NCBI RefSeq assembly: GCF_001543325.1
Contig: NZ_CP013355.1
Coordinates: 1,580,001-1,644,000 of the forward strand
Source of the DNA: Lutibacter profundi
GTDB taxonomy: Bacteria; Bacteroidota; Bacteroidia; Flavobacteriales; Flavobacteriaceae
Length of the DNA: 64,000 bases
Direction: 5' to 3'
The first letter of the stretch is position 1. The number at the start of each line of letters is the position of its first letter. The translations under genes and the position numbers were made by a program. The notes under the pieces were generated by a model. It ran no database searches and was not told where the DNA came from. It worked only from the letters and a program-made list of their open reading frames with translations. This document shows, piece by piece, positions 1 through 64,000 of this stretch.

Positions 1-1
1 A

Positions 2-1714
2 AATTGTATTGCTCTGCCCGATGGAAGACCTATTTGGGGAGGTACCTATTTTCCTAAAGAGAATTGGATAAATGCACTAAATCAACTAGCCGACTTGTTT
101 AAAAATACTCCTGAAAAAGCAATAGAATATGCAGAACAACTAACAGAAGGCATTAAAAAATCAGAATTAGTTTTCTTAAAAAAAACGCATACAGAAAATA
201 CGGTTTCAAATTTAAATTTAGCAGTAAAAACGTGGGAAGAAACTATGGATTTTGATTTAGGAGGAAGAAAAGGAGCCATAAAATTTCCAATGCCTAACAA
301 TTATGAATTTTTATTGCGATATGCCGTTCAAGCAGAAAATAATAAAATATTAAACTATGTTAATACAACGCTAACCAATATGGCGTATGGAGGTATTAAC
401 GACCAGGTTGGCGGAGGATTTGCTAGATACTCAACAGATGAAAAATGGCATATACCTCACTTTGAAAAAATGTTATATGATAATGGTCAGCTAGTCAGCT
501 TATACTCAAAAGCTTTCCAAGCAACAAAAAATGAATTGTACGAAAGCACAGTTTATCATACGCTTAATTTTATTGAAAGAGAGCTTACAAGTAATGAAGG
601 TGCTTTTTATTCTTCTTTAGATGCAGACAGTAACAATGCAAAAAACGAGTTAGAAGAAGGCGCTTACTATGTTTGGAAAAAGGAACATTTAAAAACTATT
701 TTAGGTGATGATTTTAAATTATTTTCAGACTATTACAACATCAACAATTATGGTTTTTGGGAAAACAATAATTATGTACTTATAAGAAAAAGTAGTAATG
801 CTGAGATTGCAAAAAAACACTCTATTTCAATTTCTAAATTAAAAGATAAAGTTACAACGTGGCAAAAATTACTTTTAAAAGAAAGAGGAAAAAGAGAAAA
901 ACCTAGATTAGACGATAAAACACTAACTTCATGGAATGCTCTTATGTTAAAGGGCTATATAGATGCCTACACTGTTTTTAATGAAAAACATTTTTTAGAG
1001 ATTGCAGTTAAAAATGCTACATTTATTTACACCAAACAATTACAAGAAAACGGAAGTTTAAATCACAATTATAAAAATGGTAAAAGTACCATCAACGGCT
1101 ATTTAGAAGATTATGCCACTGTAATTGATGCTTATATTGCATTATATGAAATTACTTTTAATGAATTGTGGTTAAACACGGCCAAACAATTAACCGATTA
1201 TACATTTGATCATTTTTATGATGTAGAAAAGTCTATGTTTTATTTTACTTCAGATGAAGATACTAATTTAATTACTCGCAAAATGGAAATTGAGGATAAT
1301 GTAATCCCTGCTTCAAACTCTATTATGGCGAAAAATCTATTCAAACTAAGTCATTACTACTCAAACAATTACTATTTAAAAGTGAGTAAACAAATGCTAG
1401 AAAACGTTAAGGAGAATACTCAACAATATGGATCTGGATATTCAAATTGGTTACAATTACTGGCAAATTATGTTGGAAATTATTATGAAGTTGCCATCTC
1501 TGGTAAAAATGCATTTGATAAAATAGTTGAACTAAACCAGAAGTACATTCCGAATAAATTAATTGCTGGTAGCACAAAAAAAAGTAACCTCCCATTAATG
1601 GAAGGTAGATACAACGAAAATGAAACACTTATTTATATTTGTGTTGATGGAGCGTGCCAACTCCCTGTTAACAACACTAAAGAAGCTTTAAATCAATTAA
1701 AAATTAAGTTTTAA
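2..1714 (+). CDS. DUF255 (YyaL/SPATA20-like) protein, 5' end cut by window
   Basis: The reading frame is open from base 2, so the gene starts before the window; about 570 of the usual ~680 residues are present. The first visible residues (GRPIWGGTYFP) match the end of the thioredoxin-like N-terminal domain of the DUF255 family. The rest is the long alpha-helical barrel part, with family-type segments such as HFEKMLYDN and LDDKTLTSWNALM. Bacterial members are called YyaL and the human homolog is SPATA20; the biochemical function is not established. The TTG at 95 is not a credible start because homology continues upstream of it. A DUF1304 gene follows after 4 bases on the same strand, so the two are probably co-transcribed. 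Family assignment is firm; function is unknown. Confidence 0.88.
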   Translation, partial: NCIALPDGRPIWGGTYFPKENWINALNQLADLFKNTPEKAIEYAEQLTEGIKKSELVFLKKTHTENTVSNLNLAVKTWEETMDFDLGGRKGAIKFPMPNNYEFLLRYAVQAENNKILNYVNTTLTNMAYGGINDQVGGGFARYSTDEKWHIPHFEKMLYDNGQLVSLYSKAFQATKNELYESTVYHTLNFIERELTSNEGAFYSSLDADSNNAKNELEEGAYYVWKKEHLKTILGDDFKLFSDYYNINNYGFWENNNYVLIRKSSNAEIAKKHSISISKLKDKVTTWQKLLLKERGKREKPRLDDKTLTSWNALMLKGYIDAYTVFNEKHFLEIAVKNATFIYTKQLQENGSLNHNYKNGKSTINGYLEDYATVIDAYIALYEITFNELWLNTAKQLTDYTFDHFYDVEKSMFYFTSDEDTNLITRKMEIEDNVIPASNSIMAKNLFKLSHYYSNNYYLKVSKQMLENVKENTQQYGSGYSNWLQLLANYVGNYYEVAISGKNAFDKIVELNQKYIPNKLIAGSTKKSNLPLMEGRYNENETLIYICVDGACQLPVNNTKEALNQLKIKF

Positions 1715-1718
1715 GATT

Positions 1719-2081
1719 ATGAAATATTTACAAATTTTCTTTGTTGCATTGGTTGCATTTGAACATCTTTATTTTATGATACTTGAAATGTTTTTTTGGG
1801 ACAAACCTATAGGGTTAAAAACTTTTGGGTTAAAATTAGAAGATGCAAAAAAAACTAAAACACTAGCTAAAAACCAAGGGCTATACAATGGTTTTTTGGC
1901 TGCTGGACTTATTTGGGCTATTATAAGTGACAATAATTTTAAAGAAATAGCTCTTTTCTTCCTTATTTGTGTAACTATTGCAGGCATGTATGGAGCTTAT
2001 ACTACACAAAAAATAAAATTGTTTTTTGTGCAATCTATTCCTGCTTTAATTGGAATAACCTTAATCTTACTATATAAATAA
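1719..2081 (+). CDS. DUF1304 family small membrane protein
   Basis: A 120-residue hydrophobic protein with about four membrane segments. The N-terminal pattern with His and Glu inside a membrane helix (AFEHLYFMILEMFFW), then the soluble KTFGL stretch and NQGLYNGFLAAGL, is typical of DUF1304, an inner-membrane family of unknown function. It begins 4 bases after the DUF255 gene and ends in a convergent gap with tsaB. The length is normal for the family. No regulatory site is visible for it alone, so it most likely depends on the upstream gene's promoter. Confidence 0.85.
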   Translation: MKYLQIFFVALVAFEHLYFMILEMFFWDKPIGLKTFGLKLEDAKKTKTLAKNQGLYNGFLAAGLIWAIISDNNFKEIALFFLICVTIAGMYGAYTTQKIKLFFVQSIPALIGITLILLYK

Positions 2082-2247
2082 TAAATTATTAAGAACACTA
2101 AAAACTAGTATTAAATGTTGTGGTAAAACCTTCAGCTTCGCCAAAAGCAATTGAAGTGTGTTTTTTGATATTATTGAAAGTGTTATTAAATACACCCTAA
2201 AAAAAGTAGGGATTAGAATACCATATCCACATCAAGTAAAAATTAAT

Positions 2248-2919
2248 TTATTTTTTTGACTTTAAAGCAATAAAATCTTTTAAATAAAAAGGTTCAAAAT
2301 ACGCAACATCCTCAATATCATTATTTTTATACTTTTTAAAAGAAAGCATTGACATTTCATTTGCTGAAGGTAATTTACCATCAATAAAAGTTATATTTTT
2401 ATGATTTATAACTTCTTTACATTTTTCAACACCATCACCCACTAAATACACTTTTTGTTTTGTTAAAAAATTATGAAATGAATCTTCAGTAATTATTTCA
2501 GCCTTTACTTCTCTTATTTTTTTATTTTCCGAATCAAAAACACTACTGTAAACTTCCATTCGTCTTGCATCTAATAAAGGAACAATGCAACCTTCAGTAA
2601 TTGAAACTGATAATGCCAATGTTTTTAAAGTATCAACCGATATTAACGGAATATCTAAGGCAAAACACAACCCTTTAGCTGCTGAAACCCCAATTCTTAA
2701 GCCCGTGTATGATCCAGGCCCTTTGCTAACTGCTACAGCTTTTAAGTCATACAATTCTATTTCACTTTTACTAATTACCTCTTCAATAAATTCATGCAAT
2801 TTCTCAGCATGTGAATATTCTCCACTATTTAATTCTTTTAAAGCAATAGTTTCTCCGTTGTTTGCAATACTTACTGAACAATTTTTAGTTGCTGTTTCTA
2901 TGTTTAATATATATGCCAA
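2248..2919 (-). CDS. tsaB: tRNA threonylcarbamoyladenosine biosynthesis protein TsaB
   Basis: TsaB is the inactive ASKHA-fold partner of TsaD in the complex that makes the t6A37 modification of ANN-decoding tRNAs in the cytoplasm. The 223-residue protein starts with the strand ILNIETATKNCSVSI and carries the signature GPGSYTGLRIGVSAAKGL near residues 70-87, typical of TsaB. Length is normal. The second half is more variable, as usual for TsaB. It is a single-gene unit, with a DUF1304 gene converging on its 3' side and a MITE-like repeat just upstream of its promoter region. Confidence is high. Confidence 0.93.
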   Translation of the reverse strand: MAYILNIETATKNCSVSIANNGETIALKELNSGEYSHAEKLHEFIEEVISKSEIELYDLKAVAVSKGPGSYTGLRIGVSAAKGLCFALDIPLISVDTLKTLALSVSITEGCIVPLLDARRMEVYSSVFDSENKKIREVKAEIITEDSFHNFLTKQKVYLVGDGVEKCKEVINHKNITFIDGKLPSANEMSMLSFKKYKNNDIEDVAYFEPFYLKDFIALKSKK

Positions 2920-2938
2920 TGTTTTTCTTTTTGATTGG

Positions 2939-2946
2939 CAAATATA
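2939..2946 (-). promoter_or_regulatory. Candidate -7 element for tsaB
   Basis: On the minus strand this reads TATATTTG, a full match to the Bacteroidetes -7 consensus TAnnTTTG, about 20 bases before the tsaB start. A TTTG lies 21 bases further upstream, longer than the usual 17-19, and overlaps the outer edge of the adjacent MITE-like repeat. The -33 element is therefore uncertain. Confidence 0.4.
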
Positions 2947-2968
2947 CTTAAATCAACAGGTATAAAAC

Positions 2969-3107
2969 AAAAGAGGCTGTCTAAAAAGTGTCATTCTGAA
3001 AGTAAATGAAGAATCTCCTTGAAATTAAACACTTATATATCAAGATGTTGAGATTTTTCACTTTGTTCAAAATGACAAGTATAATTGCTTTTCAGACAGC
3101 CTCTTTT
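2969..3107. repeat. MITE-like interspersed repeat, copy 1
   Basis: A 139 bp element bounded by perfect 14 bp inverted repeats (AAAAGAGGCTGTCT at the left, its complement at the right). The interior contains GTGTCATTCTGAA and TTCAAAATGACAAG, which also pair with each other in part, so the whole unit can fold into a long hairpin. Near-identical copies lie at 6574-6709 (same orientation) and 48004-48134 (inverted). There is no coding capacity. The terminal sequence resembles the ends of small transposase-dependent elements, so a MITE is the likeliest identity, but no target duplication is evident. It could also terminate transcription in both directions between tsaB and tolC. Confidence 0.75.
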
Positions 3108-3128
3108 AATATTTATTTAAAGTTTTAA

Positions 3129-4457
3129 TTAATCAATTAAAGATTTGCCTACGTAAAAATCTAAAACTTTTGTTCTAAACACAAAATCATATTTAGCATT
3201 AATTAATGATGATTGTGCATTTAAAAATCTATTTTTAACTTGCTCAAAATCAAAAGAAGTCATAACTCCTAAATTGTAACTCTCTTGTGAGTTTTTAAAT
3301 GACAGTTCTTGTGATGCTACATTTTTCTCTGCAGCAACGTATGTTTTTAAAGCTGCCTTTGCATCCATAAATGCTCTTTCAATAATTTTCCTCAATTGAA
3401 GTTTTGTATCTTCTAAATTAAATTGACTTATTTCATGATTTATTTTAGCTGAATTCACATTTGATTTAACCCTAAATCCTGAAAAAATAGGGATGTTTAA
3501 TGAAAGTGAAAAGCTATTATTTTTATTGTTATCTAATTGATAGAAAAATGCTTTGTTTGAAATTGATGCCAAATCTAAAAATGAAGCTGCTGAACCAAAA
3601 TTATAATTGAAAGATAAAGTCGGCAAAAACCCAGATTTCGCAATATCTATTCCTTTTGAAGCACTTAAAACATTTAATTTAGCACTTTTTATCTCACTTC
3701 TATTTTCAAGGGCAATTTTATAAATTGGTAATGCTTCATCATACATTAATAATTCAGAAGGTGTATTAACAACCATATCTTCAATATCAAACCCCACATA
3801 ATCAAGCTGTAGCGTTTGTGCTAAATCTAATAATGCTAAATCTAACGAATTTTGAGCTGTAACAACTTGTTGTTCATCATTTGCCAAATTTGCTTCTACT
3901 TCTAATAAGTTTGATTTAGGTTGAACACCTGCATCAACAAGTCTTAAAACTTGACTTACTTGTTTTTGACTAACTTCTATTTGAGACTTCGCAATTTTAA
4001 GATTTTCTTTGTTAAATAAAACATTTAAGTACGAATTAACAACTGTTAAGGAAATATCATCTTTTAATTTTTCTAAATCATATTTGCTGGCTTCTAATCC
4101 TATTCTTGATTGTTCAACCTGATTTATAATTCTAAAACCATTAAAAATTGTTATCCCTGCATTAATACCAACACTTGTTGAGTGACTTGTGGCGTTAACC
4201 CTTCTAAAAGTTACTCTGTCCTGTGCTGAACCAAAAGTTAACCTTTGAGATGTAGTTGCTGAAACTGTAGGATAAAAACCTGATTTCCTATTTACAATTT
4301 CTTCATTTTTTAATTCAATAGCTAATTCACTTCTTTTAACCGAAATATTATTTTCTAAAGCATAATTAACACATTCTTGTAGAGTCCATTTTTTATCTTG
4401 TGCATTCATAGTTATAAAAAATACAAATGCTAAGGCAGTAACAATTTTTGTTCTCAT
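3129..4457 (-). CDS. TolC family outer-membrane efflux protein
   Basis: A 442-residue outer-membrane channel protein of the TolC/OEP family. A signal peptide is clear (MRTKIVTALAFVFFITMNAQ). The mature start KKWTLQECVNYALENNISVKRSELAIELK is the standard first OEP repeat, and the two OEP halves with long coiled-coil helices follow. Length is normal. No periplasmic adaptor or pump gene is next to it. It is the last gene downstream of the cytochrome oxidase accessory cluster, with a 90-base gap to the preceding small CxxC protein, so it may or may not share that transcript. Substrate cannot be inferred. Confidence 0.88.
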   Translation of the reverse strand: MRTKIVTALAFVFFITMNAQDKKWTLQECVNYALENNISVKRSELAIELKNEEIVNRKSGFYPTVSATTSQRLTFGSAQDRVTFRRVNATSHSTSVGINAGITIFNGFRIINQVEQSRIGLEASKYDLEKLKDDISLTVVNSYLNVLFNKENLKIAKSQIEVSQKQVSQVLRLVDAGVQPKSNLLEVEANLANDEQQVVTAQNSLDLALLDLAQTLQLDYVGFDIEDMVVNTPSELLMYDEALPIYKIALENRSEIKSAKLNVLSASKGIDIAKSGFLPTLSFNYNFGSAASFLDLASISNKAFFYQLDNNKNNSFSLSLNIPIFSGFRVKSNVNSAKINHEISQFNLEDTKLQLRKIIERAFMDAKAALKTYVAAEKNVASQELSFKNSQESYNLGVMTSFDFEQVKNRFLNAQSSLINAKYDFVFRTKVLDFYVGKSLID

Positions 4458-4547
4458 TTTATGAAGTGAGTTTTATTTATGATGTTGATTTTGTTATAAG
4501 ACGACTAAATTTATTATTTGTTACACTCTTAGTCTCTTATAGAAATG

Positions 4548-4757
4548 TTAAATTTTATTCTTTCTTTTTCTTTTAAGAATAAAGTAAAATAGTGCACCAA
4601 CTAAAAGGTATGGAAAAATCATTAAATAAAGTATGCCTGTATTTAGCCCTTCAGCTTCAGAAGCATTGCCACTTTCTACAACTGCCTTACACATGGCACA
4701 TTGCGCATCAACAGAACTCGTAAAAATTATAAATATGATAACAAGTAACTTTTTCAT
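4548..4757 (-). CDS. Small membrane protein with signal peptide and CxxC motif
   Basis: A 69-residue protein: N-terminal signal-like helix (KKLLVIIFIIFTSSVDA), a short periplasmic loop with QCAMCKA (CxxC), then one membrane helix and a basic tail. It starts one base after the DUF420 stop codon, at the end of the cytochrome oxidase assembly cluster. The CxxC beside a SCO gene suggests a metal or redox role in oxidase assembly, but this is context inference; I do not recognise a named family. Confidence 0.72.
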   Translation of the reverse strand: MKKLLVIIFIIFTSSVDAQCAMCKAVVESGNASEAEGLNTGILYLMIFPYLLVGALFYFILKRKRKNKI

Positions 4758-4758
4758 T

Positions 4759-5274
4759 TTAATAATAGGGTGCTATCATTAGGTAAACAATTACTCCACT
4801 AATAGTTACATACAACCATAAAGGGAATGTAATTTTGGCTATTTGTTTATGAAGTCTAATGTTGTTTGTAATGGCTCTTACAAAAGTAATTAACACAAAC
4901 GGAATCACTACAATTGACAATATTATATGCGAAATTAAAATGATGAAATATATGGTTTTTAAACTTCCTTCACCACCAAACTTCGTTGAATTAGAAGTCA
5001 TATGATAAACAACGTAGAGAACTAAAAATAATATAGAAAACACAATTGCACTCTTCATTAACTTTTTGTGTAATTCAACTTTTTTATTTTTAATAGCCCA
5101 AAATGCTACAATTAACAATACTGCTGTAAATGCATTAATACTCGCATAAATTGGGGGTAAAAAAACGGGTAAAGAAACATTAATTTTAACACCAAATAAA
5201 ACAGCAACTACCAAAGGAATTAGAATTGATAAAAGAATTATTCGTTTGTTATATTTTTTAATAGTTGTTTCCAT
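4759..5274 (-). CDS. DUF420 integral membrane protein (oxidase-associated)
   Basis: A 171-residue protein with about five membrane helices, matching DUF420 in length and hydropathy; the middle has an LHKKLMKSA stretch and a YHMTSNSTKFGGEG loop. DUF420 proteins are often encoded with heme-copper oxidase genes (CtaM-type assembly factors belong to this family), which fits here. Its ATG shares one base with the stop of the upstream SCO gene (TAATG), suggesting translational coupling. Exact role unknown; a part in oxidase assembly is inferred. Confidence 0.8.
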   Translation of the reverse strand: METTIKKYNKRIILLSILIPLVVAVLFGVKINVSLPVFLPPIYASINAFTAVLLIVAFWAIKNKKVELHKKLMKSAIVFSILFLVLYVVYHMTSNSTKFGGEGSLKTIYFIILISHIILSIVVIPFVLITFVRAITNNIRLHKQIAKITFPLWLYVTISGVIVYLMIAPYY

Positions 5275-5900
5275 TATTCATTTAAAAGTATTGCAATATC
5301 TTCTTTAATCATTTGAACCCCTTTAGGATCTAAACCATCATAAAATGCTATTGGGTTTCCAAATTCATCTAATCTCGAACGAATATTACCCTGTTTATCA
5401 ACTAAAGCAAACATTCCAGAATGTTCAAAACCTCCTTCAGCATCACTATTTTCTCCTGCAAAAAGTGTAAACCCAGTATTAGCCAATTCATAAATTTTAT
5501 CTTGATCTCCTGTCAAAAAATTCCAATTTTTTAATGTTGCGCCGTGAGATTTTGCATATTCTTTTAAAATTTGAGGTGTGTCATGTGTTGGATTAATACT
5601 AAAAGACGCAATTCCAAATTCGTTATTTCCATAAAATTCATTTTGAATTTTCACCATATTTTCATTCATTTTAGGACAAATTGTGGGGCAGGTTGTAAAG
5701 AAAAACTCTACAACATATACTTTGTCTTTATAAAATGAATTTGTAATTAATTTTCCATCTTGATTTGTAAATTTAAATGGGGGTACTTTTGCAATTGTAA
5801 TTAATTGAGGTGGTTTTAATTTAGCTACAATTTTAGGAATGGCATAAATACCAAAAATTAAAATTATAAAAGCAATACCTATGTATGAATATTTTTTCAT
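5274..5900 (-). CDS. SCO1/SenC/PrrC family copper chaperone
   Basis: A 208-residue membrane-anchored thioredoxin-fold protein. One N-terminal helix anchors it (YIGIAFIILIFGIYAIPKIVA). The copper-binding CxxxC occurs as FFFTTCPTICPKMNENM, and the distal His ligand is probably in GFEHSGMF. SCO proteins deliver copper to the CuA site of cytochrome c oxidase subunit II in the periplasm. It lies in the oxidase accessory cluster between a cysteine-less Sco-like protein and DUF420. All expected metal ligands are visible and the length is normal. Confidence 0.92.
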   Translation of the reverse strand: MKKYSYIGIAFIILIFGIYAIPKIVAKLKPPQLITIAKVPPFKFTNQDGKLITNSFYKDKVYVVEFFFTTCPTICPKMNENMVKIQNEFYGNNEFGIASFSINPTHDTPQILKEYAKSHGATLKNWNFLTGDQDKIYELANTGFTLFAGENSDAEGGFEHSGMFALVDKQGNIRSRLDEFGNPIAFYDGLDPKGVQMIKEDIAILLNE

Positions 5901-5903
5901 TCT

Positions 5904-6557
5904 TTATTGTGATTTTTCTCTTTTTCTTCGTTGTTCCTTTTCTGCAGTTTTTTTTAATTGGTAATAAATAATATCAATATCATCTTTTAGTTTATTTTTT
6001 AATGTGGAAACAGATCTCATATTGTAACCAAATAGTTCTCCACCTACCGTATCCTCGTCATCTTTTCTTCCTCGTAAACGCAGTTCCTTATCAATAATAT
6101 ACGCATATTCTGAATACCCGTTTTTATTTAATTTATAGGGTGTCTTTAAACTATTAAAAAGTAATTGCATATTCGTTGTATCAGCGTATATAAAATGCCA
6201 TTTACTCAAATCTGTAAATACTGACAATTCATTAATTACATTTAAATACTCACTTTCTGTTGCTTTTGGCAGAATAGCTACCGCTTGAAAAAAAGGTTTT
6301 GGATAATATCTTTTGTAAACAATTTGATTTAAATTAAACAAGCTTGCTTTTGCTGTTTTAATATCACTGCCTAAAAAGCATACAATTGAAATTTTATTAG
6401 AAAACGAAACATCTTTCTCTGTTGATATTTCTTTAATATCCAAAACGTTTTCAGTTAGTATTGGTAAATTTGAATATTTATAAATTCCTTGTGACAAAAA
6501 AATATAAAAAACCAACGGTAACAAAAACAGACTAAAAAGGACTAAAAATTTCTTCAT
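5904..6557 (-). CDS. Sco-like thioredoxin-fold protein lacking the CxxxC motif
   Basis: A 217-residue protein with an N-terminal membrane helix (KKFLVLFSLFLLPLVFYIFLSQ). Its order of segments parallels the neighbouring SCO protein: SIVCFLGSD where SCO has VVEFFFTTCP, KWHFIYAD where SCO has NWNFLTGD, and YAYIIDKELRLRGR where SCO has MFALVDKQGNIRSR. No CxxxC is present, so it probably does not bind copper the SCO way. I chose the ATG at 6557 because a longer frame up to 6599 runs into the MITE-like repeat. It sits 3 bases before the SCO start, so both are likely co-translated. Kinship to SCO is my inference; a role in oxidase assembly is suggested only by context. Confidence 0.65.
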   Translation of the reverse strand: MKKFLVLFSLFLLPLVFYIFLSQGIYKYSNLPILTENVLDIKEISTEKDVSFSNKISIVCFLGSDIKTAKASLFNLNQIVYKRYYPKPFFQAVAILPKATESEYLNVINELSVFTDLSKWHFIYADTTNMQLLFNSLKTPYKLNKNGYSEYAYIIDKELRLRGRKDDEDTVGGELFGYNMRSVSTLKNKLKDDIDIIYYQLKKTAEKEQRRKREKSQ

Positions 6558-6573
6558 TTTTTTATAAAAAAGT

Positions 6574-6709
6574 AAAAGAGGCTGTATAAAAAGTGTCATT
6601 CTGAATGTAAATGAAGAATCTCCTTGAAATTAAACACCTATATATCAAGATGTTGAGATTTTTCACTTTGTTCAAAATGACAAGTATAATTGCTTTTCAG
6701 ACAGCCTCT
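6574..6709. repeat. MITE-like interspersed repeat, copy 2
   Basis: Same element and orientation as the copy at 2969-3107, differing by a few bases, for example GCTGTATAAAAAG where copy 1 has GCTGTCTAAAAAG. It interrupts the oxidase cluster between the subunit IV gene and the Sco-like gene. The right terminal repeat is intact (AGACAGCCTCT). As a long hairpin it may reduce read-through from the subunit genes into the assembly-factor genes. Confidence 0.72.
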
Positions 6710-6731
6710 CCTCCTTCTATTTTTTAATTTT

Positions 6732-7085
6732 TTAGTAATTCCATTTTGTTAATGGCCCTAAAACATCATTAATATAACTACCTTCTATTAATATTAATGT
6801 TGCTAAATAGGCTATTAAAAATAATGCGGTCCAGACTACTGCTCTCCTTAAACTCTTTTTTTCATCAGCCATATGCATAAAAAACCATGTGATATAATAT
6901 GCTTTTACTAATGTTAAAATTAAGAATATAATATTTAATATACTTGTTCCTAAAAAATGCGTTAAATGAAGTGATGCTGGTTTTATAATACCTAAAACAA
7001 CTTCAACCATTGTTATTACAGAAAGTATTGCAAATACTTTCCAAATTAATTTTGTGTGCGATGTATGTTCTTGTGCGTGTTCCAT
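6732..7085 (-). CDS. Cytochrome c oxidase subunit IV-like membrane protein
   Basis: A 117-residue protein with three membrane helices, of the prokaryotic cytochrome c oxidase subunit IV family. The segment KAYYITWFFMHMADEKKSLRR, with its HM followed by a charged loop, is characteristic. It likely sits in the inner membrane beside subunit III of an aa3/caa3-type oxidase. It follows the large subunit III gene by 19 bases. Length and topology are normal. Confidence 0.86.
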   Translation of the reverse strand: MEHAQEHTSHTKLIWKVFAILSVITMVEVVLGIIKPASLHLTHFLGTSILNIIFLILTLVKAYYITWFFMHMADEKKSLRRAVVWTALFLIAYLATLILIEGSYINDVLGPLTKWNY

Positions 7086-7104
7086 TTTAATATTTTTTTG
7101 TGAA

Positions 7105-8085
7105 TTAAACTAAGTAGAAGAATGTGAATACAAATACCCAAACTAAATCTACAAAGTGCCAATATAACCCTACTTTCTCAACCATTTCATAACTTCCTCT
7201 TCGCTCATAAGTTCCTACAATTACATTAAAAAATATAATTATGTTAATTAAAATTCCTGAAAAAACGTGAAATCCGTGAAATCCTGTAATAAAGAAAAAG
7301 AAGTCGGCAAACAATGTTTTACCATATTCATTAACCTCTAAGTTTGCACCTTTAACAATAGCCTTACCTTCAGCTAAATAGGCCATTGCATCTTTACGTG
7401 GAATTATTATTTTTTGTTTTGTTTCTGGGTTTATCTGTTCAGTTCTAATTGTTATTTCTGGATGTTCTTTAAATCCCTCAATAACTTCATTTATAGTAAA
7501 AGGAGGTAAAGAAGCTTCCTTTACATACCATATTCCATTGCTTTTAGTATGTTGTACTCTTTCGGAATTCAAAGGTTTAGAAAAACTTTCTAAAGTAACC
7601 TGATGCCCAGAAGCATTAACAAACTGAATAATTTTTCCATCTTTTAATTGCATAGCTCCATAAGATCCTTGAATGAATTGTTTCCATTCCCAAGCTTGTG
7701 AACCTAAAAATATGACACCACCAATAATGGTAAGTAGCATATAAAATGTTACTTTACCTTTTTTCATTTGATGACCTGCATCAACTGCTAACACCATGGT
7801 TACAGATGAAAAGATTAAGACAAAAGTCATTAATGCTACATAAAACATAGGGGCATTAACACCATGTAAAAAAGGAAAGTGAGTAAAAACTTCATCGGCA
7901 ATTGGCCAAGAGTCTATAAATTTAAAACGCATTAAGCCATAAGCGGCCAAAAAGCCTGAGAATGTAAGTGCATCAGATAAAATGAAAAACCACATCATCA
8001 TTTTACCATAGCTTGCATCTAATGGTTTTTTATTTCCTCCGCTCCAATTATTCCCATTAGAATCACTAGCAATAGTTGCTTCCAT
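7105..8085 (-). CDS. Cytochrome c oxidase subunit III (long form with soluble insertion)
   Basis: Heme-copper oxidase subunit III, 326 residues. The N-terminal part (KMMMWFFILSDALTFSGFLAAY) and the C-terminal part (FFITGFHGFHVFSGI, YWHFVDLVWVFVF) carry the typical subunit III motifs. Between the two halves lies an insertion of about 110 residues (roughly 145-255) without membrane segments, rich in charged residues; it is probably soluble. Usual bacterial subunit III is 190-260 residues. A second, short subunit III gene lies directly upstream. Subunits I and II are not in the window, a common split in this group. Confidence 0.9.
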   Translation of the reverse strand: MEATIASDSNGNNWSGGNKKPLDASYGKMMMWFFILSDALTFSGFLAAYGLMRFKFIDSWPIADEVFTHFPFLHGVNAPMFYVALMTFVLIFSSVTMVLAVDAGHQMKKGKVTFYMLLTIIGGVIFLGSQAWEWKQFIQGSYGAMQLKDGKIIQFVNASGHQVTLESFSKPLNSERVQHTKSNGIWYVKEASLPPFTINEVIEGFKEHPEITIRTEQINPETKQKIIIPRKDAMAYLAEGKAIVKGANLEVNEYGKTLFADFFFFITGFHGFHVFSGILINIIIFFNVIVGTYERRGSYEMVEKVGLYWHFVDLVWVFVFTFFYLV

Positions 8086-8139
8086 AAAAGTTTTATTTTG
8101 ATTTTTAGTTATAGTTTTGCCAAAAATACATATTTTTTA

Positions 8140-8721
8140 TTATCTAATAAAATAGAAAAAGAAAAATAGGTAAATCCACAGTATATCCACAAAATGCCAG
8201 AAAATAGCTCCTAATTCAAGGCCTAAGAAGTTTTTTGAAGAATATTTTTTTATTAAATGATTATAAATTACAATTACTAGCACAATAATTCCAGCTATTA
8301 TATGCGCTAAATGCGCTAGGGTTATACCATAAATAAATGACGATTTCACGGTACTGTATTCACCGGCAAAAAACAATCCAGAATCAAATAGTTCTTTAAA
8401 TCCTTCAAACTGAAAAAACACAAATCCAATACCTAACAGTAATGTTAATACTAAAAAAAGTGTTGTTAGTTGTCGATTATCTTTTCTAATAAAATTTTTT
8501 GCTAATAAAAAAGTAATACTACTTAATACAATTATAATAGTACTTATGTAAAAGGCATTAGGCAAATCAAATGATACCCAATCACTTCTTTTACGGCTAA
8601 CTACGTACGCGCTTGTTAAGCCTGCAAACATCATAGTCATACTAATCATTGAAATCCAAAGCATTGGTTTGGCTGATTTTCTTCTGGCTTGTTTTAATTC
8701 TTGATCTAAAGTTTCTTTCAT
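8140..8721 (-). CDS. Cytochrome c oxidase subunit III (short form)
   Basis: A 193-residue, five-helix heme-copper oxidase subunit III. Hallmarks are MFAGLTSAYVVSR near residues 31-43, the helix ending LAHLAHIIAGI and the closing IFWHFVDILWIYLFFFFYF. Length is normal for the short family. It starts one base after the heme O synthase stop and is followed 54 bases later by the long subunit III, so this is an operon with paired, non-identical subunit III genes. Confidence 0.9.
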   Translation of the reverse strand: MKETLDQELKQARRKSAKPMLWISMISMTMMFAGLTSAYVVSRKRSDWVSFDLPNAFYISTIIIVLSSITFLLAKNFIRKDNRQLTTLFLVLTLLLGIGFVFFQFEGFKELFDSGLFFAGEYSTVKSSFIYGITLAHLAHIIAGIIVLVIVIYNHLIKKYSSKNFLGLELGAIFWHFVDILWIYLFFFFYFIR

Positions 8722-8722
8722 T

Positions 8723-9628
8723 TTAATGTAAAAATTTATCTACAACATATATTATTTGTATCAATGTAATATATAAAACACTTGATAACATTAGTTGCCT
8801 TGCTACTTTATTTGTTAACTTTTTATATAATTTTATAGCATAAAATAGCATTGTACTTCCTAAAAGTAATAAAATTACAGCTGTAATTGGGTAAATATAA
8901 AAACTTCCTGTTAATTTCAAAACTGGAATTACAGAAACAATTATTAAACAAAATGTATAAATAATAATTTGGACTACTGCTTTCTTGTTTTTTTGTCCCA
9001 TTGGCATTAAGTTAAATCCTGCTTTTTTATATTCATCGTATTGCAACCAAGCTATTGCCCAAAAATGAGGAAATTGCCAAAAAAATTGAATTAAAAATAA
9101 CATTCCAGGTTCAATAGAAAAACTATTTGTAGCTGCTACCCAACCTAACATAAAAGGTATGGCGCCAGGAATTGCCCCTATAAAAACTGCTAATGGTGTT
9201 ATTGATTTTAGTGGTGTATAAACACTTGTGTATAAAAATATTGAAATAGCACCAAACAATGCACTTTTAGGATTTATACTATATAAAATTGATATTCCTA
9301 AAATAGTGAATGAAACAGCAATTACCATAGCCATTGAAACATGCATTCTACCAGTTGGCAATGGACGGTTTTTGGTACGTTTCATTAAAGCATCGGTATC
9401 TTTTTCAATAATTTGATTAAATGCATTTGAAGCTCCAACCATTAAATACCCTCCAATTGCTAATAAAATAAGAGTTGAAATTTGAATTTTTTCAACAGCC
9501 AACAAGTAGCCTGCTAATGACGAAAACACAACACTTAATGACAAACCAACTTTTGTAAGTTGCTTGAAATCGTTAAATACCATGGAAAAATTCACTTTTT
9601 GATGAACAAAATTTGACACTACCTTCAT
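8723..9628 (-). CDS. ctaB: Protoheme IX farnesyltransferase (heme O synthase)
   Basis: A UbiA-superfamily membrane prenyltransferase that converts heme B to heme O, the first step toward heme A for the oxidase. The 301-residue protein has about nine membrane helices. The Mg-diphosphate site NQIIEKDTDALMKRTKNRPL is clear, and the second loop shows WLQYDEYKKAGFNLMP. It is the first gene of the oxidase accessory operon. A possible earlier Met at residue 16 cannot be excluded, but the longer start is kept because nothing argues against it. Confidence 0.94.
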   Translation of the reverse strand: MKVVSNFVHQKVNFSMVFNDFKQLTKVGLSLSVVFSSLAGYLLAVEKIQISTLILLAIGGYLMVGASNAFNQIIEKDTDALMKRTKNRPLPTGRMHVSMAMVIAVSFTILGISILYSINPKSALFGAISIFLYTSVYTPLKSITPLAVFIGAIPGAIPFMLGWVAATNSFSIEPGMLFLIQFFWQFPHFWAIAWLQYDEYKKAGFNLMPMGQKNKKAVVQIIIYTFCLIIVSVIPVLKLTGSFYIYPITAVILLLLGSTMLFYAIKLYKKLTNKVARQLMLSSVLYITLIQIIYVVDKFLH

Positions 9629-9649
9629 TAAATTAACTTATAAACTGTG

Positions 9650-9680
9650 CAAATATATTTTATTATTAGAGAATTACAAC
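9650..9680 (-). promoter_or_regulatory. Candidate promoter of the oxidase accessory operon
   Basis: On the minus strand TATATTTG (9650-9657) fully matches the Bacteroidetes -7 element, and GTTG, a 3/4 match to the -33 TTTG, lies 19 bases upstream (9677-9680). It sits 21 bases before the heme O synthase start and would drive the operon down to the subunit IV gene or beyond. Confidence 0.5.
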
Positions 9681-9730
9681 CTTATAGTAAGTTGATTGAG
9701 TAAATATTTTAAATAAATTTGAAAAAAGTC

Positions 9731-9760
9731 TTTGCATTTAACAGATTTGTATTAAATTTG
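9731..9760 (+). promoter_or_regulatory. Promoter of the tRNA-Gly/tRNA-Leu unit
   Basis: TTTG at 9731-9734, an 18-base spacer, then TAAATTTG at 9753-9760: both elements match the Bacteroidetes primary sigma factor consensus perfectly. It lies 45 bases before the tRNA-Gly gene and nothing else is nearby, so assignment to the tRNA transcript is straightforward. Confidence 0.75.
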
Positions 9761-9805
9761 CCCTCGCGTTTGAGAGATTAAATGTATGTTCTTTAAAATA
9801 TGACT

Positions 9806-9877
9806 GCGAAAGTAGCTCAGGGGTAGAGCATCACCTTGCCAAGGTGGGGGTCGCGGGTTCAAATCCCGTCTTTCGCT
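9806..9877 (+). tRNA. tRNA-Gly (anticodon GCC)
   Basis: The cloverleaf is readable by eye. The acceptor stem GCGAAAG pairs with CTTTCGC, the D-arm is GCTCAGGGGTAGAGC, the anticodon arm CACCTTGCCAAGGTG carries GCC, and the T-arm is CGGGTTCAAATCCCG. CCA is not encoded. It is the first tRNA of a two-tRNA unit behind a strong promoter. Confidence 0.96.
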
Positions 9878-9897
9878 CTATTTTTACATATACCAAT

Positions 9898-9983
9898 GCT
9901 GAAGTGGTGGAATTGGTAGACACGCTGGACTTAAAATCCAGTGGGCTGTAAGGCCCGTACGGGTTCAAGTCCCGTCTTCAGTA
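9898..9983 (+). tRNA. tRNA-Leu (anticodon UAA)
   Basis: An 86-base class II tRNA. The acceptor GCTGAAG pairs with CTTCAGT (first pair G-U), the anticodon arm CTGGACTTAAAATCCAG carries TAA, a long variable arm follows (GGGCTGTAAGGCCC), and the T-arm is ACGGGTTCAAGTCCCGT. CCA is not encoded. The 3' part from the T-arm onward is repeated twice downstream, after each GIY-YIG gene, with a palindrome inserted in the T-loop, marking this tRNA end as an insertion or duplication hotspot. Confidence 0.95.
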
Positions 9984-9985
9984 CT

Positions 9986-10023
9986 AAAACTCTTGTTAAT
10001 CATCTGATTAACAAGAGTTTTTT
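9986..10023 (+). terminator. Rho-independent terminator of the tRNA unit
   Basis: A perfect 16 bp stem (AAAACTCTTGTTAATC with its complement at 10006-10021) closes a 4-base loop and ends in a T-run, 3 bases after tRNA-Leu. Shortened, imperfect copies recur at 10367-10405 and 10748-10787 after the two GIY-YIG genes. Confidence 0.85.
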
Positions 10024-10039
10024 AGCTTAACAAAACACC

Positions 10040-10324
10040 ATGGCTTACGTTTATATTTTACATTCAGCTTCTACAAACCATTATTATACTGGCAGTTGTA
10101 AAAATTTGACTTCTCGTTTAAGGGAACACCGTACACACATATACACTAATAGTTTTACAGCCAGAGCATCAGATTGGAAGGTCTTTTTAGTTATTGAAAA
10201 TTTAGAATATCTACAAAGTAGAAAAATTGAAAATCACAACAAAAGAATGAAAAGTAAAATCTTCATAGAAAATTTAAAAAAGTATCCAGAACTTATTCAA
10301 AAATTGAAAATAAAATACTCCTAA
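10040..10324 (+). CDS. GIY-YIG nuclease family protein, copy A
   Basis: A 94-residue, single-domain GIY-YIG endonuclease (UPF0213/YhbQ-like). The N-terminal strand AYVYILHS and the YYTGSCKNLTSRLREHR segment correspond to the GIY and YIG motifs and the catalytic Arg helix; the Glu-containing part follows near KIENH. The gene begins 17 bases after the tRNA-Leu terminator. The adjoining copy at 10422 differs in three bases, giving one residue change (Asn to Ile, HNK to HIK). Cellular role is not established. The bracketing tRNA-end repeats hint that the nuclease mobilises or maintains its own cassette; that is inference. Confidence 0.85.
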   Translation: MAYVYILHSASTNHYYTGSCKNLTSRLREHRTHIYTNSFTARASDWKVFLVIENLEYLQSRKIENHNKRMKSKIFIENLKKYPELIQKLKIKYS

Positions 10325-10405
10325 ACGGGTTCATTCCGATAGCTATCGGAACCCGTCTTCAGTACTAAAACTCTTGTTAATCATCTGATTTTCAAGAGTT
10401 TTTTT
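10325..10405 (+). repeat. Repeat of tRNA-Leu 3' end with palindrome in the T-loop, unit 1
   Basis: It starts with the tRNA-Leu T-arm left stem plus TTCA, then an 18 bp perfect palindrome (TTCCGATAG and its complement, 10334-10351). It resumes as CCCGTCTTCAGTACTAAAAC and continues into the terminator. Bases 10352-10390 are identical to 9971-10009, a 39 bp match across the tRNA 3' end and downstream flank. The terminator arm is degenerate here (GATTTTCAAGAG). Confidence 0.85.
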
Positions 10406-10421
10406 GGCTTAACAAAACACC

Positions 10422-10706
10422 ATGGCTTACGTTTATATTTTACATTCAGCTTCTACAAACCATTATTATACTGGCAGTTGTAAAAATTTGACTTCTCGTT
10501 TAAGGGAACACCGTACACACATATACACTAATAGTTTTACAGCCAGAGCATCAGATTGGAAGGTCTTTTTAGTTATTGAAAATTTAGAATATCTACAAAG
10601 TAGAAAAATTGAAAATCATATCAAAAGAATGAAAAGTAAAATCTTCATAGAAAATTTAAAAAAGTATCCAGAACTTATTCAAAAATTAAAAATAAAATAC
10701 TCCTAA
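10422..10706 (+). CDS. GIY-YIG nuclease family protein, copy B
   Basis: Tandem duplicate of the gene at 10040, offset by 382 bases. The proteins are identical except Asn to Ile in the ENHNK/ENHIK segment; one further base change is silent. Near identity implies a recent duplication or gene conversion. All GIY-YIG motif residues seen in copy A are kept, so both copies should be functional. Confidence 0.85.
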   Translation: MAYVYILHSASTNHYYTGSCKNLTSRLREHRTHIYTNSFTARASDWKVFLVIENLEYLQSRKIENHIKRMKSKIFIENLKKYPELIQKLKIKYS

Positions 10707-10787
10707 ACGGGTTCATTCCGATAGCTATCGGAACCCGTCTTCAGTACTAAAAACTCTTGTTAATCATTTGATTTTCAAGAGTTTTTT
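10707..10787 (+). repeat. Repeat of tRNA-Leu 3' end with palindrome in the T-loop, unit 2
   Basis: Second copy of the unit at 10325, behind the second GIY-YIG gene, with the same 18 bp palindrome at 10716-10733. It then runs CCCGTCTTCAGTACTAAAAA and a degenerate terminator with a T-run. It has one extra A and one C-to-T change relative to unit 1, so it has begun to diverge. Confidence 0.83.
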
Positions 10788-11043
10788 AGTTTTTCTTTTA
10801 TTTGTAATTATAAACTTCTTTTTACTAAATCTATTTATTTAATTTTTTATTTGTCTAATATGCATATTTTTAGAAATTTATTTAAAAATAATAGCACTTA
10901 TTTACACAAAACATAACAATTATCATAAATTTTTGGAATTTATTTAAACAAGTTGTAAATTTACTCAGCTACTTATTAAAAATTTTAAAACAATTCTGAA
11001 TTATTAACGGAATCACAAGTTGATACTATTTTATTAGATTGTT
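10788..11043. other. AT-rich non-coding spacer at the start of the accessory region
   Basis: About 250 bases of very AT-rich sequence between the last tRNA-end repeat and the toxin-like gene. I see no open frame of note, no RNA fold and no full-consensus promoter. A promoter for the next gene should lie here but cannot be singled out. Confidence 0.5.
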
Positions 11044-11757
11044 ATGCGATTTTTTTCTCTCCTTTTATTTTTTGTGCTTAATGGTGTTTATGGACAAGAA
11101 TTTGAAATAACTCACAAAGGACCATTAAAAGAAAATTGGGAGTTTTATAAATCAAAAACGACATATATTGATTATAGTACAATTTATCTTTGTGGTAGAC
11201 AACCTAATGAGAATAAATATAATGATGCTAAAGTCAACATTTTGTTTATTGATTATACTCTATATGGAGGCATCATAGTAACTGCAAATAACCAAACAAA
11301 TATTGAAAATGATTATGTAGATGATTATGTTCTAAAAGGAATAAATTATTATACAATTTATAGTAAACGAAAGGAAAATGAGACTGATTATAAATATTGG
11401 TTTTATATTGATATAGATGGTGATAATACTAAAGGAGTTGAAGTAGCTGCAATTATAAAAAAAACAGGTAAATCAACTTGTTCCTATGATAAGCTAGAAA
11501 AAATTTTATTTCAACATGTAAGAGAGTTACAGTTTTTACCTTTAAGTAATAACAATAAACAACCCACTTTAAACAATAACACACAAAATGACAAGAATTC
11601 TTCCGATGATAACAGCAACACTTGGACAGTCATTATCGGTGCCATAACTGCAGGGGCATTATTAGGAATACGAAATAGAAGAAAAAAAAGAAAAAGTCTA
11701 AAGAAGAAAAGAAACTCAAAAAAGAAAAAGAAGCTACCGATTACATTTTACAACTAA
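11044..11757 (+). CDS. Secreted/membrane-anchored protein, 5' part of a frameshifted toxin-like gene
   Basis: This frame encodes 237 residues: a signal peptide (RFFSLLLFFVLNGVYGQ), a periplasmic domain of about 150 residues I do not recognise, a low-complexity Asn/Asp linker, one membrane helix (WTVIIGAITAGALLGI) and a basic, Lys-rich end. The last ~20 residues look like out-of-frame reading. In the -1 frame the same DNA, from 11679, reads on through KEEKKLKKEKEATDYILQLNHN into the next open frame without a stop. The two frames therefore appear to be one gene of roughly 1,190 codons, broken or recoded at the A8 run at 11682-11689. The gene begins the accessory island behind the tRNAs. Promoter not identified. 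Confidence 0.65.
   Translation: MRFFSLLLFFVLNGVYGQEFEITHKGPLKENWEFYKSKTTYIDYSTIYLCGRQPNENKYNDAKVNILFIDYTLYGGIIVTANNQTNIENDYVDDYVLKGINYYTIYSKRKENETDYKYWFYIDIDGDNTKGVEVAAIIKKTGKSTCSYDKLEKILFQHVRELQFLPLSNNNKQPTLNNNTQNDKNSSDDNSNTWTVIIGAITAGALLGIRNRRKKRKSLKKKRNSKKKKKLPITFYN
11682..11689 (+). other. A8 run: frameshift site or programmed -1 slippery sequence
   Basis: Eight A residues between two G. In the upstream frame they read A AAA AAA, a possible -1 slippery heptamer; slipping back one base joins the upstream frame exactly to the downstream frame, which is open from 11679. Alternatively one A has been lost from an original A9, by mutation, phase variation or sequencing error. No stop codon lies between this site and the natural end of either frame, so any mechanism that shifts here yields the long protein. 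Confidence 0.6.
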
Positions 11758-11801
11758 ACCACAATAGTTTTAACTTAAAACCAAATGAAACCCAAAACTT
11801 A

Positions 11802-14618
11802 GTGGTTAAAGTGTGGAAAATTACTGAAAAAAGTAAATTTGTGGTAAATGCATCCATAAGGGTAAATAATCCGGAAAAGGCTTTAAAAATAATGCCTTAT
11901 AGCAATATTGGAACACTTGACAGTCAATTAACATTAAAAGACAAACCTGCCAATAATAAATTTAATATTATGGTTACTGCCACTACCGGAGGAAATTCCT
12001 TTCAAAAAATAGTTTCCATAAGTATAGGTGGTGAAAAACAAATTTTAGTAAAAACAACACCAAATAACACTCGTATTTTACGACCTAATACCAAACAGGC
12101 TATTTCTTGTTATGCGAAAGTTGTTGATGAAAATGGAAAACTCCTTCCAAAAGAAACTAAAAATATAAAATTCAAACCACAAAGTGATTGGATTGATTTG
12201 TCTGACCCAGTAATAGATGGTGAATGGATTGCTATAAATATGGGAGCATCAGATCCAAATGCTATTGCTGCTGTATCGCATCCACCAAAATCGGTTATTT
12301 TATCTGTCATCATGGATAAAGTAGAACAAGGTGAAGAAATTTTACAAAATGATTTAGAAATACAACTCTTAGATTGTAAAATTGACACAAATATAGATAC
12401 CATTTCTTTACCTGTTTCAAACGAGCTAACTGAAATAACATTTAACGCTTTTATTGAAGATTGTGATGGCAGTACCCCTTGGAAGTTTGAAGCATTGTAC
12501 CTAACCAATGATAACAAACCAGATAAACCTCTCTCTAAAATTGAGTTAGCACAATTATCCAATACCAAAATACAAATTACAGTTACTGGCCCAATTTTAT
12601 TCCCTTCTGAAAATGAGAAATACCTAATTAAAAAGCTAGTTATAAAAACTTGGCAAAAAGAAGAAAAACCGCTAGAACGCCATCTTAAAGTAATCGTATC
12701 AAAAGAAGGTTTATTTGTAGAAAGTGGAGCAACAAAAAACAACACTATAAAATTTACAGCTAAAGGTGAATATGTACATGAACTTGAATTTGGACTCTAT
12801 GTTTATGATGAAGCAACCAATGATATTGTAGTTGATAAACTAGGACTTCAAAATTTAGATTTTGAACTAATAGATAAAGACTTAAAATTAAAAAATATTA
12901 ACAGTGTATTGAAACCCAAACTGAATTTTGATAATTATGTTACAACAATTCCTCATGCCAGATATATTTTAGAAGTGCCCAACAAATTTCCAGGCTTTGG
13001 AGATTATTATAATTTACACTATCGTATAAAAGTACTGGATGCAAAATATAATGAAAGTTTAGAGTTTGAAAAAATAATCACATTAAAAATACAGGACTAC
13101 GGTATTGGAGAAGCATTCCCAGATTGGCAAAAAGCGTATGATGAGTGTAAATATACTATTTTAGAATACGTACCTAATTCTGACAAACAACACCAGTTAC
13201 TAAATATGCTCGAAAAGCATAAGTTTCAGTTTGATATAGAAGGTATGGTGGCATTTCGTAAAATGATTTGGAGAACTGCTAGAGACCTAATGCTTAATAA
13301 AAGAGATGGTTATTTAGCTTTAGCCAACTGGTATGATGCTGTTATTGACACTTTAGAATGGGTAGTTTGGATGGGAGACATTGCTTTTCAAATAGTTATA
13401 TCAACTTATACAGGAGCTGCAGGTGGTTTTGCTGCAAGTGCTTTTAAGGAAACCTTTTTAACGGGAGTTAGATTAGTTATTGAAGGAAAATCTATAGATG
13501 ATTTTGTGAATGAAGAAATTGAGTCTCTAAAACAAATGATGTATGGTGCAGCAAAAGGAAGTGTTATCAATACTCGAAATATTGAAAAAGTATACAAAGG
13601 TAATAAGCTAAAAGTATGGGCTATTTATGCAGTAGTTACTTTTTCTATGCAATACCACCGCTCTGGATCTATTCCACAAGCTGCAAAAGATACAGCAAAA
13701 CAACTACGCGATGAAGCTATTATACGTTTTTTGCACGGGAAAGTCATGCAAGAAAGTGCGAAACTGAAACAAAAAACATTAAAAGACAAAGAAGCTAATT
13801 TTAAAGAAAAACAAGGAGATTCAACTGAACTCACAAAAAAAGGAACAAACGATTATGAAAACGTCTATAATCCGCCAGATGTAAGTGGTTATACAAGTGG
13901 TAGTTTGAAAACAATCCAAAGTGTAGCTAATAAGTTAAAGGTTAAAATAATTACCAGACCCACAAATGCCGCTGCTCGAAAATTATTAAAATCTGGTAAA
14001 GCCGTTGCAAAAAAAATGTTTGTTAAAAACAAAACCATTAATAAATTAGATACCTACATAGGTGCAAAAAAAGACGATATAGGTAAAGTTGGTAGTTTTA
14101 AGCCTAAATTGAATAGAGCCAAAATGAAAAATTTGTCTAAGAAACAAGTTGAAAAAATTGTAAAACGCTATAAACAAAGAAGTAGAGAATGGATAAATCA
14201 ATCAGAACATCTTATACAAAATTCAGATAAACTATATGTAAAAAAAGGAGTAGTATATGATAAATTATCTGGAAAACCTTTTACGGGTGATATAGATATA
14301 TTTGATATTAGAGGAGCGCATGGTGAATTACTTACTAAATCTCAATATGAAAAAGTAGTTAAAGAATTATTAAAATCAAATATAAGTAATGTGGAACATG
14401 GTGCACATGTGAAATGGGATTGGCAAAGCATTAAAGATTCTGGTGATAGAAAAATAGCAAAAGATATTTATGATAAAATAATTGGTGACCACACTAAAGT
14501 AGAAGGAAGTAAATCAATAGCTAAAAATATTAAAGACTATAAAAAAGAAGCTTTAGTTGAATTTGAACCTGGAAGTTCCAAAGGGGTAAAAATAAAAAGT
14601 GTATTACATAAAGGGTAA
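11802..14618 (+). CDS. Polymorphic-toxin-like protein, 3' part (Ig-like repeats, helical core, EF/ExoY-like C-terminus)
   Basis: The 938 residues counted from a GTG are the downstream part of the gene starting at 11044; coding clearly extends back to 11679. Visible order: beta-rich Ig-like repeats (about 1-440), a helical segment (about 445-660) with a hydrophobic Gly/Ala-rich stretch near 540-560, a Lys-rich linker, and a C-terminal domain (about 690-938). That domain has ITRPTNAAARKLLKSG (Arg719), FTGDIDIFDIRG (Asp830, Asp832) and EHGAHVKW (His866). The order and spacing recall the anthrax edema factor/ExoY class of toxin nucleotidyl cyclases: RPVN-type segment, metal-binding D-x-D, His-Gly. 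This is motif resemblance only; the lysine-rich KSxxWGP loop of true cyclases is not obvious. The three genes downstream could include an immunity protein. Confidence 0.6.
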   Translation: MVKVWKITEKSKFVVNASIRVNNPEKALKIMPYSNIGTLDSQLTLKDKPANNKFNIMVTATTGGNSFQKIVSISIGGEKQILVKTTPNNTRILRPNTKQAISCYAKVVDENGKLLPKETKNIKFKPQSDWIDLSDPVIDGEWIAINMGASDPNAIAAVSHPPKSVILSVIMDKVEQGEEILQNDLEIQLLDCKIDTNIDTISLPVSNELTEITFNAFIEDCDGSTPWKFEALYLTNDNKPDKPLSKIELAQLSNTKIQITVTGPILFPSENEKYLIKKLVIKTWQKEEKPLERHLKVIVSKEGLFVESGATKNNTIKFTAKGEYVHELEFGLYVYDEATNDIVVDKLGLQNLDFELIDKDLKLKNINSVLKPKLNFDNYVTTIPHARYILEVPNKFPGFGDYYNLHYRIKVLDAKYNESLEFEKIITLKIQDYGIGEAFPDWQKAYDECKYTILEYVPNSDKQHQLLNMLEKHKFQFDIEGMVAFRKMIWRTARDLMLNKRDGYLALANWYDAVIDTLEWVVWMGDIAFQIVISTYTGAAGGFAASAFKETFLTGVRLVIEGKSIDDFVNEEIESLKQMMYGAAKGSVINTRNIEKVYKGNKLKVWAIYAVVTFSMQYHRSGSIPQAAKDTAKQLRDEAIIRFLHGKVMQESAKLKQKTLKDKEANFKEKQGDSTELTKKGTNDYENVYNPPDVSGYTSGSLKTIQSVANKLKVKIITRPTNAAARKLLKSGKAVAKKMFVKNKTINKLDTYIGAKKDDIGKVGSFKPKLNRAKMKNLSKKQVEKIVKRYKQRSREWINQSEHLIQNSDKLYVKKGVVYDKLSGKPFTGDIDIFDIRGAHGELLTKSQYEKVVKELLKSNISNVEHGAHVKWDWQSIKDSGDRKIAKDIYDKIIGDHTKVEGSKSIAKNIKDYKKEALVEFEPGSSKGVKIKSVLHKG

Positions 14619-14627
14619 TTATTACGT

Positions 14628-15551
14628 ATGAAAACTACTAATTTCACAATAGAAAAAAGAAATAAATTAATTAATTTAATATTTCAACAAAGAATTATTG
14701 TCGCACAATTATCAAATGATTTAGACAAAACATCTGATGACGAAAAGCTACAAAATCATTTAATGCTCGAATATGAAAAAGCACTAAACGAACTTCAAAC
14801 AGTTGAAAATGAATACACCCTAATTTTACCTAAAATAGAGTTATCACGTTGTCCATTTTCTAAGGAAATTTATACTTTATCTATTGACTCGTTTGGACTA
14901 AATGGTCCTTGGTGGGATGCCAATCAACCAATAAGAACTTTTGAGAAAGAAAGCAAAACTTTTTTTGCATTAACTGGCAGTGTTAATATTAAAGGAGAAT
15001 TGCCAGATGCACCTTTCCCTATAAAACCCGGACCTGCTGTGCCTTGGGTTTCTCCTAGATTACTGTCTAACAAAAATATTACAGCCGTTTTATCTGCTAT
15101 TAAAATTGACATATACAATGCCTACGTTGTTGTGTATTTTTCAAAGGATAAAACTATAGAAATAGAAAGAATAAACACTTGGGGCACTGATGGGTATATA
15201 GCTGAAGATATTGAAGGAATAGCTGTTTTAGGCAGTACTTTTGATGAAGAAGATGAATATGATTTTGATATTACCCCGTGGATAGAAAAAGGAAAATTAA
15301 AATGGATTTTCCCAAATGATGATGCATTAGAACTTCAAGATAGTGTTGATAATTGTCCTTATTTAGGTATTAAAGGTTACCAATACCCAGTACTTATTCA
15401 AAATAAAACAATAAAAAGTTGTATGCTTAAACTAGAATATGATGATGATGATGATGATGAAAGAAAATCTAAGAACTTTTGTACTAACTGTGGCGCTCCA
15501 GTAATTAAAGGAGCTAAATTTTGTGGAAATTGTGGAAATAAACTTAATTAA
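14628..15551 (+). CDS. Unknown protein with C-terminal zinc ribbon
   Basis: A 307-residue soluble protein. Residues 1-65 are predicted coiled coil; the middle is a beta-rich domain I do not recognise, with SRCPFSKEIYTLSIDSFG and GPWWDANQP. An Asp run encoded by a (GAT)6 tract leads to a C-terminal zinc ribbon (CTNCGAPVIKGAKFCGNCG). It starts 9 bases after the toxin-like gene. That position would fit an immunity protein or chaperone, but no sequence evidence shows this. The two next genes also carry a zinc ribbon, so the three probably work together. Confidence 0.65.
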   Translation: MKTTNFTIEKRNKLINLIFQQRIIVAQLSNDLDKTSDDEKLQNHLMLEYEKALNELQTVENEYTLILPKIELSRCPFSKEIYTLSIDSFGLNGPWWDANQPIRTFEKESKTFFALTGSVNIKGELPDAPFPIKPGPAVPWVSPRLLSNKNITAVLSAIKIDIYNAYVVVYFSKDKTIEIERINTWGTDGYIAEDIEGIAVLGSTFDEEDEYDFDITPWIEKGKLKWIFPNDDALELQDSVDNCPYLGIKGYQYPVLIQNKTIKSCMLKLEYDDDDDDERKSKNFCTNCGAPVIKGAKFCGNCGNKLN

Positions 15552-15567
15552 TCTTAATAAATAAATT

Positions 15568-16179
15568 ATGCCTTTTTGTACTAACTGTGGAGCATCAATT
15601 AATAACAAAACTAAATTTTGTCCAAATTGTGGATTTAAAATTGGAATAACGCCCAAAAATAGCAGTGAACCGTCCAAAAAGAAAATGGAAAAAGGAGTGG
15701 TAAAAAGCTTGAAAAATGAAACTTCAAACTATGTGAAATCAAAAATAAAGGAGACTGTTTCTCCAAAAACCCAAAAAGATAATTTATATACACACTCAGA
15801 AATCAAAACTGATGATATTCAAATTGATAACAACAATACTATTAATACGAAGAAAACAGCTAAAAACTTAATACTATTTTATGTTTTATTAAATATACTT
15901 TTATTTTCATTTGGGGAAGGTTCTGACGATATTATGGGAGTAAAATTCTTTTCTGTAATTATACTTGTTATTTATTTTATTAGACATCAAAAAGAAAAAC
16001 CTCTTAATTGGCTACTTAAAATATTTATAGGATTACAAGCCATACTGCTATTCTCAATTTTCATAACTCAATCTCAATACCTTTTTGTTAATTTCATTTC
16101 ATTTTTAACAACCTTATCACTTCTAGGATTATTTATTATCATACTCCTGTTATTATTTAAAGGAAATAAAACTCAATAA
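15568..16179 (+). CDS. Zinc-ribbon membrane protein
   Basis: A 203-residue protein: N-terminal double-CxxC zinc ribbon (CTNCGASINNKTKFCPNCG, residues 4-22), a basic linker of about 80 residues, then three or four membrane helices (from NLILFYVLLNILLFSFG to the C-terminus). It starts 16 bases after the preceding gene. The architecture, a cytoplasmic ribbon on a polytopic membrane domain, is known from many uncharacterised proteins and does not reveal function. It is part of the same presumed operon as the toxin-like gene. Confidence 0.7.
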   Translation: MPFCTNCGASINNKTKFCPNCGFKIGITPKNSSEPSKKKMEKGVVKSLKNETSNYVKSKIKETVSPKTQKDNLYTHSEIKTDDIQIDNNNTINTKKTAKNLILFYVLLNILLFSFGEGSDDIMGVKFFSVIILVIYFIRHQKEKPLNWLLKIFIGLQAILLFSIFITQSQYLFVNFISFLTTLSLLGLFIIILLLLFKGNKTQ

Positions 16180-16181
16180 TT

Positions 16182-17072
16182 ATGAAAACTATATATTGTA
16201 CAAATTGTGGTGAAGCTATAACTGAAGACACTAAATTTTGTCCCAGTTGCGGTAAAAAAACAAATAACAATCAAAAAGAAAATTTAGAAGAACCCAAAAA
16301 CTCTTCTTTTAACCCTAATACCTCCTCATCAAATATTTTTTTAGAAATAAATAATAAAATTACCCTTCAAAATAGTGAAAGTAAGATTGTTAAACGTTCT
16401 TGGTATGCTGCTGGTTTCTTTTTATTAATTATTATTGTAGCTTTTATGGATTTGGATGCATTACCAATACACCCAGCAATTGTAATGATTTCTATTTTCT
16501 TTTTTATAATATCAATAGTTATTGGATATATGTTTAAAAGTAGAGAAAAAAAATTACAAACTTTAATAAACGGCGAAAATTTAGTGGCTGAATGGACTTT
16601 AACAAAGGAACAAAAAAAGAGCTACGTTAATTATTTATTTAAACAAGAATCTGGCAAAAACCTAATCATCCTTTTTTCAATAGGATTAATTGCTATTGTA
16701 GTTTTTGGAATATTTATTTTAGTTATTGATGAAGGAAAATTATTTATGTTTTTAGTACTTATAGGCTTAATATTATTTTTAGCCTCTTTTGCCTATGGAA
16801 TGCCTTTTTATTACAAAATAAGAAATACTAAAGGTGATGGCAAAATATTAATTGGAGCAAAATACGCTTATATAAATGGTTATTTTCATAATTGGGATTT
16901 CCCTTTATCAGGTTTAAAAAAGATAAAAATTATTGAAGATCCTTTTTATGGCATTTACTTGGTTTATTATTATACGGATAGAACTTTAAAACATAGCGAA
17001 GAACTCTATATTCCTGCAAACAACACTATTGATTTACCTAAATTAATTACAACTTTAAAAAATTTAAATTAG
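16182..17072 (+). CDS. Zinc-ribbon membrane protein with large C-terminal domain
   Basis: A 296-residue protein: N-terminal zinc ribbon (CTNCGEAITEDTKFCPSCG), a polar linker, two membrane helices near 75-120, a cytoplasmic stretch (EWTLTKEQKKSYVNYLF), two more helices, and a C-terminal soluble beta-rich part (ISGLK-type region to YIPANN). The last part resembles a PH-like domain in its alternation of strands, but that is a guess. It starts 2 bases after the previous stop and is the last gene of the zinc-ribbon trio; the next gene is 84 bases away and belongs to hydrogenase metabolism. Confidence 0.68.
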   Translation: MKTIYCTNCGEAITEDTKFCPSCGKKTNNNQKENLEEPKNSSFNPNTSSSNIFLEINNKITLQNSESKIVKRSWYAAGFFLLIIIVAFMDLDALPIHPAIVMISIFFFIISIVIGYMFKSREKKLQTLINGENLVAEWTLTKEQKKSYVNYLFKQESGKNLIILFSIGLIAIVVFGIFILVIDEGKLFMFLVLIGLILFLASFAYGMPFYYKIRNTKGDGKILIGAKYAYINGYFHNWDFPLSGLKKIKIIEDPFYGIYLVYYYTDRTLKHSEELYIPANNTIDLPKLITTLKNLN

Positions 17073-17156
17073 TAAAATCACATCATAATTCTTTATAGTA
17101 TTCAACCTGTTTTCAATTAAAAGTTGTAATTTTAATACTCATAATTTTTGATTCTT

Positions 17157-17858
17157 ATGGACTTTAACTTACCCTTATTCGCAGGCATAATTGCTGCGGT
17201 TGCTCATGTTATTTCAGGCCCTGATCATTTGGCTGCTGTAACTCCTTTTGCAATTGAAAGCAAGAAAAAGGCTTGGAAAGTAGGTTTGTTTTGGGGAATA
17301 GGGCATTTGTTGGGAATGTTATCTATTGGTATTTTATTTTTACTTTTTAAAGAATTTATTCCTGTTGAAAAAATTTCAGCTCACAGTGAAAAATTTGTTG
17401 GCGTACTGTTAATTGGGTTAAGTATTTGGATCTTTTTTCAATTGTTTAGAAAAGAAAAAAATCACACACACACACATATTCATACTGAAAATAATGGTAT
17501 TATTCACAAACATCCCCACCAACATTCTGAAGAAAAATCACACAATCATCAGCATATAAACTTAAAGCAAAACACAATGGCTTCCTTATCTTTTGGCTAT
17601 GTTCATGGGTTAGCTGGTATTGCTCATTTTTTATTGTTTTTACCCGTTTTGGGGTTTACATCTAAACTAGAGTCTACCGAATACATTATTGGGTTTGGAA
17701 TTGGAACCATACTTGCTATGGTTTCTTATGCAATTGTTATTGGGCATATTTCTCTTGCCTCAAAAAACAACCACAATATCAACTTTTTTAAAGGAATACG
17801 TTTTGCAAGCGGTTTATTTGCTTTAATTATTGGCGTTTATTGGATTTTAGTAAATTAA
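17157..17858 (+). CDS. Probable nickel transporter (UreH/HupE/NiCoT-like)
   Basis: A 233-residue protein with about six membrane helices. The first helix carries HVISGPDHLAAVTPFAIE, the His-x5-Asp-His signature of nickel/cobalt transporters and UreH/SulP-like metal permeases. A His-rich loop between helices three and four (HTHTHIH, HKHPHQH, HNHQH) should bind metal. I use the ATG at 17157 rather than the TTG nine bases earlier. Its 3' end overlaps convergent hypE by 4 bases. Next to a full hydrogenase locus, nickel uptake for hydrogenase maturation is the natural reading. Confidence 0.8.
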   Translation: MDFNLPLFAGIIAAVAHVISGPDHLAAVTPFAIESKKKAWKVGLFWGIGHLLGMLSIGILFLLFKEFIPVEKISAHSEKFVGVLLIGLSIWIFFQLFRKEKNHTHTHIHTENNGIIHKHPHQHSEEKSHNHQHINLKQNTMASLSFGYVHGLAGIAHFLLFLPVLGFTSKLESTEYIIGFGIGTILAMVSYAIVIGHISLASKNNHNINFFKGIRFASGLFALIIGVYWILVN

Positions 17859-18883
17859 CAAATTCTAGGTAATTGCTCTCCAACTAACGGACTCACAATT
17901 CGTTTACCTCCAATTGAACTTTCCATAACTACTTTTTTAGGGTGGTTATTTGTAACGAAGCCAATAATAGCCGCATTTTTTCCTTTTGAATGGTTTCTCA
18001 TTAATTGTAAAACCTCAGAAGCAATTTCTTTACTAACTATTGTTAAAAAAACACCTTCATTGGCTACATAAAGCGGATCTAAACCAAGCATTTCACATGC
18101 GGCTGCAACTTGTTTTTCAATAGGAATATCAGTTTCTTTTATAAAAACACCTTTAGAAATATCATTGGCAATTTCATGCAATACTGTTCCTAGCCCACCA
18201 CGTGTTGGGTCTCTAAACATTTTAATGTTATTGCCAAATTCATCTAACAAATCTTTTACCAAATAATTTAAATTGGTAGAATCACTTTTAATTGTAGTTT
18301 CAAATTCTAACCCTTCTCTGTCACTCATAATTGCCATTCCGTGTTGAGCAATAAAACTATTAACAATAATTACATCATTTTCTAATATATTTTGGATTGA
18401 TATATTTGCTTTTGAATGCATTTCACCAAAACCCGTTGTATTTATAAAAATTTTATCGCCTTTCCCTCTTTCCACTACTTTAGTATCTCCAGTAATTATT
18501 AGTACACCACTTTCATCGGCTGCTTTTTTTATAGATTGAACAATTTTTATGAAATCTGACACTTTTAATCCTTCTTCAATAATAAAAGCTAACGACAAAT
18601 ATTTTGGTATTGCACCACACATTGCAACATCGTTTACAGTTCCGTGTACTGCTAAACTACCAATATCTCCTCCTTTAAAAAAAATTGGAGTTATCACAAA
18701 ACTATCTGTTGAAATGGCAATTTTTTCATTAAATTCTACAATAGATCCATCATGTTTTTGATCTAAAAACGGATTGCTAAATGTTTTGAAAATTATTTTG
18801 TCTAATAAATTCCTGGTTAATTCACCTCCACTTCCGTGACCTAAATGAATAGTTTCAAATCCTATATCTACTATTTTTTCCAT
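17855..18883 (-). CDS. hypE: Hydrogenase maturation protein HypE
   Basis: HypE dehydrates the thiocarbamate made by HypF on its own C-terminal cysteine to a thiocyanate, the source of the CN ligands of the [NiFe] site. The 342-residue protein starts with the HypE-type HLGHGSGGELTRNLLDKII. It has the AIR-synthase-like ATP fold with DSFVITPIFF and VHGTVNDVAMCGA, and ends with the required PRIC (Cys342). Length is normal. It is the last gene of the hydrogenase operon on this strand, 10 bases after hypD. Confidence 0.96.
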   Translation of the reverse strand: MEKIVDIGFETIHLGHGSGGELTRNLLDKIIFKTFSNPFLDQKHDGSIVEFNEKIAISTDSFVITPIFFKGGDIGSLAVHGTVNDVAMCGAIPKYLSLAFIIEEGLKVSDFIKIVQSIKKAADESGVLIITGDTKVVERGKGDKIFINTTGFGEMHSKANISIQNILENDVIIVNSFIAQHGMAIMSDREGLEFETTIKSDSTNLNYLVKDLLDEFGNNIKMFRDPTRGGLGTVLHEIANDISKGVFIKETDIPIEKQVAAACEMLGLDPLYVANEGVFLTIVSKEIASEVLQLMRNHSKGKNAAIIGFVTNNHPKKVVMESSIGGKRIVSPLVGEQLPRIC

Positions 18884-18893
18884 TTTTACTTTT

Positions 18894-19976
18894 TTATATT
18901 ATTGAAAAATGATAATATGCTGCACAAGCCCCTTCTGAAGATACCATTGGTGCTCCTAGTGGATTTGAAGGGTTGCATGCTTTACCAAACTGAGCACACT
19001 CAGCAGGTTTTTTAATTCCTCTTAAAATTTCACCCGCAATACAAGAACTATTTTCAGGTACTTTTATATGACTGATATTAAACTTTGCTTCAGCATCGTA
19101 ATTTTTGTATTTTGATTTAATTACATATCCACTATTAGGAATTTCTCCTATTCCACGCCATTCTCTAGTACCAATTTCAAAAACTTGATTTATCACATTT
19201 TTTGCAGCTACATTCCCTTCCTTTTTAACTACTCGCGCATATTGATTTTCTAATTCAAATCTATTTTCTTCTAATTGTTTTACCGCCATATAAATTCCCT
19301 GAACTAAATCTAAAGGTTCAAAACCTGTAACCACAATTGGTATTTTATATTTTGTTACCAATGGTTCATATTCTTCAGTTCCCATAATTGCACACACATG
19401 GCCAGCTCCTAAAAAAGCATCAATAGTACAAAACTCATCATCTAAAATAGCTTCCATAGCTGGCGGAACTAGCACATGAGATGCCAAAATAGAATAATTA
19501 GTAACACCTTCTTTTTCTGCATGTAAAACTGAAAGAGCATTTGCAGGAGCTGTGGTTTCAAAACCAACAGCAAAAAACACAACTTCTTTTGTTGGATTTT
19601 CTTTAGCAACAGCTACCGCTTCTAAAGGTGAATACAAAATACGTAAATCACCACCTAAAGCTTTAGCTTCCAGCAAACTTTTTTTACTCCCTGGAACTCG
19701 AATCATATCCCCAAAAGAGCAAACAATAACTCCTTTTTCAAGTAAATCAATGGCTTTATCAATTAAATTTAGCGGCGTTACACAAACTGGGCAACCTGGG
19801 CCATGAATCATTCTAACTTTCTCTGGTAGTAATTCTAAAATACCATTTTTAACTAAACCGTGTGTTTGTCCGCCACAAATTTCCATAATATTCCATTCAT
19901 GTTTAGTAATATTATGAATTTCATCTAATACTTTTTTAGTCTCTTCTAAATTTCTATATTCCGCTAAATACTTCAT
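18894..19976 (-). CDS. hypD: Hydrogenase maturation protein HypD
   Basis: HypD is the FeS scaffold that, with HypC, assembles Fe(CN)2CO for the [NiFe] site. Diagnostic segments are MEICGGQTHG with the conserved Cys, HGPGCPVCVTP with the CxxC, and a C-terminal [4Fe-4S] region (SSCIAGEILRG and KPAECAQFGKAC). The 360 residues are the normal length. The gene is packed 3 bases after hypF. No odd features. Confidence 0.96.
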   Translation of the reverse strand: MKYLAEYRNLEETKKVLDEIHNITKHEWNIMEICGGQTHGLVKNGILELLPEKVRMIHGPGCPVCVTPLNLIDKAIDLLEKGVIVCSFGDMIRVPGSKKSLLEAKALGGDLRILYSPLEAVAVAKENPTKEVVFFAVGFETTAPANALSVLHAEKEGVTNYSILASHVLVPPAMEAILDDEFCTIDAFLGAGHVCAIMGTEEYEPLVTKYKIPIVVTGFEPLDLVQGIYMAVKQLEENRFELENQYARVVKKEGNVAAKNVINQVFEIGTREWRGIGEIPNSGYVIKSKYKNYDAEAKFNISHIKVPENSSCIAGEILRGIKKPAECAQFGKACNPSNPLGAPMVSSEGACAAYYHFSII

Positions 19977-19979
19977 CTA

Positions 19980-22235
19980 TTATTTTTTAATATGAATATA
20001 ATACATCAGTTGACCGAATGAAATATTTTCATCATTTGGCGATAAATCTTTATGAAAATACAATTTTATTTCTTTAGGAACTAATTCAATTAGCATATCT
20101 ACCAATGTAGTGTTTTGAAAAACACCTCCGCTAAATGCTATATATTTATAATTGTTTGTTTTTGCCATTTCAATAATTGTATTTGCTAATGTGAACAAAA
20201 AATTTAAAATAATTTTTTGTTTAGATTTTCCTTTTTTAACATCAATAGCTATTTGTTTTATTATTTCTTTGGAAGAAATCCCTTTTTCTATAGAATTCAA
20301 ATAACTTTTGCAGTTTTTTATATTATACCCCGTAACTAAATTTTCTAAAAGGATTGCTGCTTCACCTTCGTATGAATTATAATCTGTTATATTTAATAAA
20401 GAAGCTACCGCATCAAATAACCGTCCTACAGAAGAAGTTTTTAACCTATTTAACGTTTTTAAGGTTTTATACGTTTTTAATTCATTTGGTGTGAATTTAA
20501 CACTCAAAATTCCATCCATTTCTGAAGTTGCTAAAGACAACAATGAAATACGTGGTTCTTTAGCCATTTTATCGCCTAACAACCAATCAAAATATTCTAG
20601 GTGATTGATTCTTTTTATTTTATTTTTTTCGTAATTAAAAAATTCTCCTCCCCAAATAGCCTTGTCATCACCATAACCGGTACCATCAAAAATAACACCT
20701 AATACCTTTTTTTTAAATAAATTATGGTCTCCTAAAATAGCTGTAAAATGTGCTTTATGATGTTGTATTTCAATTAATTTGGCCTTGTTTTTTTTCGCAA
20801 AATCTCTTCCAAATTCTGAACTGTGATATAATGGATGCTTATCTATCAAAATTACTTGAGGTTGTTGTTCAAAAATTTTGATATATGAATTTACCATTGC
20901 TATAAACCGATTATAAACATCGTAGTTTTCTAAATTCCCTAAATATTGACTGCTATAAATATACTGATTAGGATAAAAAGTAATACTGCTTTTTAAATCT
21001 GCACCCATTGCTATTATTTTTTCAGTAGATTTTAATTGAGCTCCAAAATAATTGGGGGCAAAACCTCGCGAGCGCCTAAACAAAACTGGTTGCTTAAATT
21101 TAAAGCTGAATTTTAACACAGAATCGTCTTGAGGTTGTGTTATTTTTAAATTATGGTGCAGAAAATAATCGGCTACATTTTTTAATTTCTCTATAGCATC
21201 TTCATTATTACTAATAATTGGAGAACCATGAATATTACCACTTGTAGCTATTATTGGAAAATCTAATTCATTTGCTAATAACTGTAAAATTCCTGTATAT
21301 GGCAGCATTACGCCTAACTGATTTAATTTTGGAGCAATTTCATTTAATACCAAGTTTCCTTGGTAGTTTTCAGATGAAATAATGGTTATGGGGTGTTCTT
21401 TTGAAGTTAGAGACTTTACCTGCAACTCATTTAATTTTAATTCTTTTTGAAGTTTTTCTAAAGAAGGATACAATACCGCAAATGGTTTATTTGGACGGTT
21501 CTTTAACTTTCTTAGTTTTTGAATAACCTCTGAATCTTCAGCATTGCAACATAACAAATATCCACTTGTGTTTTTTATTGCAATTATTTTTCCATCTGTA
21601 AGAAACTGAGCTACTTTTTTAAAAGTAATTGATATATTTATCGTTATTTTTTTTGAATTAGTATCTTCTAAATGCAACTGAATTCCGCAGGTAGAACAGG
21701 TATTTGTTTGTGAATGAAATCTTCTATCTCCCGGATTGGTATATTCTTTTTCACAATCATCACACATTGTAAACATATCCATGCTTGTATGGTTTCTTTC
21801 AAAAGGAAAAGATTGTGTTATAGCCCAACGCGGCCCACAATTTACACAAGTAGTAAATGGGTAATTATACCTGCGATTTGTTGAATTATTAATTTCAGTT
21901 TTACACGCTTCACAAATTGCAAAATCAGGTGTTAGCGGTAAGTTAATATTCCCGTTTTTACTTGAAGGAATTATTTTAAAATTATCAAACTTAAAAAAAT
22001 TAGTTGGCTTAATTTCACTTGCTAAAATATGTGAAACTGGAGGCGGATTTTTAAGTAATTCTTCATAAAATAGTTTAATGTTATCACGTGTTTGCGTTGC
22101 ATAAATAACAACTCCATTTTCATCATTTGATACAGAGCCTTTTATTAAATGTTTTGTTGCTAGATTATACACAAAAGGTCTAAATCCAACACCTTGTACT
22201 TGTCCAGAAATATAAATTTTATAAGTTTTGAGCAT
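19980..22235 (-). CDS. hypF: Carbamoyltransferase HypF
   Basis: HypF uses carbamoyl phosphate and ATP to carbamoylate HypE, starting CN ligand synthesis. All domains are seen: acylphosphatase (residues 1-90, SGQVQGVGFRPFVYNLA), two zinc-finger CxxC pairs (about 107-190, CEACKTE, CVNCGPR, CDDCEKE, CSTCG), a YrdC-like domain (about 205-390) and the Kae1-like carbamoyltransferase domain with VIFDGTGYGDDKAIWGGE and the His motif HHKAHF. The 751-residue length is normal. It lies behind the protease gene with an 85-base gap containing an inverted repeat. Confidence 0.96.
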   Translation of the reverse strand: MLKTYKIYISGQVQGVGFRPFVYNLATKHLIKGSVSNDENGVVIYATQTRDNIKLFYEELLKNPPPVSHILASEIKPTNFFKFDNFKIIPSSKNGNINLPLTPDFAICEACKTEINNSTNRRYNYPFTTCVNCGPRWAITQSFPFERNHTSMDMFTMCDDCEKEYTNPGDRRFHSQTNTCSTCGIQLHLEDTNSKKITINISITFKKVAQFLTDGKIIAIKNTSGYLLCCNAEDSEVIQKLRKLKNRPNKPFAVLYPSLEKLQKELKLNELQVKSLTSKEHPITIISSENYQGNLVLNEIAPKLNQLGVMLPYTGILQLLANELDFPIIATSGNIHGSPIISNNEDAIEKLKNVADYFLHHNLKITQPQDDSVLKFSFKFKQPVLFRRSRGFAPNYFGAQLKSTEKIIAMGADLKSSITFYPNQYIYSSQYLGNLENYDVYNRFIAMVNSYIKIFEQQPQVILIDKHPLYHSSEFGRDFAKKNKAKLIEIQHHKAHFTAILGDHNLFKKKVLGVIFDGTGYGDDKAIWGGEFFNYEKNKIKRINHLEYFDWLLGDKMAKEPRISLLSLATSEMDGILSVKFTPNELKTYKTLKTLNRLKTSSVGRLFDAVASLLNITDYNSYEGEAAILLENLVTGYNIKNCKSYLNSIEKGISSKEIIKQIAIDVKKGKSKQKIILNFLFTLANTIIEMAKTNNYKYIAFSGGVFQNTTLVDMLIELVPKEIKLYFHKDLSPNDENISFGQLMYYIHIKK

Positions 22236-22254
22236 AAAATTTACTTAAAAAATT

Positions 22255-22296
22255 ATCCCTATAAATTTACAATTTTTTAATATAATTTATAGGGAT
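22255..22296 (-). other. Inverted repeat between protease gene and hypF
   Basis: A perfect 13 bp inverted repeat (ATCCCTATAAATT at 22255-22267 and its complement at 22284-22296) with a 16-base AT-rich loop fills the gap between the maturation protease and hypF. It has no clean T-run, so it may be an mRNA processing or stabilising hairpin that sets a lower level for the hyp genes, or a weak terminator. Confidence 0.45.
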
Positions 22297-22320
22297 AGGT
22301 AAATAAAAGAATGGTTAAAA

Positions 22321-22857
22321 TTATTTTTCGATAGTTATTTTATTTAAAATGTTTAAAATTTTATTTACAACATGTTGAATACTATTTTCAACGTTATCTG
22401 TCAGGCTAATAGTCATAGGAATCATTTCTGTAATAGAGACTGTTACTAAAATTATTTTTGGTAATTGATTTTGAAACTCTAAGGCTTCAATCATATCTTT
22501 TAGCCCAACATCATGGGCACTTAATACTGTTGGGAAATCAGCTGCAAATTTAGGATAAATAACATCTATAGTTCCTGCAGGTTTATTATCCATTGTAGCA
22601 TCAACAAAAATCACCAAGGGGTATTGTGATAGAATTGGCATTAAATCAAAACTTCCTGTACCACCGTCCATAATATCCACATTGTCAGGTAAATCAATTT
22701 TACTCAAAGCATGAATGGTGTGCACACCAACACCTTCATCTCCCATTAAATAATTACCAATACCTAGAACTAAAATGCTATCTTTTTTCTCACTATTTAA
22801 ATAATTATGAGTTTGATAAAATAGCTTTTGCAGCTCCATTACATCATCTGAAATCAT
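22321..22857 (-). CDS. [NiFe] hydrogenase maturation endopeptidase (HyaD/HupD family)
   Basis: A 178-residue nickel-dependent endopeptidase that removes the C-terminal extension of the large subunit once Ni is in place. Ni ligands are visible as the Glu in GDEGVGVH, the Asp in IFVDATMD and the His in SAHDVGLK. The N-terminus is about 25 residues longer than typical HyaD; a later start is not obvious because the only other early Met is at residue 7. It starts 5 bases after the cytochrome b subunit gene. Confidence 0.92.
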   Translation of the reverse strand: MISDDVMELQKLFYQTHNYLNSEKKDSILVLGIGNYLMGDEGVGVHTIHALSKIDLPDNVDIMDGGTGSFDLMPILSQYPLVIFVDATMDNKPAGTIDVIYPKFAADFPTVLSAHDVGLKDMIEALEFQNQLPKIILVTVSITEMIPMTISLTDNVENSIQHVVNKILNILNKITIEK

Positions 22858-22862
22858 ATCTA

Positions 22863-23633
22863 TTATTTTTCTTTTTGAGTTTTTTTATTCTTTTTTTTCC
22901 ATGTTATTTTTTCGGCTTTATCAATAATTTCAGATTCACTTTCTTTCAATCTTTCAGCGCGAACAAATTTAAACCCACTTATCATAGAGGAGGCTTCTCC
23001 TCTTGCTTCTACATAATCATGGAATAAAACTAAGTACACATGTATTACTACAAATGCCATAAATAACCAAGTAAGAATATGATGAATATAGCGTGTAACT
23101 ATATCACCTCCAAACATAGTTGAAACCCATTTAAACATACTTGGAAACCACCAACTTGAGGTATCTGCAATAAGTGATAAACCAGTCATTACTTGTAATA
23201 AAAAAAACAATGCCATTATAAAATATGAGAAAGCCGCCAAGTAATTATGACCAATACTTATATTGTATAATTTGTGTTCTGTGTCTTTCATTAAAAAGAT
23301 ATCTACTTTTAACACATGAATAATGTTATGTATTCCTTTTTTAGTATATGGAATAAAATTACGCCAATTTGCAAATTGATTACCAGTAAATGCCCAATAA
23401 ACTCTAAAAATTAAATTTGCAATTAAAATATATGCAGTAATAAAATGAATAGCTCTTATATAGCCAAACCAAAATGAATTTGTAGCTTCTACATTAGCAT
23501 TGATAGCAGGTGGATCTGCAATAATAAATCCTGTAATTATCAAAATGGTTGTTGAAAATGCTGTTACCCAATGAAAAAAACGAACAGGTAATTCCCATAC
23601 ATAAACTCTTTTATAATTAAATGTTGTTGCCAT
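22863..23633 (-). CDS. [NiFe] hydrogenase cytochrome b subunit
   Basis: A 256-residue di-heme cytochrome b that carries electrons from the hydrogenase small subunit to the quinone pool. It has four main membrane helices with paired His: WELPVRFFHWVTAF, IRAIHFITAYIL, and in the last helices YIHHILTWLFMAFVVIHVYLV. The C-terminal tail is Lys/Glu-rich (EKITWKKKNKKTQKEK), longer than in E. coli HyaC. It sits 25 bases behind the large subunit gene in the structural operon. Confidence 0.93.
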   Translation of the reverse strand: MATTFNYKRVYVWELPVRFFHWVTAFSTTILIITGFIIADPPAINANVEATNSFWFGYIRAIHFITAYILIANLIFRVYWAFTGNQFANWRNFIPYTKKGIHNIIHVLKVDIFLMKDTEHKLYNISIGHNYLAAFSYFIMALFFLLQVMTGLSLIADTSSWWFPSMFKWVSTMFGGDIVTRYIHHILTWLFMAFVVIHVYLVLFHDYVEARGEASSMISGFKFVRAERLKESESEIIDKAEKITWKKKNKKTQKEK

Positions 23634-23658
23634 TACTTATAATTTCAATTGTTAACTA

Positions 23659-25395
23659 CTAAATACTACAAGACCCACCAATTTGAATTTGGCTAATGTG
23701 TTTACCATGCTCATCATACAAATGCACAGCGCAAGCTAAACAAGGATCAAATGAGTGAATGGTTCTCAAAATTTCAACAGGATTATTTGGATCTGCAATT
23801 GGCGTTCCTATTAAAGCAGATTCATATGCAGACATTTGTCCTTTTGGATCACGTGGTGAAGCGTTCCAAGTTGTTGGAACAACCATTTGATAATTATCTG
23901 TTTTTTTATCTTTAATCACAATCCAATGAGCCAAACCTCCTCTTGGAGCTTCCATATACCCAACTCCTTTAGCTTCTTTTGGCCAAGTTTTTGGATCCCA
24001 TTTTTCCATATTTGCCATTCGAGTATCTCCATTTTTAATATTGGCAATAAGTTTATCATAGAATTCTAAGCCCCAATCAGCTAACAATTTAGACTCTAAC
24101 CCTCTAGCAGCTGTTCTTCCAAGTGTTGAAAATAACGCAGTTACAGGAATATTTAGTGCTTTTAACGCGCCATCAACAACATTTTTAAATTCAGGAACTC
24201 CTGAAGCATACCCCACTAACATTCTTGCTAATGGGCCAACTTCCATAGGTTTCCCTTTCCATCTAGGAGTTTTTAGGAAACTATATTCCTTATCTACATC
24301 TAAATGTTCAAATGGAGGTTTTGGTCCTGTATAATTGATATCGGTTTCTCCTTCCCAAGGATGTAGCCCTTTATCTTTACCTTCAGTATAATTATACCAA
24401 GATTTATTTACAAATTCTTGAATTTCATTGGTGTTTTCTAAATCTACAGGATGTACTTTACTAATATCTCCATTTAATATAACACCTTGTGGCCATTTAA
24501 AACTCGCAGGATTTCTATAATTATCCGTTGGTAAATCTCCATAAGACAAATAGTTGTTAAATTTAGCATCGCCAATGGCACCCCAATCTTTATAAAAAGA
24601 AGCAATTGCTAACAAATCGGGAACATACACTTCGTTAATAAACGTATGAGCATCTTTTAATAATTGCCCAACATAAGCTAAACGCTCCATATTAAGCCCT
24701 CCTGCATCGTCTAAATTTATTGCACTACCCATACCCCCAACTAAGAAATGAGGATGCGGATTTTTACCGCCTAATATTGTGTGCACCTTTACAATTTCTT
24801 TTTGCCATTCTAAGGCTTCTAAATAATGAGCAACCGCTAATAAGTTTACTTCAGCTGGTAATTTCATTGCTTTATGTCCCCAATATCCTTTGGCGAAAAT
24901 TCCTAACTGACCGCTATCAATAAATTTTTTAATTCGGGCTTTAACATCTGCAAAATAACCAGGAGAACTATTTGGCCATTTAGATATGCTTTGTGCTAAT
25001 TCAGAAGTTGCTTTAGGGTCTGCATTTAAAACTTGTGTTACGTCAACCCAATCTAATGCGTGTAAATGATAAAAATGTACTACGTGATCTTGCATTGCAT
25101 GTGCAATTGTCACAATATTTCTTGCTATTTCTGCATTAGGAGGAATAACAATATCCAACGCATTTTCAACAGCTCTTATAGAAGCTATTGCATGTACTGT
25201 AGTACAAACACCGCAAGTACGTTGCACAAAAGCCCAAACATCTCTTGGGTCTCTTCCTTGCACTATTTTTTCCATTCCTCTTATCATTGTTGAGGAAGTA
25301 TATGCATTTACTACTTTTCCATCTTTTATTTCAGCTTCTACACGTAAATGCCCTTCTATTCTAGTAATTGGATCTATTACAATTCTATTTGCCAT
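23659..25395 (-). CDS. [NiFe] hydrogenase large subunit
   Basis: The catalytic subunit of a membrane-bound group 1 [NiFe] uptake hydrogenase, 578 residues. The L1 motif is RTCGVCTTVHAIASIRAVE near residue 63 and the L2 motif is DPCLACAVH near the C-terminus, together giving the four Cys that bind Ni-Fe. After the His, about 20 residues (to GGSCSI) form the extension removed by the maturation protease. The N-terminal IDPITRIEGHLRVE is standard. It lies 12 bases behind the small subunit gene and precedes the cytochrome b gene, the usual hya/hup order. Confidence 0.96.
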   Translation of the reverse strand: MANRIVIDPITRIEGHLRVEAEIKDGKVVNAYTSSTMIRGMEKIVQGRDPRDVWAFVQRTCGVCTTVHAIASIRAVENALDIVIPPNAEIARNIVTIAHAMQDHVVHFYHLHALDWVDVTQVLNADPKATSELAQSISKWPNSSPGYFADVKARIKKFIDSGQLGIFAKGYWGHKAMKLPAEVNLLAVAHYLEALEWQKEIVKVHTILGGKNPHPHFLVGGMGSAINLDDAGGLNMERLAYVGQLLKDAHTFINEVYVPDLLAIASFYKDWGAIGDAKFNNYLSYGDLPTDNYRNPASFKWPQGVILNGDISKVHPVDLENTNEIQEFVNKSWYNYTEGKDKGLHPWEGETDINYTGPKPPFEHLDVDKEYSFLKTPRWKGKPMEVGPLARMLVGYASGVPEFKNVVDGALKALNIPVTALFSTLGRTAARGLESKLLADWGLEFYDKLIANIKNGDTRMANMEKWDPKTWPKEAKGVGYMEAPRGGLAHWIVIKDKKTDNYQMVVPTTWNASPRDPKGQMSAYESALIGTPIADPNNPVEILRTIHSFDPCLACAVHLYDEHGKHISQIQIGGSCSI

Positions 25396-25407
25396 GATAA
25401 GTTTATT

Positions 25408-26532
25408 TTATGCTTTAATATTTTGTTCATTTTCTTCCCCGCATTTTTCAGCTTCTCTAATTTCCTTTTTCTTTGCTAAATTAGTTGCTACAGAATGTAT
25501 AACCGCTCCACCTACTGCTGCCCCAATAACAATTTTACCAATTTTATCAGCAGTTGCTTCAATACCCATTCCAGGTAGATTCACTAATCTCTCTGTAAAA
25601 GGTGAGTTATCCCAGAAACTTGGCTCACTACAACCAATACAAGGATATCCTGATTTAATTGGAAAACTAACGCCATTATTCCATCCCATAGTTCCACAAG
25701 CATTGTAGGTTACAGGCCCTCTACATCCTAACTTATACAAACAATAGCCATCTTTGGCTTCTTGACTATCAAAGCTTTCGGCATATAAACCGGCATCAAA
25801 ATTAGGTCTTCTATAACAGCTATCATGAACTCTTTTTCCATAAAATTGTTTTGGTCTTCCCATAGAATCTAGTTCAGGCAACGTTCCAAAGGTGGCATAA
25901 TGCATAACAACCCCTGTCATAACTTCACCAATTGGTGGGCAACCTGGTATTCTGATAATTGGTTTGTCTTTAATAATTTCATCAACTGGAACAGAACCTG
26001 TTGGGTTTGGATATGCTGCTTGTACTCCTCCCCAAGATGAGCAGCTTCCAAAAGTGAGAATTGCTGCTGCTCCTGCGGCTGATTCTTTTAAAATATCTAC
26101 AGCTGAACGACCTGCAATTGTACAATAAACACCGTCATCTTTTATAGGGATAGCTCCTTCTACTACCAAAATATAGTTTCCGTAATTTTCCTTCATAGAT
26201 TCATGCTTGGCTTCTTCAGCATTGTGCCCCGAAGCAGCCATTAAAGTATCTGTATAGTCTAATGAAATATGGTCAAAAATTAAATCTGCCACCAAAGGGT
26301 GGTCAGAACGGATGAATGATTCAGAACAACCAGTACATTCTTGGAAATGCTCCCAAATAACTGGAATTCGTTTTTTTGTTTCCATTGCTTTCACAACTTG
26401 TCCAATCATAGATGATTCTAGCCCCATAAAGGCAGTCATATATGTTGCAAATTTGATAAAATCTCGACGTGAATAGCCTTTTTCTATTATACTTTGATAA
26501 TAGGTTTTCTGCTTTTCTTTTTTGGTAGACAT
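25408..26532 (-). CDS. [NiFe] hydrogenase small subunit (Tat-exported, membrane-anchored)
   Basis: The electron-transfer subunit with three FeS clusters, 374 residues. A Tat signal is present (YSRRDFIKFATYM). The proximal cluster begins with ECTGCSESFIRSDHPL, and the medial/distal ligands appear in HDSCYRRP, CLYKLGCRGP, NACGTMGWNNG and CIGCSEP. A C-terminal helix (VIGAAVGGAVIHSVA) anchors it in the membrane. Oxygen-tolerant MBH enzymes have a Cys at the Gly of CTGCS and a further Cys at SWGGVQAA; both are Gly here, so a standard oxygen-sensitive [4Fe-4S] proximal cluster is expected. It is the first gene of the structural operon, divergent from hypA. Confidence 0.95.
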   Translation of the reverse strand: MSTKKEKQKTYYQSIIEKGYSRRDFIKFATYMTAFMGLESSMIGQVVKAMETKKRIPVIWEHFQECTGCSESFIRSDHPLVADLIFDHISLDYTDTLMAASGHNAEEAKHESMKENYGNYILVVEGAIPIKDDGVYCTIAGRSAVDILKESAAGAAAILTFGSCSSWGGVQAAYPNPTGSVPVDEIIKDKPIIRIPGCPPIGEVMTGVVMHYATFGTLPELDSMGRPKQFYGKRVHDSCYRRPNFDAGLYAESFDSQEAKDGYCLYKLGCRGPVTYNACGTMGWNNGVSFPIKSGYPCIGCSEPSFWDNSPFTERLVNLPGMGIEATADKIGKIVIGAAVGGAVIHSVATNLAKKKEIREAEKCGEENEQNIKA

Positions 26533-26678
26533 ACGTGAAGTTTTTAATATTAAAAAAATCTTTTGTTTATTTTATATATTTATAAAAAATGAACAGTACT
26601 AAGTTATAAAATATTTTAACGCCATTTCACTTAATGCCCTAATTTAGAACGCTTTAAAATAAGATATCCTAATCTTAA

Positions 26679-26700
26679 TTATATGATAATTATCATATAA
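26679..26700. promoter_or_regulatory. 22 bp palindrome between divergent hydrogenase and hypA genes
   Basis: A perfect palindrome with half-site TTATATGATAA. It contains ATGAT-AATT-ATCAT, one mismatch per side from the FNR-type box TTGAT-N4-ATCAA, and also resembles the inner part of a Fur-type box (TGATAAT). It lies 42 bases before the candidate hypA -7 element and about 145 bases before the small-subunit start. Which regulator binds cannot be told; redox or metal control of a hydrogenase would be expected. Confidence 0.5.
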
Positions 26701-26741
26701 ATTTTTAAACTATTCTTTAGTTCATTTCTTATTAAATTTTG

Positions 26742-26749
26742 TAATTTTG
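26742..26749 (+). promoter_or_regulatory. Candidate -7 element for hypA
   Basis: TAATTTTG is a full match to the TAnnTTTG element, 24 bases before the hypA ATG. No good TTTG lies at the right distance upstream, which would fit an activator-dependent promoter served by the palindrome at 26679. Confidence 0.5.
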
Positions 26750-26772
26750 AATTGGTCACAATTATTAATAGC

Positions 26773-27114
26773 ATGCATGAATTATCTATAGTTATGGGAA
26801 TTGTAAAAATTGCTGAAGATGAAACTGCAAAAATTAAAGAAAATACCGTAGCTAAAATTGAGCTTGAAATTGGGCAATTAGCTGGAGTAGAATTAGATGC
26901 CTTAAATTTTGTATGGGAGTCTGCTGTTAAGGATAGTGTTTTAGAACATGCGCTAAAAACCATTATTGAAATTCCTGGAAAAGCAATTTGCGCAGATTGT
27001 AATCGTGAATTTTATTTAAATAATATATTTGATAGCTGCCCTAATTGCAACAGCAACTTTAAAGGTATTATTCAAGGAAAAGAATTAAGAGTAAAATCAT
27101 TAGAAGTAATTTAA
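26773..27114 (+). CDS. hypA: Hydrogenase nickel insertion protein HypA
   Basis: HypA passes Ni to the large subunit together with HypB. I chose the ATG at 26773 because HypA must begin MHE: His2 binds Ni. The 113-residue protein then has IVKIAEDE and the conserved EIGQLAGVELDALNFVWES, and a zinc site formed by CADC and CPNC. An in-frame start 21 bases upstream would bury His2 and is rejected. hypB follows after 11 bases. Confidence 0.94.
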   Translation: MHELSIVMGIVKIAEDETAKIKENTVAKIELEIGQLAGVELDALNFVWESAVKDSVLEHALKTIIEIPGKAICADCNREFYLNNIFDSCPNCNSNFKGIIQGKELRVKSLEVI

Positions 27115-27125
27115 AAGCTATAATT

Positions 27126-27947
27126 ATGTGTGGAACTTGCGGCTGTGGATCTGATACTAATGGTCCAACAATTTTAAAACCTGGAGAACACAATCATTCT
27201 CACGATGTACTTCATCACAACCATGATAGTCATACTCATACCCACGAACATCATACTCATGAAGAGCATACACATACGCACAATCATTCTCATGACCACA
27301 AACATAAAGTATTAGAAATAGAGCAAGATATTTTACAAAACAATCAGGTTTTGGCTGCCAGAAATAGAGGTTATTTTGAAGCTAAAAATATTTTCACCTT
27401 AAATTTAGTAAGTTCTCCTGGATCTGGGAAGACTTCTATTCTTGAACGAACATTATCTGATTTAAAAGAAACAATTCCTTTTTATGTGATTGAAGGAGAC
27501 CAACAAACATTAAATGATGCAAATAGAATTGATGCTATAAAAATTCCTGTAATACAAATTAATACAGGTAAGGGATGCCATTTAGAAAGTGATATAGTTT
27601 ATGAAGCTGTTAAAAAATTAGAAATTAAAAATAACAGTATTTTAATGATTGAAAATGTAGGAAACTTAGTATGTCCTTCTATGTTTGATTTAGGAGAAAG
27701 CAAACGCATTGTTATTATTAGCACTACAGAAGGTGATGATAAACCTATTAAATATCCTGATATGTTTTATACTTCTGACATTTGTATTATTAATAAAATT
27801 GATTTACTTCCTTACTTAAATACTGATATTGAAAAGCTTAAAAGTTACGCATTACAAGTAAACCCTAAATTGCAATTTTTTGAAGTTTCAGCAACAACGG
27901 GTGAAGGTATGGAAGCATGGTATGGTTGGCTAAAAGAAAATATTTAA
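27126..27947 (+). CDS. hypB: Hydrogenase nickel incorporation GTPase HypB
   Basis: A 273-residue SIMIBI GTPase for Ni insertion. The N-terminal high-affinity site MCGTCGCGS is present (CxxCxC). A His-rich segment follows (about residues 21-60, with roughly 19 His), giving nickel storage as in HypB/nickelin proteins. The GTPase domain has the P-loop SSPGSGKTS and the NKIDLLPYL specificity motif. All functional parts are intact. A 174-base spacer separates it from hypC. Confidence 0.95.
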   Translation: MCGTCGCGSDTNGPTILKPGEHNHSHDVLHHNHDSHTHTHEHHTHEEHTHTHNHSHDHKHKVLEIEQDILQNNQVLAARNRGYFEAKNIFTLNLVSSPGSGKTSILERTLSDLKETIPFYVIEGDQQTLNDANRIDAIKIPVIQINTGKGCHLESDIVYEAVKKLEIKNNSILMIENVGNLVCPSMFDLGESKRIVIISTTEGDDKPIKYPDMFYTSDICIINKIDLLPYLNTDIEKLKSYALQVNPKLQFFEVSATTGEGMEAWYGWLKENI

Positions 27948-28067
27948 GCTGTATTTTCTTTTGCGTTAGCAATTGAAGCGCTTTAACTACGCTCAGGATA
28001 AATTTATCCTTTTTTGAAGCATAACGAAAAAAATATATAACAGAAAAATGCGACCTGAAAGGGAATC

Positions 28068-28088
28068 TGCCTATCCGGCAGATAGGCA
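28068..28088. repeat. Short inverted repeat in the hypB-hypC spacer
   Basis: An 8 bp stem TGCCTATC / GATAGGCA with a 5-base loop, in a 174-base spacer that separates otherwise tightly packed hyp genes. The GC-richer stem in this AT-rich genome looks like a dispersed intergenic repeat rather than part of the operon. No second copy is in the window. Confidence 0.4.
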
Positions 28089-28121
28089 TTCAAAATAACA
28101 AATTAAAATTATTTTATAGAT

Positions 28122-28400
28122 ATGTGTTTATCAATTCCTGGAAAATTAATAGAAATTACAAACGAGTTAGACGAAGTTTTTAGGTTAGGAAAAGTCTCCT
28201 TTGACGGTATTATAAAAGACGTAAGTCTCACTTTAGTTCCTGAAGCTAAGGTAGGAGATTATGTTATGGTACACGTTGGTGCTGCAATTTCTGTAATTGA
28301 TGAAGAAGAAGCTAAAAAAACTTTTGATATTTTAATGCAACTAGATGAATTGAAAGATTTAGATATCCCCGAAGATATTAAAAATCGAAATTCCAATTAA
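28122..28400 (+). CDS. hypC: Hydrogenase assembly chaperone HypC
   Basis: HypC (92 residues) carries the Fe(CN)2CO unit from HypD to the large subunit. It begins with the required MCLSIPGKLIEI, whose Cys2 is the functional ligand, followed by a small OB-fold (VGDYVMVHVGAAISVIDEEEA). Length is normal. Its 3' end overlaps the convergent RemB-like gene by 23 bases. Confidence 0.95.
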   Translation: MCLSIPGKLIEITNELDEVFRLGKVSFDGIIKDVSLTLVPEAKVGDYVMVHVGAAISVIDEEEAKKTFDILMQLDELKDLDIPEDIKNRNSN

Positions 28401-30441
28401 ATAGATCTGTTTTCAAACCAAAAGAGAACCAAGTAGTATTTGATTTGTCAAAAATACCTGTTGGAGCATCTGGATTAAAATTTCTGAATGTTACTCCTCC
28501 AAACAACTTTAAATTAGTAGCTGGATTAACTAAGTAACCTAGTTGTAAATCACCAATAAAAATTGAAGCTGAATTTCCTTGACCTATGTTATTCCCATAA
28601 TCTGAGGCTCTATTATCATTGTCTTCAAAAACATTTCCTCCATAACTAAAGGTATCTGTTGTATTACTATAATCAAATCCTTTTGTTCCAAAAATAATTT
28701 TAGCATTTGCAAACCAGCGATTTTTTGTATATCTCACAATACCTATGGTTTCTCTAAAATTTGCCCCCCATAAATGTGCTAAAGGTTGGTTGTTATGTCC
28801 GTAATTTAAATTAAGCTCATCATGAGAATATGTATAAGGTCTTACTGCATTGTATTCTGCTTGCAAATACAAGTTTTCAATATTAAATGCATTGTAAAAT
28901 TTTACACCTAATTGAATACCGTTCTTATTTCCCCACCAACCATTACCACCTGTAATTTCAGAAACTCTAAATTCGTCTAATATGAATTGAGAATATAATG
29001 AGATATTTTTGAGTTTATATTTCAAACTTAATCCTAACAATGTATTCCCTGCTCTTGATCCTGTTGAAAATTCGGCTGCTGTGTAAAATATCAATGGATT
29101 TAGGTAATTTACATCAAAACCTCTGTTGTTTGTATCTTCCCAAATAACAGTTTCAAACAAACCTATATTCAGTTTTTTAGTAACATTCCAGCTTAAATAA
29201 TGAACGGCCATAAACTTTTGCTTATAGGCTCCATCAACTGTTAATTCTGGTCTAACATCCTGCATCCACATCCAAAGGTTTGTATATTTTATTTTCCAAA
29301 AATTGGTGTTTATTTTGACAAAAGGATATGGTGAGGCTACATCAGATAAAAATAAAGAGCGATAACCATCTCCTATGAAATTTTTACCATTTCCAAACTG
29401 AAAATTAACTGTTTTATTGGGTGTATAAGATATGTATGCCTCTGCAACGGGATAATCGTACGCGTCAGATTTATATTCTTTAGCAATACCTCTTCCTGGT
29501 ATAATTGCAGGATTACCACCTGCAGGTTTTATTGATTCAGCGTATTGATTCACATAATTCGCAAATCTTCCCTGACTTTCATAAAAACTTGCTGAAAAAT
29601 TAAACTTCTTTCCTAAACCACCATTTATTTGAATAGATCTTGTGTTGTTAAAAGTATTTATTCCATAGTTGTCTTTACCTACTTGTACATCAACACCAGG
29701 ATCAACTGTAAACCAAAAATCTTTTCCTTTTACAAAAGCCATATGTTCATTCAATAACTTTTTACCAAACCAAGTTGATTTTGGTTTTATTAATTTATCT
29801 TTTTGAGCGTCTAAATCAATATATTTTGTAACTTCTGAATATACGTATGGTTTCACTGCTGTATGTGAATTATCTGCCTTATCTAAATAAAAATTGTAAG
29901 AACTATATTCTGCATGCGTAAAAGGGATATTTAATTCACTTTTATGTTCTGGAAATAGGCTTTTTTTGTTCAACGTTTTTATAGGTTTTTTTGTTAATTG
30001 AACAATTTCTTTTTTAACTTCTTTTTTTTCTATTACTTCTTGAAAATTATTTTCTAACGGAATTATTAGTGGAAAAACAAACTGCATTTCAATGGGATGA
30101 TTATTAAATTTTGCAGGCGTTATTTTTGGTAAGGTTTTAAAAACACGTTCAACTTCCTTTTTTAATTCTTTGTATGGAGAATTAATGTAAGTAACATGGA
30201 AATTACCTGAATTATCAACCAAAAAAACAATATTAATTGTCCCTTCAAAATTTTCTTGCTGTATGTTTTTTGGGATTTTAAATTCTTTTAAAATTGCCTT
30301 TTTAATTTGTGTTTTAAAGCATGTTGGTATTTTAGAAACATCTGTAGAGTTACATTCATTAAAAACAGGGTATTTTTCAATTTGAGAAAAAACTGAAATT
30401 GATAAAAAAATGAAGATGAAACTTAACAGTGCTTTTTTCAT
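28378..30441 (-). CDS. Outer-membrane protein RemB-like, with N-terminal TonB-C-like domain
   Basis: A 687-residue protein: signal peptide (KKALLSFIFIFLSISVFSQ), then a TonB C-terminal-type domain (about residues 30-130, with GTINIVFLVDNSGNFHV and VFKTLPKITPAKFN). From about 200 to the end it is a Wzi-like beta barrel (KTVNFQFGNGKNFIGDGYRS, DVNYLNPLIFYTAAEFSTG). This matches proteins annotated as gliding motility protein RemB in Flavobacteriaceae; in Flavobacterium johnsoniae RemB is a surface component for movement on agar. The gene precedes no other motility gene except sprA 8 kb away. RemB assignment is from memory of the family; the barrel type is clear. Confidence 0.68.
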   Translation of the reverse strand: MKKALLSFIFIFLSISVFSQIEKYPVFNECNSTDVSKIPTCFKTQIKKAILKEFKIPKNIQQENFEGTINIVFLVDNSGNFHVTYINSPYKELKKEVERVFKTLPKITPAKFNNHPIEMQFVFPLIIPLENNFQEVIEKKEVKKEIVQLTKKPIKTLNKKSLFPEHKSELNIPFTHAEYSSYNFYLDKADNSHTAVKPYVYSEVTKYIDLDAQKDKLIKPKSTWFGKKLLNEHMAFVKGKDFWFTVDPGVDVQVGKDNYGINTFNNTRSIQINGGLGKKFNFSASFYESQGRFANYVNQYAESIKPAGGNPAIIPGRGIAKEYKSDAYDYPVAEAYISYTPNKTVNFQFGNGKNFIGDGYRSLFLSDVASPYPFVKINTNFWKIKYTNLWMWMQDVRPELTVDGAYKQKFMAVHYLSWNVTKKLNIGLFETVIWEDTNNRGFDVNYLNPLIFYTAAEFSTGSRAGNTLLGLSLKYKLKNISLYSQFILDEFRVSEITGGNGWWGNKNGIQLGVKFYNAFNIENLYLQAEYNAVRPYTYSHDELNLNYGHNNQPLAHLWGANFRETIGIVRYTKNRWFANAKIIFGTKGFDYSNTTDTFSYGGNVFEDNDNRASDYGNNIGQGNSASIFIGDLQLGYLVNPATNLKLFGGVTFRNFNPDAPTGIFDKSNTTWFSFGLKTDLFNWNFDF

Positions 30442-30446
30442 AGACC

Positions 30447-31040
30447 TTAATTCGGGATTTTCTTAACTTTATTGTCTTTTAAACTATATATTTCTTTACT
30501 TTCAATACAGGTTGCAAAGCCATTCTTATCAAATTCTAATCTATGTCCGTACTCACTTATCCAACCTATTTGTTTTGAAGGATTTCCCACAACTAAAGCA
30601 TACGGTAATACTTCTTTTGTAACAACAGTACCCGCACCAACAAAGGCAAATTTACCAATATTATTTCCGCAAACAATAGTTGCATTAGCACCAATACTAG
30701 CTCCTTTTTTTACGATGGTTTTCAAATATTCACCTCTTCTAACAACTGCACTTCTTGGGTTTATTACATTCGTAAATACCATTGAAGGGCCTAAAAACAC
30801 ATCGTCTTCACAAATAACACCTGAATAGATGGAAACATTGTTTTGTACTTTCACATTTTTTCCTAAAACAACCTCAGGAGAAATAACAACATTTTGACCA
30901 ATATTACAATTCTCTCCAATTTTAGAATTTGGCATAATATGGCTGAAATGCCAAATTTTAGTCCCGTTACCAATTACACATCCGTCATCAATTACAGCTG
31001 TTTTATGTGCAAAGTAACTTTTAGTATCCATGATGCTCAA
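30447..31040 (-). CDS. Left-handed beta-helix N-acetyltransferase (WbpD/WlbB-like)
   Basis: A 197-residue hexapeptide-repeat acetyltransferase. Repeated turns such as IGNGTKIWHFSHIMPNSKIG, VVLGKNVKVQNNVSIY and GANATIVCGNNIGKFAFVGAG form the left-handed helix, and the end is GNPSKQIGWISEYGHRLEF. Best family fit is WbpD/WlbB, which acetylates UDP-2-acetamido-3-amino-sugar uronates for surface polysaccharides. It starts 5 bases before the RemB-like ORF on the same strand, so the two may be co-transcribed. The exact sugar is not determined by sequence. Confidence 0.85.
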   Translation of the reverse strand: MSIMDTKSYFAHKTAVIDDGCVIGNGTKIWHFSHIMPNSKIGENCNIGQNVVISPEVVLGKNVKVQNNVSIYSGVICEDDVFLGPSMVFTNVINPRSAVVRRGEYLKTIVKKGASIGANATIVCGNNIGKFAFVGAGTVVTKEVLPYALVVGNPSKQIGWISEYGHRLEFDKNGFATCIESKEIYSLKDNKVKKIPN

Positions 31041-31107
31041 TTTAATTATTTTTGATTTAACTGTGTGTTAATTCAATGTAGTTAATTTAATACCGTTTCC
31101 CTTACTC

Positions 31108-31968
31108 TTAAATTTCTGTTGGATGCCAAGTAGTTTTCACTTCTTGTGTTTTTTCAATAAAATAAGGAGATTCACATAATTTATTTTCCCAATTACTTTT
31201 TTTATAAAAAATAGTTCTCTTTACGTTGTTACTAGCTAGTTCACTAATTTCTTTCAGTTCGTTTTCATCTTTTCCACAATATACGATGGCGTTAACGTCC
31301 ATATGTGAAGCCATGTGACTTACTAATTCTGCTTTATTTCCTGTTAGAATGTTAACAACGCCTCCTGGAACATCAGATGAATTTAATACTTCAGCAAAAG
31401 AAATAGACGTTAAAGGTTTGCTTTCTGAAGCTAAAACAACAACTGTATTCCCTCCAACTATTGCAGGCGCAATTACAGACACTAATCCCAATAAACTTTG
31501 CTCTTCAGGAGCTATTATTGAAACTACCCCAACAGGTTCAAGGTTTGAAAAGTTAAAATGAGAACTTGATACTGGATTTACAGCACTAAATAATTGCTGA
31601 TACTTATCGCTCCATCCTGCGTAATAAACCAACCTATCAATAGCTGTTTCAACTTCTTTTTGTGCTACTTTTCTTGCTTCACCTTGTGTAATTAACTCTA
31701 AAATAAACTGTTCTTTTCTACCTTCAAGTATTTCAGCAATACGATATAGTATTTGTCCTTTATTTAAGGCGGTAGCATTTGCCCAAGAATTTTGAGCTTT
31801 ACGTGCAATAACAACTGCATTCCTAAAATCTTTACGAGAAGCTAAGCACATATTTGCAATTAAATTTCCACTACTATTATTAATTGTGTAATATCTACCT
31901 GATTCTGTACGAGGAAATTTACCTCCTATATATAATTTATATGTTTTATTAATATCTAATCTGCTCAT
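31108..31968 (-). CDS. Truncated ALDH-family protein without catalytic half (ALDH16 C-terminal-like)
   Basis: A 286-residue protein matching only the N-terminal (NAD-binding) half of aldehyde dehydrogenases: YKLYIGGKFPRTESGRYY, ARKAQNSWANATALNKG, VVSIIAPEEQSLLGLVSV and GNTVVVLASESKPLTS. The part that should hold the catalytic Glu and Cys is absent, so it cannot act as an ALDH alone. It follows the full-length ALDH by 32 bases. The pair, about 487 plus 286 residues, matches ALDH16, a catalytic ALDH domain fused to a shortened vestigial one. This gene is probably a structural partner, not a decaying pseudogene: its ends are clean and the frame is intact. Confidence 0.8.
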   Translation of the reverse strand: MSRLDINKTYKLYIGGKFPRTESGRYYTINNSSGNLIANMCLASRKDFRNAVVIARKAQNSWANATALNKGQILYRIAEILEGRKEQFILELITQGEARKVAQKEVETAIDRLVYYAGWSDKYQQLFSAVNPVSSSHFNFSNLEPVGVVSIIAPEEQSLLGLVSVIAPAIVGGNTVVVLASESKPLTSISFAEVLNSSDVPGGVVNILTGNKAELVSHMASHMDVNAIVYCGKDENELKEISELASNNVKRTIFYKKSNWENKLCESPYFIEKTQEVKTTWHPTEI

Positions 31969-32000
31969 ATTCTGTAGTTAAAATAATTTTAATTTATATT

Positions 32001-33464
32001 TTACTCAAACTTCACGTATGGTTTCAATCCATGTAAGCCTCCTTCTCTTCCAAAACCACTTTCTTTGTAACCTCCAAAAGGAGAAGTTGCATCAAATTTG
32101 TTAAAGGTATTTCCCCAAACCACACCTGCATTTAGTTTTTGAGTTAAATGAAATATTTTTGACCCTTTCTCTGTCCAAACTCCTGCTGATAATCCGTAAG
32201 GAGTATTATTTGCTTTTTCAATAACTTCATCAATTGTTCTAAATGTTTGAACGGCTAAAACAGGACCAAAAATTTCTTCTTGAACAATACGATGTGATTG
32301 TGAAACATTTAAAAACAATGTTGGAGCACACCAATTTCCTTGCTTTGGAAATTCACATGTTGGTTGGTATATTTCCCCCCCTTCATTGATTCCTATTTTA
32401 ATATAATTCTCAATTGTTTGCAATTGTTTTTTAGAATTAATAGCGCCTATATCTGTGTTTTTATCCAATGGATCTCCTACAATTAACGTTTCCATTCTTC
32501 TTTTAAGTTTTTCAATCACCAAATCAGCAACTGATTCTTGCACAAACAATCGTGATCCTGCACAACATACATGACCTTGGTTAAAAAATATAGCATTCAC
32601 AATTCCTTCAACTGCTTGATCAATTGCAGCATCTTCAAAAATAATATTCGCTCCTTTACCTCCAAGTTCTAAGGTTAGTTTTTTATTTGTTCCTGCTGTT
32701 GCCTTTTGAATGTATTTTCCAACTCCTGTTGAACCCGTAAATGCTATTTTATTAACATCTGGATTGTTTACAATACTAGCACCAGTTTCTCCAGCACCTG
32801 TAACAATATTAACAACTCCTTTTGGAATACCACTCTCATGAATAATCTCCGCAAGTTTAAGTGCTGTTAATGATGTTGTTTCTGCTGGTTTTAAAACTAC
32901 GGTATTACCCGTTGCTAAAGCTGGAGCTAATTTCCAGGCCGCCATTAACAATGGAAAATTCCAAGGAATAATTTGCCCAACAACTCCTAAAGGTTTTGGG
33001 TTTCTATTAGGAAATGCATATTCTAACTTATCTGCCCAACCCGCATAATAAAAAAAGTGATTTGCCGCTAAAGGAATATCAATATCTCTTGACTCTCTTA
33101 TTGGTTTTCCTCCATCTAAACTTTCAATTACTGCAAATTCTCGTGCTCTTTCCTGAATTAATCGGGCAATTCTAAAAATATATTTACCTCTTTCTTTTCC
33201 GGTTAGAGCTGCCCAACCTTTAAAGGCTTTTCTAGCTGCTTTTACAGCTTTGTCAACATCTTCAGAAGAAGCTTCTGCTATACTTGCTATTTTTTTTCCG
33301 TTAGAAGGATTTATCGTATCAAAATAATTATTTTTAACGGGTTTTGTAAATTCTCCATCAATATATAATTCGTACTGTTTTTTAATTTGAATATGATCTG
33401 TACTTTCAGGAGCTTCATCGTAAGTCCACGAAGCTTTAAATATATTATTGTTTTTTTTAGCCAT
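32001..33464 (-). CDS. Aldehyde dehydrogenase (full-length, ALDH16 N-terminal-like)
   Basis: A 487-residue NAD(P)-dependent aldehyde dehydrogenase. The cofactor-binding segments (IIPWNFPLLMAAWKLAPALA, FTGSTGVGK), the general base Glu266 in LELGGKG and the catalytic Cys300 in GHVCCAGSR are all present. Immediately upstream (2 bases) is deoC and downstream a truncated ALDH. With DeoC it likely oxidises the acetaldehyde released from deoxyribose-5-phosphate, or a related aldehyde; the exact substrate is unproven. Confidence 0.92.
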   Translation of the reverse strand: MAKKNNNIFKASWTYDEAPESTDHIQIKKQYELYIDGEFTKPVKNNYFDTINPSNGKKIASIAEASSEDVDKAVKAARKAFKGWAALTGKERGKYIFRIARLIQERAREFAVIESLDGGKPIRESRDIDIPLAANHFFYYAGWADKLEYAFPNRNPKPLGVVGQIIPWNFPLLMAAWKLAPALATGNTVVLKPAETTSLTALKLAEIIHESGIPKGVVNIVTGAGETGASIVNNPDVNKIAFTGSTGVGKYIQKATAGTNKKLTLELGGKGANIIFEDAAIDQAVEGIVNAIFFNQGHVCCAGSRLFVQESVADLVIEKLKRRMETLIVGDPLDKNTDIGAINSKKQLQTIENYIKIGINEGGEIYQPTCEFPKQGNWCAPTLFLNVSQSHRIVQEEIFGPVLAVQTFRTIDEVIEKANNTPYGLSAGVWTEKGSKIFHLTQKLNAGVVWGNTFNKFDATSPFGGYKESGFGREGGLHGLKPYVKFE

Positions 33465-33466
33465 AA

Positions 33467-34363
33467 TTAATCTTTTGAAAAGTAATTGATAGATTGATAT
33501 ATTCCCGTTTCTGCTTTTACTAACTGCATTAGAACATCATTTGCTAAACTGCTTGCTCCAAATCGAAAATAATTGTTATTCATCCATTTTTCTCCTAAAA
33601 CCTCGTTCAACATTACCAAATATTGCAATGCAATTTTTGAAGTAGAAATTCCACCTGCAGGCTTCATGCCAATCATTTTTCCTGTTTTTAAGTAAAAATC
33701 TTTAATGGCATCTAGCATTACATATGTTACCGGCATAGTAGCTGCTGGTTGAATTTTTCCTGTTGAAGTTTTTATAAAATCAGCGCCCGCATACATGGCA
33801 ATTTCACTTGCTTTTCGTACGTTCTCTAATGTATCTAACTCTCCTGTCTCTAAAATTACTTTTAAATGAGCCTTTCCGCATACTTCTTTAACTGCAGCAA
33901 TTTCATCAAATACAAATTGGTAATTTCCTGAAAGAAATTCTCCTCTTGAAATTACCATATCTATTTCATCAGCTCCTTGATCTACTGCAAATTTTGTATC
34001 ACTTAGTTTAACTTCTAGAGCTGACTGACCACTAGGGAAAGCGGTAGCTACAGATGCCACTTGAATATTACTTCCCTGCAGTGCCTTTTTTGCAACACCT
34101 ACATAAGATGGGTACACGCAAATTGCTGCTACAGTGGGAATATTTTTTAACGAATCATGTGGATGCATTGCCTTATAGCAAAGTTGTTGCACCTTTCCTT
34201 TGGTATCTTTACCTTCAAGAGTTGTTAAATCAATCATACTTAACGCAAGCTTTAAACCTTCTGTTTTTGAAGATTTTTTAATACTACGAGTACAAAAACG
34301 TTTAACACGCTCATTAACACCTGTATTGTCATAAACAGGTAAATTATTTAAATTTGGAAACAT
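33467..34363 (-). CDS. deoC: Deoxyribose-phosphate aldolase
   Basis: A 298-residue class I aldolase that splits 2-deoxyribose-5-phosphate into glyceraldehyde-3-phosphate and acetaldehyde. The Schiff-base Lys is in DFIKTSTGK (Lys198), and EIDMV near residue 133 and a second conserved Lys in MKPAGGIST belong to the active site. It is the long DeoC form with an N-terminal extension of about 30 residues. It heads a three-gene operon with two ALDH genes: nucleoside sugar breakdown with aldehyde removal. A TAATTTTG element lies on the minus strand 18 bases upstream (34381-34388), a plausible -7 box. Confidence 0.94.
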   Translation of the reverse strand: MFPNLNNLPVYDNTGVNERVKRFCTRSIKKSSKTEGLKLALSMIDLTTLEGKDTKGKVQQLCYKAMHPHDSLKNIPTVAAICVYPSYVGVAKKALQGSNIQVASVATAFPSGQSALEVKLSDTKFAVDQGADEIDMVISRGEFLSGNYQFVFDEIAAVKEVCGKAHLKVILETGELDTLENVRKASEIAMYAGADFIKTSTGKIQPAATMPVTYVMLDAIKDFYLKTGKMIGMKPAGGISTSKIALQYLVMLNEVLGEKWMNNNYFRFGASSLANDVLMQLVKAETGIYQSINYFSKD

Positions 34364-34493
34364 TTATTTTATTTAATTTTCAAAATTACGAATTATTTTA
34401 TTGTAACTATATAACAAAATAGCTACTATAAAATGTAATTTCATGTGTTTTTTATGTTTGCAAATTTATACTAATTAAGTTAAATAGTAAATA

Positions 34494-35225
34494 TTATTCG
34501 ACTCTAAAAACAATTGGAAGCCCATATCTAACACCTACAGCTCTACCTCTTTGTTTCCCTGGTTCCATTTTTGGTAATAACTTAATTACTCTTATGGCTT
34601 CTTCTTTTAATTTTTTATGAGGAGCTCTTGCCTGTATGTTGGCAATATTTCCGTTTTTATCAATTTGAAACATTACAAAAATTCTTTGAATACTTCCTGA
34701 TGATAATCCTAAATCTGATGCCAATTCTGAATTGAAATTTTCGGAAACAAATTTAGACATCTGTGCAGAAAAACATGCTCTAAGTTTTTTATTATCGCCT
34801 TTGCACCCTGGAAATATTGGGACATTCTCTATAACCATAAATGGCACATCTTCAACAATAGTTTCTTCTTCTTCAACCGACTTAATTTGTTTATTTGGAT
34901 CAACGATAATTGCTTCAGATTCATCTGTTTCAGTAGACTCAATAATTGTTTCTTCTACGTCTATTTTATCTTCAACTTTTAATATTTTATCGGGTATAAC
35001 CATTTTAGCAGCTGGCTTAACTTTGACTTCAATTTTTTTAATATCAATTGTTTCTTCTGTATCGTCAATTTCAACAATATCCCCAGTTAATCCTTTAATT
35101 GATTTTGGATAGGTTTTCATATTCATAAATTCATAAACAATAAAAAGTGACAATACTAAACCTAATTGAATTAAAATTTTACTATAATTTTCTAAAGCCG
35201 CGTCTGGATATTTTTTTATTTCCAT
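34494..35225 (-). CDS. TonB family energy transducer, paralog 1
   Basis: A 243-residue TonB-like protein: short cytoplasmic start (IKKYPDAALENYSK), one membrane helix (LIQLGLVLSLFIVYEF), a periplasmic linker rich in acidic residues instead of Pro, and a C-terminal TonB domain (about 150-243) with PIFPGCKGDNKKLRACFS and RIFVMFQIDKNGNIANIQAR. Two closely similar genes lie upstream; all share the GCKG...RAC cysteine pair. The linker here is less acidic than in the others and nearly lacks Pro. Its specific receptors are unknown. Confidence 0.88.
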   Translation of the reverse strand: MEIKKYPDAALENYSKILIQLGLVLSLFIVYEFMNMKTYPKSIKGLTGDIVEIDDTEETIDIKKIEVKVKPAAKMVIPDKILKVEDKIDVEETIIESTETDESEAIIVDPNKQIKSVEEEETIVEDVPFMVIENVPIFPGCKGDNKKLRACFSAQMSKFVSENFNSELASDLGLSSGSIQRIFVMFQIDKNGNIANIQARAPHKKLKEEAIRVIKLLPKMEPGKQRGRAVGVRYGLPIVFRVE

Positions 35226-35396
35226 GATTACCTTGCTTTTGGTTCAACAAGAAATACTTCTAAAAAGAACTGTTATAACAGTATAATTTATAATGCAAGA
35301 AATTGAAAAATAACAAGAGTATTGTATCAATACCTTGCAAGATGTTCATCGTATTAAATTTACGAAATTTTTGAACAAAATGCAATAAACAGGCAA

Positions 35397-35428
35397 AAAA
35401 AGACTCATTTAAGCGGATGAGTCTTTTT
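35397..35428 (-). terminator. Terminator after tonB paralog 2
   Basis: A perfect 12 bp stem (AAAAAGACTCAT / ATGAGTCTTTTT) around an 8-base loop; on the minus strand it ends in a U-rich arm, 24 bases after the stop of the middle tonB gene. It shows that the three tonB genes are separately terminated. Confidence 0.75.
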
Positions 35429-35451
35429 AAATAACTTATAAAATTTTATTG

Positions 35452-36174
35452 CTATTCTACTTTAAATGCAATTGGCAAGCTGTACTTTACACTAACAGGA
35501 ATTTTACGCTGCATTCCTGGTTCCATTTTAGGCAATAACTTTACAATTCTAATAGCTTCTTCCTTTAACTTTTTATGAGGTGCTCGAGCCTGTATATTTG
35601 TAATATCTCCATTTCTATCAATTTTAAATAGTACAAAAATACGTTTTACTCCAGGTGTTAAACCAAGTTCAGATGCTAACCCTGAATTAAAATTTCTATA
35701 TATATGTTTTGTGATTTTTTCTTGTAAACAAGCCCTTAACTGATCCTTATCTCCTTTACAACCTGGATAAACTGGAACGTCTTCAATAATTGCAAAAGGC
35801 ACATCTTCAAGAACCTCATCAGTATTACCTGAATCAACATCAATAAACCCTAAGTCATCAATAGGTTCGCTTGTATCAATATCTTTAAGTGTTGTTTCTA
35901 TAAAATCGGAGTCATCATCCTTCTTTTGAATATCAATTAAAATTACTTTTTTAGGAAGTGGTTGTTTAATTTTGGGTTCAATCTCATATATAATATTTGA
36001 CTCTGGATTAAAAGCGTCTTCTCTACCAGTATCGCTTAAAATAGCTATTTCTTTTTCAAAAGTTTTGTTTTGTATTAATACATATACGACAAGTAAAGAT
36101 AAAACAAGTCCTAATTGTACAAATAATTTACTGTAATTTTCTAAATTTGCATTTGGGTGTTTTTTTGTATTCAT
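35452..36174 (-). CDS. TonB family energy transducer, paralog 2
   Basis: A 240-residue TonB paralog, same layout as its neighbours: NTKKHPNANLENYSK, a membrane helix (LFVQLGLVLSLLVVYVLI), an Asp/Glu/Ser linker and the TonB C-domain with PVYPGCKGDKDQLRACLQ and RIFVLFKIDRNGDITNIQAR. It has little Pro in the linker. The three genes are the result of tandem duplication and have diverged mainly in the linker. It ends in its own terminator. Confidence 0.88.
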   Translation of the reverse strand: MNTKKHPNANLENYSKLFVQLGLVLSLLVVYVLIQNKTFEKEIAILSDTGREDAFNPESNIIYEIEPKIKQPLPKKVILIDIQKKDDDSDFIETTLKDIDTSEPIDDLGFIDVDSGNTDEVLEDVPFAIIEDVPVYPGCKGDKDQLRACLQEKITKHIYRNFNSGLASELGLTPGVKRIFVLFKIDRNGDITNIQARAPHKKLKEEAIRIVKLLPKMEPGMQRKIPVSVKYSLPIAFKVE

Positions 36175-36317
36175 AATTTTATCCGTTTTATTTCATCCTT
36201 TTTAAGAGCATGTTATTTGAAATTAATTGTTTTGAGTGGTATTAAGATTTTTAGTTTTTAACAACTCTTATCAAGGACAAATGTTAAAATTATGTTAATG
36301 CAATAAACAGGCCAAAA

Positions 36318-36347
36318 AAAAAGCTCAACCAAATGGTTGAGCTTTTT
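36318..36347 (-). terminator. Terminator after tonB paralog 3
   Basis: A 14 bp perfect stem (AAAAAGCTCAACCA and its complement) with a 2-base loop and an A-tract on the plus strand that becomes the U-tract for the minus-strand transcript, 19 bases after the stop of the third tonB gene. Confidence 0.78.
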
Positions 36348-36366
36348 AATTATAATTTTCTAATAT

Positions 36367-37086
36367 TTATTCTACTTTAAATGCAATTGGCAAACTATAT
36401 TTTACTCCTACAGGTCTTCCTCGTTGTTTTCCAGGAATCATTTTAGGTAGTAATTTTATAACTCTAATTGCTTCAGCTTGTAATCTTTTATGAGGTGCAC
36501 GCGCCATTACATTGGTAATATTTCCATTTTTATCAATTTTAAACATCACAAAAATACGCTTAACCCCTGGTGACAAACCTAAATCTGACGCTAAATCAGA
36601 ATTAAATTTCCTATTTACATGCTTTGTTATTTTTTCTTGCAAACAGGCTCTTAATTTTGCTTTATTTCCTTTACAGCCAGGATAAACAGGAACATCTTCA
36701 ATAATTGCAAAAGGCACATCTTCCATTACATCTTCATCTTCTTCAACATCAACTATTTCTTCAACTTCAACAGCGTCATCTTCATCAGTTTCAGTAGACT
36801 CTATAACTGTTTCTTCAACTTCTTTTTCATCCTCTACAATTTCAATCTTATCAGGAGTTGGTGGTGGTGGTGCTTTTTGTTCTGGTGGAGGTGGTGGTGC
36901 AATTTCAATTGTTTGTTCATCATCTTCAGCGTTTAAAACAACTGGACCAAGATCACCAATTACTCTATCATACGTCTTTTTTTCAATGGCTAAATATACC
37001 ACTAATAGTGCTAAAACTAAACCTAATTGCATAAACAACTTGCTGTAGTTTTCTAGATTTGCTTTTGGACTTTTTTTAACTTCCAT
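36367..37086 (-). CDS. TonB family energy transducer, paralog 3 (Pro-rich linker)
   Basis: A 239-residue TonB protein and the most canonical of the three. After the membrane helix (LFMQLGLVLALLVVYLAI) it has a classical Pro-rich stretch (APPPPPEQKAPPPPTP) followed by a very acidic run (VEEIVDVEEDEDVMED), then the C-domain with PVYPGCKGNKAKLRACLQ. It is probably the ancestor-like copy, since the Pro-rich spacer is usual in TonB; this ordering is inference. Confidence 0.9.
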   Translation of the reverse strand: MEVKKSPKANLENYSKLFMQLGLVLALLVVYLAIEKKTYDRVIGDLGPVVLNAEDDEQTIEIAPPPPPEQKAPPPPTPDKIEIVEDEKEVEETVIESTETDEDDAVEVEEIVDVEEDEDVMEDVPFAIIEDVPVYPGCKGNKAKLRACLQEKITKHVNRKFNSDLASDLGLSPGVKRIFVMFKIDKNGNITNVMARAPHKRLQAEAIRVIKLLPKMIPGKQRGRPVGVKYSLPIAFKVE

Positions 37087-37159
37087 TTATAAAATAATTT
37101 AAATAGTGTGCTAATTTAATAATTTTAATATATTATACAAGTATATTTTTTATTTCATT

Positions 37160-37519
37160 CTATTTTCTTTTAAAAAATAGGCTAAAAAATATAAAAGAGA
37201 GACCAATACCTATAAAATTGGCTAAAACATCTAATAAATCTGCCTGCCTATAATTGGTTATGGTTCCTTGCAAAACTTCAATAACTATGCCATAAATAAA
37301 AACAAACAGCAAAATCAATAAACTAAATTTTAGTTTATTGGCTTTAAACTTATAGGCCAGCAACCAATTTAATGTTAGCAAACAATAAGCAGATATGTGC
37401 ACAAGTTTATCTGAAATTTGTACTTGTGTTACTTCTAATTTAGGGATTGAAATTAGACTACCTATTGTAATTACAATTGTTAAAAGTAGTGCACTGTAAA
37501 AATATAATTTACGCTCCAA
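37160..37519 (-). CDS. VanZ family membrane protein
   Basis: A 119-residue protein with four membrane helices of the VanZ-like type (DKLVHISAYCLLTLNWLL and GIVIEVLQGTITNYRQADLLDVLANFIGIGLS). The role of small VanZ proteins is unknown outside glycopeptide resistance clusters, and nothing here suggests resistance. Its start overlaps the 3' end of gcvH by 11 bases, so translation is likely coupled. Confidence 0.85.
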   Translation of the reverse strand: MERKLYFYSALLLTIVITIGSLISIPKLEVTQVQISDKLVHISAYCLLTLNWLLAYKFKANKLKFSLLILLFVFIYGIVIEVLQGTITNYRQADLLDVLANFIGIGLSFIFFSLFFKRK

Positions 37520-37889
37520 TTAATTTTTTATAATCTTCAGCTGATAATAACGCTTCAACTTGAGAAGTATCAGAAATAGCTATTTTAATCATCCATCCTT
37601 CTCCATAAGGATCTGTATTCACTTTTTCTGGTTCATCTTCTAAAGCTTCATTAAAATCTGTTACTTCACCTGTTAAAGGCATTAACAAATCTGATACTGT
37701 TTTTACGGCTTCAACAGAGCCAAACACTTCATCTTTTTCAACTGTTTCATCAACAGTATCAACATCTACATAAACAATGTCTCCTAATTCAGATTGCGCA
37801 AAATGCGTAATACCTACTGTTGCTGTATCTCCTTCAATTTTTATCCATTCATGGTCTTTTGTATACTTTAATTCTTCTGGAATATTCAT
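37509..37889 (-). CDS. gcvH: Glycine cleavage system H protein
   Basis: A 126-residue lipoyl carrier of the glycine cleavage system. The lipoylation site is Lys63 in EAVKTVSDL; the N-terminal KYTKDHEWIKIEG and the middle GDIVYVDV are standard. The P and T proteins are not in the window. It lies 23 bases behind sprA and is packed with vanZ, an arrangement that recurs in Flavobacteriaceae as far as I recall. Confidence 0.95.
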   Translation of the reverse strand: MNIPEELKYTKDHEWIKIEGDTATVGITHFAQSELGDIVYVDVDTVDETVEKDEVFGSVEAVKTVSDLLMPLTGEVTDFNEALEDEPEKVNTDPYGEGWMIKIAISDTSQVEALLSAEDYKKLIGA

Positions 37890-37912
37890 TTTTATTAAAT
37901 TTAATTTGTTAA

Positions 37913-40900
37913 TTAATTTCCTAATATATATCTAATACTTAACCCAGAACTCACAGATTGTCTAGGGAAAGTAGTTGAAATTGCGTATCTAGATGAACTT
38001 TGATCAAAATAGAAAGATGCTATTAAATTTTTACTTACTGCATAATCGGCAAAAAGTTTAAGAGATAGTAAACGTTGCCCTCCTGTTACTTGATTATTAT
38101 CTTGATCTATTGCTCTAATAACTGTTATGTTGTCTCTTAAAGATAAATCGGCTCTTACATTCAGATCCCCTTTTAATCTAGTTACTTCTCCTCCAAATTT
38201 TAATTTCATTTTTAAATCTTTAATTCTATAACCTAATCCTATAACATATTCTGTTCCCTTAATTTGAGTAATAGTATTATTATTAAAATTTAACGTTAAT
38301 CCTCTATCTTTATTTATTCTACCGCTGAAAGATAATGAATTTTTCATTTTCATATCTACTTTTAGTAATGGAGAAAATTCTTCAATCAAATTTACATTTG
38401 TAAAAAGTGTTTTATTGAAGTAATTCCCCACAATATCCGTTTCAGCATACGGATTATTTACATTATATTCTAAATTATTACTAAAATTTGTAATTGAATA
38501 CAGTGAATTATAACTGTGTGAAATTGAAAAACTTCTAAAACGTTTTTTAAACCATTTCATTCTCATAAACCCTTTATAATTTAATCTCCACCCTGGAATT
38601 GGAACGCTTTTAAATGTATTTAAACTTATTTTTGAAGCATCCTTACCTGAGTATGCTGCCATAAATGCAGGGAGCATAACTTGCTGGCTAGTTTCTCCAA
38701 ACCCATTTATTGGTTGCCCTGTATTTAATGCTAAACGCTGAGCAATGATTGCTCTGTTAGTTTTGAATTTTTCAAAATTTACATTATTGTTACTAAAAGA
38801 TGTTTTTAACATATTATAGCTGATGCTGAAATTCCCAAATTCTGTAATGGGAGCATTTGTATCTAATATATTGTCTACCACATCTAATTGTTGTGATGTT
38901 TTTGTGGTATACGTTCTATTACCTCTAAACTCTAAATCGAAATTTTTAAACGGTTCAACAGTAATAATACCATCTAATTTATTAAAATGGGTTTTGCTAT
39001 ATGTTCTATTGAAATAAGGGTCATTAATATTACGTGATAGCAACCAACCATTTTCAATTGCTCGTTGTCTAATATCTATTTGGCTACCAAAAACAAACCC
39101 AAATGTTGGTGCTAAACTTCCACTAAAATTATCACGTCCTAAGAATCCTATTTCTGGTAAATATCCCGGTAAATAAGTACCATTGTTTTCAGAGTAATTA
39201 ATACGCGCTTTTTTAATGGATGTTAAAAGGTTATAAAACCCTTGTCCTATTTTACCTCCAATTGTTTTTTTCTTTTTTGTTTTAAAATTTCTTGGTATAA
39301 TTGGTGTTTTAGAGCTTCCTTTTTTGGATGAAGAATTCTTTTTATTAAACAATTTGTTTAAACTTAAAATTTTATAAAATTTATTAAAATCAATATTTGC
39401 TCCTAAGGTATGTGTGTTTTTATTTTGAATTACATTCCCAATTTGATTGACATAGGATTGTGATGCTGATTGCCAATCAAAATCTGCAGTATATACATAG
39501 TTTGCTTTTACAAAATTTAAAAATGGAATTTTATTTAAAGGAATTTCATACGTTCCATTTAGTGTTTGATGATAATGATTTGGCCTTCCAAGTGTAAAGA
39601 AATTATCCATTAACTGTATATCGTCTGAAGCTTTAAAATCATCATAGATATAATTATTGGTTGCTCGAAAATTAAATTGTAACGATTTTGTTAGGTTATA
39701 CCCAATATTGTAATCCCAATCAAACATAAAAAAACGTTGCTTCAACACTGGTAATTCTGGCAATCCTTCTATTAAACTTCGTGATAATTGCTCACTGTAT
39801 CTTCTAATAATACTTGAGTTAATTGAAATAGTTGATGGTAATAAATTTACATTTAAATCTTTTATAAATTTTAAATACCTACTATTTAAAGATTTCCAAT
39901 TTTTAAATGGCTCAATACTCATAGGTCCAAAACTATAATTATAATTTGCAGAAGCTCTCACGTTTTGATCAACAAATTTTTGAATATTATAGTTTTTGCG
40001 ATAGATTTCATTAAATGCGTATGAAACAGATACATTTTCTATATTATAAAAACGTTGTTTTTTGGTTGAGTTTGGATTGAATTCTTTTCTAACATTTATT
40101 AAGCTAATACTTCTTCTTTTAGTATAATCTCTTGCTTTATTGCTATTTGGGTTGATATTTTTTGCTTCCTCAAATAATACATCTTGATATTGAGGGTCGT
40201 ATTTTGGGTCTTTAAATTGTTCAGAAATACTATAATTTAATGGCAACTTAATTCCCCATGTTTTTGGTAGTAGTTTTCCTAGATTTACATTGGTAACTAT
40301 ATCATATAATTTTGTATCTTCTTGGCTGCGTTCATTTACACGTTGCTCTATACCTCCAAAACCTTTTGTTTCCATTCTTCCTGTAATAGAGACATCTGCA
40401 AAATCTGCAAAGTTTGCATCAGCACTTACAACTGCAGCCCATCCGCCCTGATTATCAAATTCAGAAACACGCATTTCGTTAAACCAAATTTCAGCACTTT
40501 GATTCACATTTGTTACGTTTTTAACGCCTAACATAATGGTTCTAATATTTGATAAATTTGGATTTCCTTTTACTCTAATATCATACCCTTCTAAACCTTC
40601 TATTGGGGAAGGTGTTCCAATAGCAGGATAAAGTACATTTGGTGCAATACCTTCGTCAAATCTTAACAGTTTTAACTTCCCTAAATACTCTAACAATGCA
40701 TTTAAATTATTTTCTTCAGGCCATATTTCAAGGGGTGAAATTACGCCATAATCTGAAATTGTAAGCAGTTTTTCAAGCTGATAATAATTATCATTTAAAT
40801 CACTTCCTATTCTAATTATAGCTTTTACTTCGTTATCTTGAACCTGTGGCTTAGTTTGTATTCCTTCAGCATGTAAAAACAATTTTAATTTTTTATACAT

Positions 40901-43900
40901 CCTTAAATCAACATTTACATTTTTAAATATTGCTCTAGTTTCATTAGGTTCTAAGTCTGTTACTTTAATGGTTACTGATTGCTCATTTTGTTTTTGCAAG
41001 GTGGTACTTCCTCTTAAAATCTCTCGCTGAATTCCTGGAGGTAAGGTATAAGGTATTGGTGATCTTTTTTCGTTTTCTTGAATATTAACTACTCCTACTT
41101 CAAAATTTTGTAATTGTGGTGTGGTTAAGTTTTGTGGTGGTGTAATTGCTTCATCTAACGTTTTGGTATAACGTCTCCAGTCTCCTCTAACTAATTGTAA
41201 TTCACCAAAACGTAAAACAATTGGCATCTTAAATTTTGTTAAGAAAATTCTCATAAACCGAATTGAATTGAAACCTGTTATATCATTAATAACTTCATCT
41301 GGTGTAGCAACCTGTATTCTAAATTGCAACCATCTATATTGTTTTTCACTACCGTCTTCAAGCTTCACTGTTACCGTTTTTTCATCAACAATATTATTGC
41401 GCCCTACAACTAAATCATTTTTGTTTAAAGATACTTTATATTGATAGTAACTTTCTACTGAATTCATTGTTTGATCTTTATCAATATCTTCTGTATCAGG
41501 AAATGTGGTTGCAGAAGTTGGATAATTTTCTGGAGATAAATTATTTGTTGGTGAGTTTCCCTGTGTATTATTGTACTTTTTATATCGTGTTATAATTGAG
41601 GCATCCGTATTGTCATATTCTGAACTTCTAAAATAAGAGTAGTTATCATTTGCTGGATCAAGCCCAAAACTAGTTCCAAACAATTGTATTTCTTCCTCAT
41701 CATTTAGACCATCATAACCAATATCTTGATTCAACCGCTCATTATCATTATCACTAAAAGCATATAATAGAGACTGACTTGTTGGTATTTTACCCCAAAT
41801 AGTTGGATCTGTATTTGTTGTACTTAAAGGATTTTCAGGTAATCCATTTTCATACATTTTTCTTCCGTCTTTTAAAACGTCTTCAGAAATATTTCCAAGA
41901 TTAAAATACAAATCTCCCACTTGGTTTTCAGGGTCATTTGGATTAACTCCAACGGGTAGTCCTTCTTCATTCGTAATTGAATAATGATCATACGGATTCA
42001 TTAACCAAAACTGAATGTATTCTACATTTGATCGTTCAAAATCTGTTGTTGTTAATGCTCTAGTAATACCGGCCCACCTATCTTCAGGGTTTGTAAATTT
42101 ACCATCTCCTCCTACATTATTAGTGTCGTAATTATAACTTCCTCTTTCATTAGGAAAGTATGCCAAATCAAAGGTTCTAACTATAGTTGTTTGAGTTAAA
42201 TCTAAATCTTGTTCAGGAAACAACTCTTCAAACCTTATTCTTCTAACCTCTGCACGTGAAAGTTCAGCATTGTCAATATTTCCAGGTTTTAATGATGTTC
42301 CTCCATAAAATAATGGGTCAATAATATACCAAGCTAATCGAGCTCTTTTATACCCATAAGACAAATCTATTTCATTCCCTCCTAAATCAAATTGTGTTTG
42401 ATATTGGGGGGTGCTTGCCAAATGCCATTGTTGAACAGATTTAATTTCTAGTGGAATTTGAGAACCCTCAAAATCATCTACATAAGAAGTTGCTTCTCCA
42501 TCTAGGCTAATCCTTTTCGGTGAACCTGGCTTTAAATAAGCAAAATCTCCTCTAATTGAAAAATTTGAAATAACATCTGTATCAATATTAGGCAACTTAT
42601 TCACCCATTTTGTGAATTTTGGCACTTCCGTTCCAAAGTTCGCATTTAACCCAAAAATAGTATTGTTAATTGGCTCTTGGTTAAACAATGCTTTTTGAGT
42701 TATTGGCCTCTCATTTAAATTTAAAATTGTTGCTCCTGCAATAAATTTATTTGAAAATTTATGTTCAATATCAATCCCCGTAAACCGTTTCGTTTGTAAA
42801 TTAAATGTAGCATTATTTTCAACTGAAACTTGAATTGGCGCATTGGATGCTTCTAAACTTGGGTTTACAATTTGCACTCTACCCATTTGATAATCTACAA
42901 CGTAATCAACCCCTTCAACTAATTCTCTTCCTCCTGTGGTAACTCTAACTGAGCCCTGTGGAACATTAAAAGCCCCTAAAGGAATACCATTTTCATTTTC
43001 AGATTTGTGATATCCTTTTATTAAGTATTTATCTTTTTGTTGAAAGTTGTTTTTAGCTTCAGATTGAGTCATTTCATACAACTCATTAAAAACATATATT
43101 TCATCTGCTGGGTCGGTTAACTTTGATTGCAAGTCTTTTCCGAAGGGTTCTACCGTAGGGAAAATAATATATCCTTTTTCTGAATTTACCGTTGCGCCTT
43201 CAACATAATCAAAATAGCCATCACCTTCGGGTGTGTAAAATTGGCTTTGGTCTAACCTATCAATATCAAATAAATTCAATAATGTTCTATCTGAAATATT
43301 TGGTGTTTGTGCATTTTGTAATACATTTATTGAAACTCCTGTAGCATCATCAGCATATAATAATTCTAATCTAAAACCTTCTGGTTGCATTCTATAAGTT
43401 TGTAAAGAATAAACATTCTTCATCATCAAATCCCATAATGGTATTTGTGTACTTATTATTTCACTTCTCAATAATTTAACAACAATATTATCTGGTGCTA
43501 TAATTCCATCACTTATAAATTCACCTACTCTATATACTTTAGAATCTCCACTTACTGTATATTCATAAGCTACAGCAAGCACATCAGAATCTGTTAATCT
43601 CCTATTTAATGAAATAATTCCTAATTGTGGTTGTAATGTAAATTCATCTGGACGTAACTTAATCGCATTTTCCAACACAGAATAATCACGTCCTTGCTGC
43701 ATTGAGAATGATGATAATCCACTACTTACTGTAGCAATTTTTCGAACTGCATTTGTTGTAGTTAAAATTGACGAAATATCATTTGACTCGTTAGACGGTA
43801 ATAGTGCTCCTGGAACTGGAGTTACATTTGCAGGTCCAATATTTACAGGGTTTCCTTCTCCAATATCAGCAAGAGCCACAATATTTCTAATATCTGTTGT

Positions 43901-44956
43901 GGAAGCTCTTCTATTCGTAATCCAAACTTCAATTCTTGTGATATTAATAGCGCTATTTATTAATGGAAAATCTTTTAAAGCATTGTTATAATTATCTCTA
44001 AAATACTGTGCTAAAAAGAAATGACGATTTTGGTCATAATCAGTTGTATGCAACTCAAATTCCTGAATTGTTGAACCTCCTTGTGCAGCTACTGAACGTG
44101 TTTGTGATTTTTGTTCTGCAAATACACCTGTAATAGTTGTTTTCCCAAATTGTAATTGTGTTTTAACACCAAACAAACTTTGTGCTCCTACAATTAATGA
44201 ATTTTTTAAAGGCATACTTACATTTCCCACTTCTATTTTTTGAAGTATATCATCTTCTGTAGGAGTGTATTCTAATTTTACCTGATTTTGGAAGTTAAAA
44301 GTTGATTGAGTATCATATTGTGCTCCTACTTTTAATCTTGTACCTACGTTGGCTAAAATACTTGCACTAATTTCTTGGTTAAAATCAAATGTGAAACTAC
44401 TTCGGTTTCGCTCAGATAATTGGGGGTTATCAACCTTTTGATATAACATCCCTAATTTAATTAACACAGATCCTTGTGCGTTTACTTCTATTTTATCTCC
44501 TCCAAAAACGGACTGAAAAAAATCTGATTTTACATAATAAGTTGGTAGTAAATTTTTTTGTGCATTTTCACTTCCAATTCTTTTACTATTTGTAGCACTA
44601 ATTTTTTCTTTGTAATATTCAAGCATATCTTTTTTAAGCTTGAATTTTTTATACTCCTCTTGTGTCATGTAAATTGGACGTTTCACTAAATAACCTCCAA
44701 TTCTTTCAATAATCATATATTTTCCTAATTCAGCATCATAAATAACTTCAGATTTTGATGGATCTGCTAAATACAGGCTCCCAGATTGGTTGCTTTTAAA
44801 GGGGTATTTTAATTTTAGTGAGTCGCTAATTTTGGTGACTTTTGTAGTGTCTATAGGTCTAACAACCTGGGGTATTTGAGCCTTCACTGTTGATTGAATA
44901 AACAACAATAAAAAAAATAATACAGCTATTTTGAAAATAAATTCGCTCTTTTTCAA
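37913..44956 (-). CDS. sprA: SprA, outer-membrane translocon of type IX secretion / gliding motility
   Basis: A 2347-residue giant outer-membrane beta barrel. SprA (Sov in Porphyromonas) is the protein-conducting channel of the type IX secretion system, needed for export of adhesins such as SprB and so for gliding. A signal peptide is present (IFKIAVLFFLLLFIQSTVKAQ). The N-terminal part contains repeated SprA-type segments (TTGGRELVEGVDYVVDYQMGRVQIV, SFEDFEGSQ-type VDDFEGSQIPLEIKS) and the end alternates in beta-strand fashion up to ...GLSIRYILGN. Length is normal for the family. It sits between ruvA (3 bases upstream) and gcvH on one strand. Confidence 0.95.
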   Translation of the reverse strand: MKKSEFIFKIAVLFFLLLFIQSTVKAQIPQVVRPIDTTKVTKISDSLKLKYPFKSNQSGSLYLADPSKSEVIYDAELGKYMIIERIGGYLVKRPIYMTQEEYKKFKLKKDMLEYYKEKISATNSKRIGSENAQKNLLPTYYVKSDFFQSVFGGDKIEVNAQGSVLIKLGMLYQKVDNPQLSERNRSSFTFDFNQEISASILANVGTRLKVGAQYDTQSTFNFQNQVKLEYTPTEDDILQKIEVGNVSMPLKNSLIVGAQSLFGVKTQLQFGKTTITGVFAEQKSQTRSVAAQGGSTIQEFELHTTDYDQNRHFFLAQYFRDNYNNALKDFPLINSAINITRIEVWITNRRASTTDIRNIVALADIGEGNPVNIGPANVTPVPGALLPSNESNDISSILTTTNAVRKIATVSSGLSSFSMQQGRDYSVLENAIKLRPDEFTLQPQLGIISLNRRLTDSDVLAVAYEYTVSGDSKVYRVGEFISDGIIAPDNIVVKLLRSEIISTQIPLWDLMMKNVYSLQTYRMQPEGFRLELLYADDATGVSINVLQNAQTPNISDRTLLNLFDIDRLDQSQFYTPEGDGYFDYVEGATVNSEKGYIIFPTVEPFGKDLQSKLTDPADEIYVFNELYEMTQSEAKNNFQQKDKYLIKGYHKSENENGIPLGAFNVPQGSVRVTTGGRELVEGVDYVVDYQMGRVQIVNPSLEASNAPIQVSVENNATFNLQTKRFTGIDIEHKFSNKFIAGATILNLNERPITQKALFNQEPINNTIFGLNANFGTEVPKFTKWVNKLPNIDTDVISNFSIRGDFAYLKPGSPKRISLDGEATSYVDDFEGSQIPLEIKSVQQWHLASTPQYQTQFDLGGNEIDLSYGYKRARLAWYIIDPLFYGGTSLKPGNIDNAELSRAEVRRIRFEELFPEQDLDLTQTTIVRTFDLAYFPNERGSYNYDTNNVGGDGKFTNPEDRWAGITRALTTTDFERSNVEYIQFWLMNPYDHYSITNEEGLPVGVNPNDPENQVGDLYFNLGNISEDVLKDGRKMYENGLPENPLSTTNTDPTIWGKIPTSQSLLYAFSDNDNERLNQDIGYDGLNDEEEIQLFGTSFGLDPANDNYSYFRSSEYDNTDASIITRYKKYNNTQGNSPTNNLSPENYPTSATTFPDTEDIDKDQTMNSVESYYQYKVSLNKNDLVVGRNNIVDEKTVTVKLEDGSEKQYRWLQFRIQVATPDEVINDITGFNSIRFMRIFLTKFKMPIVLRFGELQLVRGDWRRYTKTLDEAITPPQNLTTPQLQNFEVGVVNIQENEKRSPIPYTLPPGIQREILRGSTTLQKQNEQSVTIKVTDLEPNETRAIFKNVNVDLRMYKKLKLFLHAEGIQTKPQVQDNEVKAIIRIGSDLNDNYYQLEKLLTISDYGVISPLEIWPEENNLNALLEYLGKLKLLRFDEGIAPNVLYPAIGTPSPIEGLEGYDIRVKGNPNLSNIRTIMLGVKNVTNVNQSAEIWFNEMRVSEFDNQGGWAAVVSADANFADFADVSITGRMETKGFGGIEQRVNERSQEDTKLYDIVTNVNLGKLLPKTWGIKLPLNYSISEQFKDPKYDPQYQDVLFEEAKNINPNSNKARDYTKRRSISLINVRKEFNPNSTKKQRFYNIENVSVSYAFNEIYRKNYNIQKFVDQNVRASANYNYSFGPMSIEPFKNWKSLNSRYLKFIKDLNVNLLPSTISINSSIIRRYSEQLSRSLIEGLPELPVLKQRFFMFDWDYNIGYNLTKSLQFNFRATNNYIYDDFKASDDIQLMDNFFTLGRPNHYHQTLNGTYEIPLNKIPFLNFVKANYVYTADFDWQSASQSYVNQIGNVIQNKNTHTLGANIDFNKFYKILSLNKLFNKKNSSSKKGSSKTPIIPRNFKTKKKKTIGGKIGQGFYNLLTSIKKARINYSENNGTYLPGYLPEIGFLGRDNFSGSLAPTFGFVFGSQIDIRQRAIENGWLLSRNINDPYFNRTYSKTHFNKLDGIITVEPFKNFDLEFRGNRTYTTKTSQQLDVVDNILDTNAPITEFGNFSISYNMLKTSFSNNNVNFEKFKTNRAIIAQRLALNTGQPINGFGETSQQVMLPAFMAAYSGKDASKISLNTFKSVPIPGWRLNYKGFMRMKWFKKRFRSFSISHSYNSLYSITNFSNNLEYNVNNPYAETDIVGNYFNKTLFTNVNLIEEFSPLLKVDMKMKNSLSFSGRINKDRGLTLNFNNNTITQIKGTEYVIGLGYRIKDLKMKLKFGGEVTRLKGDLNVRADLSLRDNITVIRAIDQDNNQVTGGQRLLSLKLFADYAVSKNLIASFYFDQSSSRYAISTTFPRQSVSSGLSIRYILGN

Positions 44957-44959
44957 ATC

Positions 44960-45541
44960 TTATAAATTTTTAAGCGCTTTTTTTATTAAAATTTCAACAC
45001 TTGATATTTTATTTTCTAATAAAATTTTATCCAATACTTTTTCTGATTGTTTTTTATTGAATCCTAAAACCTCTAAAGCAGATAACGCTTCATTTTTATT
45101 CGTATTGTTTTCAGCGAAAGAAACTTCATCAATAATAAAAGTTTTTAAAATTTTATCTTTCAAATCTAGTAAAACACGCTGTGCTGTTTTTACTCCAATA
45201 CCTTTAACTGATTGAATAGCCCCTACATTTCCAGAGCCAATAGCTTGTTGAATTTCATCTGTAGTCATTGAGGATAACATTGTACGTGCTATGCTAGGGC
45301 CAACTCCAGAAACAGAGATAAGCAATCTAAAAATTTCACGTTCAGTTTTACTAATAAAACCATAAAGTGTATGCGAATCTTCTTTTACTGAAAGATGGGT
45401 ATATAATAAAATAGCCTCATTTTTGGGTAAAAGAGAAAAAGTATTTAAAGAAATATTTAGCCAATAGCCAATGCCATTTGCTTCAATTATAACATAGGTT
45501 GGGTTTTTTTCAACTAACTTACCTCTTATATGGGTTATCAT
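44960..45541 (-). CDS. ruvA: Holliday junction branch migration protein RuvA
   Basis: A 193-residue RuvA: N-terminal OB-fold (ITHIRGKLVEKNPTYVIIEANG), central helix-hairpin-helix motifs (LISVSGVGPSIARTML, IQSVKGIGVKTAQRVLLDL) and a C-terminal RuvB-binding domain (EALSALEVLGFNKKQSEKVL). It binds Holliday junctions and guides RuvB. ruvB and ruvC are not nearby. Three bases separate it from sprA downstream. Confidence 0.95.
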   Translation of the reverse strand: MITHIRGKLVEKNPTYVIIEANGIGYWLNISLNTFSLLPKNEAILLYTHLSVKEDSHTLYGFISKTEREIFRLLISVSGVGPSIARTMLSSMTTDEIQQAIGSGNVGAIQSVKGIGVKTAQRVLLDLKDKILKTFIIDEVSFAENNTNKNEALSALEVLGFNKKQSEKVLDKILLENKISSVEILIKKALKNL

Positions 45542-45580
45542 ATTTTATATTTTCTAATAACACCAAATGTAATAAAATTA

Positions 45581-47857
45581 TTATTGCTTTTTACTGTTTT
45601 CTTGAGCGTCTACCACAGCCACACAAACCATATTTACAATTTCATCTACACTAGATCCTAAATGTAAAATATGTGCTGGTTTTTTTAACCCCATAACAAC
45701 TGGGCCTATTGATTCTACATTATTTAATCTCTTGATTAGCTTGTAGCTAATATTTGCTGAATTTAAGTTTGGGAAAATTAATCCATTTACTTTTTTATTA
45801 AGTAATTTGGTGAAAGGAAATTTTTCATCTCTTAATTCTCTACTCAATGCAAAATCTGCTTGAATTTCACCATCAATAATAATTTCAGGATAGTGTTTAT
45901 GAAGGTAATCTACGGCATTTGAAGCTTTTGTTGCTGATTTTGATTGTGCGGAACCAAAATTTGAATATGATAACATCGCTAAATTAGGTTCAACACCAAA
46001 AATTTTCATTACTTCAGCTGTCATTCTTGCAATTTGAACCAATTCTTCTTGAGTTGGATTTATATTGAAAGCTGTGTCAGAGAAAAACATGGGTCCTCGC
46101 TCAGTCATCATAATATTAGTTGCAGCAACTCTAAGTACTCCTTCTGCTTTTCCTATCAATTCAATTATTGGTTTTGCAACAGTAGGGTAACTGCGTGAAT
46201 AACCTGTAACTAGCGAGTCTGCTTCTCCTTCATTTACCATCATTGCTGCAAAATAATTACGCTCTCGCATCCATTTTTGTGCATCTAACAATGAAATCCC
46301 TTTGCGTTTTCTCTTTTCCCAGTATACTTTAGCGAAACGATTTCTCCTTTCTTTTTCTTCAGCAGATTTTGGGTCTATTATTTTAACATCTCCTTCAAAA
46401 TTAATCTCAGCCATTAATTCTTTGATAATTTTTTTATCACCTAATAAAATTGGAATTCCAATTCCATCTTCATAAACAATATGTGCCGCTTTTAAAACAT
46501 CAAAGTGATCTGCTTCAGCAAAAACAACAGTTTTAGGGTTTGATTTAGCACGTGAAGTAAGCATCCTCATTAATTTATTCCCTGTTCCTAATCTTTCTGC
46601 TAACTCTTCTTCATAAGCTTCCCAATCTTTTATTGGCTCTTTTGCCACACCTGATTCCATTGCTGCTTTTGCAACCGCTGGAGGAACTTTAGTTATAAGT
46701 CTATTATCAAATGGTGTAGGTATAATATATTCTCTTCCAAATTGGATATTGGTTTTCCCGTAGGTTATATTTACATGTTCTGGTACTGTTTCTTTCGCTA
46801 AATCAGCCAATGCATGAACAGCCGCAATTTTCATTTCTTCATTAATTGCTGTTGCTTTAACATCTAAAGCTCCTCTAAAAATAAATGGAAATCCTAATAC
46901 ATTATTTACCTGGTTAGGATTATCTGATCTTCCGGTAGCCATAATAATATCTTTTCTTGTTTCTACAGCTAATTTATATTCAATCTCAGGAGTTGGATTT
47001 GCCATTGCAAAAACTATTGGATCTTTTGCCATAGTTAATAGCATTTTTGGCGTTACAAGATTTCCTTTTGATAAACCAATAAATACATCTGACCCATCCA
47101 TTGCCTCTTCCAATGTGTAAATATCTCTAGCTGTTGCAAATTCGGCTTTTTGACTACTTAGATTTTTAATGTCTTTTCTAATTACTCCTTTGCTATCACA
47201 CATAACAATATTTTCTCTTTTTACACCAATTGCTATATATAAACGTGAACAAGAAATTGCTGCTGCACCAGCACCACTTACTACAATTTTAACTTTTGAA
47301 ATATCTTTTTTTGCAATTTCAACTGCGTTTTTTAAGGCAGCAGCTGAGATTATTGCTGTTCCGTGCTGATCGTCATGCATTACAGGAATATCTAATTCCT
47401 CTTTTAATCTACGTTCAATTTCAAAAGCTTCTGGAGCTTTGATATCTTCTAAATTAATTCCTCCAAAAGTTGGTGAAATATTTTTAACCGTTTCTACAAA
47501 TTTATCTACATCAGTAGTGTCAACTTCAATATCAAAAACGTCAATTCCAGCAAATATTTTAAATAATAATCCTTTACCTTCCATGACTGGTTTTCCAGCT
47601 AATGCTCCAATATTTCCCAATCCTAAAACTGCTGTTCCATTTGAAATAACAGCCACTAAGTTTCCTTTTGAAGTATATTTATAAGCATTATTCGGGTCCT
47701 TCTCAATTTCTAAACAAGGTATAGCAACGCCCGGCGTATAAGCCAATGATAAATCTTTTTGGGTTGCGTGTTTTTTGGTTGGAATTACTTGAATTTTACC
47801 TGGAGATGGTTTTGCATGATACAATAACGCTTCTCTTCTTAATTTAGAATCACTCAT
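45581..47857 (-). CDS. maeB: NADP-dependent malic enzyme with phosphotransacetylase-like C-terminus
   Basis: A 758-residue MaeB-type enzyme: decarboxylates malate to pyruvate with NADP. The malic domain (1-430) has AKPSPGKIQVIPTKK, the AYTPGVA start, VISNGTAVLGLGNIG and MATGRSDNPNQVNNV. The C-terminal part (430-758) is the regulatory phosphotransacetylase-like domain with SRSYPTV and HILHLGSSVDEIVNM. I place the start at 47857 because SDSKLRREALLYH is the conserved N-terminus; a longer frame to 47917 adds 20 unrelated residues beyond the promoter region. It precedes ruvA by 39 bases. Confidence 0.94.
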   Translation of the reverse strand: MSDSKLRREALLYHAKPSPGKIQVIPTKKHATQKDLSLAYTPGVAIPCLEIEKDPNNAYKYTSKGNLVAVISNGTAVLGLGNIGALAGKPVMEGKGLLFKIFAGIDVFDIEVDTTDVDKFVETVKNISPTFGGINLEDIKAPEAFEIERRLKEELDIPVMHDDQHGTAIISAAALKNAVEIAKKDISKVKIVVSGAGAAAISCSRLYIAIGVKRENIVMCDSKGVIRKDIKNLSSQKAEFATARDIYTLEEAMDGSDVFIGLSKGNLVTPKMLLTMAKDPIVFAMANPTPEIEYKLAVETRKDIIMATGRSDNPNQVNNVLGFPFIFRGALDVKATAINEEMKIAAVHALADLAKETVPEHVNITYGKTNIQFGREYIIPTPFDNRLITKVPPAVAKAAMESGVAKEPIKDWEAYEEELAERLGTGNKLMRMLTSRAKSNPKTVVFAEADHFDVLKAAHIVYEDGIGIPILLGDKKIIKELMAEINFEGDVKIIDPKSAEEKERRNRFAKVYWEKRKRKGISLLDAQKWMRERNYFAAMMVNEGEADSLVTGYSRSYPTVAKPIIELIGKAEGVLRVAATNIMMTERGPMFFSDTAFNINPTQEELVQIARMTAEVMKIFGVEPNLAMLSYSNFGSAQSKSATKASNAVDYLHKHYPEIIIDGEIQADFALSRELRDEKFPFTKLLNKKVNGLIFPNLNSANISYKLIKRLNNVESIGPVVMGLKKPAHILHLGSSVDEIVNMVCVAVVDAQENSKKQ

Positions 47858-47889
47858 AATAGTTATAATTTCGTATAAAATACTGAGTA

Positions 47890-47918
47890 CAAAGTTAACT
47901 ATAATTAAAAGAAACAAA
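47890..47918 (-). promoter_or_regulatory. Promoter of the maeB-ruvA-sprA region
   Basis: On the minus strand TTTG (47915-47918), a 17-base spacer, then TAACTTTG (47890-47897): both elements are perfect Bacteroidetes consensus. It lies 33 bases before the chosen maeB start, which supports that start over the longer frame. Confidence 0.7.
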
Positions 47919-48003
47919 AGCTAACATTTATCATATTATTAAAAACAAATGTTACATTAATATGTGAAACAGTTATACAAAAAAGACATATTAAGTTTTA
48001 AAC

Positions 48004-48134
48004 GAGGCTGTCTGAAAAGCAATTATACTTGTCATTTTGAATAAAGTGAAAAATCTCAACATCTTGATATATAAGTGTTTAATTTCAAGAAGATTCTTCA
48101 TTTACATTCAGAATGACACTTTTTAGACAGCCTC
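48004..48134. repeat. MITE-like interspersed repeat, copy 3 (inverted)
   Basis: The same element as at 2969 and 6574, but in reverse orientation, bounded by GAGGCTGTCT and AGACAGCCTC. Minor substitutions distinguish it (GAATAAAGTG for GAACAAAGTG, AAGAAGATTC for AAGGAGATTC). It stands between maeB and the 42 bp remnant of the molybdoenzyme 3' end. Confidence 0.75.
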
Positions 48135-48150
48135 ATTCTTTTTTATTCTC

Positions 48151-48192
48151 ATCAATATAGTAAACAGATTCATCTGGTTTGAAGGCTCTATT
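48151..48192 (-). pseudogene. 42 bp remnant/duplicate of the molybdoenzyme gene 3' end
   Basis: These 42 bases are identical to 56773-56814, inside the last codons of the molybdopterin oxidoreductase gene (encoding RAFKPDESVYYID). Past the match the minus-strand frame continues as ENKKE and a stop, whereas the intact gene ends KEK and a stop. On the 5' side a stop codon (48193-48195) cuts the frame. Orientation is the same as the intact gene. It borders the maltose cassette on its far side, as expected if an insertion at the gene's 3' end left the original end here. Confidence 0.75.
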
Positions 48193-48249
48193 TTAGAACT
48201 AATTAATCTTTTTCTTTATAAAACATAAACGTCAATTGAAAAAAGTAAT

Positions 48250-50502
48250 TTAATTAACCTCTATTAAATTGTTGTTAACACAAATTTTTAAAGGTTGCCC
48301 ATCTATCAATTTAATTTCAATTGTATTTGTCTCAAGATTACAATTTAAAACTCTATTTTTAAAATTTATTCTAAAATTTAAGCTTTCCCAGTTTTTTGGT
48401 AAATTAGGTCTAAAACTCAATTCCCCATTAATTACGCGCATACCTGCAAAACCAAATACAATAGACATCCAAGAACCTCCCATACAGGCAGTATGAATAC
48501 CATTTTCAGTATTGTGATGTAAATTATCGATATCTAATCTTGATGTATTCATAAAATAATCATATGCTTCTTTATATTTGCCAATTCTATTTGCCATAAT
48601 ACTAAAAATACAGGTTGACAGGGAAGAGTCATGAGTTGTAATTTTTTCATAATAATTGTAATCATTCTTTATAAATTCTAATTCTGTTTCTCCTTCAAGT
48701 AAGAAATGCCCTAATATTGTATCTGCTTGTTTGCAAACTTGGTGTCTGTATAAAGTTAAAGGGTGATAATTTAATAATAATGGATAGTTTTCTTTTGGAG
48801 TATTTTCAAAATCCCATACTTTTTTATTGAAAAAACTATCATCTTGTGGGTGTAATTTTCTCTCCTTGTCAAAAGGCAAGTACATTTTATTTCCTGCTTT
48901 TTCAAAATTAATTAATTCCTCTTCATTGAATTTTATTTTATTGGAAATTTTTTCCAACTCACCCTTGTGAGTTTCTTTAATGCTATTCCAAATAGCCCCT
49001 ATTTTATCAAAAAGATTTTTGGTAAGTACATTAGTATAGTAATTATTATTTACAATACAAGTATACTCATCTGGGCCAGTTACGGCATCAATACAAAATT
49101 TACCATCATTCCTAAAATGACCTATGTGATACATTAATCTGGCCATTTCAGCTAACATTTCCATACCTTTTTCTATCATGAAACCAATATCTTCGGTTAC
49201 CTCAAAATATTGAATTATTGAATATGCTATATCTACATTAATATGATATTGTGCAGTTCCGGCTGGAAAAAAAGGAGAGCATTCGTTACCTGAAATTGTT
49301 CTCCAAGGGTAAAGCGCCCCAGTGGTATGCCCCATTTGTTTTGCTCTTTTACGGGCATAATCTAAAATTGTATACCTATAGTTTAATAAGTTTTTTGCCA
49401 AATTTGGATTGGTGAATAGGAAAAAAGGGAAAATATAAATTTCTGTATCCCAAAAATAATGCCCTTCATATCCTTCTCCCGAAAGTCCTTTTGCCGAAAT
49501 ATTACTCCACTGGTCTTTCCCTGTAGATTGCAATAAATGAAATATATTAAAACGAATAGCTTGTTGCATTTTCTCATCGCCATTAATTTCAATGTTAGAT
49601 GATTTCCAAAAATCATTTAAATATTCCTCTTGTAAAAAAGCAAAATGATTAAAATCGTACGTTAAAACACTGTTTAAAATTTCAACATTTTTAGATATTT
49701 CATTTTTATATCTAATTGTATCTGTATAAACAGCATATTTTGTGAAAATATTTTTTTTTCCTTGAAGCAAACTTCCTTTAATAAAATGATTGCTGTTTTT
49801 TTGTTCTGTTAAAATTGATTCTATAAATTCTTTAGGGTATTTATGTGCAATTCCTGAAACAACAATTAAATTAGAGTTTTTTGTTTTTGCTTCTATAAAC
49901 GAACAATTGTTTTCTTGCTTTACATTTATAACTTTAAGAGCCTTTGCATTTGCAGAACCAACTCGTGGATCTTCTTCAACAATAATATTACTTACATCGC
50001 CATCTATTTTAGAAACAATTTCAATTACACCATCAAAATTTAGTGCTTCAACCTCCATTTGAATTAAAAAAAGTTCTTTTTGAATGAATGATATTAACCT
50101 TTTAAACTCTATATGAATTTCATTTCCTTTTGGAGACCTCCAATGTACCTTCCTTGTTGCTATGCCTTTTTTAAAATTCAACTCTCTTTCAAATGACAAG
50201 ACTTCTCCTTTATCTAATGAAAACTCTTCTTCATTAATTCTGATTTTTATTCCCTGAGTATCAATAACATTTAAAATACTTTCGCTATTATTAGGGAAAC
50301 CATGTAGTTTTTCTCCATAAATGATTTCTTCTTTTTCATAAAAACCATTTATATATGTTCCTCTAACGGTTAAAATTTCTTTATTTAATCCTTCTTCGAA
50401 ACTTCCTCTTACTCCTAAATAGCCATTTGCTACACTAAAAAGAGTTTCTTTTAGTTGATACGATTCTTTATAATTACTATCTTTTAAAATCCAACTATTC
50501 AT
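48250..50502 (-). CDS. Glycoside hydrolase family 65 phosphorylase (maltose phosphorylase-like)
   Basis: A 750-residue GH65 enzyme with an N-terminal beta-sandwich and an (alpha/alpha)6 barrel. The general acid is Glu479 in GPDEYTCIVNNNYYTN; other family signatures are GEGYEGHYFWDTEIYI and YPWRTISGNECSPFFPAGTAQYHIN. GH65 members phosphorolyse alpha-glucobioses (maltose, trehalose, kojibiose, nigerose) to glucose and beta-glucose-1-phosphate. The adjacent beta-phosphoglucomutase takes that product, which supports phosphorolysis. No signal peptide, so it is cytoplasmic. Maltose is the likeliest substrate, but specificity inside GH65 is not decided by these motifs. Confidence 0.9.
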   Translation of the reverse strand: MNSWILKDSNYKESYQLKETLFSVANGYLGVRGSFEEGLNKEILTVRGTYINGFYEKEEIIYGEKLHGFPNNSESILNVIDTQGIKIRINEEEFSLDKGEVLSFERELNFKKGIATRKVHWRSPKGNEIHIEFKRLISFIQKELFLIQMEVEALNFDGVIEIVSKIDGDVSNIIVEEDPRVGSANAKALKVINVKQENNCSFIEAKTKNSNLIVVSGIAHKYPKEFIESILTEQKNSNHFIKGSLLQGKKNIFTKYAVYTDTIRYKNEISKNVEILNSVLTYDFNHFAFLQEEYLNDFWKSSNIEINGDEKMQQAIRFNIFHLLQSTGKDQWSNISAKGLSGEGYEGHYFWDTEIYIFPFFLFTNPNLAKNLLNYRYTILDYARKRAKQMGHTTGALYPWRTISGNECSPFFPAGTAQYHINVDIAYSIIQYFEVTEDIGFMIEKGMEMLAEMARLMYHIGHFRNDGKFCIDAVTGPDEYTCIVNNNYYTNVLTKNLFDKIGAIWNSIKETHKGELEKISNKIKFNEEELINFEKAGNKMYLPFDKERKLHPQDDSFFNKKVWDFENTPKENYPLLLNYHPLTLYRHQVCKQADTILGHFLLEGETELEFIKNDYNYYEKITTHDSSLSTCIFSIMANRIGKYKEAYDYFMNTSRLDIDNLHHNTENGIHTACMGGSWMSIVFGFAGMRVINGELSFRPNLPKNWESLNFRINFKNRVLNCNLETNTIEIKLIDGQPLKICVNNNLIEVN

Positions 50503-50506
50503 TTGT

Positions 50507-51151
50507 CTAAATATTTTGTATTATTTCTAATTTTAAAAAATTTGTACTTTCTAAAACAACCTCTGCCTTTCCTAAAACCTCTTTAGAACCTATACCTATG
50601 GCTTTCATTCCAGCCTTATGAGCAGCTTCAATTCCAGATGAAGCATCTTCAATTACTATACACTCATTAGGAGTTAGCCCTAGTTCTTTAGCTACATATA
50701 GAAATAAATCTGGAGCTGGTTTAGCCTTTTTAACTGAGTTTCCATCTCCAATTACATTAAAAAAAGGAGTTGCTTCTAACCTTTCCAATACTGATAAAGC
50801 ATTTTTACTTGCAGAACCCAATCCTATTTTAATATTAGATGCCTGTAATTCTTGTAAAAATTTCTTTATTCTAGGTAAATAATCTTTTTGAGTAATTTTT
50901 TTAAGATATTGTAAATAATAATTATTTTTACGCTCCAAACAATCTTTCTGTTTTGTTTTAGAAAAAGTTGTATTGTTATGTTTTAGAATTCTATCAAGTG
51001 ATTTTGCACGTGAGACTCCTTTTAATTTTTCATTTAGCAGCTTATCAAAATTTAGTCGTTCTTCATTACTTAATTGTTTCCATGATAAATAATGAAATTC
51101 TGCGGTATCAGTAATTACACCGTCCAAATCAAATATTATTCCTTTAATCAT
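50507..51151 (-). CDS. pgmB: Beta-phosphoglucomutase
   Basis: A 214-residue HAD-superfamily enzyme that converts beta-glucose-1-phosphate to glucose-6-phosphate. The nucleophile motif is FDLDGVITDTAEFHYLSWKQL (Asp nucleophile and acid/base), motif II is LGSASKNA, and the last motif is VIEDASSGIEAAHKAGM. The early HYLSWK segment is typical of beta-PGM rather than other HAD phosphatases. It starts 11 bases after the MFS gene and ends 4 bases before the GH65 gene: one operon for phosphorolytic disaccharide use. Confidence 0.93.
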   Translation of the reverse strand: MIKGIIFDLDGVITDTAEFHYLSWKQLSNEERLNFDKLLNEKLKGVSRAKSLDRILKHNNTTFSKTKQKDCLERKNNYYLQYLKKITQKDYLPRIKKFLQELQASNIKIGLGSASKNALSVLERLEATPFFNVIGDGNSVKKAKPAPDLFLYVAKELGLTPNECIVIEDASSGIEAAHKAGMKAIGIGSKEVLGKAEVVLESTNFLKLEIIQNI

Positions 51152-51162
51152 GCTATGAATGT

Positions 51163-52392
51163 TTAATAAATATTAGCTTTTGATTTATTTGTTAACCTGT
51201 ACAGAACCATTATTGAAACTAATAATAAAGCCATTGGAATTAATGTGTAGAAAAATGCTGATTTAGCACCAAAATTTTTAAATAACCACCCTATAAAAGT
51301 TGATCCTGAAGTGCCTCCAAGTGCTGAAAAAACAACTATTAAGCCTGTCATTGGGCTATGTAATTTTTTAGGTAAAGCACTTAAAACTGATGAATTTAAT
51401 AATGGATAAATTGGAGCTATAAATACTCCTACAATAGGGAAAGCATATCCTATTAACGGAATATCTTTGATTGAATTAATCACACTAACCTCAGCTTCAA
51501 TAGTTTTTGGCAAGACAAAAATTACCATTAACATTGCTACTACAATGCAAAATGATAAAATGTAAAACCATGAAATGTATTTAGATACTATACCCGCACC
51601 AATTCTACCAACTGCTAAAGACAACGCAAAAATACTTGCCATCATAATACTAACATTTGAAGGGAGCTGCAAAACACGATTGTAAAATGTAGGTAACCAA
51701 GTCATAATGCCTTGCTCAACCATTACAAATAAAAATGCACTGCAAATAAAAATTATTACCAATATTTTTGAACAAAGCATTATCATTTGCTTTATATCAT
51801 CCAATAGATTTACACCTGGTATTTCATTCCCTTCATCAAACTTTGTAAAATATAACAATACAAATGAAATAAAAGTTAATCCTGCTAATAACCAATAAAC
51901 TCGTAGCCATGCATCTGGATCTTCATTTGAATTAAACGCAGGGAATAAAAAATAAGCTAAGGCAATTCCAATCATAAAAACCCCTTCAATAGAACTCATA
52001 AAGCTGTTGTGTTCTTTAGGGCTATCTGTTAAAAGGCCTATAACTGAGTACACGGAAACTTTAATTAATGCAAAGGAAATTCCAACAGATGCAAATAATA
52101 TTTTGGCTGTCCAAAAAGAATTACCAAAATACATATAAACACAAGCGAACATAGATAACGTTAATGCTATTAACATAGATTTTTTATATCCAATTCTTGG
52201 TAAAAATGATGCTACAACAAACGACACTATTGCTATTGGCAAATCCTTAAACCACTCTAAAACACTTGCTTGAACCTCGTTAACGCCATAATTTTCTAAA
52301 GATTTTAAAATTACAATTCCAACGCTATTTAATAAAATAGCAAAAACAAAGTAATTTAAATATAATGATATTTTTATTCCAATATTCTTCAT
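51163..52392 (-). CDS. MFS sugar transporter
   Basis: A 409-residue major facilitator with 12 membrane helices; between helices two and three is SFLPRIGYKKSML, the MFS loop motif. It most likely imports maltose or another disaccharide across the inner membrane for the GH65/pgmB pair that follows on the same strand. Substrate assignment is by context only. Its 5' flank is a 372-base gap after the TonB-dependent receptor gene. Confidence 0.85.
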   Translation of the reverse strand: MKNIGIKISLYLNYFVFAILLNSVGIVILKSLENYGVNEVQASVLEWFKDLPIAIVSFVVASFLPRIGYKKSMLIALTLSMFACVYMYFGNSFWTAKILFASVGISFALIKVSVYSVIGLLTDSPKEHNSFMSSIEGVFMIGIALAYFLFPAFNSNEDPDAWLRVYWLLAGLTFISFVLLYFTKFDEGNEIPGVNLLDDIKQMIMLCSKILVIIFICSAFLFVMVEQGIMTWLPTFYNRVLQLPSNVSIMMASIFALSLAVGRIGAGIVSKYISWFYILSFCIVVAMLMVIFVLPKTIEAEVSVINSIKDIPLIGYAFPIVGVFIAPIYPLLNSSVLSALPKKLHSPMTGLIVVFSALGGTSGSTFIGWLFKNFGAKSAFFYTLIPMALLLVSIMVLYRLTNKSKANIY

Positions 52393-52715
52393 TTAAAACA
52401 AGTTAATTATTGATTTTAAAAATCTGTTGTGCATTTTAAATAATATTAATTCTAATATAGTTAATGTTTCTCCCAAAAATAAACTTGTATATGTGTTGAG
52501 CTTCAGTTAATGTAATGATTTTGGGGATATTCTAATTCTAAACAGGCTCTAAATGTTGATTTTTTTTATATTTTTTTCAATAATTACAACATGTTCTTTT
52601 GTGATTTAATACACTTATAAACAACGCTTTATGTATAAAATAATTCACTAATTACTTATAGTAATAACTACTTTTTTTATTAAATTATAATACACAACGG
52701 GTTTTAGAAATAAAA
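52393..52715. other. Non-coding gap between receptor and transporter operon
   Basis: AT-rich spacer containing the unidentified promoter of the MFS-pgmB-GH65 operon. No further open frame, RNA fold or LacI-type operator like that at 55458 is visible here. The terminator of the receptor gene closes its right side. Confidence 0.5.
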
Positions 52716-52757
52716 ATTTACTGCATTTATAAATTTCATAATGTAAATGCAGTAAAT
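52716..52757 (-). terminator. Terminator of the TonB-dependent receptor gene
   Basis: A perfect 14 bp stem (ATTTACTGCATTTA at 52716-52729 and its complement at 52744-52757) with a 14-base loop, 7 bases after the receptor stop. On the minus strand the arm is followed by TTTTATTT. It separates receptor and transporter transcripts, although both belong to one pathway. Confidence 0.75.
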
Positions 52758-52764
52758 AGTTTTT

Positions 52765-55377
52765 TTAGAAATTAATTGCAACAGACAATCTTACCGATCT
52801 CCCTAAAATTGATCTTCCTAAAAATACTGCTCCATTTGCTGGTGCTCCTCCATCTCCTTCAGTAAGACCTATTGTATTAAATAGGTTTGCTGCATCTAAA
52901 GCAAATCTCAAATTATTAACTTTATAAGACGCTCCTGCATTTACAACTCCAAATTCTGGTAATTCAAATGTATTTCCTATATCGTTATATTTTTTACCAA
53001 AATATGAGTATTTTGCATATACATTAAATTTGTCTGAGATGTTATAATCTGGTCTAAAATTAAAATATACTTTTGAAATTCTCCTAGCTAAATTACCATT
53101 AAGTGACGCCTGAGACCCCTCATAACCACTATACTCAGGATTTTGAATTGTTCCATTAAAATTTAAATTAAATTTACCCATTTTCAAAATAGCTTCTAAC
53201 TCTAATCCAATGTTATTCACATTAGCAAACTTTCTTTCAGAAACTCCTCCCTCTCTTATATCTTGATAGGTAACATTATCCAATTTCATATAAAATGCAT
53301 TCGCAAATAAAGCTAATTTTTCTGAAGAATATTTAAACCCAAGCTCAGATTGATTAACTTTAGTTGGTTCTAATTCTGCAAGAGCTGCATTACCTTGCCC
53401 ACTTTCAACTGCAACATAAAAAGCTTCTTCAATTGGAGATCTAAACCCGTGGCTATATCTCACATAAGACGCTACATTATCACTAAATTTATAATTTGCT
53501 GCAGCAGTATATGACAATTCACTTACATCATAATCCCAATAAACGTAGTTTCCTGTTAAAATATTTACTCCATTATCAGCATTGTTATTTGGTAAAACTC
53601 CTATATCATTTCCCCAAGTACCGTGATCTCCTGATCCCGCATATTTGTCGCTATCGTAACGAAACCCAATATTTAAAGTTAAATCTTCGCTTGCATCTAT
53701 TTCAGCATCAACATAAATAGCATTTAATGTCCCTTTAATTTCAGACTCTCTTTGCAACCAAGAGATTCCTGAAATACCACGATATGTGTATTCTATATTT
53801 GAATTAGTATCTACTAAATTCACCAATCTACCTTCATCTTCAACACTTGCTAAAAAGCTACTCCAATTCCAATTTTGTTTTGATTTCCAATTCGAATAAT
53901 AATATCCTACATTTAGGTTTACTTTGTCTAGGTTAAAATTAAATGCCAAGTTATTGGCAAAATTATCCATCTTCTTTCTGATATTCCAAAAATCAGCTCT
54001 TTTTAAGTTAGTATTAGCATTTAAAGTTGCTCCTCCGTTATTATATGTAAATAAAGCATCACTAGGGTTAATACCTAAACCTGTTGCGTAATCTGCTTGA
54101 CTTGTTACTCCACCCATCCAAGCTGCAGCAAATATTGCATTATAATCTAAATCAATATTGGTTGATTTAAAGCTATTTTTTACAGAAACAATGTCAGATA
54201 ATTCATATTTAAATTCACCACCTACTGCAGTTGTTTTAGGGTGAATACCGTCTTCTAAGTCTGCTTTAAAAAATCCTCCTCCTCCTTGAGGTATATTAAT
54301 ATTAGCCATTTCTCGGTTAGCAAAAGTCCCATAATTAGCATCAAATCCTGAAAATTCTTTTACTTTATTTCCATCTTTTACAAATGGTGTAGATTGGTAA
54401 AAAATTGTTCTGTCATTTAAGTTTTTATAATTAATACGTGCATACCCTTTGTCAAATTTGTATGTTACATTTAGCTTAACCTGACCTCCATTGTTTGCTT
54501 TGTATCCTGGATCTCTAATACCATCATCAACTCTATAGAATCCACCAACATTAAAAAATAATTTATCTTCAACAATGGCTCCTCCTAAGTTGAAATCTGT
54601 TCTAAATAACCCGTAATCACCAACAGTTAATTTAGTGGTTCCTTCAAACTCATTTTGCCCTGTTTTAGATATAAAATTGATAATACCACCTGGTGCTCCT
54701 GATGCATAAATAGATGCTGACCCCCCTTTAATCGCCTCTAATCTTTTTACAGTTGCATCTACTCTTTGAAAATTATCAATATTTGCAAACTGTAATGCTC
54801 CATCTTCAAAAATTGGTAATCCGTCTTCTTGAAATTGTACATACTCATAGGCACCTGCAGTTGGAATTCCACGAGCAAATAAATTATTCCCTGTTTCTCC
54901 TCCAGAGGTTTCAACTAAAAACCCTGGTATTGATTGCAAAAGATCTGCAGTACTTTGAGGTGATCTTTCTTCAATTTGTTTTGCGCTCATTGTAGTAACA
55001 GCAATGCTTGATTCTAGTTTTGTTTTAGGATTTGATGATCCTGTAACAATTACTTCATCAAGAGATAATAAATCTTCTTGCAAAATAAAATTTTGAATCT
55101 CATTTTCACCATCCAGCGTAATCTGATGACTTACAGATTTATAACCTACAAATGATGCAGTAACAACGTATGTCCCATTTGAAACACCTGTTATTTCATA
55201 TTTCCCATTAAAATTAGAAGATGCTCCTTGACTCGCTCCTTCAATAATAATACTTACCCCAGGCAAAGGTTGATTTAAAGCATCAGTAATTATCCCTGAT
55301 ATCGTACCTGTCTGTTGTCCTATTGCATTAGTAATAGCAAATAAAGCAAAGACTGTTAAACATAAAAATTTTTTCAT
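52765..55377 (-). CDS. TonB-dependent receptor (alpha-glucan/maltose uptake likely)
   Basis: An 870-residue outer-membrane receptor: signal peptide (KKFLCLTVFALFAITNAIGQ), carboxypeptidase-D-like domain (about 22-105, GTISGIITDALNQPLPGVSIII), plug (about 120-235, with DEVIVTGSSNPKTKLESSIAV, the TonB-box region) and a 22-strand barrel ending VRLSVAINF. It is shorter than SusC proteins and has no SusD partner gene, so it is a stand-alone receptor. The shared LacI operators and neighbours suggest maltose or maltodextrin as ligand. Confidence 0.88.
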   Translation of the reverse strand: MKKFLCLTVFALFAITNAIGQQTGTISGIITDALNQPLPGVSIIIEGASQGASSNFNGKYEITGVSNGTYVVTASFVGYKSVSHQITLDGENEIQNFILQEDLLSLDEVIVTGSSNPKTKLESSIAVTTMSAKQIEERSPQSTADLLQSIPGFLVETSGGETGNNLFARGIPTAGAYEYVQFQEDGLPIFEDGALQFANIDNFQRVDATVKRLEAIKGGSASIYASGAPGGIINFISKTGQNEFEGTTKLTVGDYGLFRTDFNLGGAIVEDKLFFNVGGFYRVDDGIRDPGYKANNGGQVKLNVTYKFDKGYARINYKNLNDRTIFYQSTPFVKDGNKVKEFSGFDANYGTFANREMANINIPQGGGGFFKADLEDGIHPKTTAVGGEFKYELSDIVSVKNSFKSTNIDLDYNAIFAAAWMGGVTSQADYATGLGINPSDALFTYNNGGATLNANTNLKRADFWNIRKKMDNFANNLAFNFNLDKVNLNVGYYYSNWKSKQNWNWSSFLASVEDEGRLVNLVDTNSNIEYTYRGISGISWLQRESEIKGTLNAIYVDAEIDASEDLTLNIGFRYDSDKYAGSGDHGTWGNDIGVLPNNNADNGVNILTGNYVYWDYDVSELSYTAAANYKFSDNVASYVRYSHGFRSPIEEAFYVAVESGQGNAALAELEPTKVNQSELGFKYSSEKLALFANAFYMKLDNVTYQDIREGGVSERKFANVNNIGLELEAILKMGKFNLNFNGTIQNPEYSGYEGSQASLNGNLARRISKVYFNFRPDYNISDKFNVYAKYSYFGKKYNDIGNTFELPEFGVVNAGASYKVNNLRFALDAANLFNTIGLTEGDGGAPANGAVFLGRSILGRSVRLSVAINF

Positions 55378-55457
55378 CTTTTATTAATTTAGTTTAAATA
55401 ATTTGATTTACTTTTTAAAAGTAGTCACATTTCACACAGCTCATTCTCGTTTTTTTT

Positions 55458-55499
55458 ACGAAATCGATTGCGAAAACTACGAAATCGATTGCGAAAACT
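55458..55499. promoter_or_regulatory. Two tandem LacI-type operators
   Basis: A 21 bp unit with core AAATCGATTGCG is repeated perfectly in tandem (55458-55478 and 55479-55499), 80 bases before the receptor start and 100 bases before divergent lacI. The core's imperfect dyad around CGAT resembles LacI/GalR-family operators. The regulator encoded next door is the natural candidate. Exact repetition at 21 bp, two helical turns, places both sites on the same DNA face. Confidence 0.7.
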
Positions 55500-55599
55500 T
55501 TTTTACTATTTTAAAATTATAAAGATTTAAACAAGTATTAAATTTTCAATTATAAAAAGTTAATAAATTATCCTAATTTAGAGCAATTATTTTTTTTAG

Positions 55600-56619
55600 A
55601 TGAAGCCAATTACCTTAAAAGACATTGCGTTAAAATTAAATATTTCAGTAACAACGGTTTCTAAAGCATTACAAGGCCGAAGAGATGTTAGCAAATCAAC
55701 ACGCCAATCAGTTGTTGATTTAGCTGAAGAAATGAATTATGTCCCAAATTCAGTAGCTGTTAACTTAAGAACACAGCAAACTAAAACTATTGGGGTTATT
55801 ATTCCAACTGTTGTTCATCAATTTTTTTCCAAAGTAATTGATGGTGTAATTGAGGAAGCGGAGAAGCAAGGATACTTAGTAATAACATTACAATCAAATG
55901 AAAATTTTGAGTTTGAAAAAAAACAGTTACAATTATTAATGCAAAAAAGAGTTGATGGAATTCTAATTTCCCTCTCTAATGAAACTCAGCATTGTAATCA
56001 TTTAAATGAAATAATCAAAAATGAAATTCCTATAGTTCTTTTTGATAAAATTTATAAGCTCGCCAATTGCTCTAAAGTGTATATTGATGATCAACAAGCG
56101 GCGTATAATGCGGTCACTAGTTTAATTAAAAAAGGATACAAACGAATTGCACATTTTAGAGGTTCATTAACACCTCAAAACTCAATTGATCGATTTTTAG
56201 GTTATAAAAGGGCACTTACAGATAACGATATTGAATTTGATGCTTCACTTGTATATTTATGTAATAACAATGATGATTTCAATGATGGTTATAACAATGC
56301 TAATAAATTATTAATAGAACAAAATAATGTTGATGCTATTTTTGCTATTACTGATCTTATTGCCGTAGGGATACTCAAATGTTTTAATGAAAAAGGAATT
56401 AAAATCCCTAAAGATATTGCAGTATTTGGGTTTAGTGACTGGTTTATGGCATCTGTAGTTACCCCTTCTTTGTCTTCTGTAAAACAACCTAGTTTTGAAA
56501 TGGGTAGAAAAGCTACTGAAATTTTAATTGATGAAATTAAAAACCTCAATAAGAATATTTCATATTCATTTCAAAATGTAGTTTTACCTACAACTTTAGC
56601 TATTAGAGATTCTATTTAA
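55600..56619 (+). CDS. LacI/GalR family transcriptional regulator
   Basis: A 339-residue regulator: N-terminal LacI helix-turn-helix and hinge (ITLKDIALKLNISVTTVSKAL, VVDLAEEMNYVPNSVAVNLR), then a periplasmic-binding-protein-like effector domain (TIGVIIPTVVHQFFSKVIDG, DAIFAITDLIAVGILKCF, FGFSDWFMASVVTP). It is transcribed divergently from the receptor gene, with the tandem operators between them, and probably controls the maltose cassette including itself. Effector unknown, likely a sugar or sugar phosphate. Confidence 0.92.
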   Translation: MKPITLKDIALKLNISVTTVSKALQGRRDVSKSTRQSVVDLAEEMNYVPNSVAVNLRTQQTKTIGVIIPTVVHQFFSKVIDGVIEEAEKQGYLVITLQSNENFEFEKKQLQLLMQKRVDGILISLSNETQHCNHLNEIIKNEIPIVLFDKIYKLANCSKVYIDDQQAAYNAVTSLIKKGYKRIAHFRGSLTPQNSIDRFLGYKRALTDNDIEFDASLVYLCNNNDDFNDGYNNANKLLIEQNNVDAIFAITDLIAVGILKCFNEKGIKIPKDIAVFGFSDWFMASVVTPSLSSVKQPSFEMGRKATEILIDEIKNLNKNISYSFQNVVLPTTLAIRDSI

Positions 56620-56732
56620 TTATTATTGAAGTTTTCGAAAATAAAGATTAAAAACAGACTTAAAATAATTCACTTTTAAATATTTATGCATTTTCAACTT
56701 TTTAAAAAGTCTCTATTAAAATCAATTAAAAA

Positions 56733-56754
56733 AAATCCCGCTGCAGCGGGATTT
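56733..56754 (-). terminator. Terminator of the molybdoenzyme operon
   Basis: A perfect 22-base palindromic hairpin (AAATCCCGC-TGCA and complement), 6 bases after the oxidoreductase stop; A-tracts on both sides give U-tracts in either direction, so it may also stop lacI transcription. It lies outside the 42 bp repeated segment, on the cassette side. Confidence 0.8.
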
Positions 56755-56760
56755 AAGTTC

Positions 56761-59661
56761 TTATTTCTCCTTATCAATATAGTAAACAGATTCATCTGGT
56801 TTGAAGGCTCTATTAAACCACAATGGTCTTCGTTCTCCATTTGGTCCTGGTGCAGGGCGCGTCATTGCTAACCATTCTTTATATACTTCATGAGATTTAT
56901 TAGTATCAACAAAAATATCTCCATATTTTTCGTCCTTTCCAGGTTTTTCAATTCGTACTCGTTGATGCCAAGTGTGCATACCACTAATTGGATCTGGATG
57001 TACGGCATGTGTAATGTTTTGATGTACACCACCATCTTTCCAAAAAATACGTTTCGAATCTTTGTCGCTCGATTCAAATGGTTTAATCCCTGAAATGGTA
57101 TTCATTTTCCAAACTCCCTTACCATCAGTTTCAATATTTACGGTATTGGTTGCCCAACGATTTCCTGTTTTGTCTTGGGATCTTCTCCAACGTCCAATAT
57201 GATGTGAACAGGCAACTACACCTGGTTTCATACTTTGCGTTACCCAAACTTTATCAATAAAATAACCAATATCGGTATTTAACTTCACCAAATCACCTGT
57301 TTGGAATCCCCATTTCTTAGCATCATCTGGGTGCATCCAAATTGGGTTTCTATTGGAAATTTCAACCAACCATTTTGCATTTCCAGAGCGTGAATGAATT
57401 AATGTTGGTAATCTAAATGTAGGAACCAACACATATTCTCCTTTTGACTTATCCAATACATCATTATGAATATGACTTTTAATATACGTTGGTGTAGCAT
57501 ACTCCGGCCATTTCCAATCTACCATAGTTTGTGAATAAAACTCGTTTTTACGAGATGGCGTTGGGAAACCTACACAAGGTTTGCCTTTTATCATGACCCC
57601 AATAGGTTTGCCATTTTTTGAAATTACATCATTAGTTGGGTCTACTTTAGTTCCTTTTAGTTGTTCTTCACTTAATAAATTTTCATTCATTTTATAAGAC
57701 TCTCCTTTTTCAATTTCATAAGCACCGTACTTTTTCATGTATTCTAATGCTGCAAATTGTCCAGTAAATCCGTCTGCTTTTGCAGTTTCATTCAACCCTT
57801 TAATTCTTTCAAAAATATATTGGTAATATTCATCTATTGTAATTTTTTCTCCTGGTCTGTACGGAGATTCAAATGTTTTACGAATTCCCATACTTCCATC
57901 AGGATCAATTCTCCAAGATAATTCTATAAAAAATTCATCTTCTTCCCAAACTTCACCCGGATTTGCTTCATAGGTTAATTTTACTGGTTTGCCATTTCTA
58001 CGTGCAGCCTCTCTTAATACTGGCTGACGGAATGCTACCCAAGTTCCGCCATGTGTTGCGTAACTATTTAAATCGTGACGCTCTGATGCCAATCCCATTG
58101 GCAACACAAAATCTGCATAAAAAGCAGTTTCGTTCCAAGTTGGAGTTAACGCAGCATGGAGTCCAAATTTTGTTTCATCAGAAAACATTTCCATCCAAGT
58201 AAATCCATCAGGATATGTCCAAACTGGATTAAATACTCGTGAAAAATACACATCCATTTTACCTCTTCCTTCTTTTAAGAAATGTGGTAATAACTGACTC
58301 ATTTCAAAAAATGCTAATGGATATTCTTTTGGGAAATGTAATTCATTCCATTTTTTCTGAGGTGCTGGCGGATTTGGTTGTGTTGGCTTGAATTTGTTCC
58401 AAGAATTTGGAGATGTTCCTCCCTTGGCACCAACTGCTCCAGTTAAAACAGTTAGAAAATGTAAACAACGAGCTACTGCCCAACCTCCTAGGTTTGAAGC
58501 GCCTGCTGCTCGCCAGTTATGAGATGCAAAACGTTCACCTGCTTCCCCAATTTTATGCGCTATTTCAACAATCATTTCAGCTTTAACACCCGATTCTTTC
58601 TCTGCATATTCAGGAGTAAATTCTTTATACTCTTCTATCATTTCAGCAATATAATTCTCAAAAGTTATTTCTTTATCTGAATGTCTTGCTTGTAAATATT
58701 CTTTCCAGTTAGTCCAATTTTCCAGATATTCTCTATTGTACAATCCTTCTTCCAAAATAATTAAAGCCATGGCTAATAAAACAGCAGCTTCAGTTCCTGG
58801 ATAAGAAGGCAACCAATAATCGGACATACTCGCAGTGTTTGATAAACGAGGATCCATGGTTGCTAATTTGGCTCCCTTCATTTTGCCTTCAATAATACGT
58901 TGTGCATGCGGATTGAAATAATGTCCAGACTCTAAATGTGCAGAAATCAATAATATAAATTTTGCTTCAGCGTGATCTGGTGATGGTCTGTCATACCCAT
59001 ACCATAAATTATATCCAAAACGAGCTCCTGAAGAACAAATATTGGTATGTGAGTTATGCCCATCAATTCCCCAACCTTGTAAAATCCAGTTCATAAATTT
59101 TTCATTTCCTGGTCTTCCTACGTGGTAGGCAATTTCATTGTGACGATCTTCAAGAATTGCTTTTCTTATACGAGCCGCAATAGTATCTAAAACTTCATCC
59201 CAAGAAACACGTTCCCACTCACCGTCTCCTCGCTTTCCCTTTCTCTTTAAAGGAAATAAAATTCTATCTGGATCTGTAACTTGATTTATGGTAGCAGGTC
59301 CTTTTGCACAATTTCTTCCTCTACTTCCGGGGTGATACGGATTTCCTTCAAACTTTTTAACTTCTTGTGTTTCTTTATCTATAAAAGCTGTTAAACCACA
59401 AGCACTTTCACAGTTAAAACACGTTGTTGGTATAATTTGATAGGTCTTTTTTTCTTTTCTAGGCCATACTTTTGGATTGTATTCAACCCAATTATCCCAT
59501 TTTTCTGGTGGTGGGAAATTTTCATATAGTTGCGCAACCTCCTCATCTGAAAATTGACGCATATCGCCATCAAATTCTTGATAACCCTCTTTGTGCAGAT
59601 TTGGAATAATTCCTAATTTTTCTGCTATATTTTCTATAAACGATGGTTTTTTATAACCCAT
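56761..59661 (-). CDS. Molybdopterin oxidoreductase, catalytic subunit (DMSO reductase family, SoeA/PsrA-like)
   Basis: A 966-residue Mo-bis-MGD enzyme. The FS0 [4Fe-4S] ligands are Cys81, Cys84, Cys88 (TTCFNCESACGL) and Cys118 (GRNCAKG); the probable Mo ligand is Cys209 in NICSSGARFG. No Tat signal precedes them, so the enzyme should face the cytoplasm, as in the sulfite dehydrogenase SoeA. The N-terminal 75 residues are an extra non-catalytic extension. Substrate cannot be read from sequence: sulfite, polysulfide, thiosulfate or another oxyanion are possible. Its last 14 codons occur again at 48151. It follows the FeS/NrfD subunit gene by 16 bases. Confidence 0.85.
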   Translation of the reverse strand: MGYKKPSFIENIAEKLGIIPNLHKEGYQEFDGDMRQFSDEEVAQLYENFPPPEKWDNWVEYNPKVWPRKEKKTYQIIPTTCFNCESACGLTAFIDKETQEVKKFEGNPYHPGSRGRNCAKGPATINQVTDPDRILFPLKRKGKRGDGEWERVSWDEVLDTIAARIRKAILEDRHNEIAYHVGRPGNEKFMNWILQGWGIDGHNSHTNICSSGARFGYNLWYGYDRPSPDHAEAKFILLISAHLESGHYFNPHAQRIIEGKMKGAKLATMDPRLSNTASMSDYWLPSYPGTEAAVLLAMALIILEEGLYNREYLENWTNWKEYLQARHSDKEITFENYIAEMIEEYKEFTPEYAEKESGVKAEMIVEIAHKIGEAGERFASHNWRAAGASNLGGWAVARCLHFLTVLTGAVGAKGGTSPNSWNKFKPTQPNPPAPQKKWNELHFPKEYPLAFFEMSQLLPHFLKEGRGKMDVYFSRVFNPVWTYPDGFTWMEMFSDETKFGLHAALTPTWNETAFYADFVLPMGLASERHDLNSYATHGGTWVAFRQPVLREAARRNGKPVKLTYEANPGEVWEEDEFFIELSWRIDPDGSMGIRKTFESPYRPGEKITIDEYYQYIFERIKGLNETAKADGFTGQFAALEYMKKYGAYEIEKGESYKMNENLLSEEQLKGTKVDPTNDVISKNGKPIGVMIKGKPCVGFPTPSRKNEFYSQTMVDWKWPEYATPTYIKSHIHNDVLDKSKGEYVLVPTFRLPTLIHSRSGNAKWLVEISNRNPIWMHPDDAKKWGFQTGDLVKLNTDIGYFIDKVWVTQSMKPGVVACSHHIGRWRRSQDKTGNRWATNTVNIETDGKGVWKMNTISGIKPFESSDKDSKRIFWKDGGVHQNITHAVHPDPISGMHTWHQRVRIEKPGKDEKYGDIFVDTNKSHEVYKEWLAMTRPAPGPNGERRPLWFNRAFKPDESVYYIDKEK

Positions 59662-59677
59662 AATTTTAAATTTTAAA

Positions 59678-61294
59678 TTAAGCTAATGGAATTCTCTGAG
59701 GCGCTTCCACCCAAATTTTTTCAGTGATTAAAATTCCTATTAATACACATATTCCTGAAACAACTGTTAACAGTCCTCCATTTCCAAAAAATAACAATGC
59801 TAATGGAATGATATTGCCTATTAAAACTGTAACCATCCAAAATAGATTTTTATATCTCCCTTTGGTAATCATTTTAACAACTGTTTTTGCAGCTGTTGTA
59901 GGATGCGTAATTGTTAATTCAGTTACCAATGTAAATAGGTTAACAACTAGCGCAATAATCATGGTGTTTTTTAAGATGCTCATCCATTCTTCATTTCCAA
60001 ATACTAAAGAAGCAATCACAAAAATTGCAACTCCTGCCATAATGCTGTGCACTAACATGTGTAATGGTAATGTTGGACTTTGCCAAAAATCGCGCCCTTT
60101 TGCTTGCGCAAATAAGAATGCTGTATAAATAGCTAATAATACTGCAAAAACAGCTGTTACCCATAGTAAAACAGTTTCTCCAACATGTACTTCAAAGAAT
60201 GTCATGGCTCCCCAAACGGTTACTAACAATCCAAAAACTGTAATTGTGTAACCTCCTTTTACTAACCAAGAATTCCATTGTGGACGTAATAAAACGTTTA
60301 AGAAACGATCTGGCCTGTCTAAATCCATTACCAAGAATAATCCCGTTAAAGCTAAGAATGTTAATGAAATTCCTGCTGACCATAATTTAGCTGTTGAAGA
60401 TACTTCATAACCCAACATAATTGCTAAAAATGGAATTAAAAATGCGCCTGCTGCAATTGCTTTTGTAAACACATACGCTGAAACTTCCCAACCCCATAAA
60501 ATACCTTTATCTGGCGTATCATAAACTCTACGAGCTTTCCCAGTTAGTACATCAATATAATTTGGATTTTTACTTTCTTTCTTTTGATAAGCTGCCTGAA
60601 TATCATTATCTATAGTCATTTGTAATAAATCTACATCATTATTGGTATGCATCATTTTTTCAGCCGCTTTTGCAAAATGCCCAACACCACGTGCTTGTGA
60701 ATTCCACAAACCTGGCCCAGATTTATCTGTTGCTTCAGGAACTAAAGAAGCGTCATCAGCATCAATATAAAATAAATTTGGCTTGGTGCCTTTTTCTGGC
60801 TTACGAACTTTCACTGCTTGACGTGCCAATAATTGAGAGATTTCAGTAGCAGGATTATCCATGTCTCCAGCAATAATTGCATGTTCTGGGCAAACCGACA
60901 CACAAGCGGGCTCTCTACCTACATCAACTCTATGTGCACAATAATTACATTTTGCAGCAGTATTAGTGTTTGGGTCAATATATAACGCATCATACGGACA
61001 AGCTTGCATACAAGATTTGCAACCAATACAACGGTTATTATCAAAATCTACAATACCATCATCACGTGTATATAATGCTTCAACTGGACAAATTTCCACA
61101 CAAGGTGCATCTGTACAATGGTTACATCTCATTACTGAAAAAATTCGACGTGTATCTGGAAATTCTCCTTTTTCTACTTGTTTAACATACGTTCTGTTAA
61201 CGCCAACTGCAACATCATGTTCTGACTTACAAGCTGTTGTACAAGCATGACAACCAATACATTTCCGATTGTCAATTATAAAACCATACTTCAT
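59678..61294 (-). CDS. Fused four-cluster ferredoxin and NrfD/PsrC-type membrane subunit
   Basis: A 538-residue fusion. Residues 1-200 are a DmsB/PsrB-type ferredoxin with four Cys quartets (12/15/18/22, 57/60/65/69, 89/92/95/99, 116/119/131/135). A linker of about 70 residues follows. Residues 265-538 form about eight membrane helices of the NrfD/PsrC type (GWEVSAYVFTKAIAAGAFLIP, LDRPDRFLNVLLRPQWNSW). Together with the Mo subunit it makes a complete quinone-linked complex in just two proteins; usually the FeS and membrane parts are separate genes. No signal peptide, so the clusters face the cytoplasm. Confidence 0.88.
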   Translation of the reverse strand: MKYGFIIDNRKCIGCHACTTACKSEHDVAVGVNRTYVKQVEKGEFPDTRRIFSVMRCNHCTDAPCVEICPVEALYTRDDGIVDFDNNRCIGCKSCMQACPYDALYIDPNTNTAAKCNYCAHRVDVGREPACVSVCPEHAIIAGDMDNPATEISQLLARQAVKVRKPEKGTKPNLFYIDADDASLVPEATDKSGPGLWNSQARGVGHFAKAAEKMMHTNNDVDLLQMTIDNDIQAAYQKKESKNPNYIDVLTGKARRVYDTPDKGILWGWEVSAYVFTKAIAAGAFLIPFLAIMLGYEVSSTAKLWSAGISLTFLALTGLFLVMDLDRPDRFLNVLLRPQWNSWLVKGGYTITVFGLLVTVWGAMTFFEVHVGETVLLWVTAVFAVLLAIYTAFLFAQAKGRDFWQSPTLPLHMLVHSIMAGVAIFVIASLVFGNEEWMSILKNTMIIALVVNLFTLVTELTITHPTTAAKTVVKMITKGRYKNLFWMVTVLIGNIIPLALLFFGNGGLLTVVSGICVLIGILITEKIWVEAPQRIPLA

Positions 61295-61348
61295 ATTTTA
61301 TTAAAATAATTTAGTGTTAACAAATTTAACTATTGACAATGTTAGTAT

Positions 61349-61364
61349 TGTGACAAATATCACA
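61349..61364. promoter_or_regulatory. Crp/Fnr-type operator upstream of the molybdoenzyme operon
   Basis: TGTGA-CAAATA-TCACA, an exact match to the TGTGA-N6-TCACA core used by Crp and by HcpR-type regulators. It lies 54 bases before the FeS/NrfD start and 87 bases before divergent moaD. A second overlapping inverted pair (ACAAT-N6-ATTGT, 61336-61351) precedes it. A Crp/Fnr-family protein, probably redox or nitrosative-stress responsive, is expected to control the operon. Confidence 0.6.
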
Positions 61365-61423
61365 TAATATATTATTTAGAATCAATTTAAATTACACACC
61401 TGATTTATTAACTAGAAATAATT

Positions 61424-61431
61424 TACTTTTG
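61424..61431 (+). promoter_or_regulatory. Candidate -7 element for moaD
   Basis: TACTTTTG, a full TAnnTTTG match, 20 bases before the moaD start. The upstream TTTA at 61404-61407 is a weak -33 element at 16 bases' spacing. Confidence 0.42.
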
Positions 61432-61451
61432 CTCTAAATTAATGTATAATA

Positions 61452-61694
61452 ATGAATATTACTGTTTTATTTTTTGGTATTACTACTGACCTTGTTGGAG
61501 AAAGTTTATTACATTATAACTTACAGGGAAAATCTAGTGTTAAAGAATTAAAAGAGACTTTAAAATTAAAGTATTCTACTTTAAAAAACATACACGAATA
61601 TGCCATTGCAGTTAATGAAGAGTATGTTAATGATGAATTTTTAATTAAGGATGGTGACATCGTAGCTATTATTCCGCCTGTAAGTGGTGGCTAA
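61452..61694 (+). CDS. moaD: Molybdopterin synthase small subunit MoaD
   Basis: An 80-residue ubiquitin-fold sulfur carrier ending in the essential Gly-Gly (IIPPVSGG), whose thiocarboxylate donates sulfur to precursor Z in molybdopterin synthesis. NITVLFFGITTDLVGE is typical of the N-terminal strand. It stands divergent to the molybdoenzyme operon, linking cofactor supply with its consumer. Its last 4 bases overlap the convergent DUF3817 gene. Confidence 0.92.
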   Translation: MNITVLFFGITTDLVGESLLHYNLQGKSSVKELKETLKLKYSTLKNIHEYAIAVNEEYVNDEFLIKDGDIVAIIPPVSGG

Positions 61695-61966
61695 TTTTTT
61701 AAGTGTTTTTTATCTATATAAAATGTACCAAATGGAATAACAGATGCTATTAAAACTGTCCAAGTAGTTTTAGCTTCCCATTTTAATTCGTATTTCAGCA
61801 TAATTGCAAATACAACATACACTAAAAATAATATTCCGTGCGGCATTCCAAGCATTTTAACAAAAGAATCGTTTCCTGCAAAATATTTGATTGGAGTTGC
61901 AATAAATAACAACAATAAAAATGATATCCCTTCTAAAAAGCTAATAATTCTAAATATACTTTTCAT
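61691..61966 (-). CDS. DUF3817 family small membrane protein
   Basis: A 91-residue protein with three membrane helices; the pattern FLEGISFLLLLFIATPIKYFAG, then GMPHGILFLVYVVF and a helix before PFGTFYID, is the DUF3817 signature. Function unknown. It lies between moaD and moaE on the opposite strand, breaking what would otherwise be a moaDE pair. Confidence 0.85.
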   Translation of the reverse strand: MKSIFRIISFLEGISFLLLLFIATPIKYFAGNDSFVKMLGMPHGILFLVYVVFAIMLKYELKWEAKTTWTVLIASVIPFGTFYIDKKHLKN

Positions 61967-62016
61967 TCTGATTTTCTTAAAATTAAAGATTTTACGAAAA
62001 TAGACTTTAGATTTGT

Positions 62017-62024
62017 TAAATTTG
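62017..62024 (+). promoter_or_regulatory. Candidate -7 element for moaE
   Basis: TAAATTTG matches TAnnTTTG fully, 21 bases before moaE. No TTTG is at the right distance, so the promoter is only partly supported. It would let moaE be expressed independently of moaD. Confidence 0.4.
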
Positions 62025-62045
62025 CTAAATATTAGTTAAATATCA

Positions 62046-62471
62046 ATGATCCAAAAAACTTCTATAAAAATAACAGCTGAAAAATTAAATTTACAAAACT
62101 GTATCACTTTTGTTGAAGACGATACTTGTGGTGGAATTGTTACTTTTGTTGGAACCGTAAGAAATGTAACACAAAACAAAACGGTTACTTTATTAGATTT
62201 TAGTAGCTATGAACCAATGGCATTGAAAGAAATGCAAAAAATTGCCGATACCATATTGGAAAAGTACCCAATTCATAAAGTTGCTATTCATCATGCTATT
62301 GGCAAATTGCAAATTGGAGCTATTCCTGTAATTATTGTTGTTTCATCCGCTCATAGAAAAGCGGCCTTTGAAGCTTGTGAATACGCCATTGACACCTTAA
62401 AAGAAACCGTTCCTATTTGGAAAAAAGAACATTTTGAAGATGGTGAAGTTTGGGTGAACTCACACCCTTAA
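62046..62471 (+). CDS. moaE: Molybdopterin synthase large subunit MoaE
   Basis: A 141-residue MoaE, which with MoaD inserts the dithiolene sulfurs into precursor Z. Typical parts are GGIVTFVGTVRNVT, LDFSSYEPMALKEM, HAIGKLQIG, VVSSAHRKAAFEAC (with the catalytic-site Arg/Lys) and PIWKKEHFEDGEVWV. Length is normal. Its stop overlaps the convergent MutS-like gene by 4 bases. Confidence 0.94.
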   Translation: MIQKTSIKITAEKLNLQNCITFVEDDTCGGIVTFVGTVRNVTQNKTVTLLDFSSYEPMALKEMQKIADTILEKYPIHKVAIHHAIGKLQIGAIPVIIVVSSAHRKAAFEACEYAIDTLKETVPIWKKEHFEDGEVWVNSHP

Positions 62472-64000
62472 ATAATTTCCATTTTTTGTAACAAAAAAGA
62501 GGCGTTCATATTTTTACAAATTCCTTCTTTAAGTTTATAATCAAAACTTAATTCATCATTTATAATTTCAGCGTCAAAATAATAGTTCTTAACTTGCGGT
62601 AAATCTCCTTCAATTTCACACAAACTTAAATCGTGTGTAGCTATTATCCCAGTTGACTTAGAACTTACCAATTTTTGTACAAATTTTCTAGACCCAATTG
62701 CCTTATCTGTACTATTGGTTCCTTTTAATATTTCATCTAAAATAATAAAATATTCTTCTGTTTTAATTTCATCAACAATAAATTTTAATCGTTTTAATTC
62801 AGAAAAGAAATAAGATTCATTATCTGCCAAAGAATCTGACGTGCGCATACTTGTAATTAACTTTATAGGAGCATATTTAAATTCCTCAGCACACACTGGC
62901 AATCCCATATTTCCCATAACTATAGCAAGTGAAACCGTTCTTAAAAAGGTGCTTTTACCTGCCATATTTGCGCCAGTAATAATAAAAAATTGTTGGTTTT
63001 CAATTGAAAAATCATTATCAACTCTTTGAGATTCCTTTAATAAAGGATGTCCCAAATTTTTTGAAGTGATTACTTGTTTATTTTTATCAATTTTAGGGAA
63101 AACATACCTTGGATGATTATAGGCGAAATTTGCTAAAGAATTTTGAGCATCAAAAAAAGCAATAATAGTAAACCAATTTTCTACTTTACCTCTATAAATA
63201 TGTATCCATTTTTCAACGTTGTAAACTTGTTGCAAATCACGTAATAAAAAAGCATTTCCAAAAACAGCTACAATTAAATTATTTCGCTGATCAAACGCAT
63301 TTAGAACTTTAGAAAATTTAGCAAATATGGTAGATGCTTTTTCCAATTCGGTTTGAATCTCTTCCTGTTTCTCTTTTAAAATTTGTGAAGAAAAAGAAGC
63401 TGTTTCAATTTCGTTCAATAATTTATGATACTGCTTAAAAGTGTCTTTTGCATTGCTGGCATCACTGTATAATTCATTTACTCTCTTGTGATAAGCTCCA
63501 GAAATTCCTAAACCAATAAAAAACCAAAGTAGCAAAATTTGTTCTGCAATAATTTGCATACCAACAAGGGCAATTAACACCATTGAAACAACTGAAAATA
63601 TTGTTGGTAAAAAAGCGATAACTTTTGGAAAAACCGATTTATAATTATGCATCCAATTTATAATTTCTTTCGCTGGATGTTCAACTTTTACCAAGCTGGC
63701 AAGTGCAGAAAATTGCTGCCTCCATTTCGGTTTTTGACTTAATTCTTTAATGGCATTTTGTCTTTCAACAATACTTGAAATATCATTATTAGTTAATCTT
63801 TTAACAAACTCTTGTTCTCCTTCATTTGTAACTGTTCTGTTGCAATATTGAAAAAAAGACCCTTTCCCAAACAAATCAATATCATAACTAAAAGGATGTG
63901 TTGAATCCATAAATTTAGCTCCACTTTGTAATGAAAAATAGTCTCTTTTTAAAACTTTTATTTCTGTGTTGTTTATTTCAAGAAGTGCTTTGTTAAGATT
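62468..64000 (-). CDS. MutS-family ATPase, 5' end cut by window
   Basis: The frame is open to the right window edge: upstream of the Met at 63910 it continues through 30 further codons (ending ...DYFSLQSGAKF before that Met) that fit the family, so the start lies outside. The visible 510 residues include two membrane-like hydrophobic helices (about residues 105-145 of the visible ORF), a long coiled-coil linker, and the MutS ATPase domain (P-loop GANMAGKSTFL, Walker B FIILDEILKGTNS, ATHDLSLCE). This is the short MutS-like family with hydrophobic helices common in Bacteroidetes, not the mismatch-recognising MutS1. Its role in DNA repair is uncertain. Confidence 0.88.
   Translation of the reverse strand, partial: NLNKALLEINNTEIKVLKRDYFSLQSGAKFMDSTHPFSYDIDLFGKGSFFQYCNRTVTNEGEQEFVKRLTNNDISSIVERQNAIKELSQKPKWRQQFSALASLVKVEHPAKEIINWMHNYKSVFPKVIAFLPTIFSVVSMVLIALVGMQIIAEQILLLWFFIGLGISGAYHKRVNELYSDASNAKDTFKQYHKLLNEIETASFSSQILKEKQEEIQTELEKASTIFAKFSKVLNAFDQRNNLIVAVFGNAFLLRDLQQVYNVEKWIHIYRGKVENWFTIIAFFDAQNSLANFAYNHPRYVFPKIDKNKQVITSKNLGHPLLKESQRVDNDFSIENQQFFIITGANMAGKSTFLRTVSLAIVMGNMGLPVCAEEFKYAPIKLITSMRTSDSLADNESYFFSELKRLKFIVDEIKTEEYFIILDEILKGTNSTDKAIGSRKFVQKLVSSKSTGIIATHDLSLCEIEGDLPQVKNYYFDAEIINDELSFDYKLKEGICKNMNASFLLQKMEII

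Follow-up and report, generated by a model that had tools for sequence, protein, structure and literature searches.

A direct repeat around a sugar cassette at a molybdoenzyme gene end in Lutibacter profundi as a likely recombination scar

The locus in Lutibacter profundi

The genome of Lutibacter profundi (labelled G000) is a single contig of 2,966,978 bases, and the window analysed here is a 64,000-nucleotide stretch of it. The window carries moOR, a molybdoenzyme gene (molybdopterin oxidoreductase), and the gene maeB, with a cassette of five genes between them. Family searches assign these genes to GH65, beta-phosphoglucomutase, MFS, TonB receptor, and LacI, in agreement with the content reported in a preliminary description of this DNA. 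From moOR to maeB, in window coordinates, the interval contains:

56761..59661, minus strand: moOR, complete molybdopterin oxidoreductase gene, 966 aa (open reading frame and family searches)
56773..56814, minus strand: copy A of the 42-bp repeat, within the moOR 3' end (sequence comparison)
56761..56772, minus strand: copy A tail, codons K-E-K and stop (sequence)
56734..56753, minus strand: terminator-like hairpin behind moOR (by eye; the same kind stands behind moOR in many relatives)
55600..56619, plus strand: lacI-family regulator (family search)
52765..55377, minus strand: TonB-dependent receptor (family search)
51163..52392, minus strand: MFS transporter (family search)
50507..51151, minus strand: pgmB, beta-phosphoglucomutase (over the curated cut-off)
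48250..50502, minus strand: GH65 glycoside phosphorylase, probably a trehalose phosphorylase (family search, residues)
48193..48249, no strand: 57-bp spacer from GH65 to the remnant; the non-homologous joint is proposed to lie where it meets copy B
48151..48192, minus strand: copy B of the 42-bp repeat, a moOR 3'-end remnant (sequence comparison)
48133..48150, minus strand: copy B tail, codons E-N-K-K-E and TGA stop (last two bases common to the palindromic repeat)
48004..48134, no strand: 131-bp palindromic, MITE-like repeat (end pattern at 37 genome places, at most 3 mismatches)
47861..48003, minus strand: maeB upstream region, conserved in part in other Lutibacter
45581..47860, minus strand: maeB, malic-enzyme type gene that bounds the interval on the left (name based on the preliminary description and on sequence)

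Copies A and B form an exact 42-bp direct repeat in one orientation, as first described. About 3e-14 exact direct repeats of at least 42 bp are expected in the window by base composition, which rules out a chance origin. When the copies are stretched to 57 nt, they are 93% identical, and all four mismatches fall inside the 15 tail bases. The 40-base core of the repeat occurs at two places in a whole-genome search allowing up to 3 mismatches. Exact direct repeats were also scanned in the window and in 20 further 20-kb stretches of G000, each taken by itself; those of at least 30 bp fall into four sets: the A/B pair, the copies of the palindromic element, a gene that is duplicated behind a tRNA, and a group confined to about 2 kb of stretch L292.

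Beyond the shared block the two ends do diverge, as had been noted: the gene end at copy A reads DKEK-stop, and the remnant end at copy B reads DENKKE-stop. The final two bases of the remnant's TGA stop are part of the abutting palindromic repeat, which is followed by the maeB upstream region. The DNA downstream of copy B is 83% alike over 75 bp to the moOR-maeB junction of G020, a relative without the cassette, and G034 and G031 are about as alike. Read from its sequence, copy B looks like a second version of the moOR gene end with its own tail and its own in-frame stop, which upholds the earlier proposal that an old gene end was left beside maeB.

A second repeat-flanked cassette

A search with the last 25 moOR residues recovers a remnant in G000 and G016 only. 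The suggested search for other cassettes at the same gene end has yielded this one further repeat-flanked case. G016 is a fragmented metagenome assembly, 88% complete, with lacI beside moOR on one contig and the receptor, MFS, pgmB, and GH65 on another. Behind its GH65 lies a 62-bp moOR end identical to that of its own moOR and followed by a different tail (NNKHE-stop in the remnant, NEK-stop in moOR). The contig ends about 90 bp past the remnant in what we take to be a sequencing adaptor, and any link from remnant to maeB would lie beyond the assembled DNA.

The two genomes have one gene order, and their A-side tails and terminator regions align. The spacer behind GH65, the 5' edge of the remnant, and the joint differ between them, and their repeat blocks (42 and 62 bp) are 11 edits apart in 40.

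The interval in other Lutibacter genomes

The moOR gene was found in 29 of 38 Lutibacter genomes, and the DNA downstream of it was compared in all 29, as 30 sequences (G020 is represented by two contigs). The interval is termed empty where moOR is directly followed by maeB and full where a sugar module lies between them. It is empty in G020 (gaps of 158 and 161 bp on its two contigs), G019 (188 bp), G003 (314 bp), and G036 (321 bp). These four genomes bear out the expectation that cassette-free relatives have maeB directly after moOR; the single ENKKE-type end also expected of them was not found. In the remaining genomes with a measurable distance, moOR and maeB are 1 to 41 kb apart, and the long intervals contain queG-like or phosphatase-like genes, large SusCD-type loci, or sugar modules, named largely by reading the sequences.

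The cassette MFS gene is present in 11 of the 38 genomes. It shares one contig with both moOR and maeB in G000, G004, G008, G012, and G023, is linked to the moOR side only in G033 and G029, to the maeB side alone in G011, and to neither in G013; in G016 it lies on a different contig from moOR and lacI, and in G030 moOR is unmatched. The maeB gene of G029 is on a separate contig, with sugar genes absent from the 7.5 kb compared there. An A/B-type repeat is absent from G004, G008, G012, and G023, the other full genomes in which the whole interval is readable. Repeat-free relatives with the sugar genes at this site, a finding named beforehand as contrary to insertion, are thus represented by these four, although not all relatives are of this kind.

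Searches of the other moOR sequences with their own ends found no remnant of the G000/G016 type, the interval being incomplete in G016, G033, G029, G013, and G021. They recovered a dispersed repeat fused to the moOR tail in G005 and G032, and an IS1634-family element between direct repeats in G017. A second collection holds 80 moOR loci, many with little downstream DNA and four without a usable gene end; maeB is seen in eight of the 80, all matching genomes already surveyed.

The moOR 3' ends of 24 genomes, sorted by eye into six types, require nine changes on the rpoB tree against a minimum of five. This switching of types between close relatives fits gene ends that travel with neighbouring DNA. 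Compared with the 29 other moOR-end sequences, the 40-base core of G000 is found at the gene end with 6-13 edits in 15, is not found within 13 edits in another 13, and is found only elsewhere in one. In the empty relatives G020, G019, and G036, moOR is followed by a terminator-like hairpin and has other tails. They are therefore unlike excision products of the A/B repeats, and excision between the repeats was rejected as their source.

Predicted substrate of the cassette

The preliminary description named maltose as the substrate, and the GH65 sequence does not support this. Maltose phosphorylases of this family are marked by an HNE loop motif (PMC8537180), and the cassette GH65 reads SPF in its place. 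The other GH65 of G000 has the HNE loop and matches maltose phosphorylase 1h54 with 754 bits. One tested trehalose phosphorylase carries the motif TRIGPP at positions 64, 392, 394, 402, 416, and 585 (PMC8537180). In a pairwise alignment to 3wiq, the cassette GH65 matches R392, I394, and P585 and reads P at 402; P416 is matched by loop reading only, and position 64 reads S by hand. Its best match in the PDB is kojibiose phosphorylase (361 bits), followed by maltose phosphorylase (329 bits).

The gene that follows MFS is a Pfam trehalase in G023 and G004, a similar-looking gene in G008 and G030, and a GH65 that is 69-72% identical to the cassette GH65 in G029, G013, G033, and G012. Based on the GH65 residues and on the trehalase that takes the place of GH65 in relatives, trehalose appears a more likely substrate than maltose. 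In a published growth test, L. profundi LP1 was negative for the use of both maltose and trehalose, and the same paper predicts the ability to use both (PMC5219744).

Phylogeny and divergence of the cassette

Both repeat-bearing genomes are placed among empty relatives. On the rpoB tree (30 genomes), empty G036 is the partner of G016 (100/100) and empty G019 that of G000 (95/78), and all four group together (100/99). On the sprA tree (21 rows), G000, G016, G019, G036, and empty G020 (two rows) form one group (95) in which G016 stands beside G036 (100). G000 falls outside this group on the maeB tree because the terminal part of its maeB is the type of another species set. Only that last part is of the other type, and foreign maeB was thus rejected as a part of the same event.

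At fourfold sites, the five cassette genes of G000 and G016 are 65% identical (pooled, n=758), against a median of 52% and a pooled value of 55% for 30 other genes and 46, 35, and 49% for three genes of the other GH65 locus. This suggests that the cassettes probably split later than the two species, though not recently. The comparison supports a later split rather than proving it, since six of the 30 background genes exceed 65%; five of the six come from one stretch and resemble ribosomal or translation genes. Under a simple model of free divergence since the cassette split, about 12 and 18 differences would be expected between the paired repeat copies within the two genomes. None is observed, which indicates that recombination or fresh insertion has recently acted on the repeats.

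The module itself has a longer history beside maeB. In G284, which belongs to another genus of the same family, lacI, the receptor, MFS, and a trehalase-like gene lie directly before maeB and ruvA, and moOR is unmatched in the 19 kb compared at this locus. The modules of G023 and G284 have the order and orientation of lacI, receptor, and MFS in common with the cassette and differ from it in carrying a trehalase (by Pfam in G023, by eye in G284) where G000 and G016 have pgmB and GH65. The cassette receptor is 80% identical to that of G284 and 75, 74, and 73% identical to those of G023, G029, and G030, whereas the cassette lacI and MFS are nearer to the Lutibacter versions, which makes the module itself a mosaic. 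The sugar module has probably stood next to maeB for longer than moOR has, and insertion of a cassette at the moOR end does not describe the history of the site in general.

A proposed hybrid of empty and full chromosomes

With moderate confidence, the repeat is interpreted as a recombination scar and the L. profundi chromosome as a hybrid of the empty and full types. A moOR end that runs straight into the maeB upstream region suggests an empty chromosome, and the cassette suggests a full one. Since G000 is surrounded by empty relatives, gain of the cassette by an empty line is favoured, and two gains need fewer changes on the sprA tree than one gain and three losses. The hybrid-forming event probably happened twice, in the G000 and G016 lineages. 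Its direction, its route, and the number of events are what we infer from these comparisons.

The moOR-maeB interval of Lutibacter is a variable site, empty in some genomes and full in others. On the moOR side, full-type DNA (the moOR tail, the terminator, and lacI through GH65) would have been joined via homology in the moOR end. On the GH65 side, a non-homologous joint would have placed it within the final codons of the moOR end already present, leaving 42 bp and the resident tail next to maeB. Most likely, a linear fragment was re-circularised and integrated through a single crossover, or some other one-sided homologous event took place; a dedicated recombinase would be unnecessary. A similar event in the G016 lineage would have left 62 bp. 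Identical copies imply a donor with the same moOR end or later conversion; the A/B identity may stem from recent exchange between near-identical moOR ends or from RecA-type conversion.

This interpretation is favoured by the two distinct moOR-type tails with in-frame stops that stand behind one identical block in each of two species, and by copy B running into the maeB upstream region, with empty junctions in G020, G019, G003, and G036. The GH65 spacer and joint are unlike in G000 and G016, as expected of separate joints. The placement of both repeat-bearing genomes among empty ones and the probable later split of their cassettes point the same way, as does the partial gene-end duplication in most of the E. 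coli clones of PMC3240628. The locus also displays features of an insertion-duplication, namely a partial gene-end duplication flanking the insert, an intact gene at one side, and a remnant tail with the downstream DNA of the cassette-free state (compare the G020 empty junction).

Other observations weigh against a scar. Within each genome both blocks are of one type, and conspecific empty and full strains are absent from the genomes compared. A donor of another species should have left A and B mosaic, as the blocks of other species are at least 6 edits in 40 from those of G000. A receptor search found no donor chromosome among 38 genus genomes and 397 family genomes. Neither B copy has the terminator hairpin found behind moOR in the group's empty relatives, and the published homology-facilitated illegitimate events described in the sources considered here usually delete rather than duplicate recipient DNA. 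The background genes above 65% fourfold identity and the position of G000 on the maeB tree also count against it. Sliding identity along moOR gives no clean breakpoint in G000. Exact-match runs of at least 25 bp occur in 105 of 171 pairs for moOR and in 92 of 171 for maeB, which makes a weak case for moOR as a much better homology anchor than maeB.

Alternative origins of the repeat

A less probable but still appreciable alternative is a single old event in the common ancestor of G000 and G016, with the copies kept alike by gene conversion or repeated recombination and the cassette lost later in the empty relatives. The shared gene order and the aligned A-side tail and terminator region fit such an ancestor, as does the module's standing as an old neighbour of maeB. 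The differences expected between the copies and not present mean that homogenisation or renewal acts on them, and RecA could plausibly act on direct repeats of 42-62 bp. Counted on the sprA tree, however, at least three empty lines in the group must have lost the cassette, and these lines carry terminator-like hairpins and other tails instead of B-type scars. The GH65 spacer and the 5' edge of the remnant are also unlike between the two genomes.

The initial proposal was arrival as an integrative or cis-mobilisable element that uses the moOR 3' end for attachment and whose integrase has been lost or works in trans; this is now improbable. Like elements that integrate at gene 3' ends, the locus has direct repeats on either side, one of which restores the gene, as well as empty counterparts in relatives and one layout in two species. 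A protein-gene 3' end is not in itself an unusual attachment site, contrary to the initial view; icd, guaA, and prfC are examples. Unlike such elements, the cassette encodes no recombinase domain in its five proteins, which confirms the reported lack of an integrase. G000 has four tyrosine recombinase matches, of which the three with listed places are far from the cassette, and no genus match among those listed falls within the moOR-maeB interval. In edits and length, the G000 and G016 repeats differ as given above, with no conserved core, and the four other readable full genomes are repeat-free. A site-specific element was set aside on these grounds, which leaves the initial interpretation partly supported.

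Carriage on other mobile DNA was rejected as well. When 8000 bases of the cassette were compared with mobile DNA, seven plasmid and seven phage records matched, each over at most 8% of the query, and the matches, where annotated, are GH65, pgmB, or MFS genes. A scan of viral contigs with the cassette receptor found no relative.

A local, donor-free duplication of the gene end is very unlikely: the 42 bp are identical inside the genome and unlike the ends of other species, but in both species the remnant leads to another moOR-type tail, which has an in-frame stop of its own. The differing A and B tails likewise argue against the simple gene duplication raised as a contrary explanation in the preliminary description.

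Least credible of all is a long target duplication by an IS1634-family transposon at the moOR end, later replaced by the cassette, which was considered because G017 has such a transposase flanked by direct repeats that are at least 74 bp long (an N run follows 94 readable bases) and include the moOR end and its terminator, and because IS1634-type elements are described as making direct repeats of 8-514 bp (PMC2266710); it was rejected since a target duplication leaves the unlike A and B tails unexplained and no transposase match exceeds the cut-off in G000 (four weak matches) or is found in G016 (88% complete).

Relation to known events

On the scar interpretation, the locus clearly exemplifies a type of event already described. 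In E. coli conjugation, part of the homologous gene end was duplicated in 56 of 60 candidate clones, with 14 sequence-confirmed, and the other four were homology-facilitated illegitimate events with deletions (PMC3240628). As described there, insertion-duplication resembles the present case in the truncated gene-end copy on the far side, the intact gene on the near side, and the lack of a dedicated recombinase. It differs in that the duplications there spanned 109-950 bp, with a known donor and recipient (PMC3240628), whereas here 42 and 62 bp are duplicated, the donor was not found, and the tails differ.

A one-anchor model has been proposed for the displaced ends of Vibrio effector clusters (PMC5361080). 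These T6SS effector modules, as presented in that study, likewise combine one homologous anchor with one non-homologous joint and have the old 3' end displaced downstream. In Lutibacter, by contrast, a metabolic cassette lies beside a conserved enzyme gene and the displaced end is only 42-62 bp long. In contrast to both the Vibrio modules and homology-facilitated illegitimate recombination, recipient DNA is here duplicated and not deleted.

Implications

The locus cautions against equating direct repeats at a gene 3' end with attachment sites when no integrase is present, and the likely substrate of the cassette is corrected from maltose to trehalose. The scar suggests how a catabolic module can return beside a conserved gene without mobile-element machinery, with the joint leaving a readable trace. 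Two species, each with its own scar at one gene end, make this route testable. It is also conceivable, though unlikely, that the moOR end acts as a homology docking site from which the cassette, bordered by two exchangeable forms of the gene's final codons, could exit and to which it could return by RecA alone, with moOR intact either way. If so, sugar use would be gained and lost across Lutibacter without any integrase.

Mosaic structure of maeB

The malic-enzyme type gene maeB forms the left border of the interval between it and the molybdopterin oxidoreductase gene (moOR), and its terminal segment is distinct:

45581-46060 (minus strand), 3′ part of maeB, mosaic

The last fifth of the L. 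profundi gene has approximately 65% identity to its close relatives (G016, G036, G019, and G020), but from 1800 to 2100 nt of the gene it has 74-80% identity to a set of other Lutibacter genomes including G022, G006, G008, and G025. By these identities, maeB of L. profundi is a mosaic gene.

Repeats at moOR ends and across the genome

In another Lutibacter genome, G017 (locus L058), long direct repeats containing the moOR end and its terminator enclose an IS1634-family transposase gene. In two further Lutibacter genomes, G005 (L054) and G032 (L056), a dispersed repeat of approximately 100 bp is joined to the moOR reading frame, and this fusion produces the tail SITNFDTQRNE. A similar sequence lies 3′ of GH65 in G013 (L124).

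The window contains three copies of a palindromic repeat:

2973-3103, 131-bp palindromic MITE-like repeat
6578-6708, 131-bp palindromic MITE-like repeat
48004-48134, 131-bp palindromic MITE-like repeat

Its end pattern occurs at 37 places across the genome, and its DNA fold has a z-score of -5.9. The flanks of several copies are inverted repeats of each other, as if these copies had been placed within terminators. In G002 and G013, the moOR stop is followed by the same kind of end.

The probable trehalose module in other genomes

A search of Lutibacter genome G030 returned no moOR match. In its locus L126, the lacI gene of the probable trehalose module directly adjoins a small gene that by eye is moaD-like. 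In another genus of the family (G284, L305), a queG-like gene and maeB-ruvA enclose lacI, a TonB receptor, an MFS gene, and a trehalase-like gene; this receptor is 80% identical to that of the window.

Other repeated genes in the window

Three adjacent, mutually similar genes of 239-243 aa (34494-37086) appear TonB-like by eye, and two of them share a 29-bp exact repeat.

Two near-identical 94-aa genes, GIY-YIG-like on visual inspection, lie in tandem 382 bp apart, 3′ of tRNA-Leu(taa) (9898-10770). Each is followed by a copy of the tRNA-Leu(taa) 3′ end and a hairpin, and the region looks like small elements piled up at the tRNA end.
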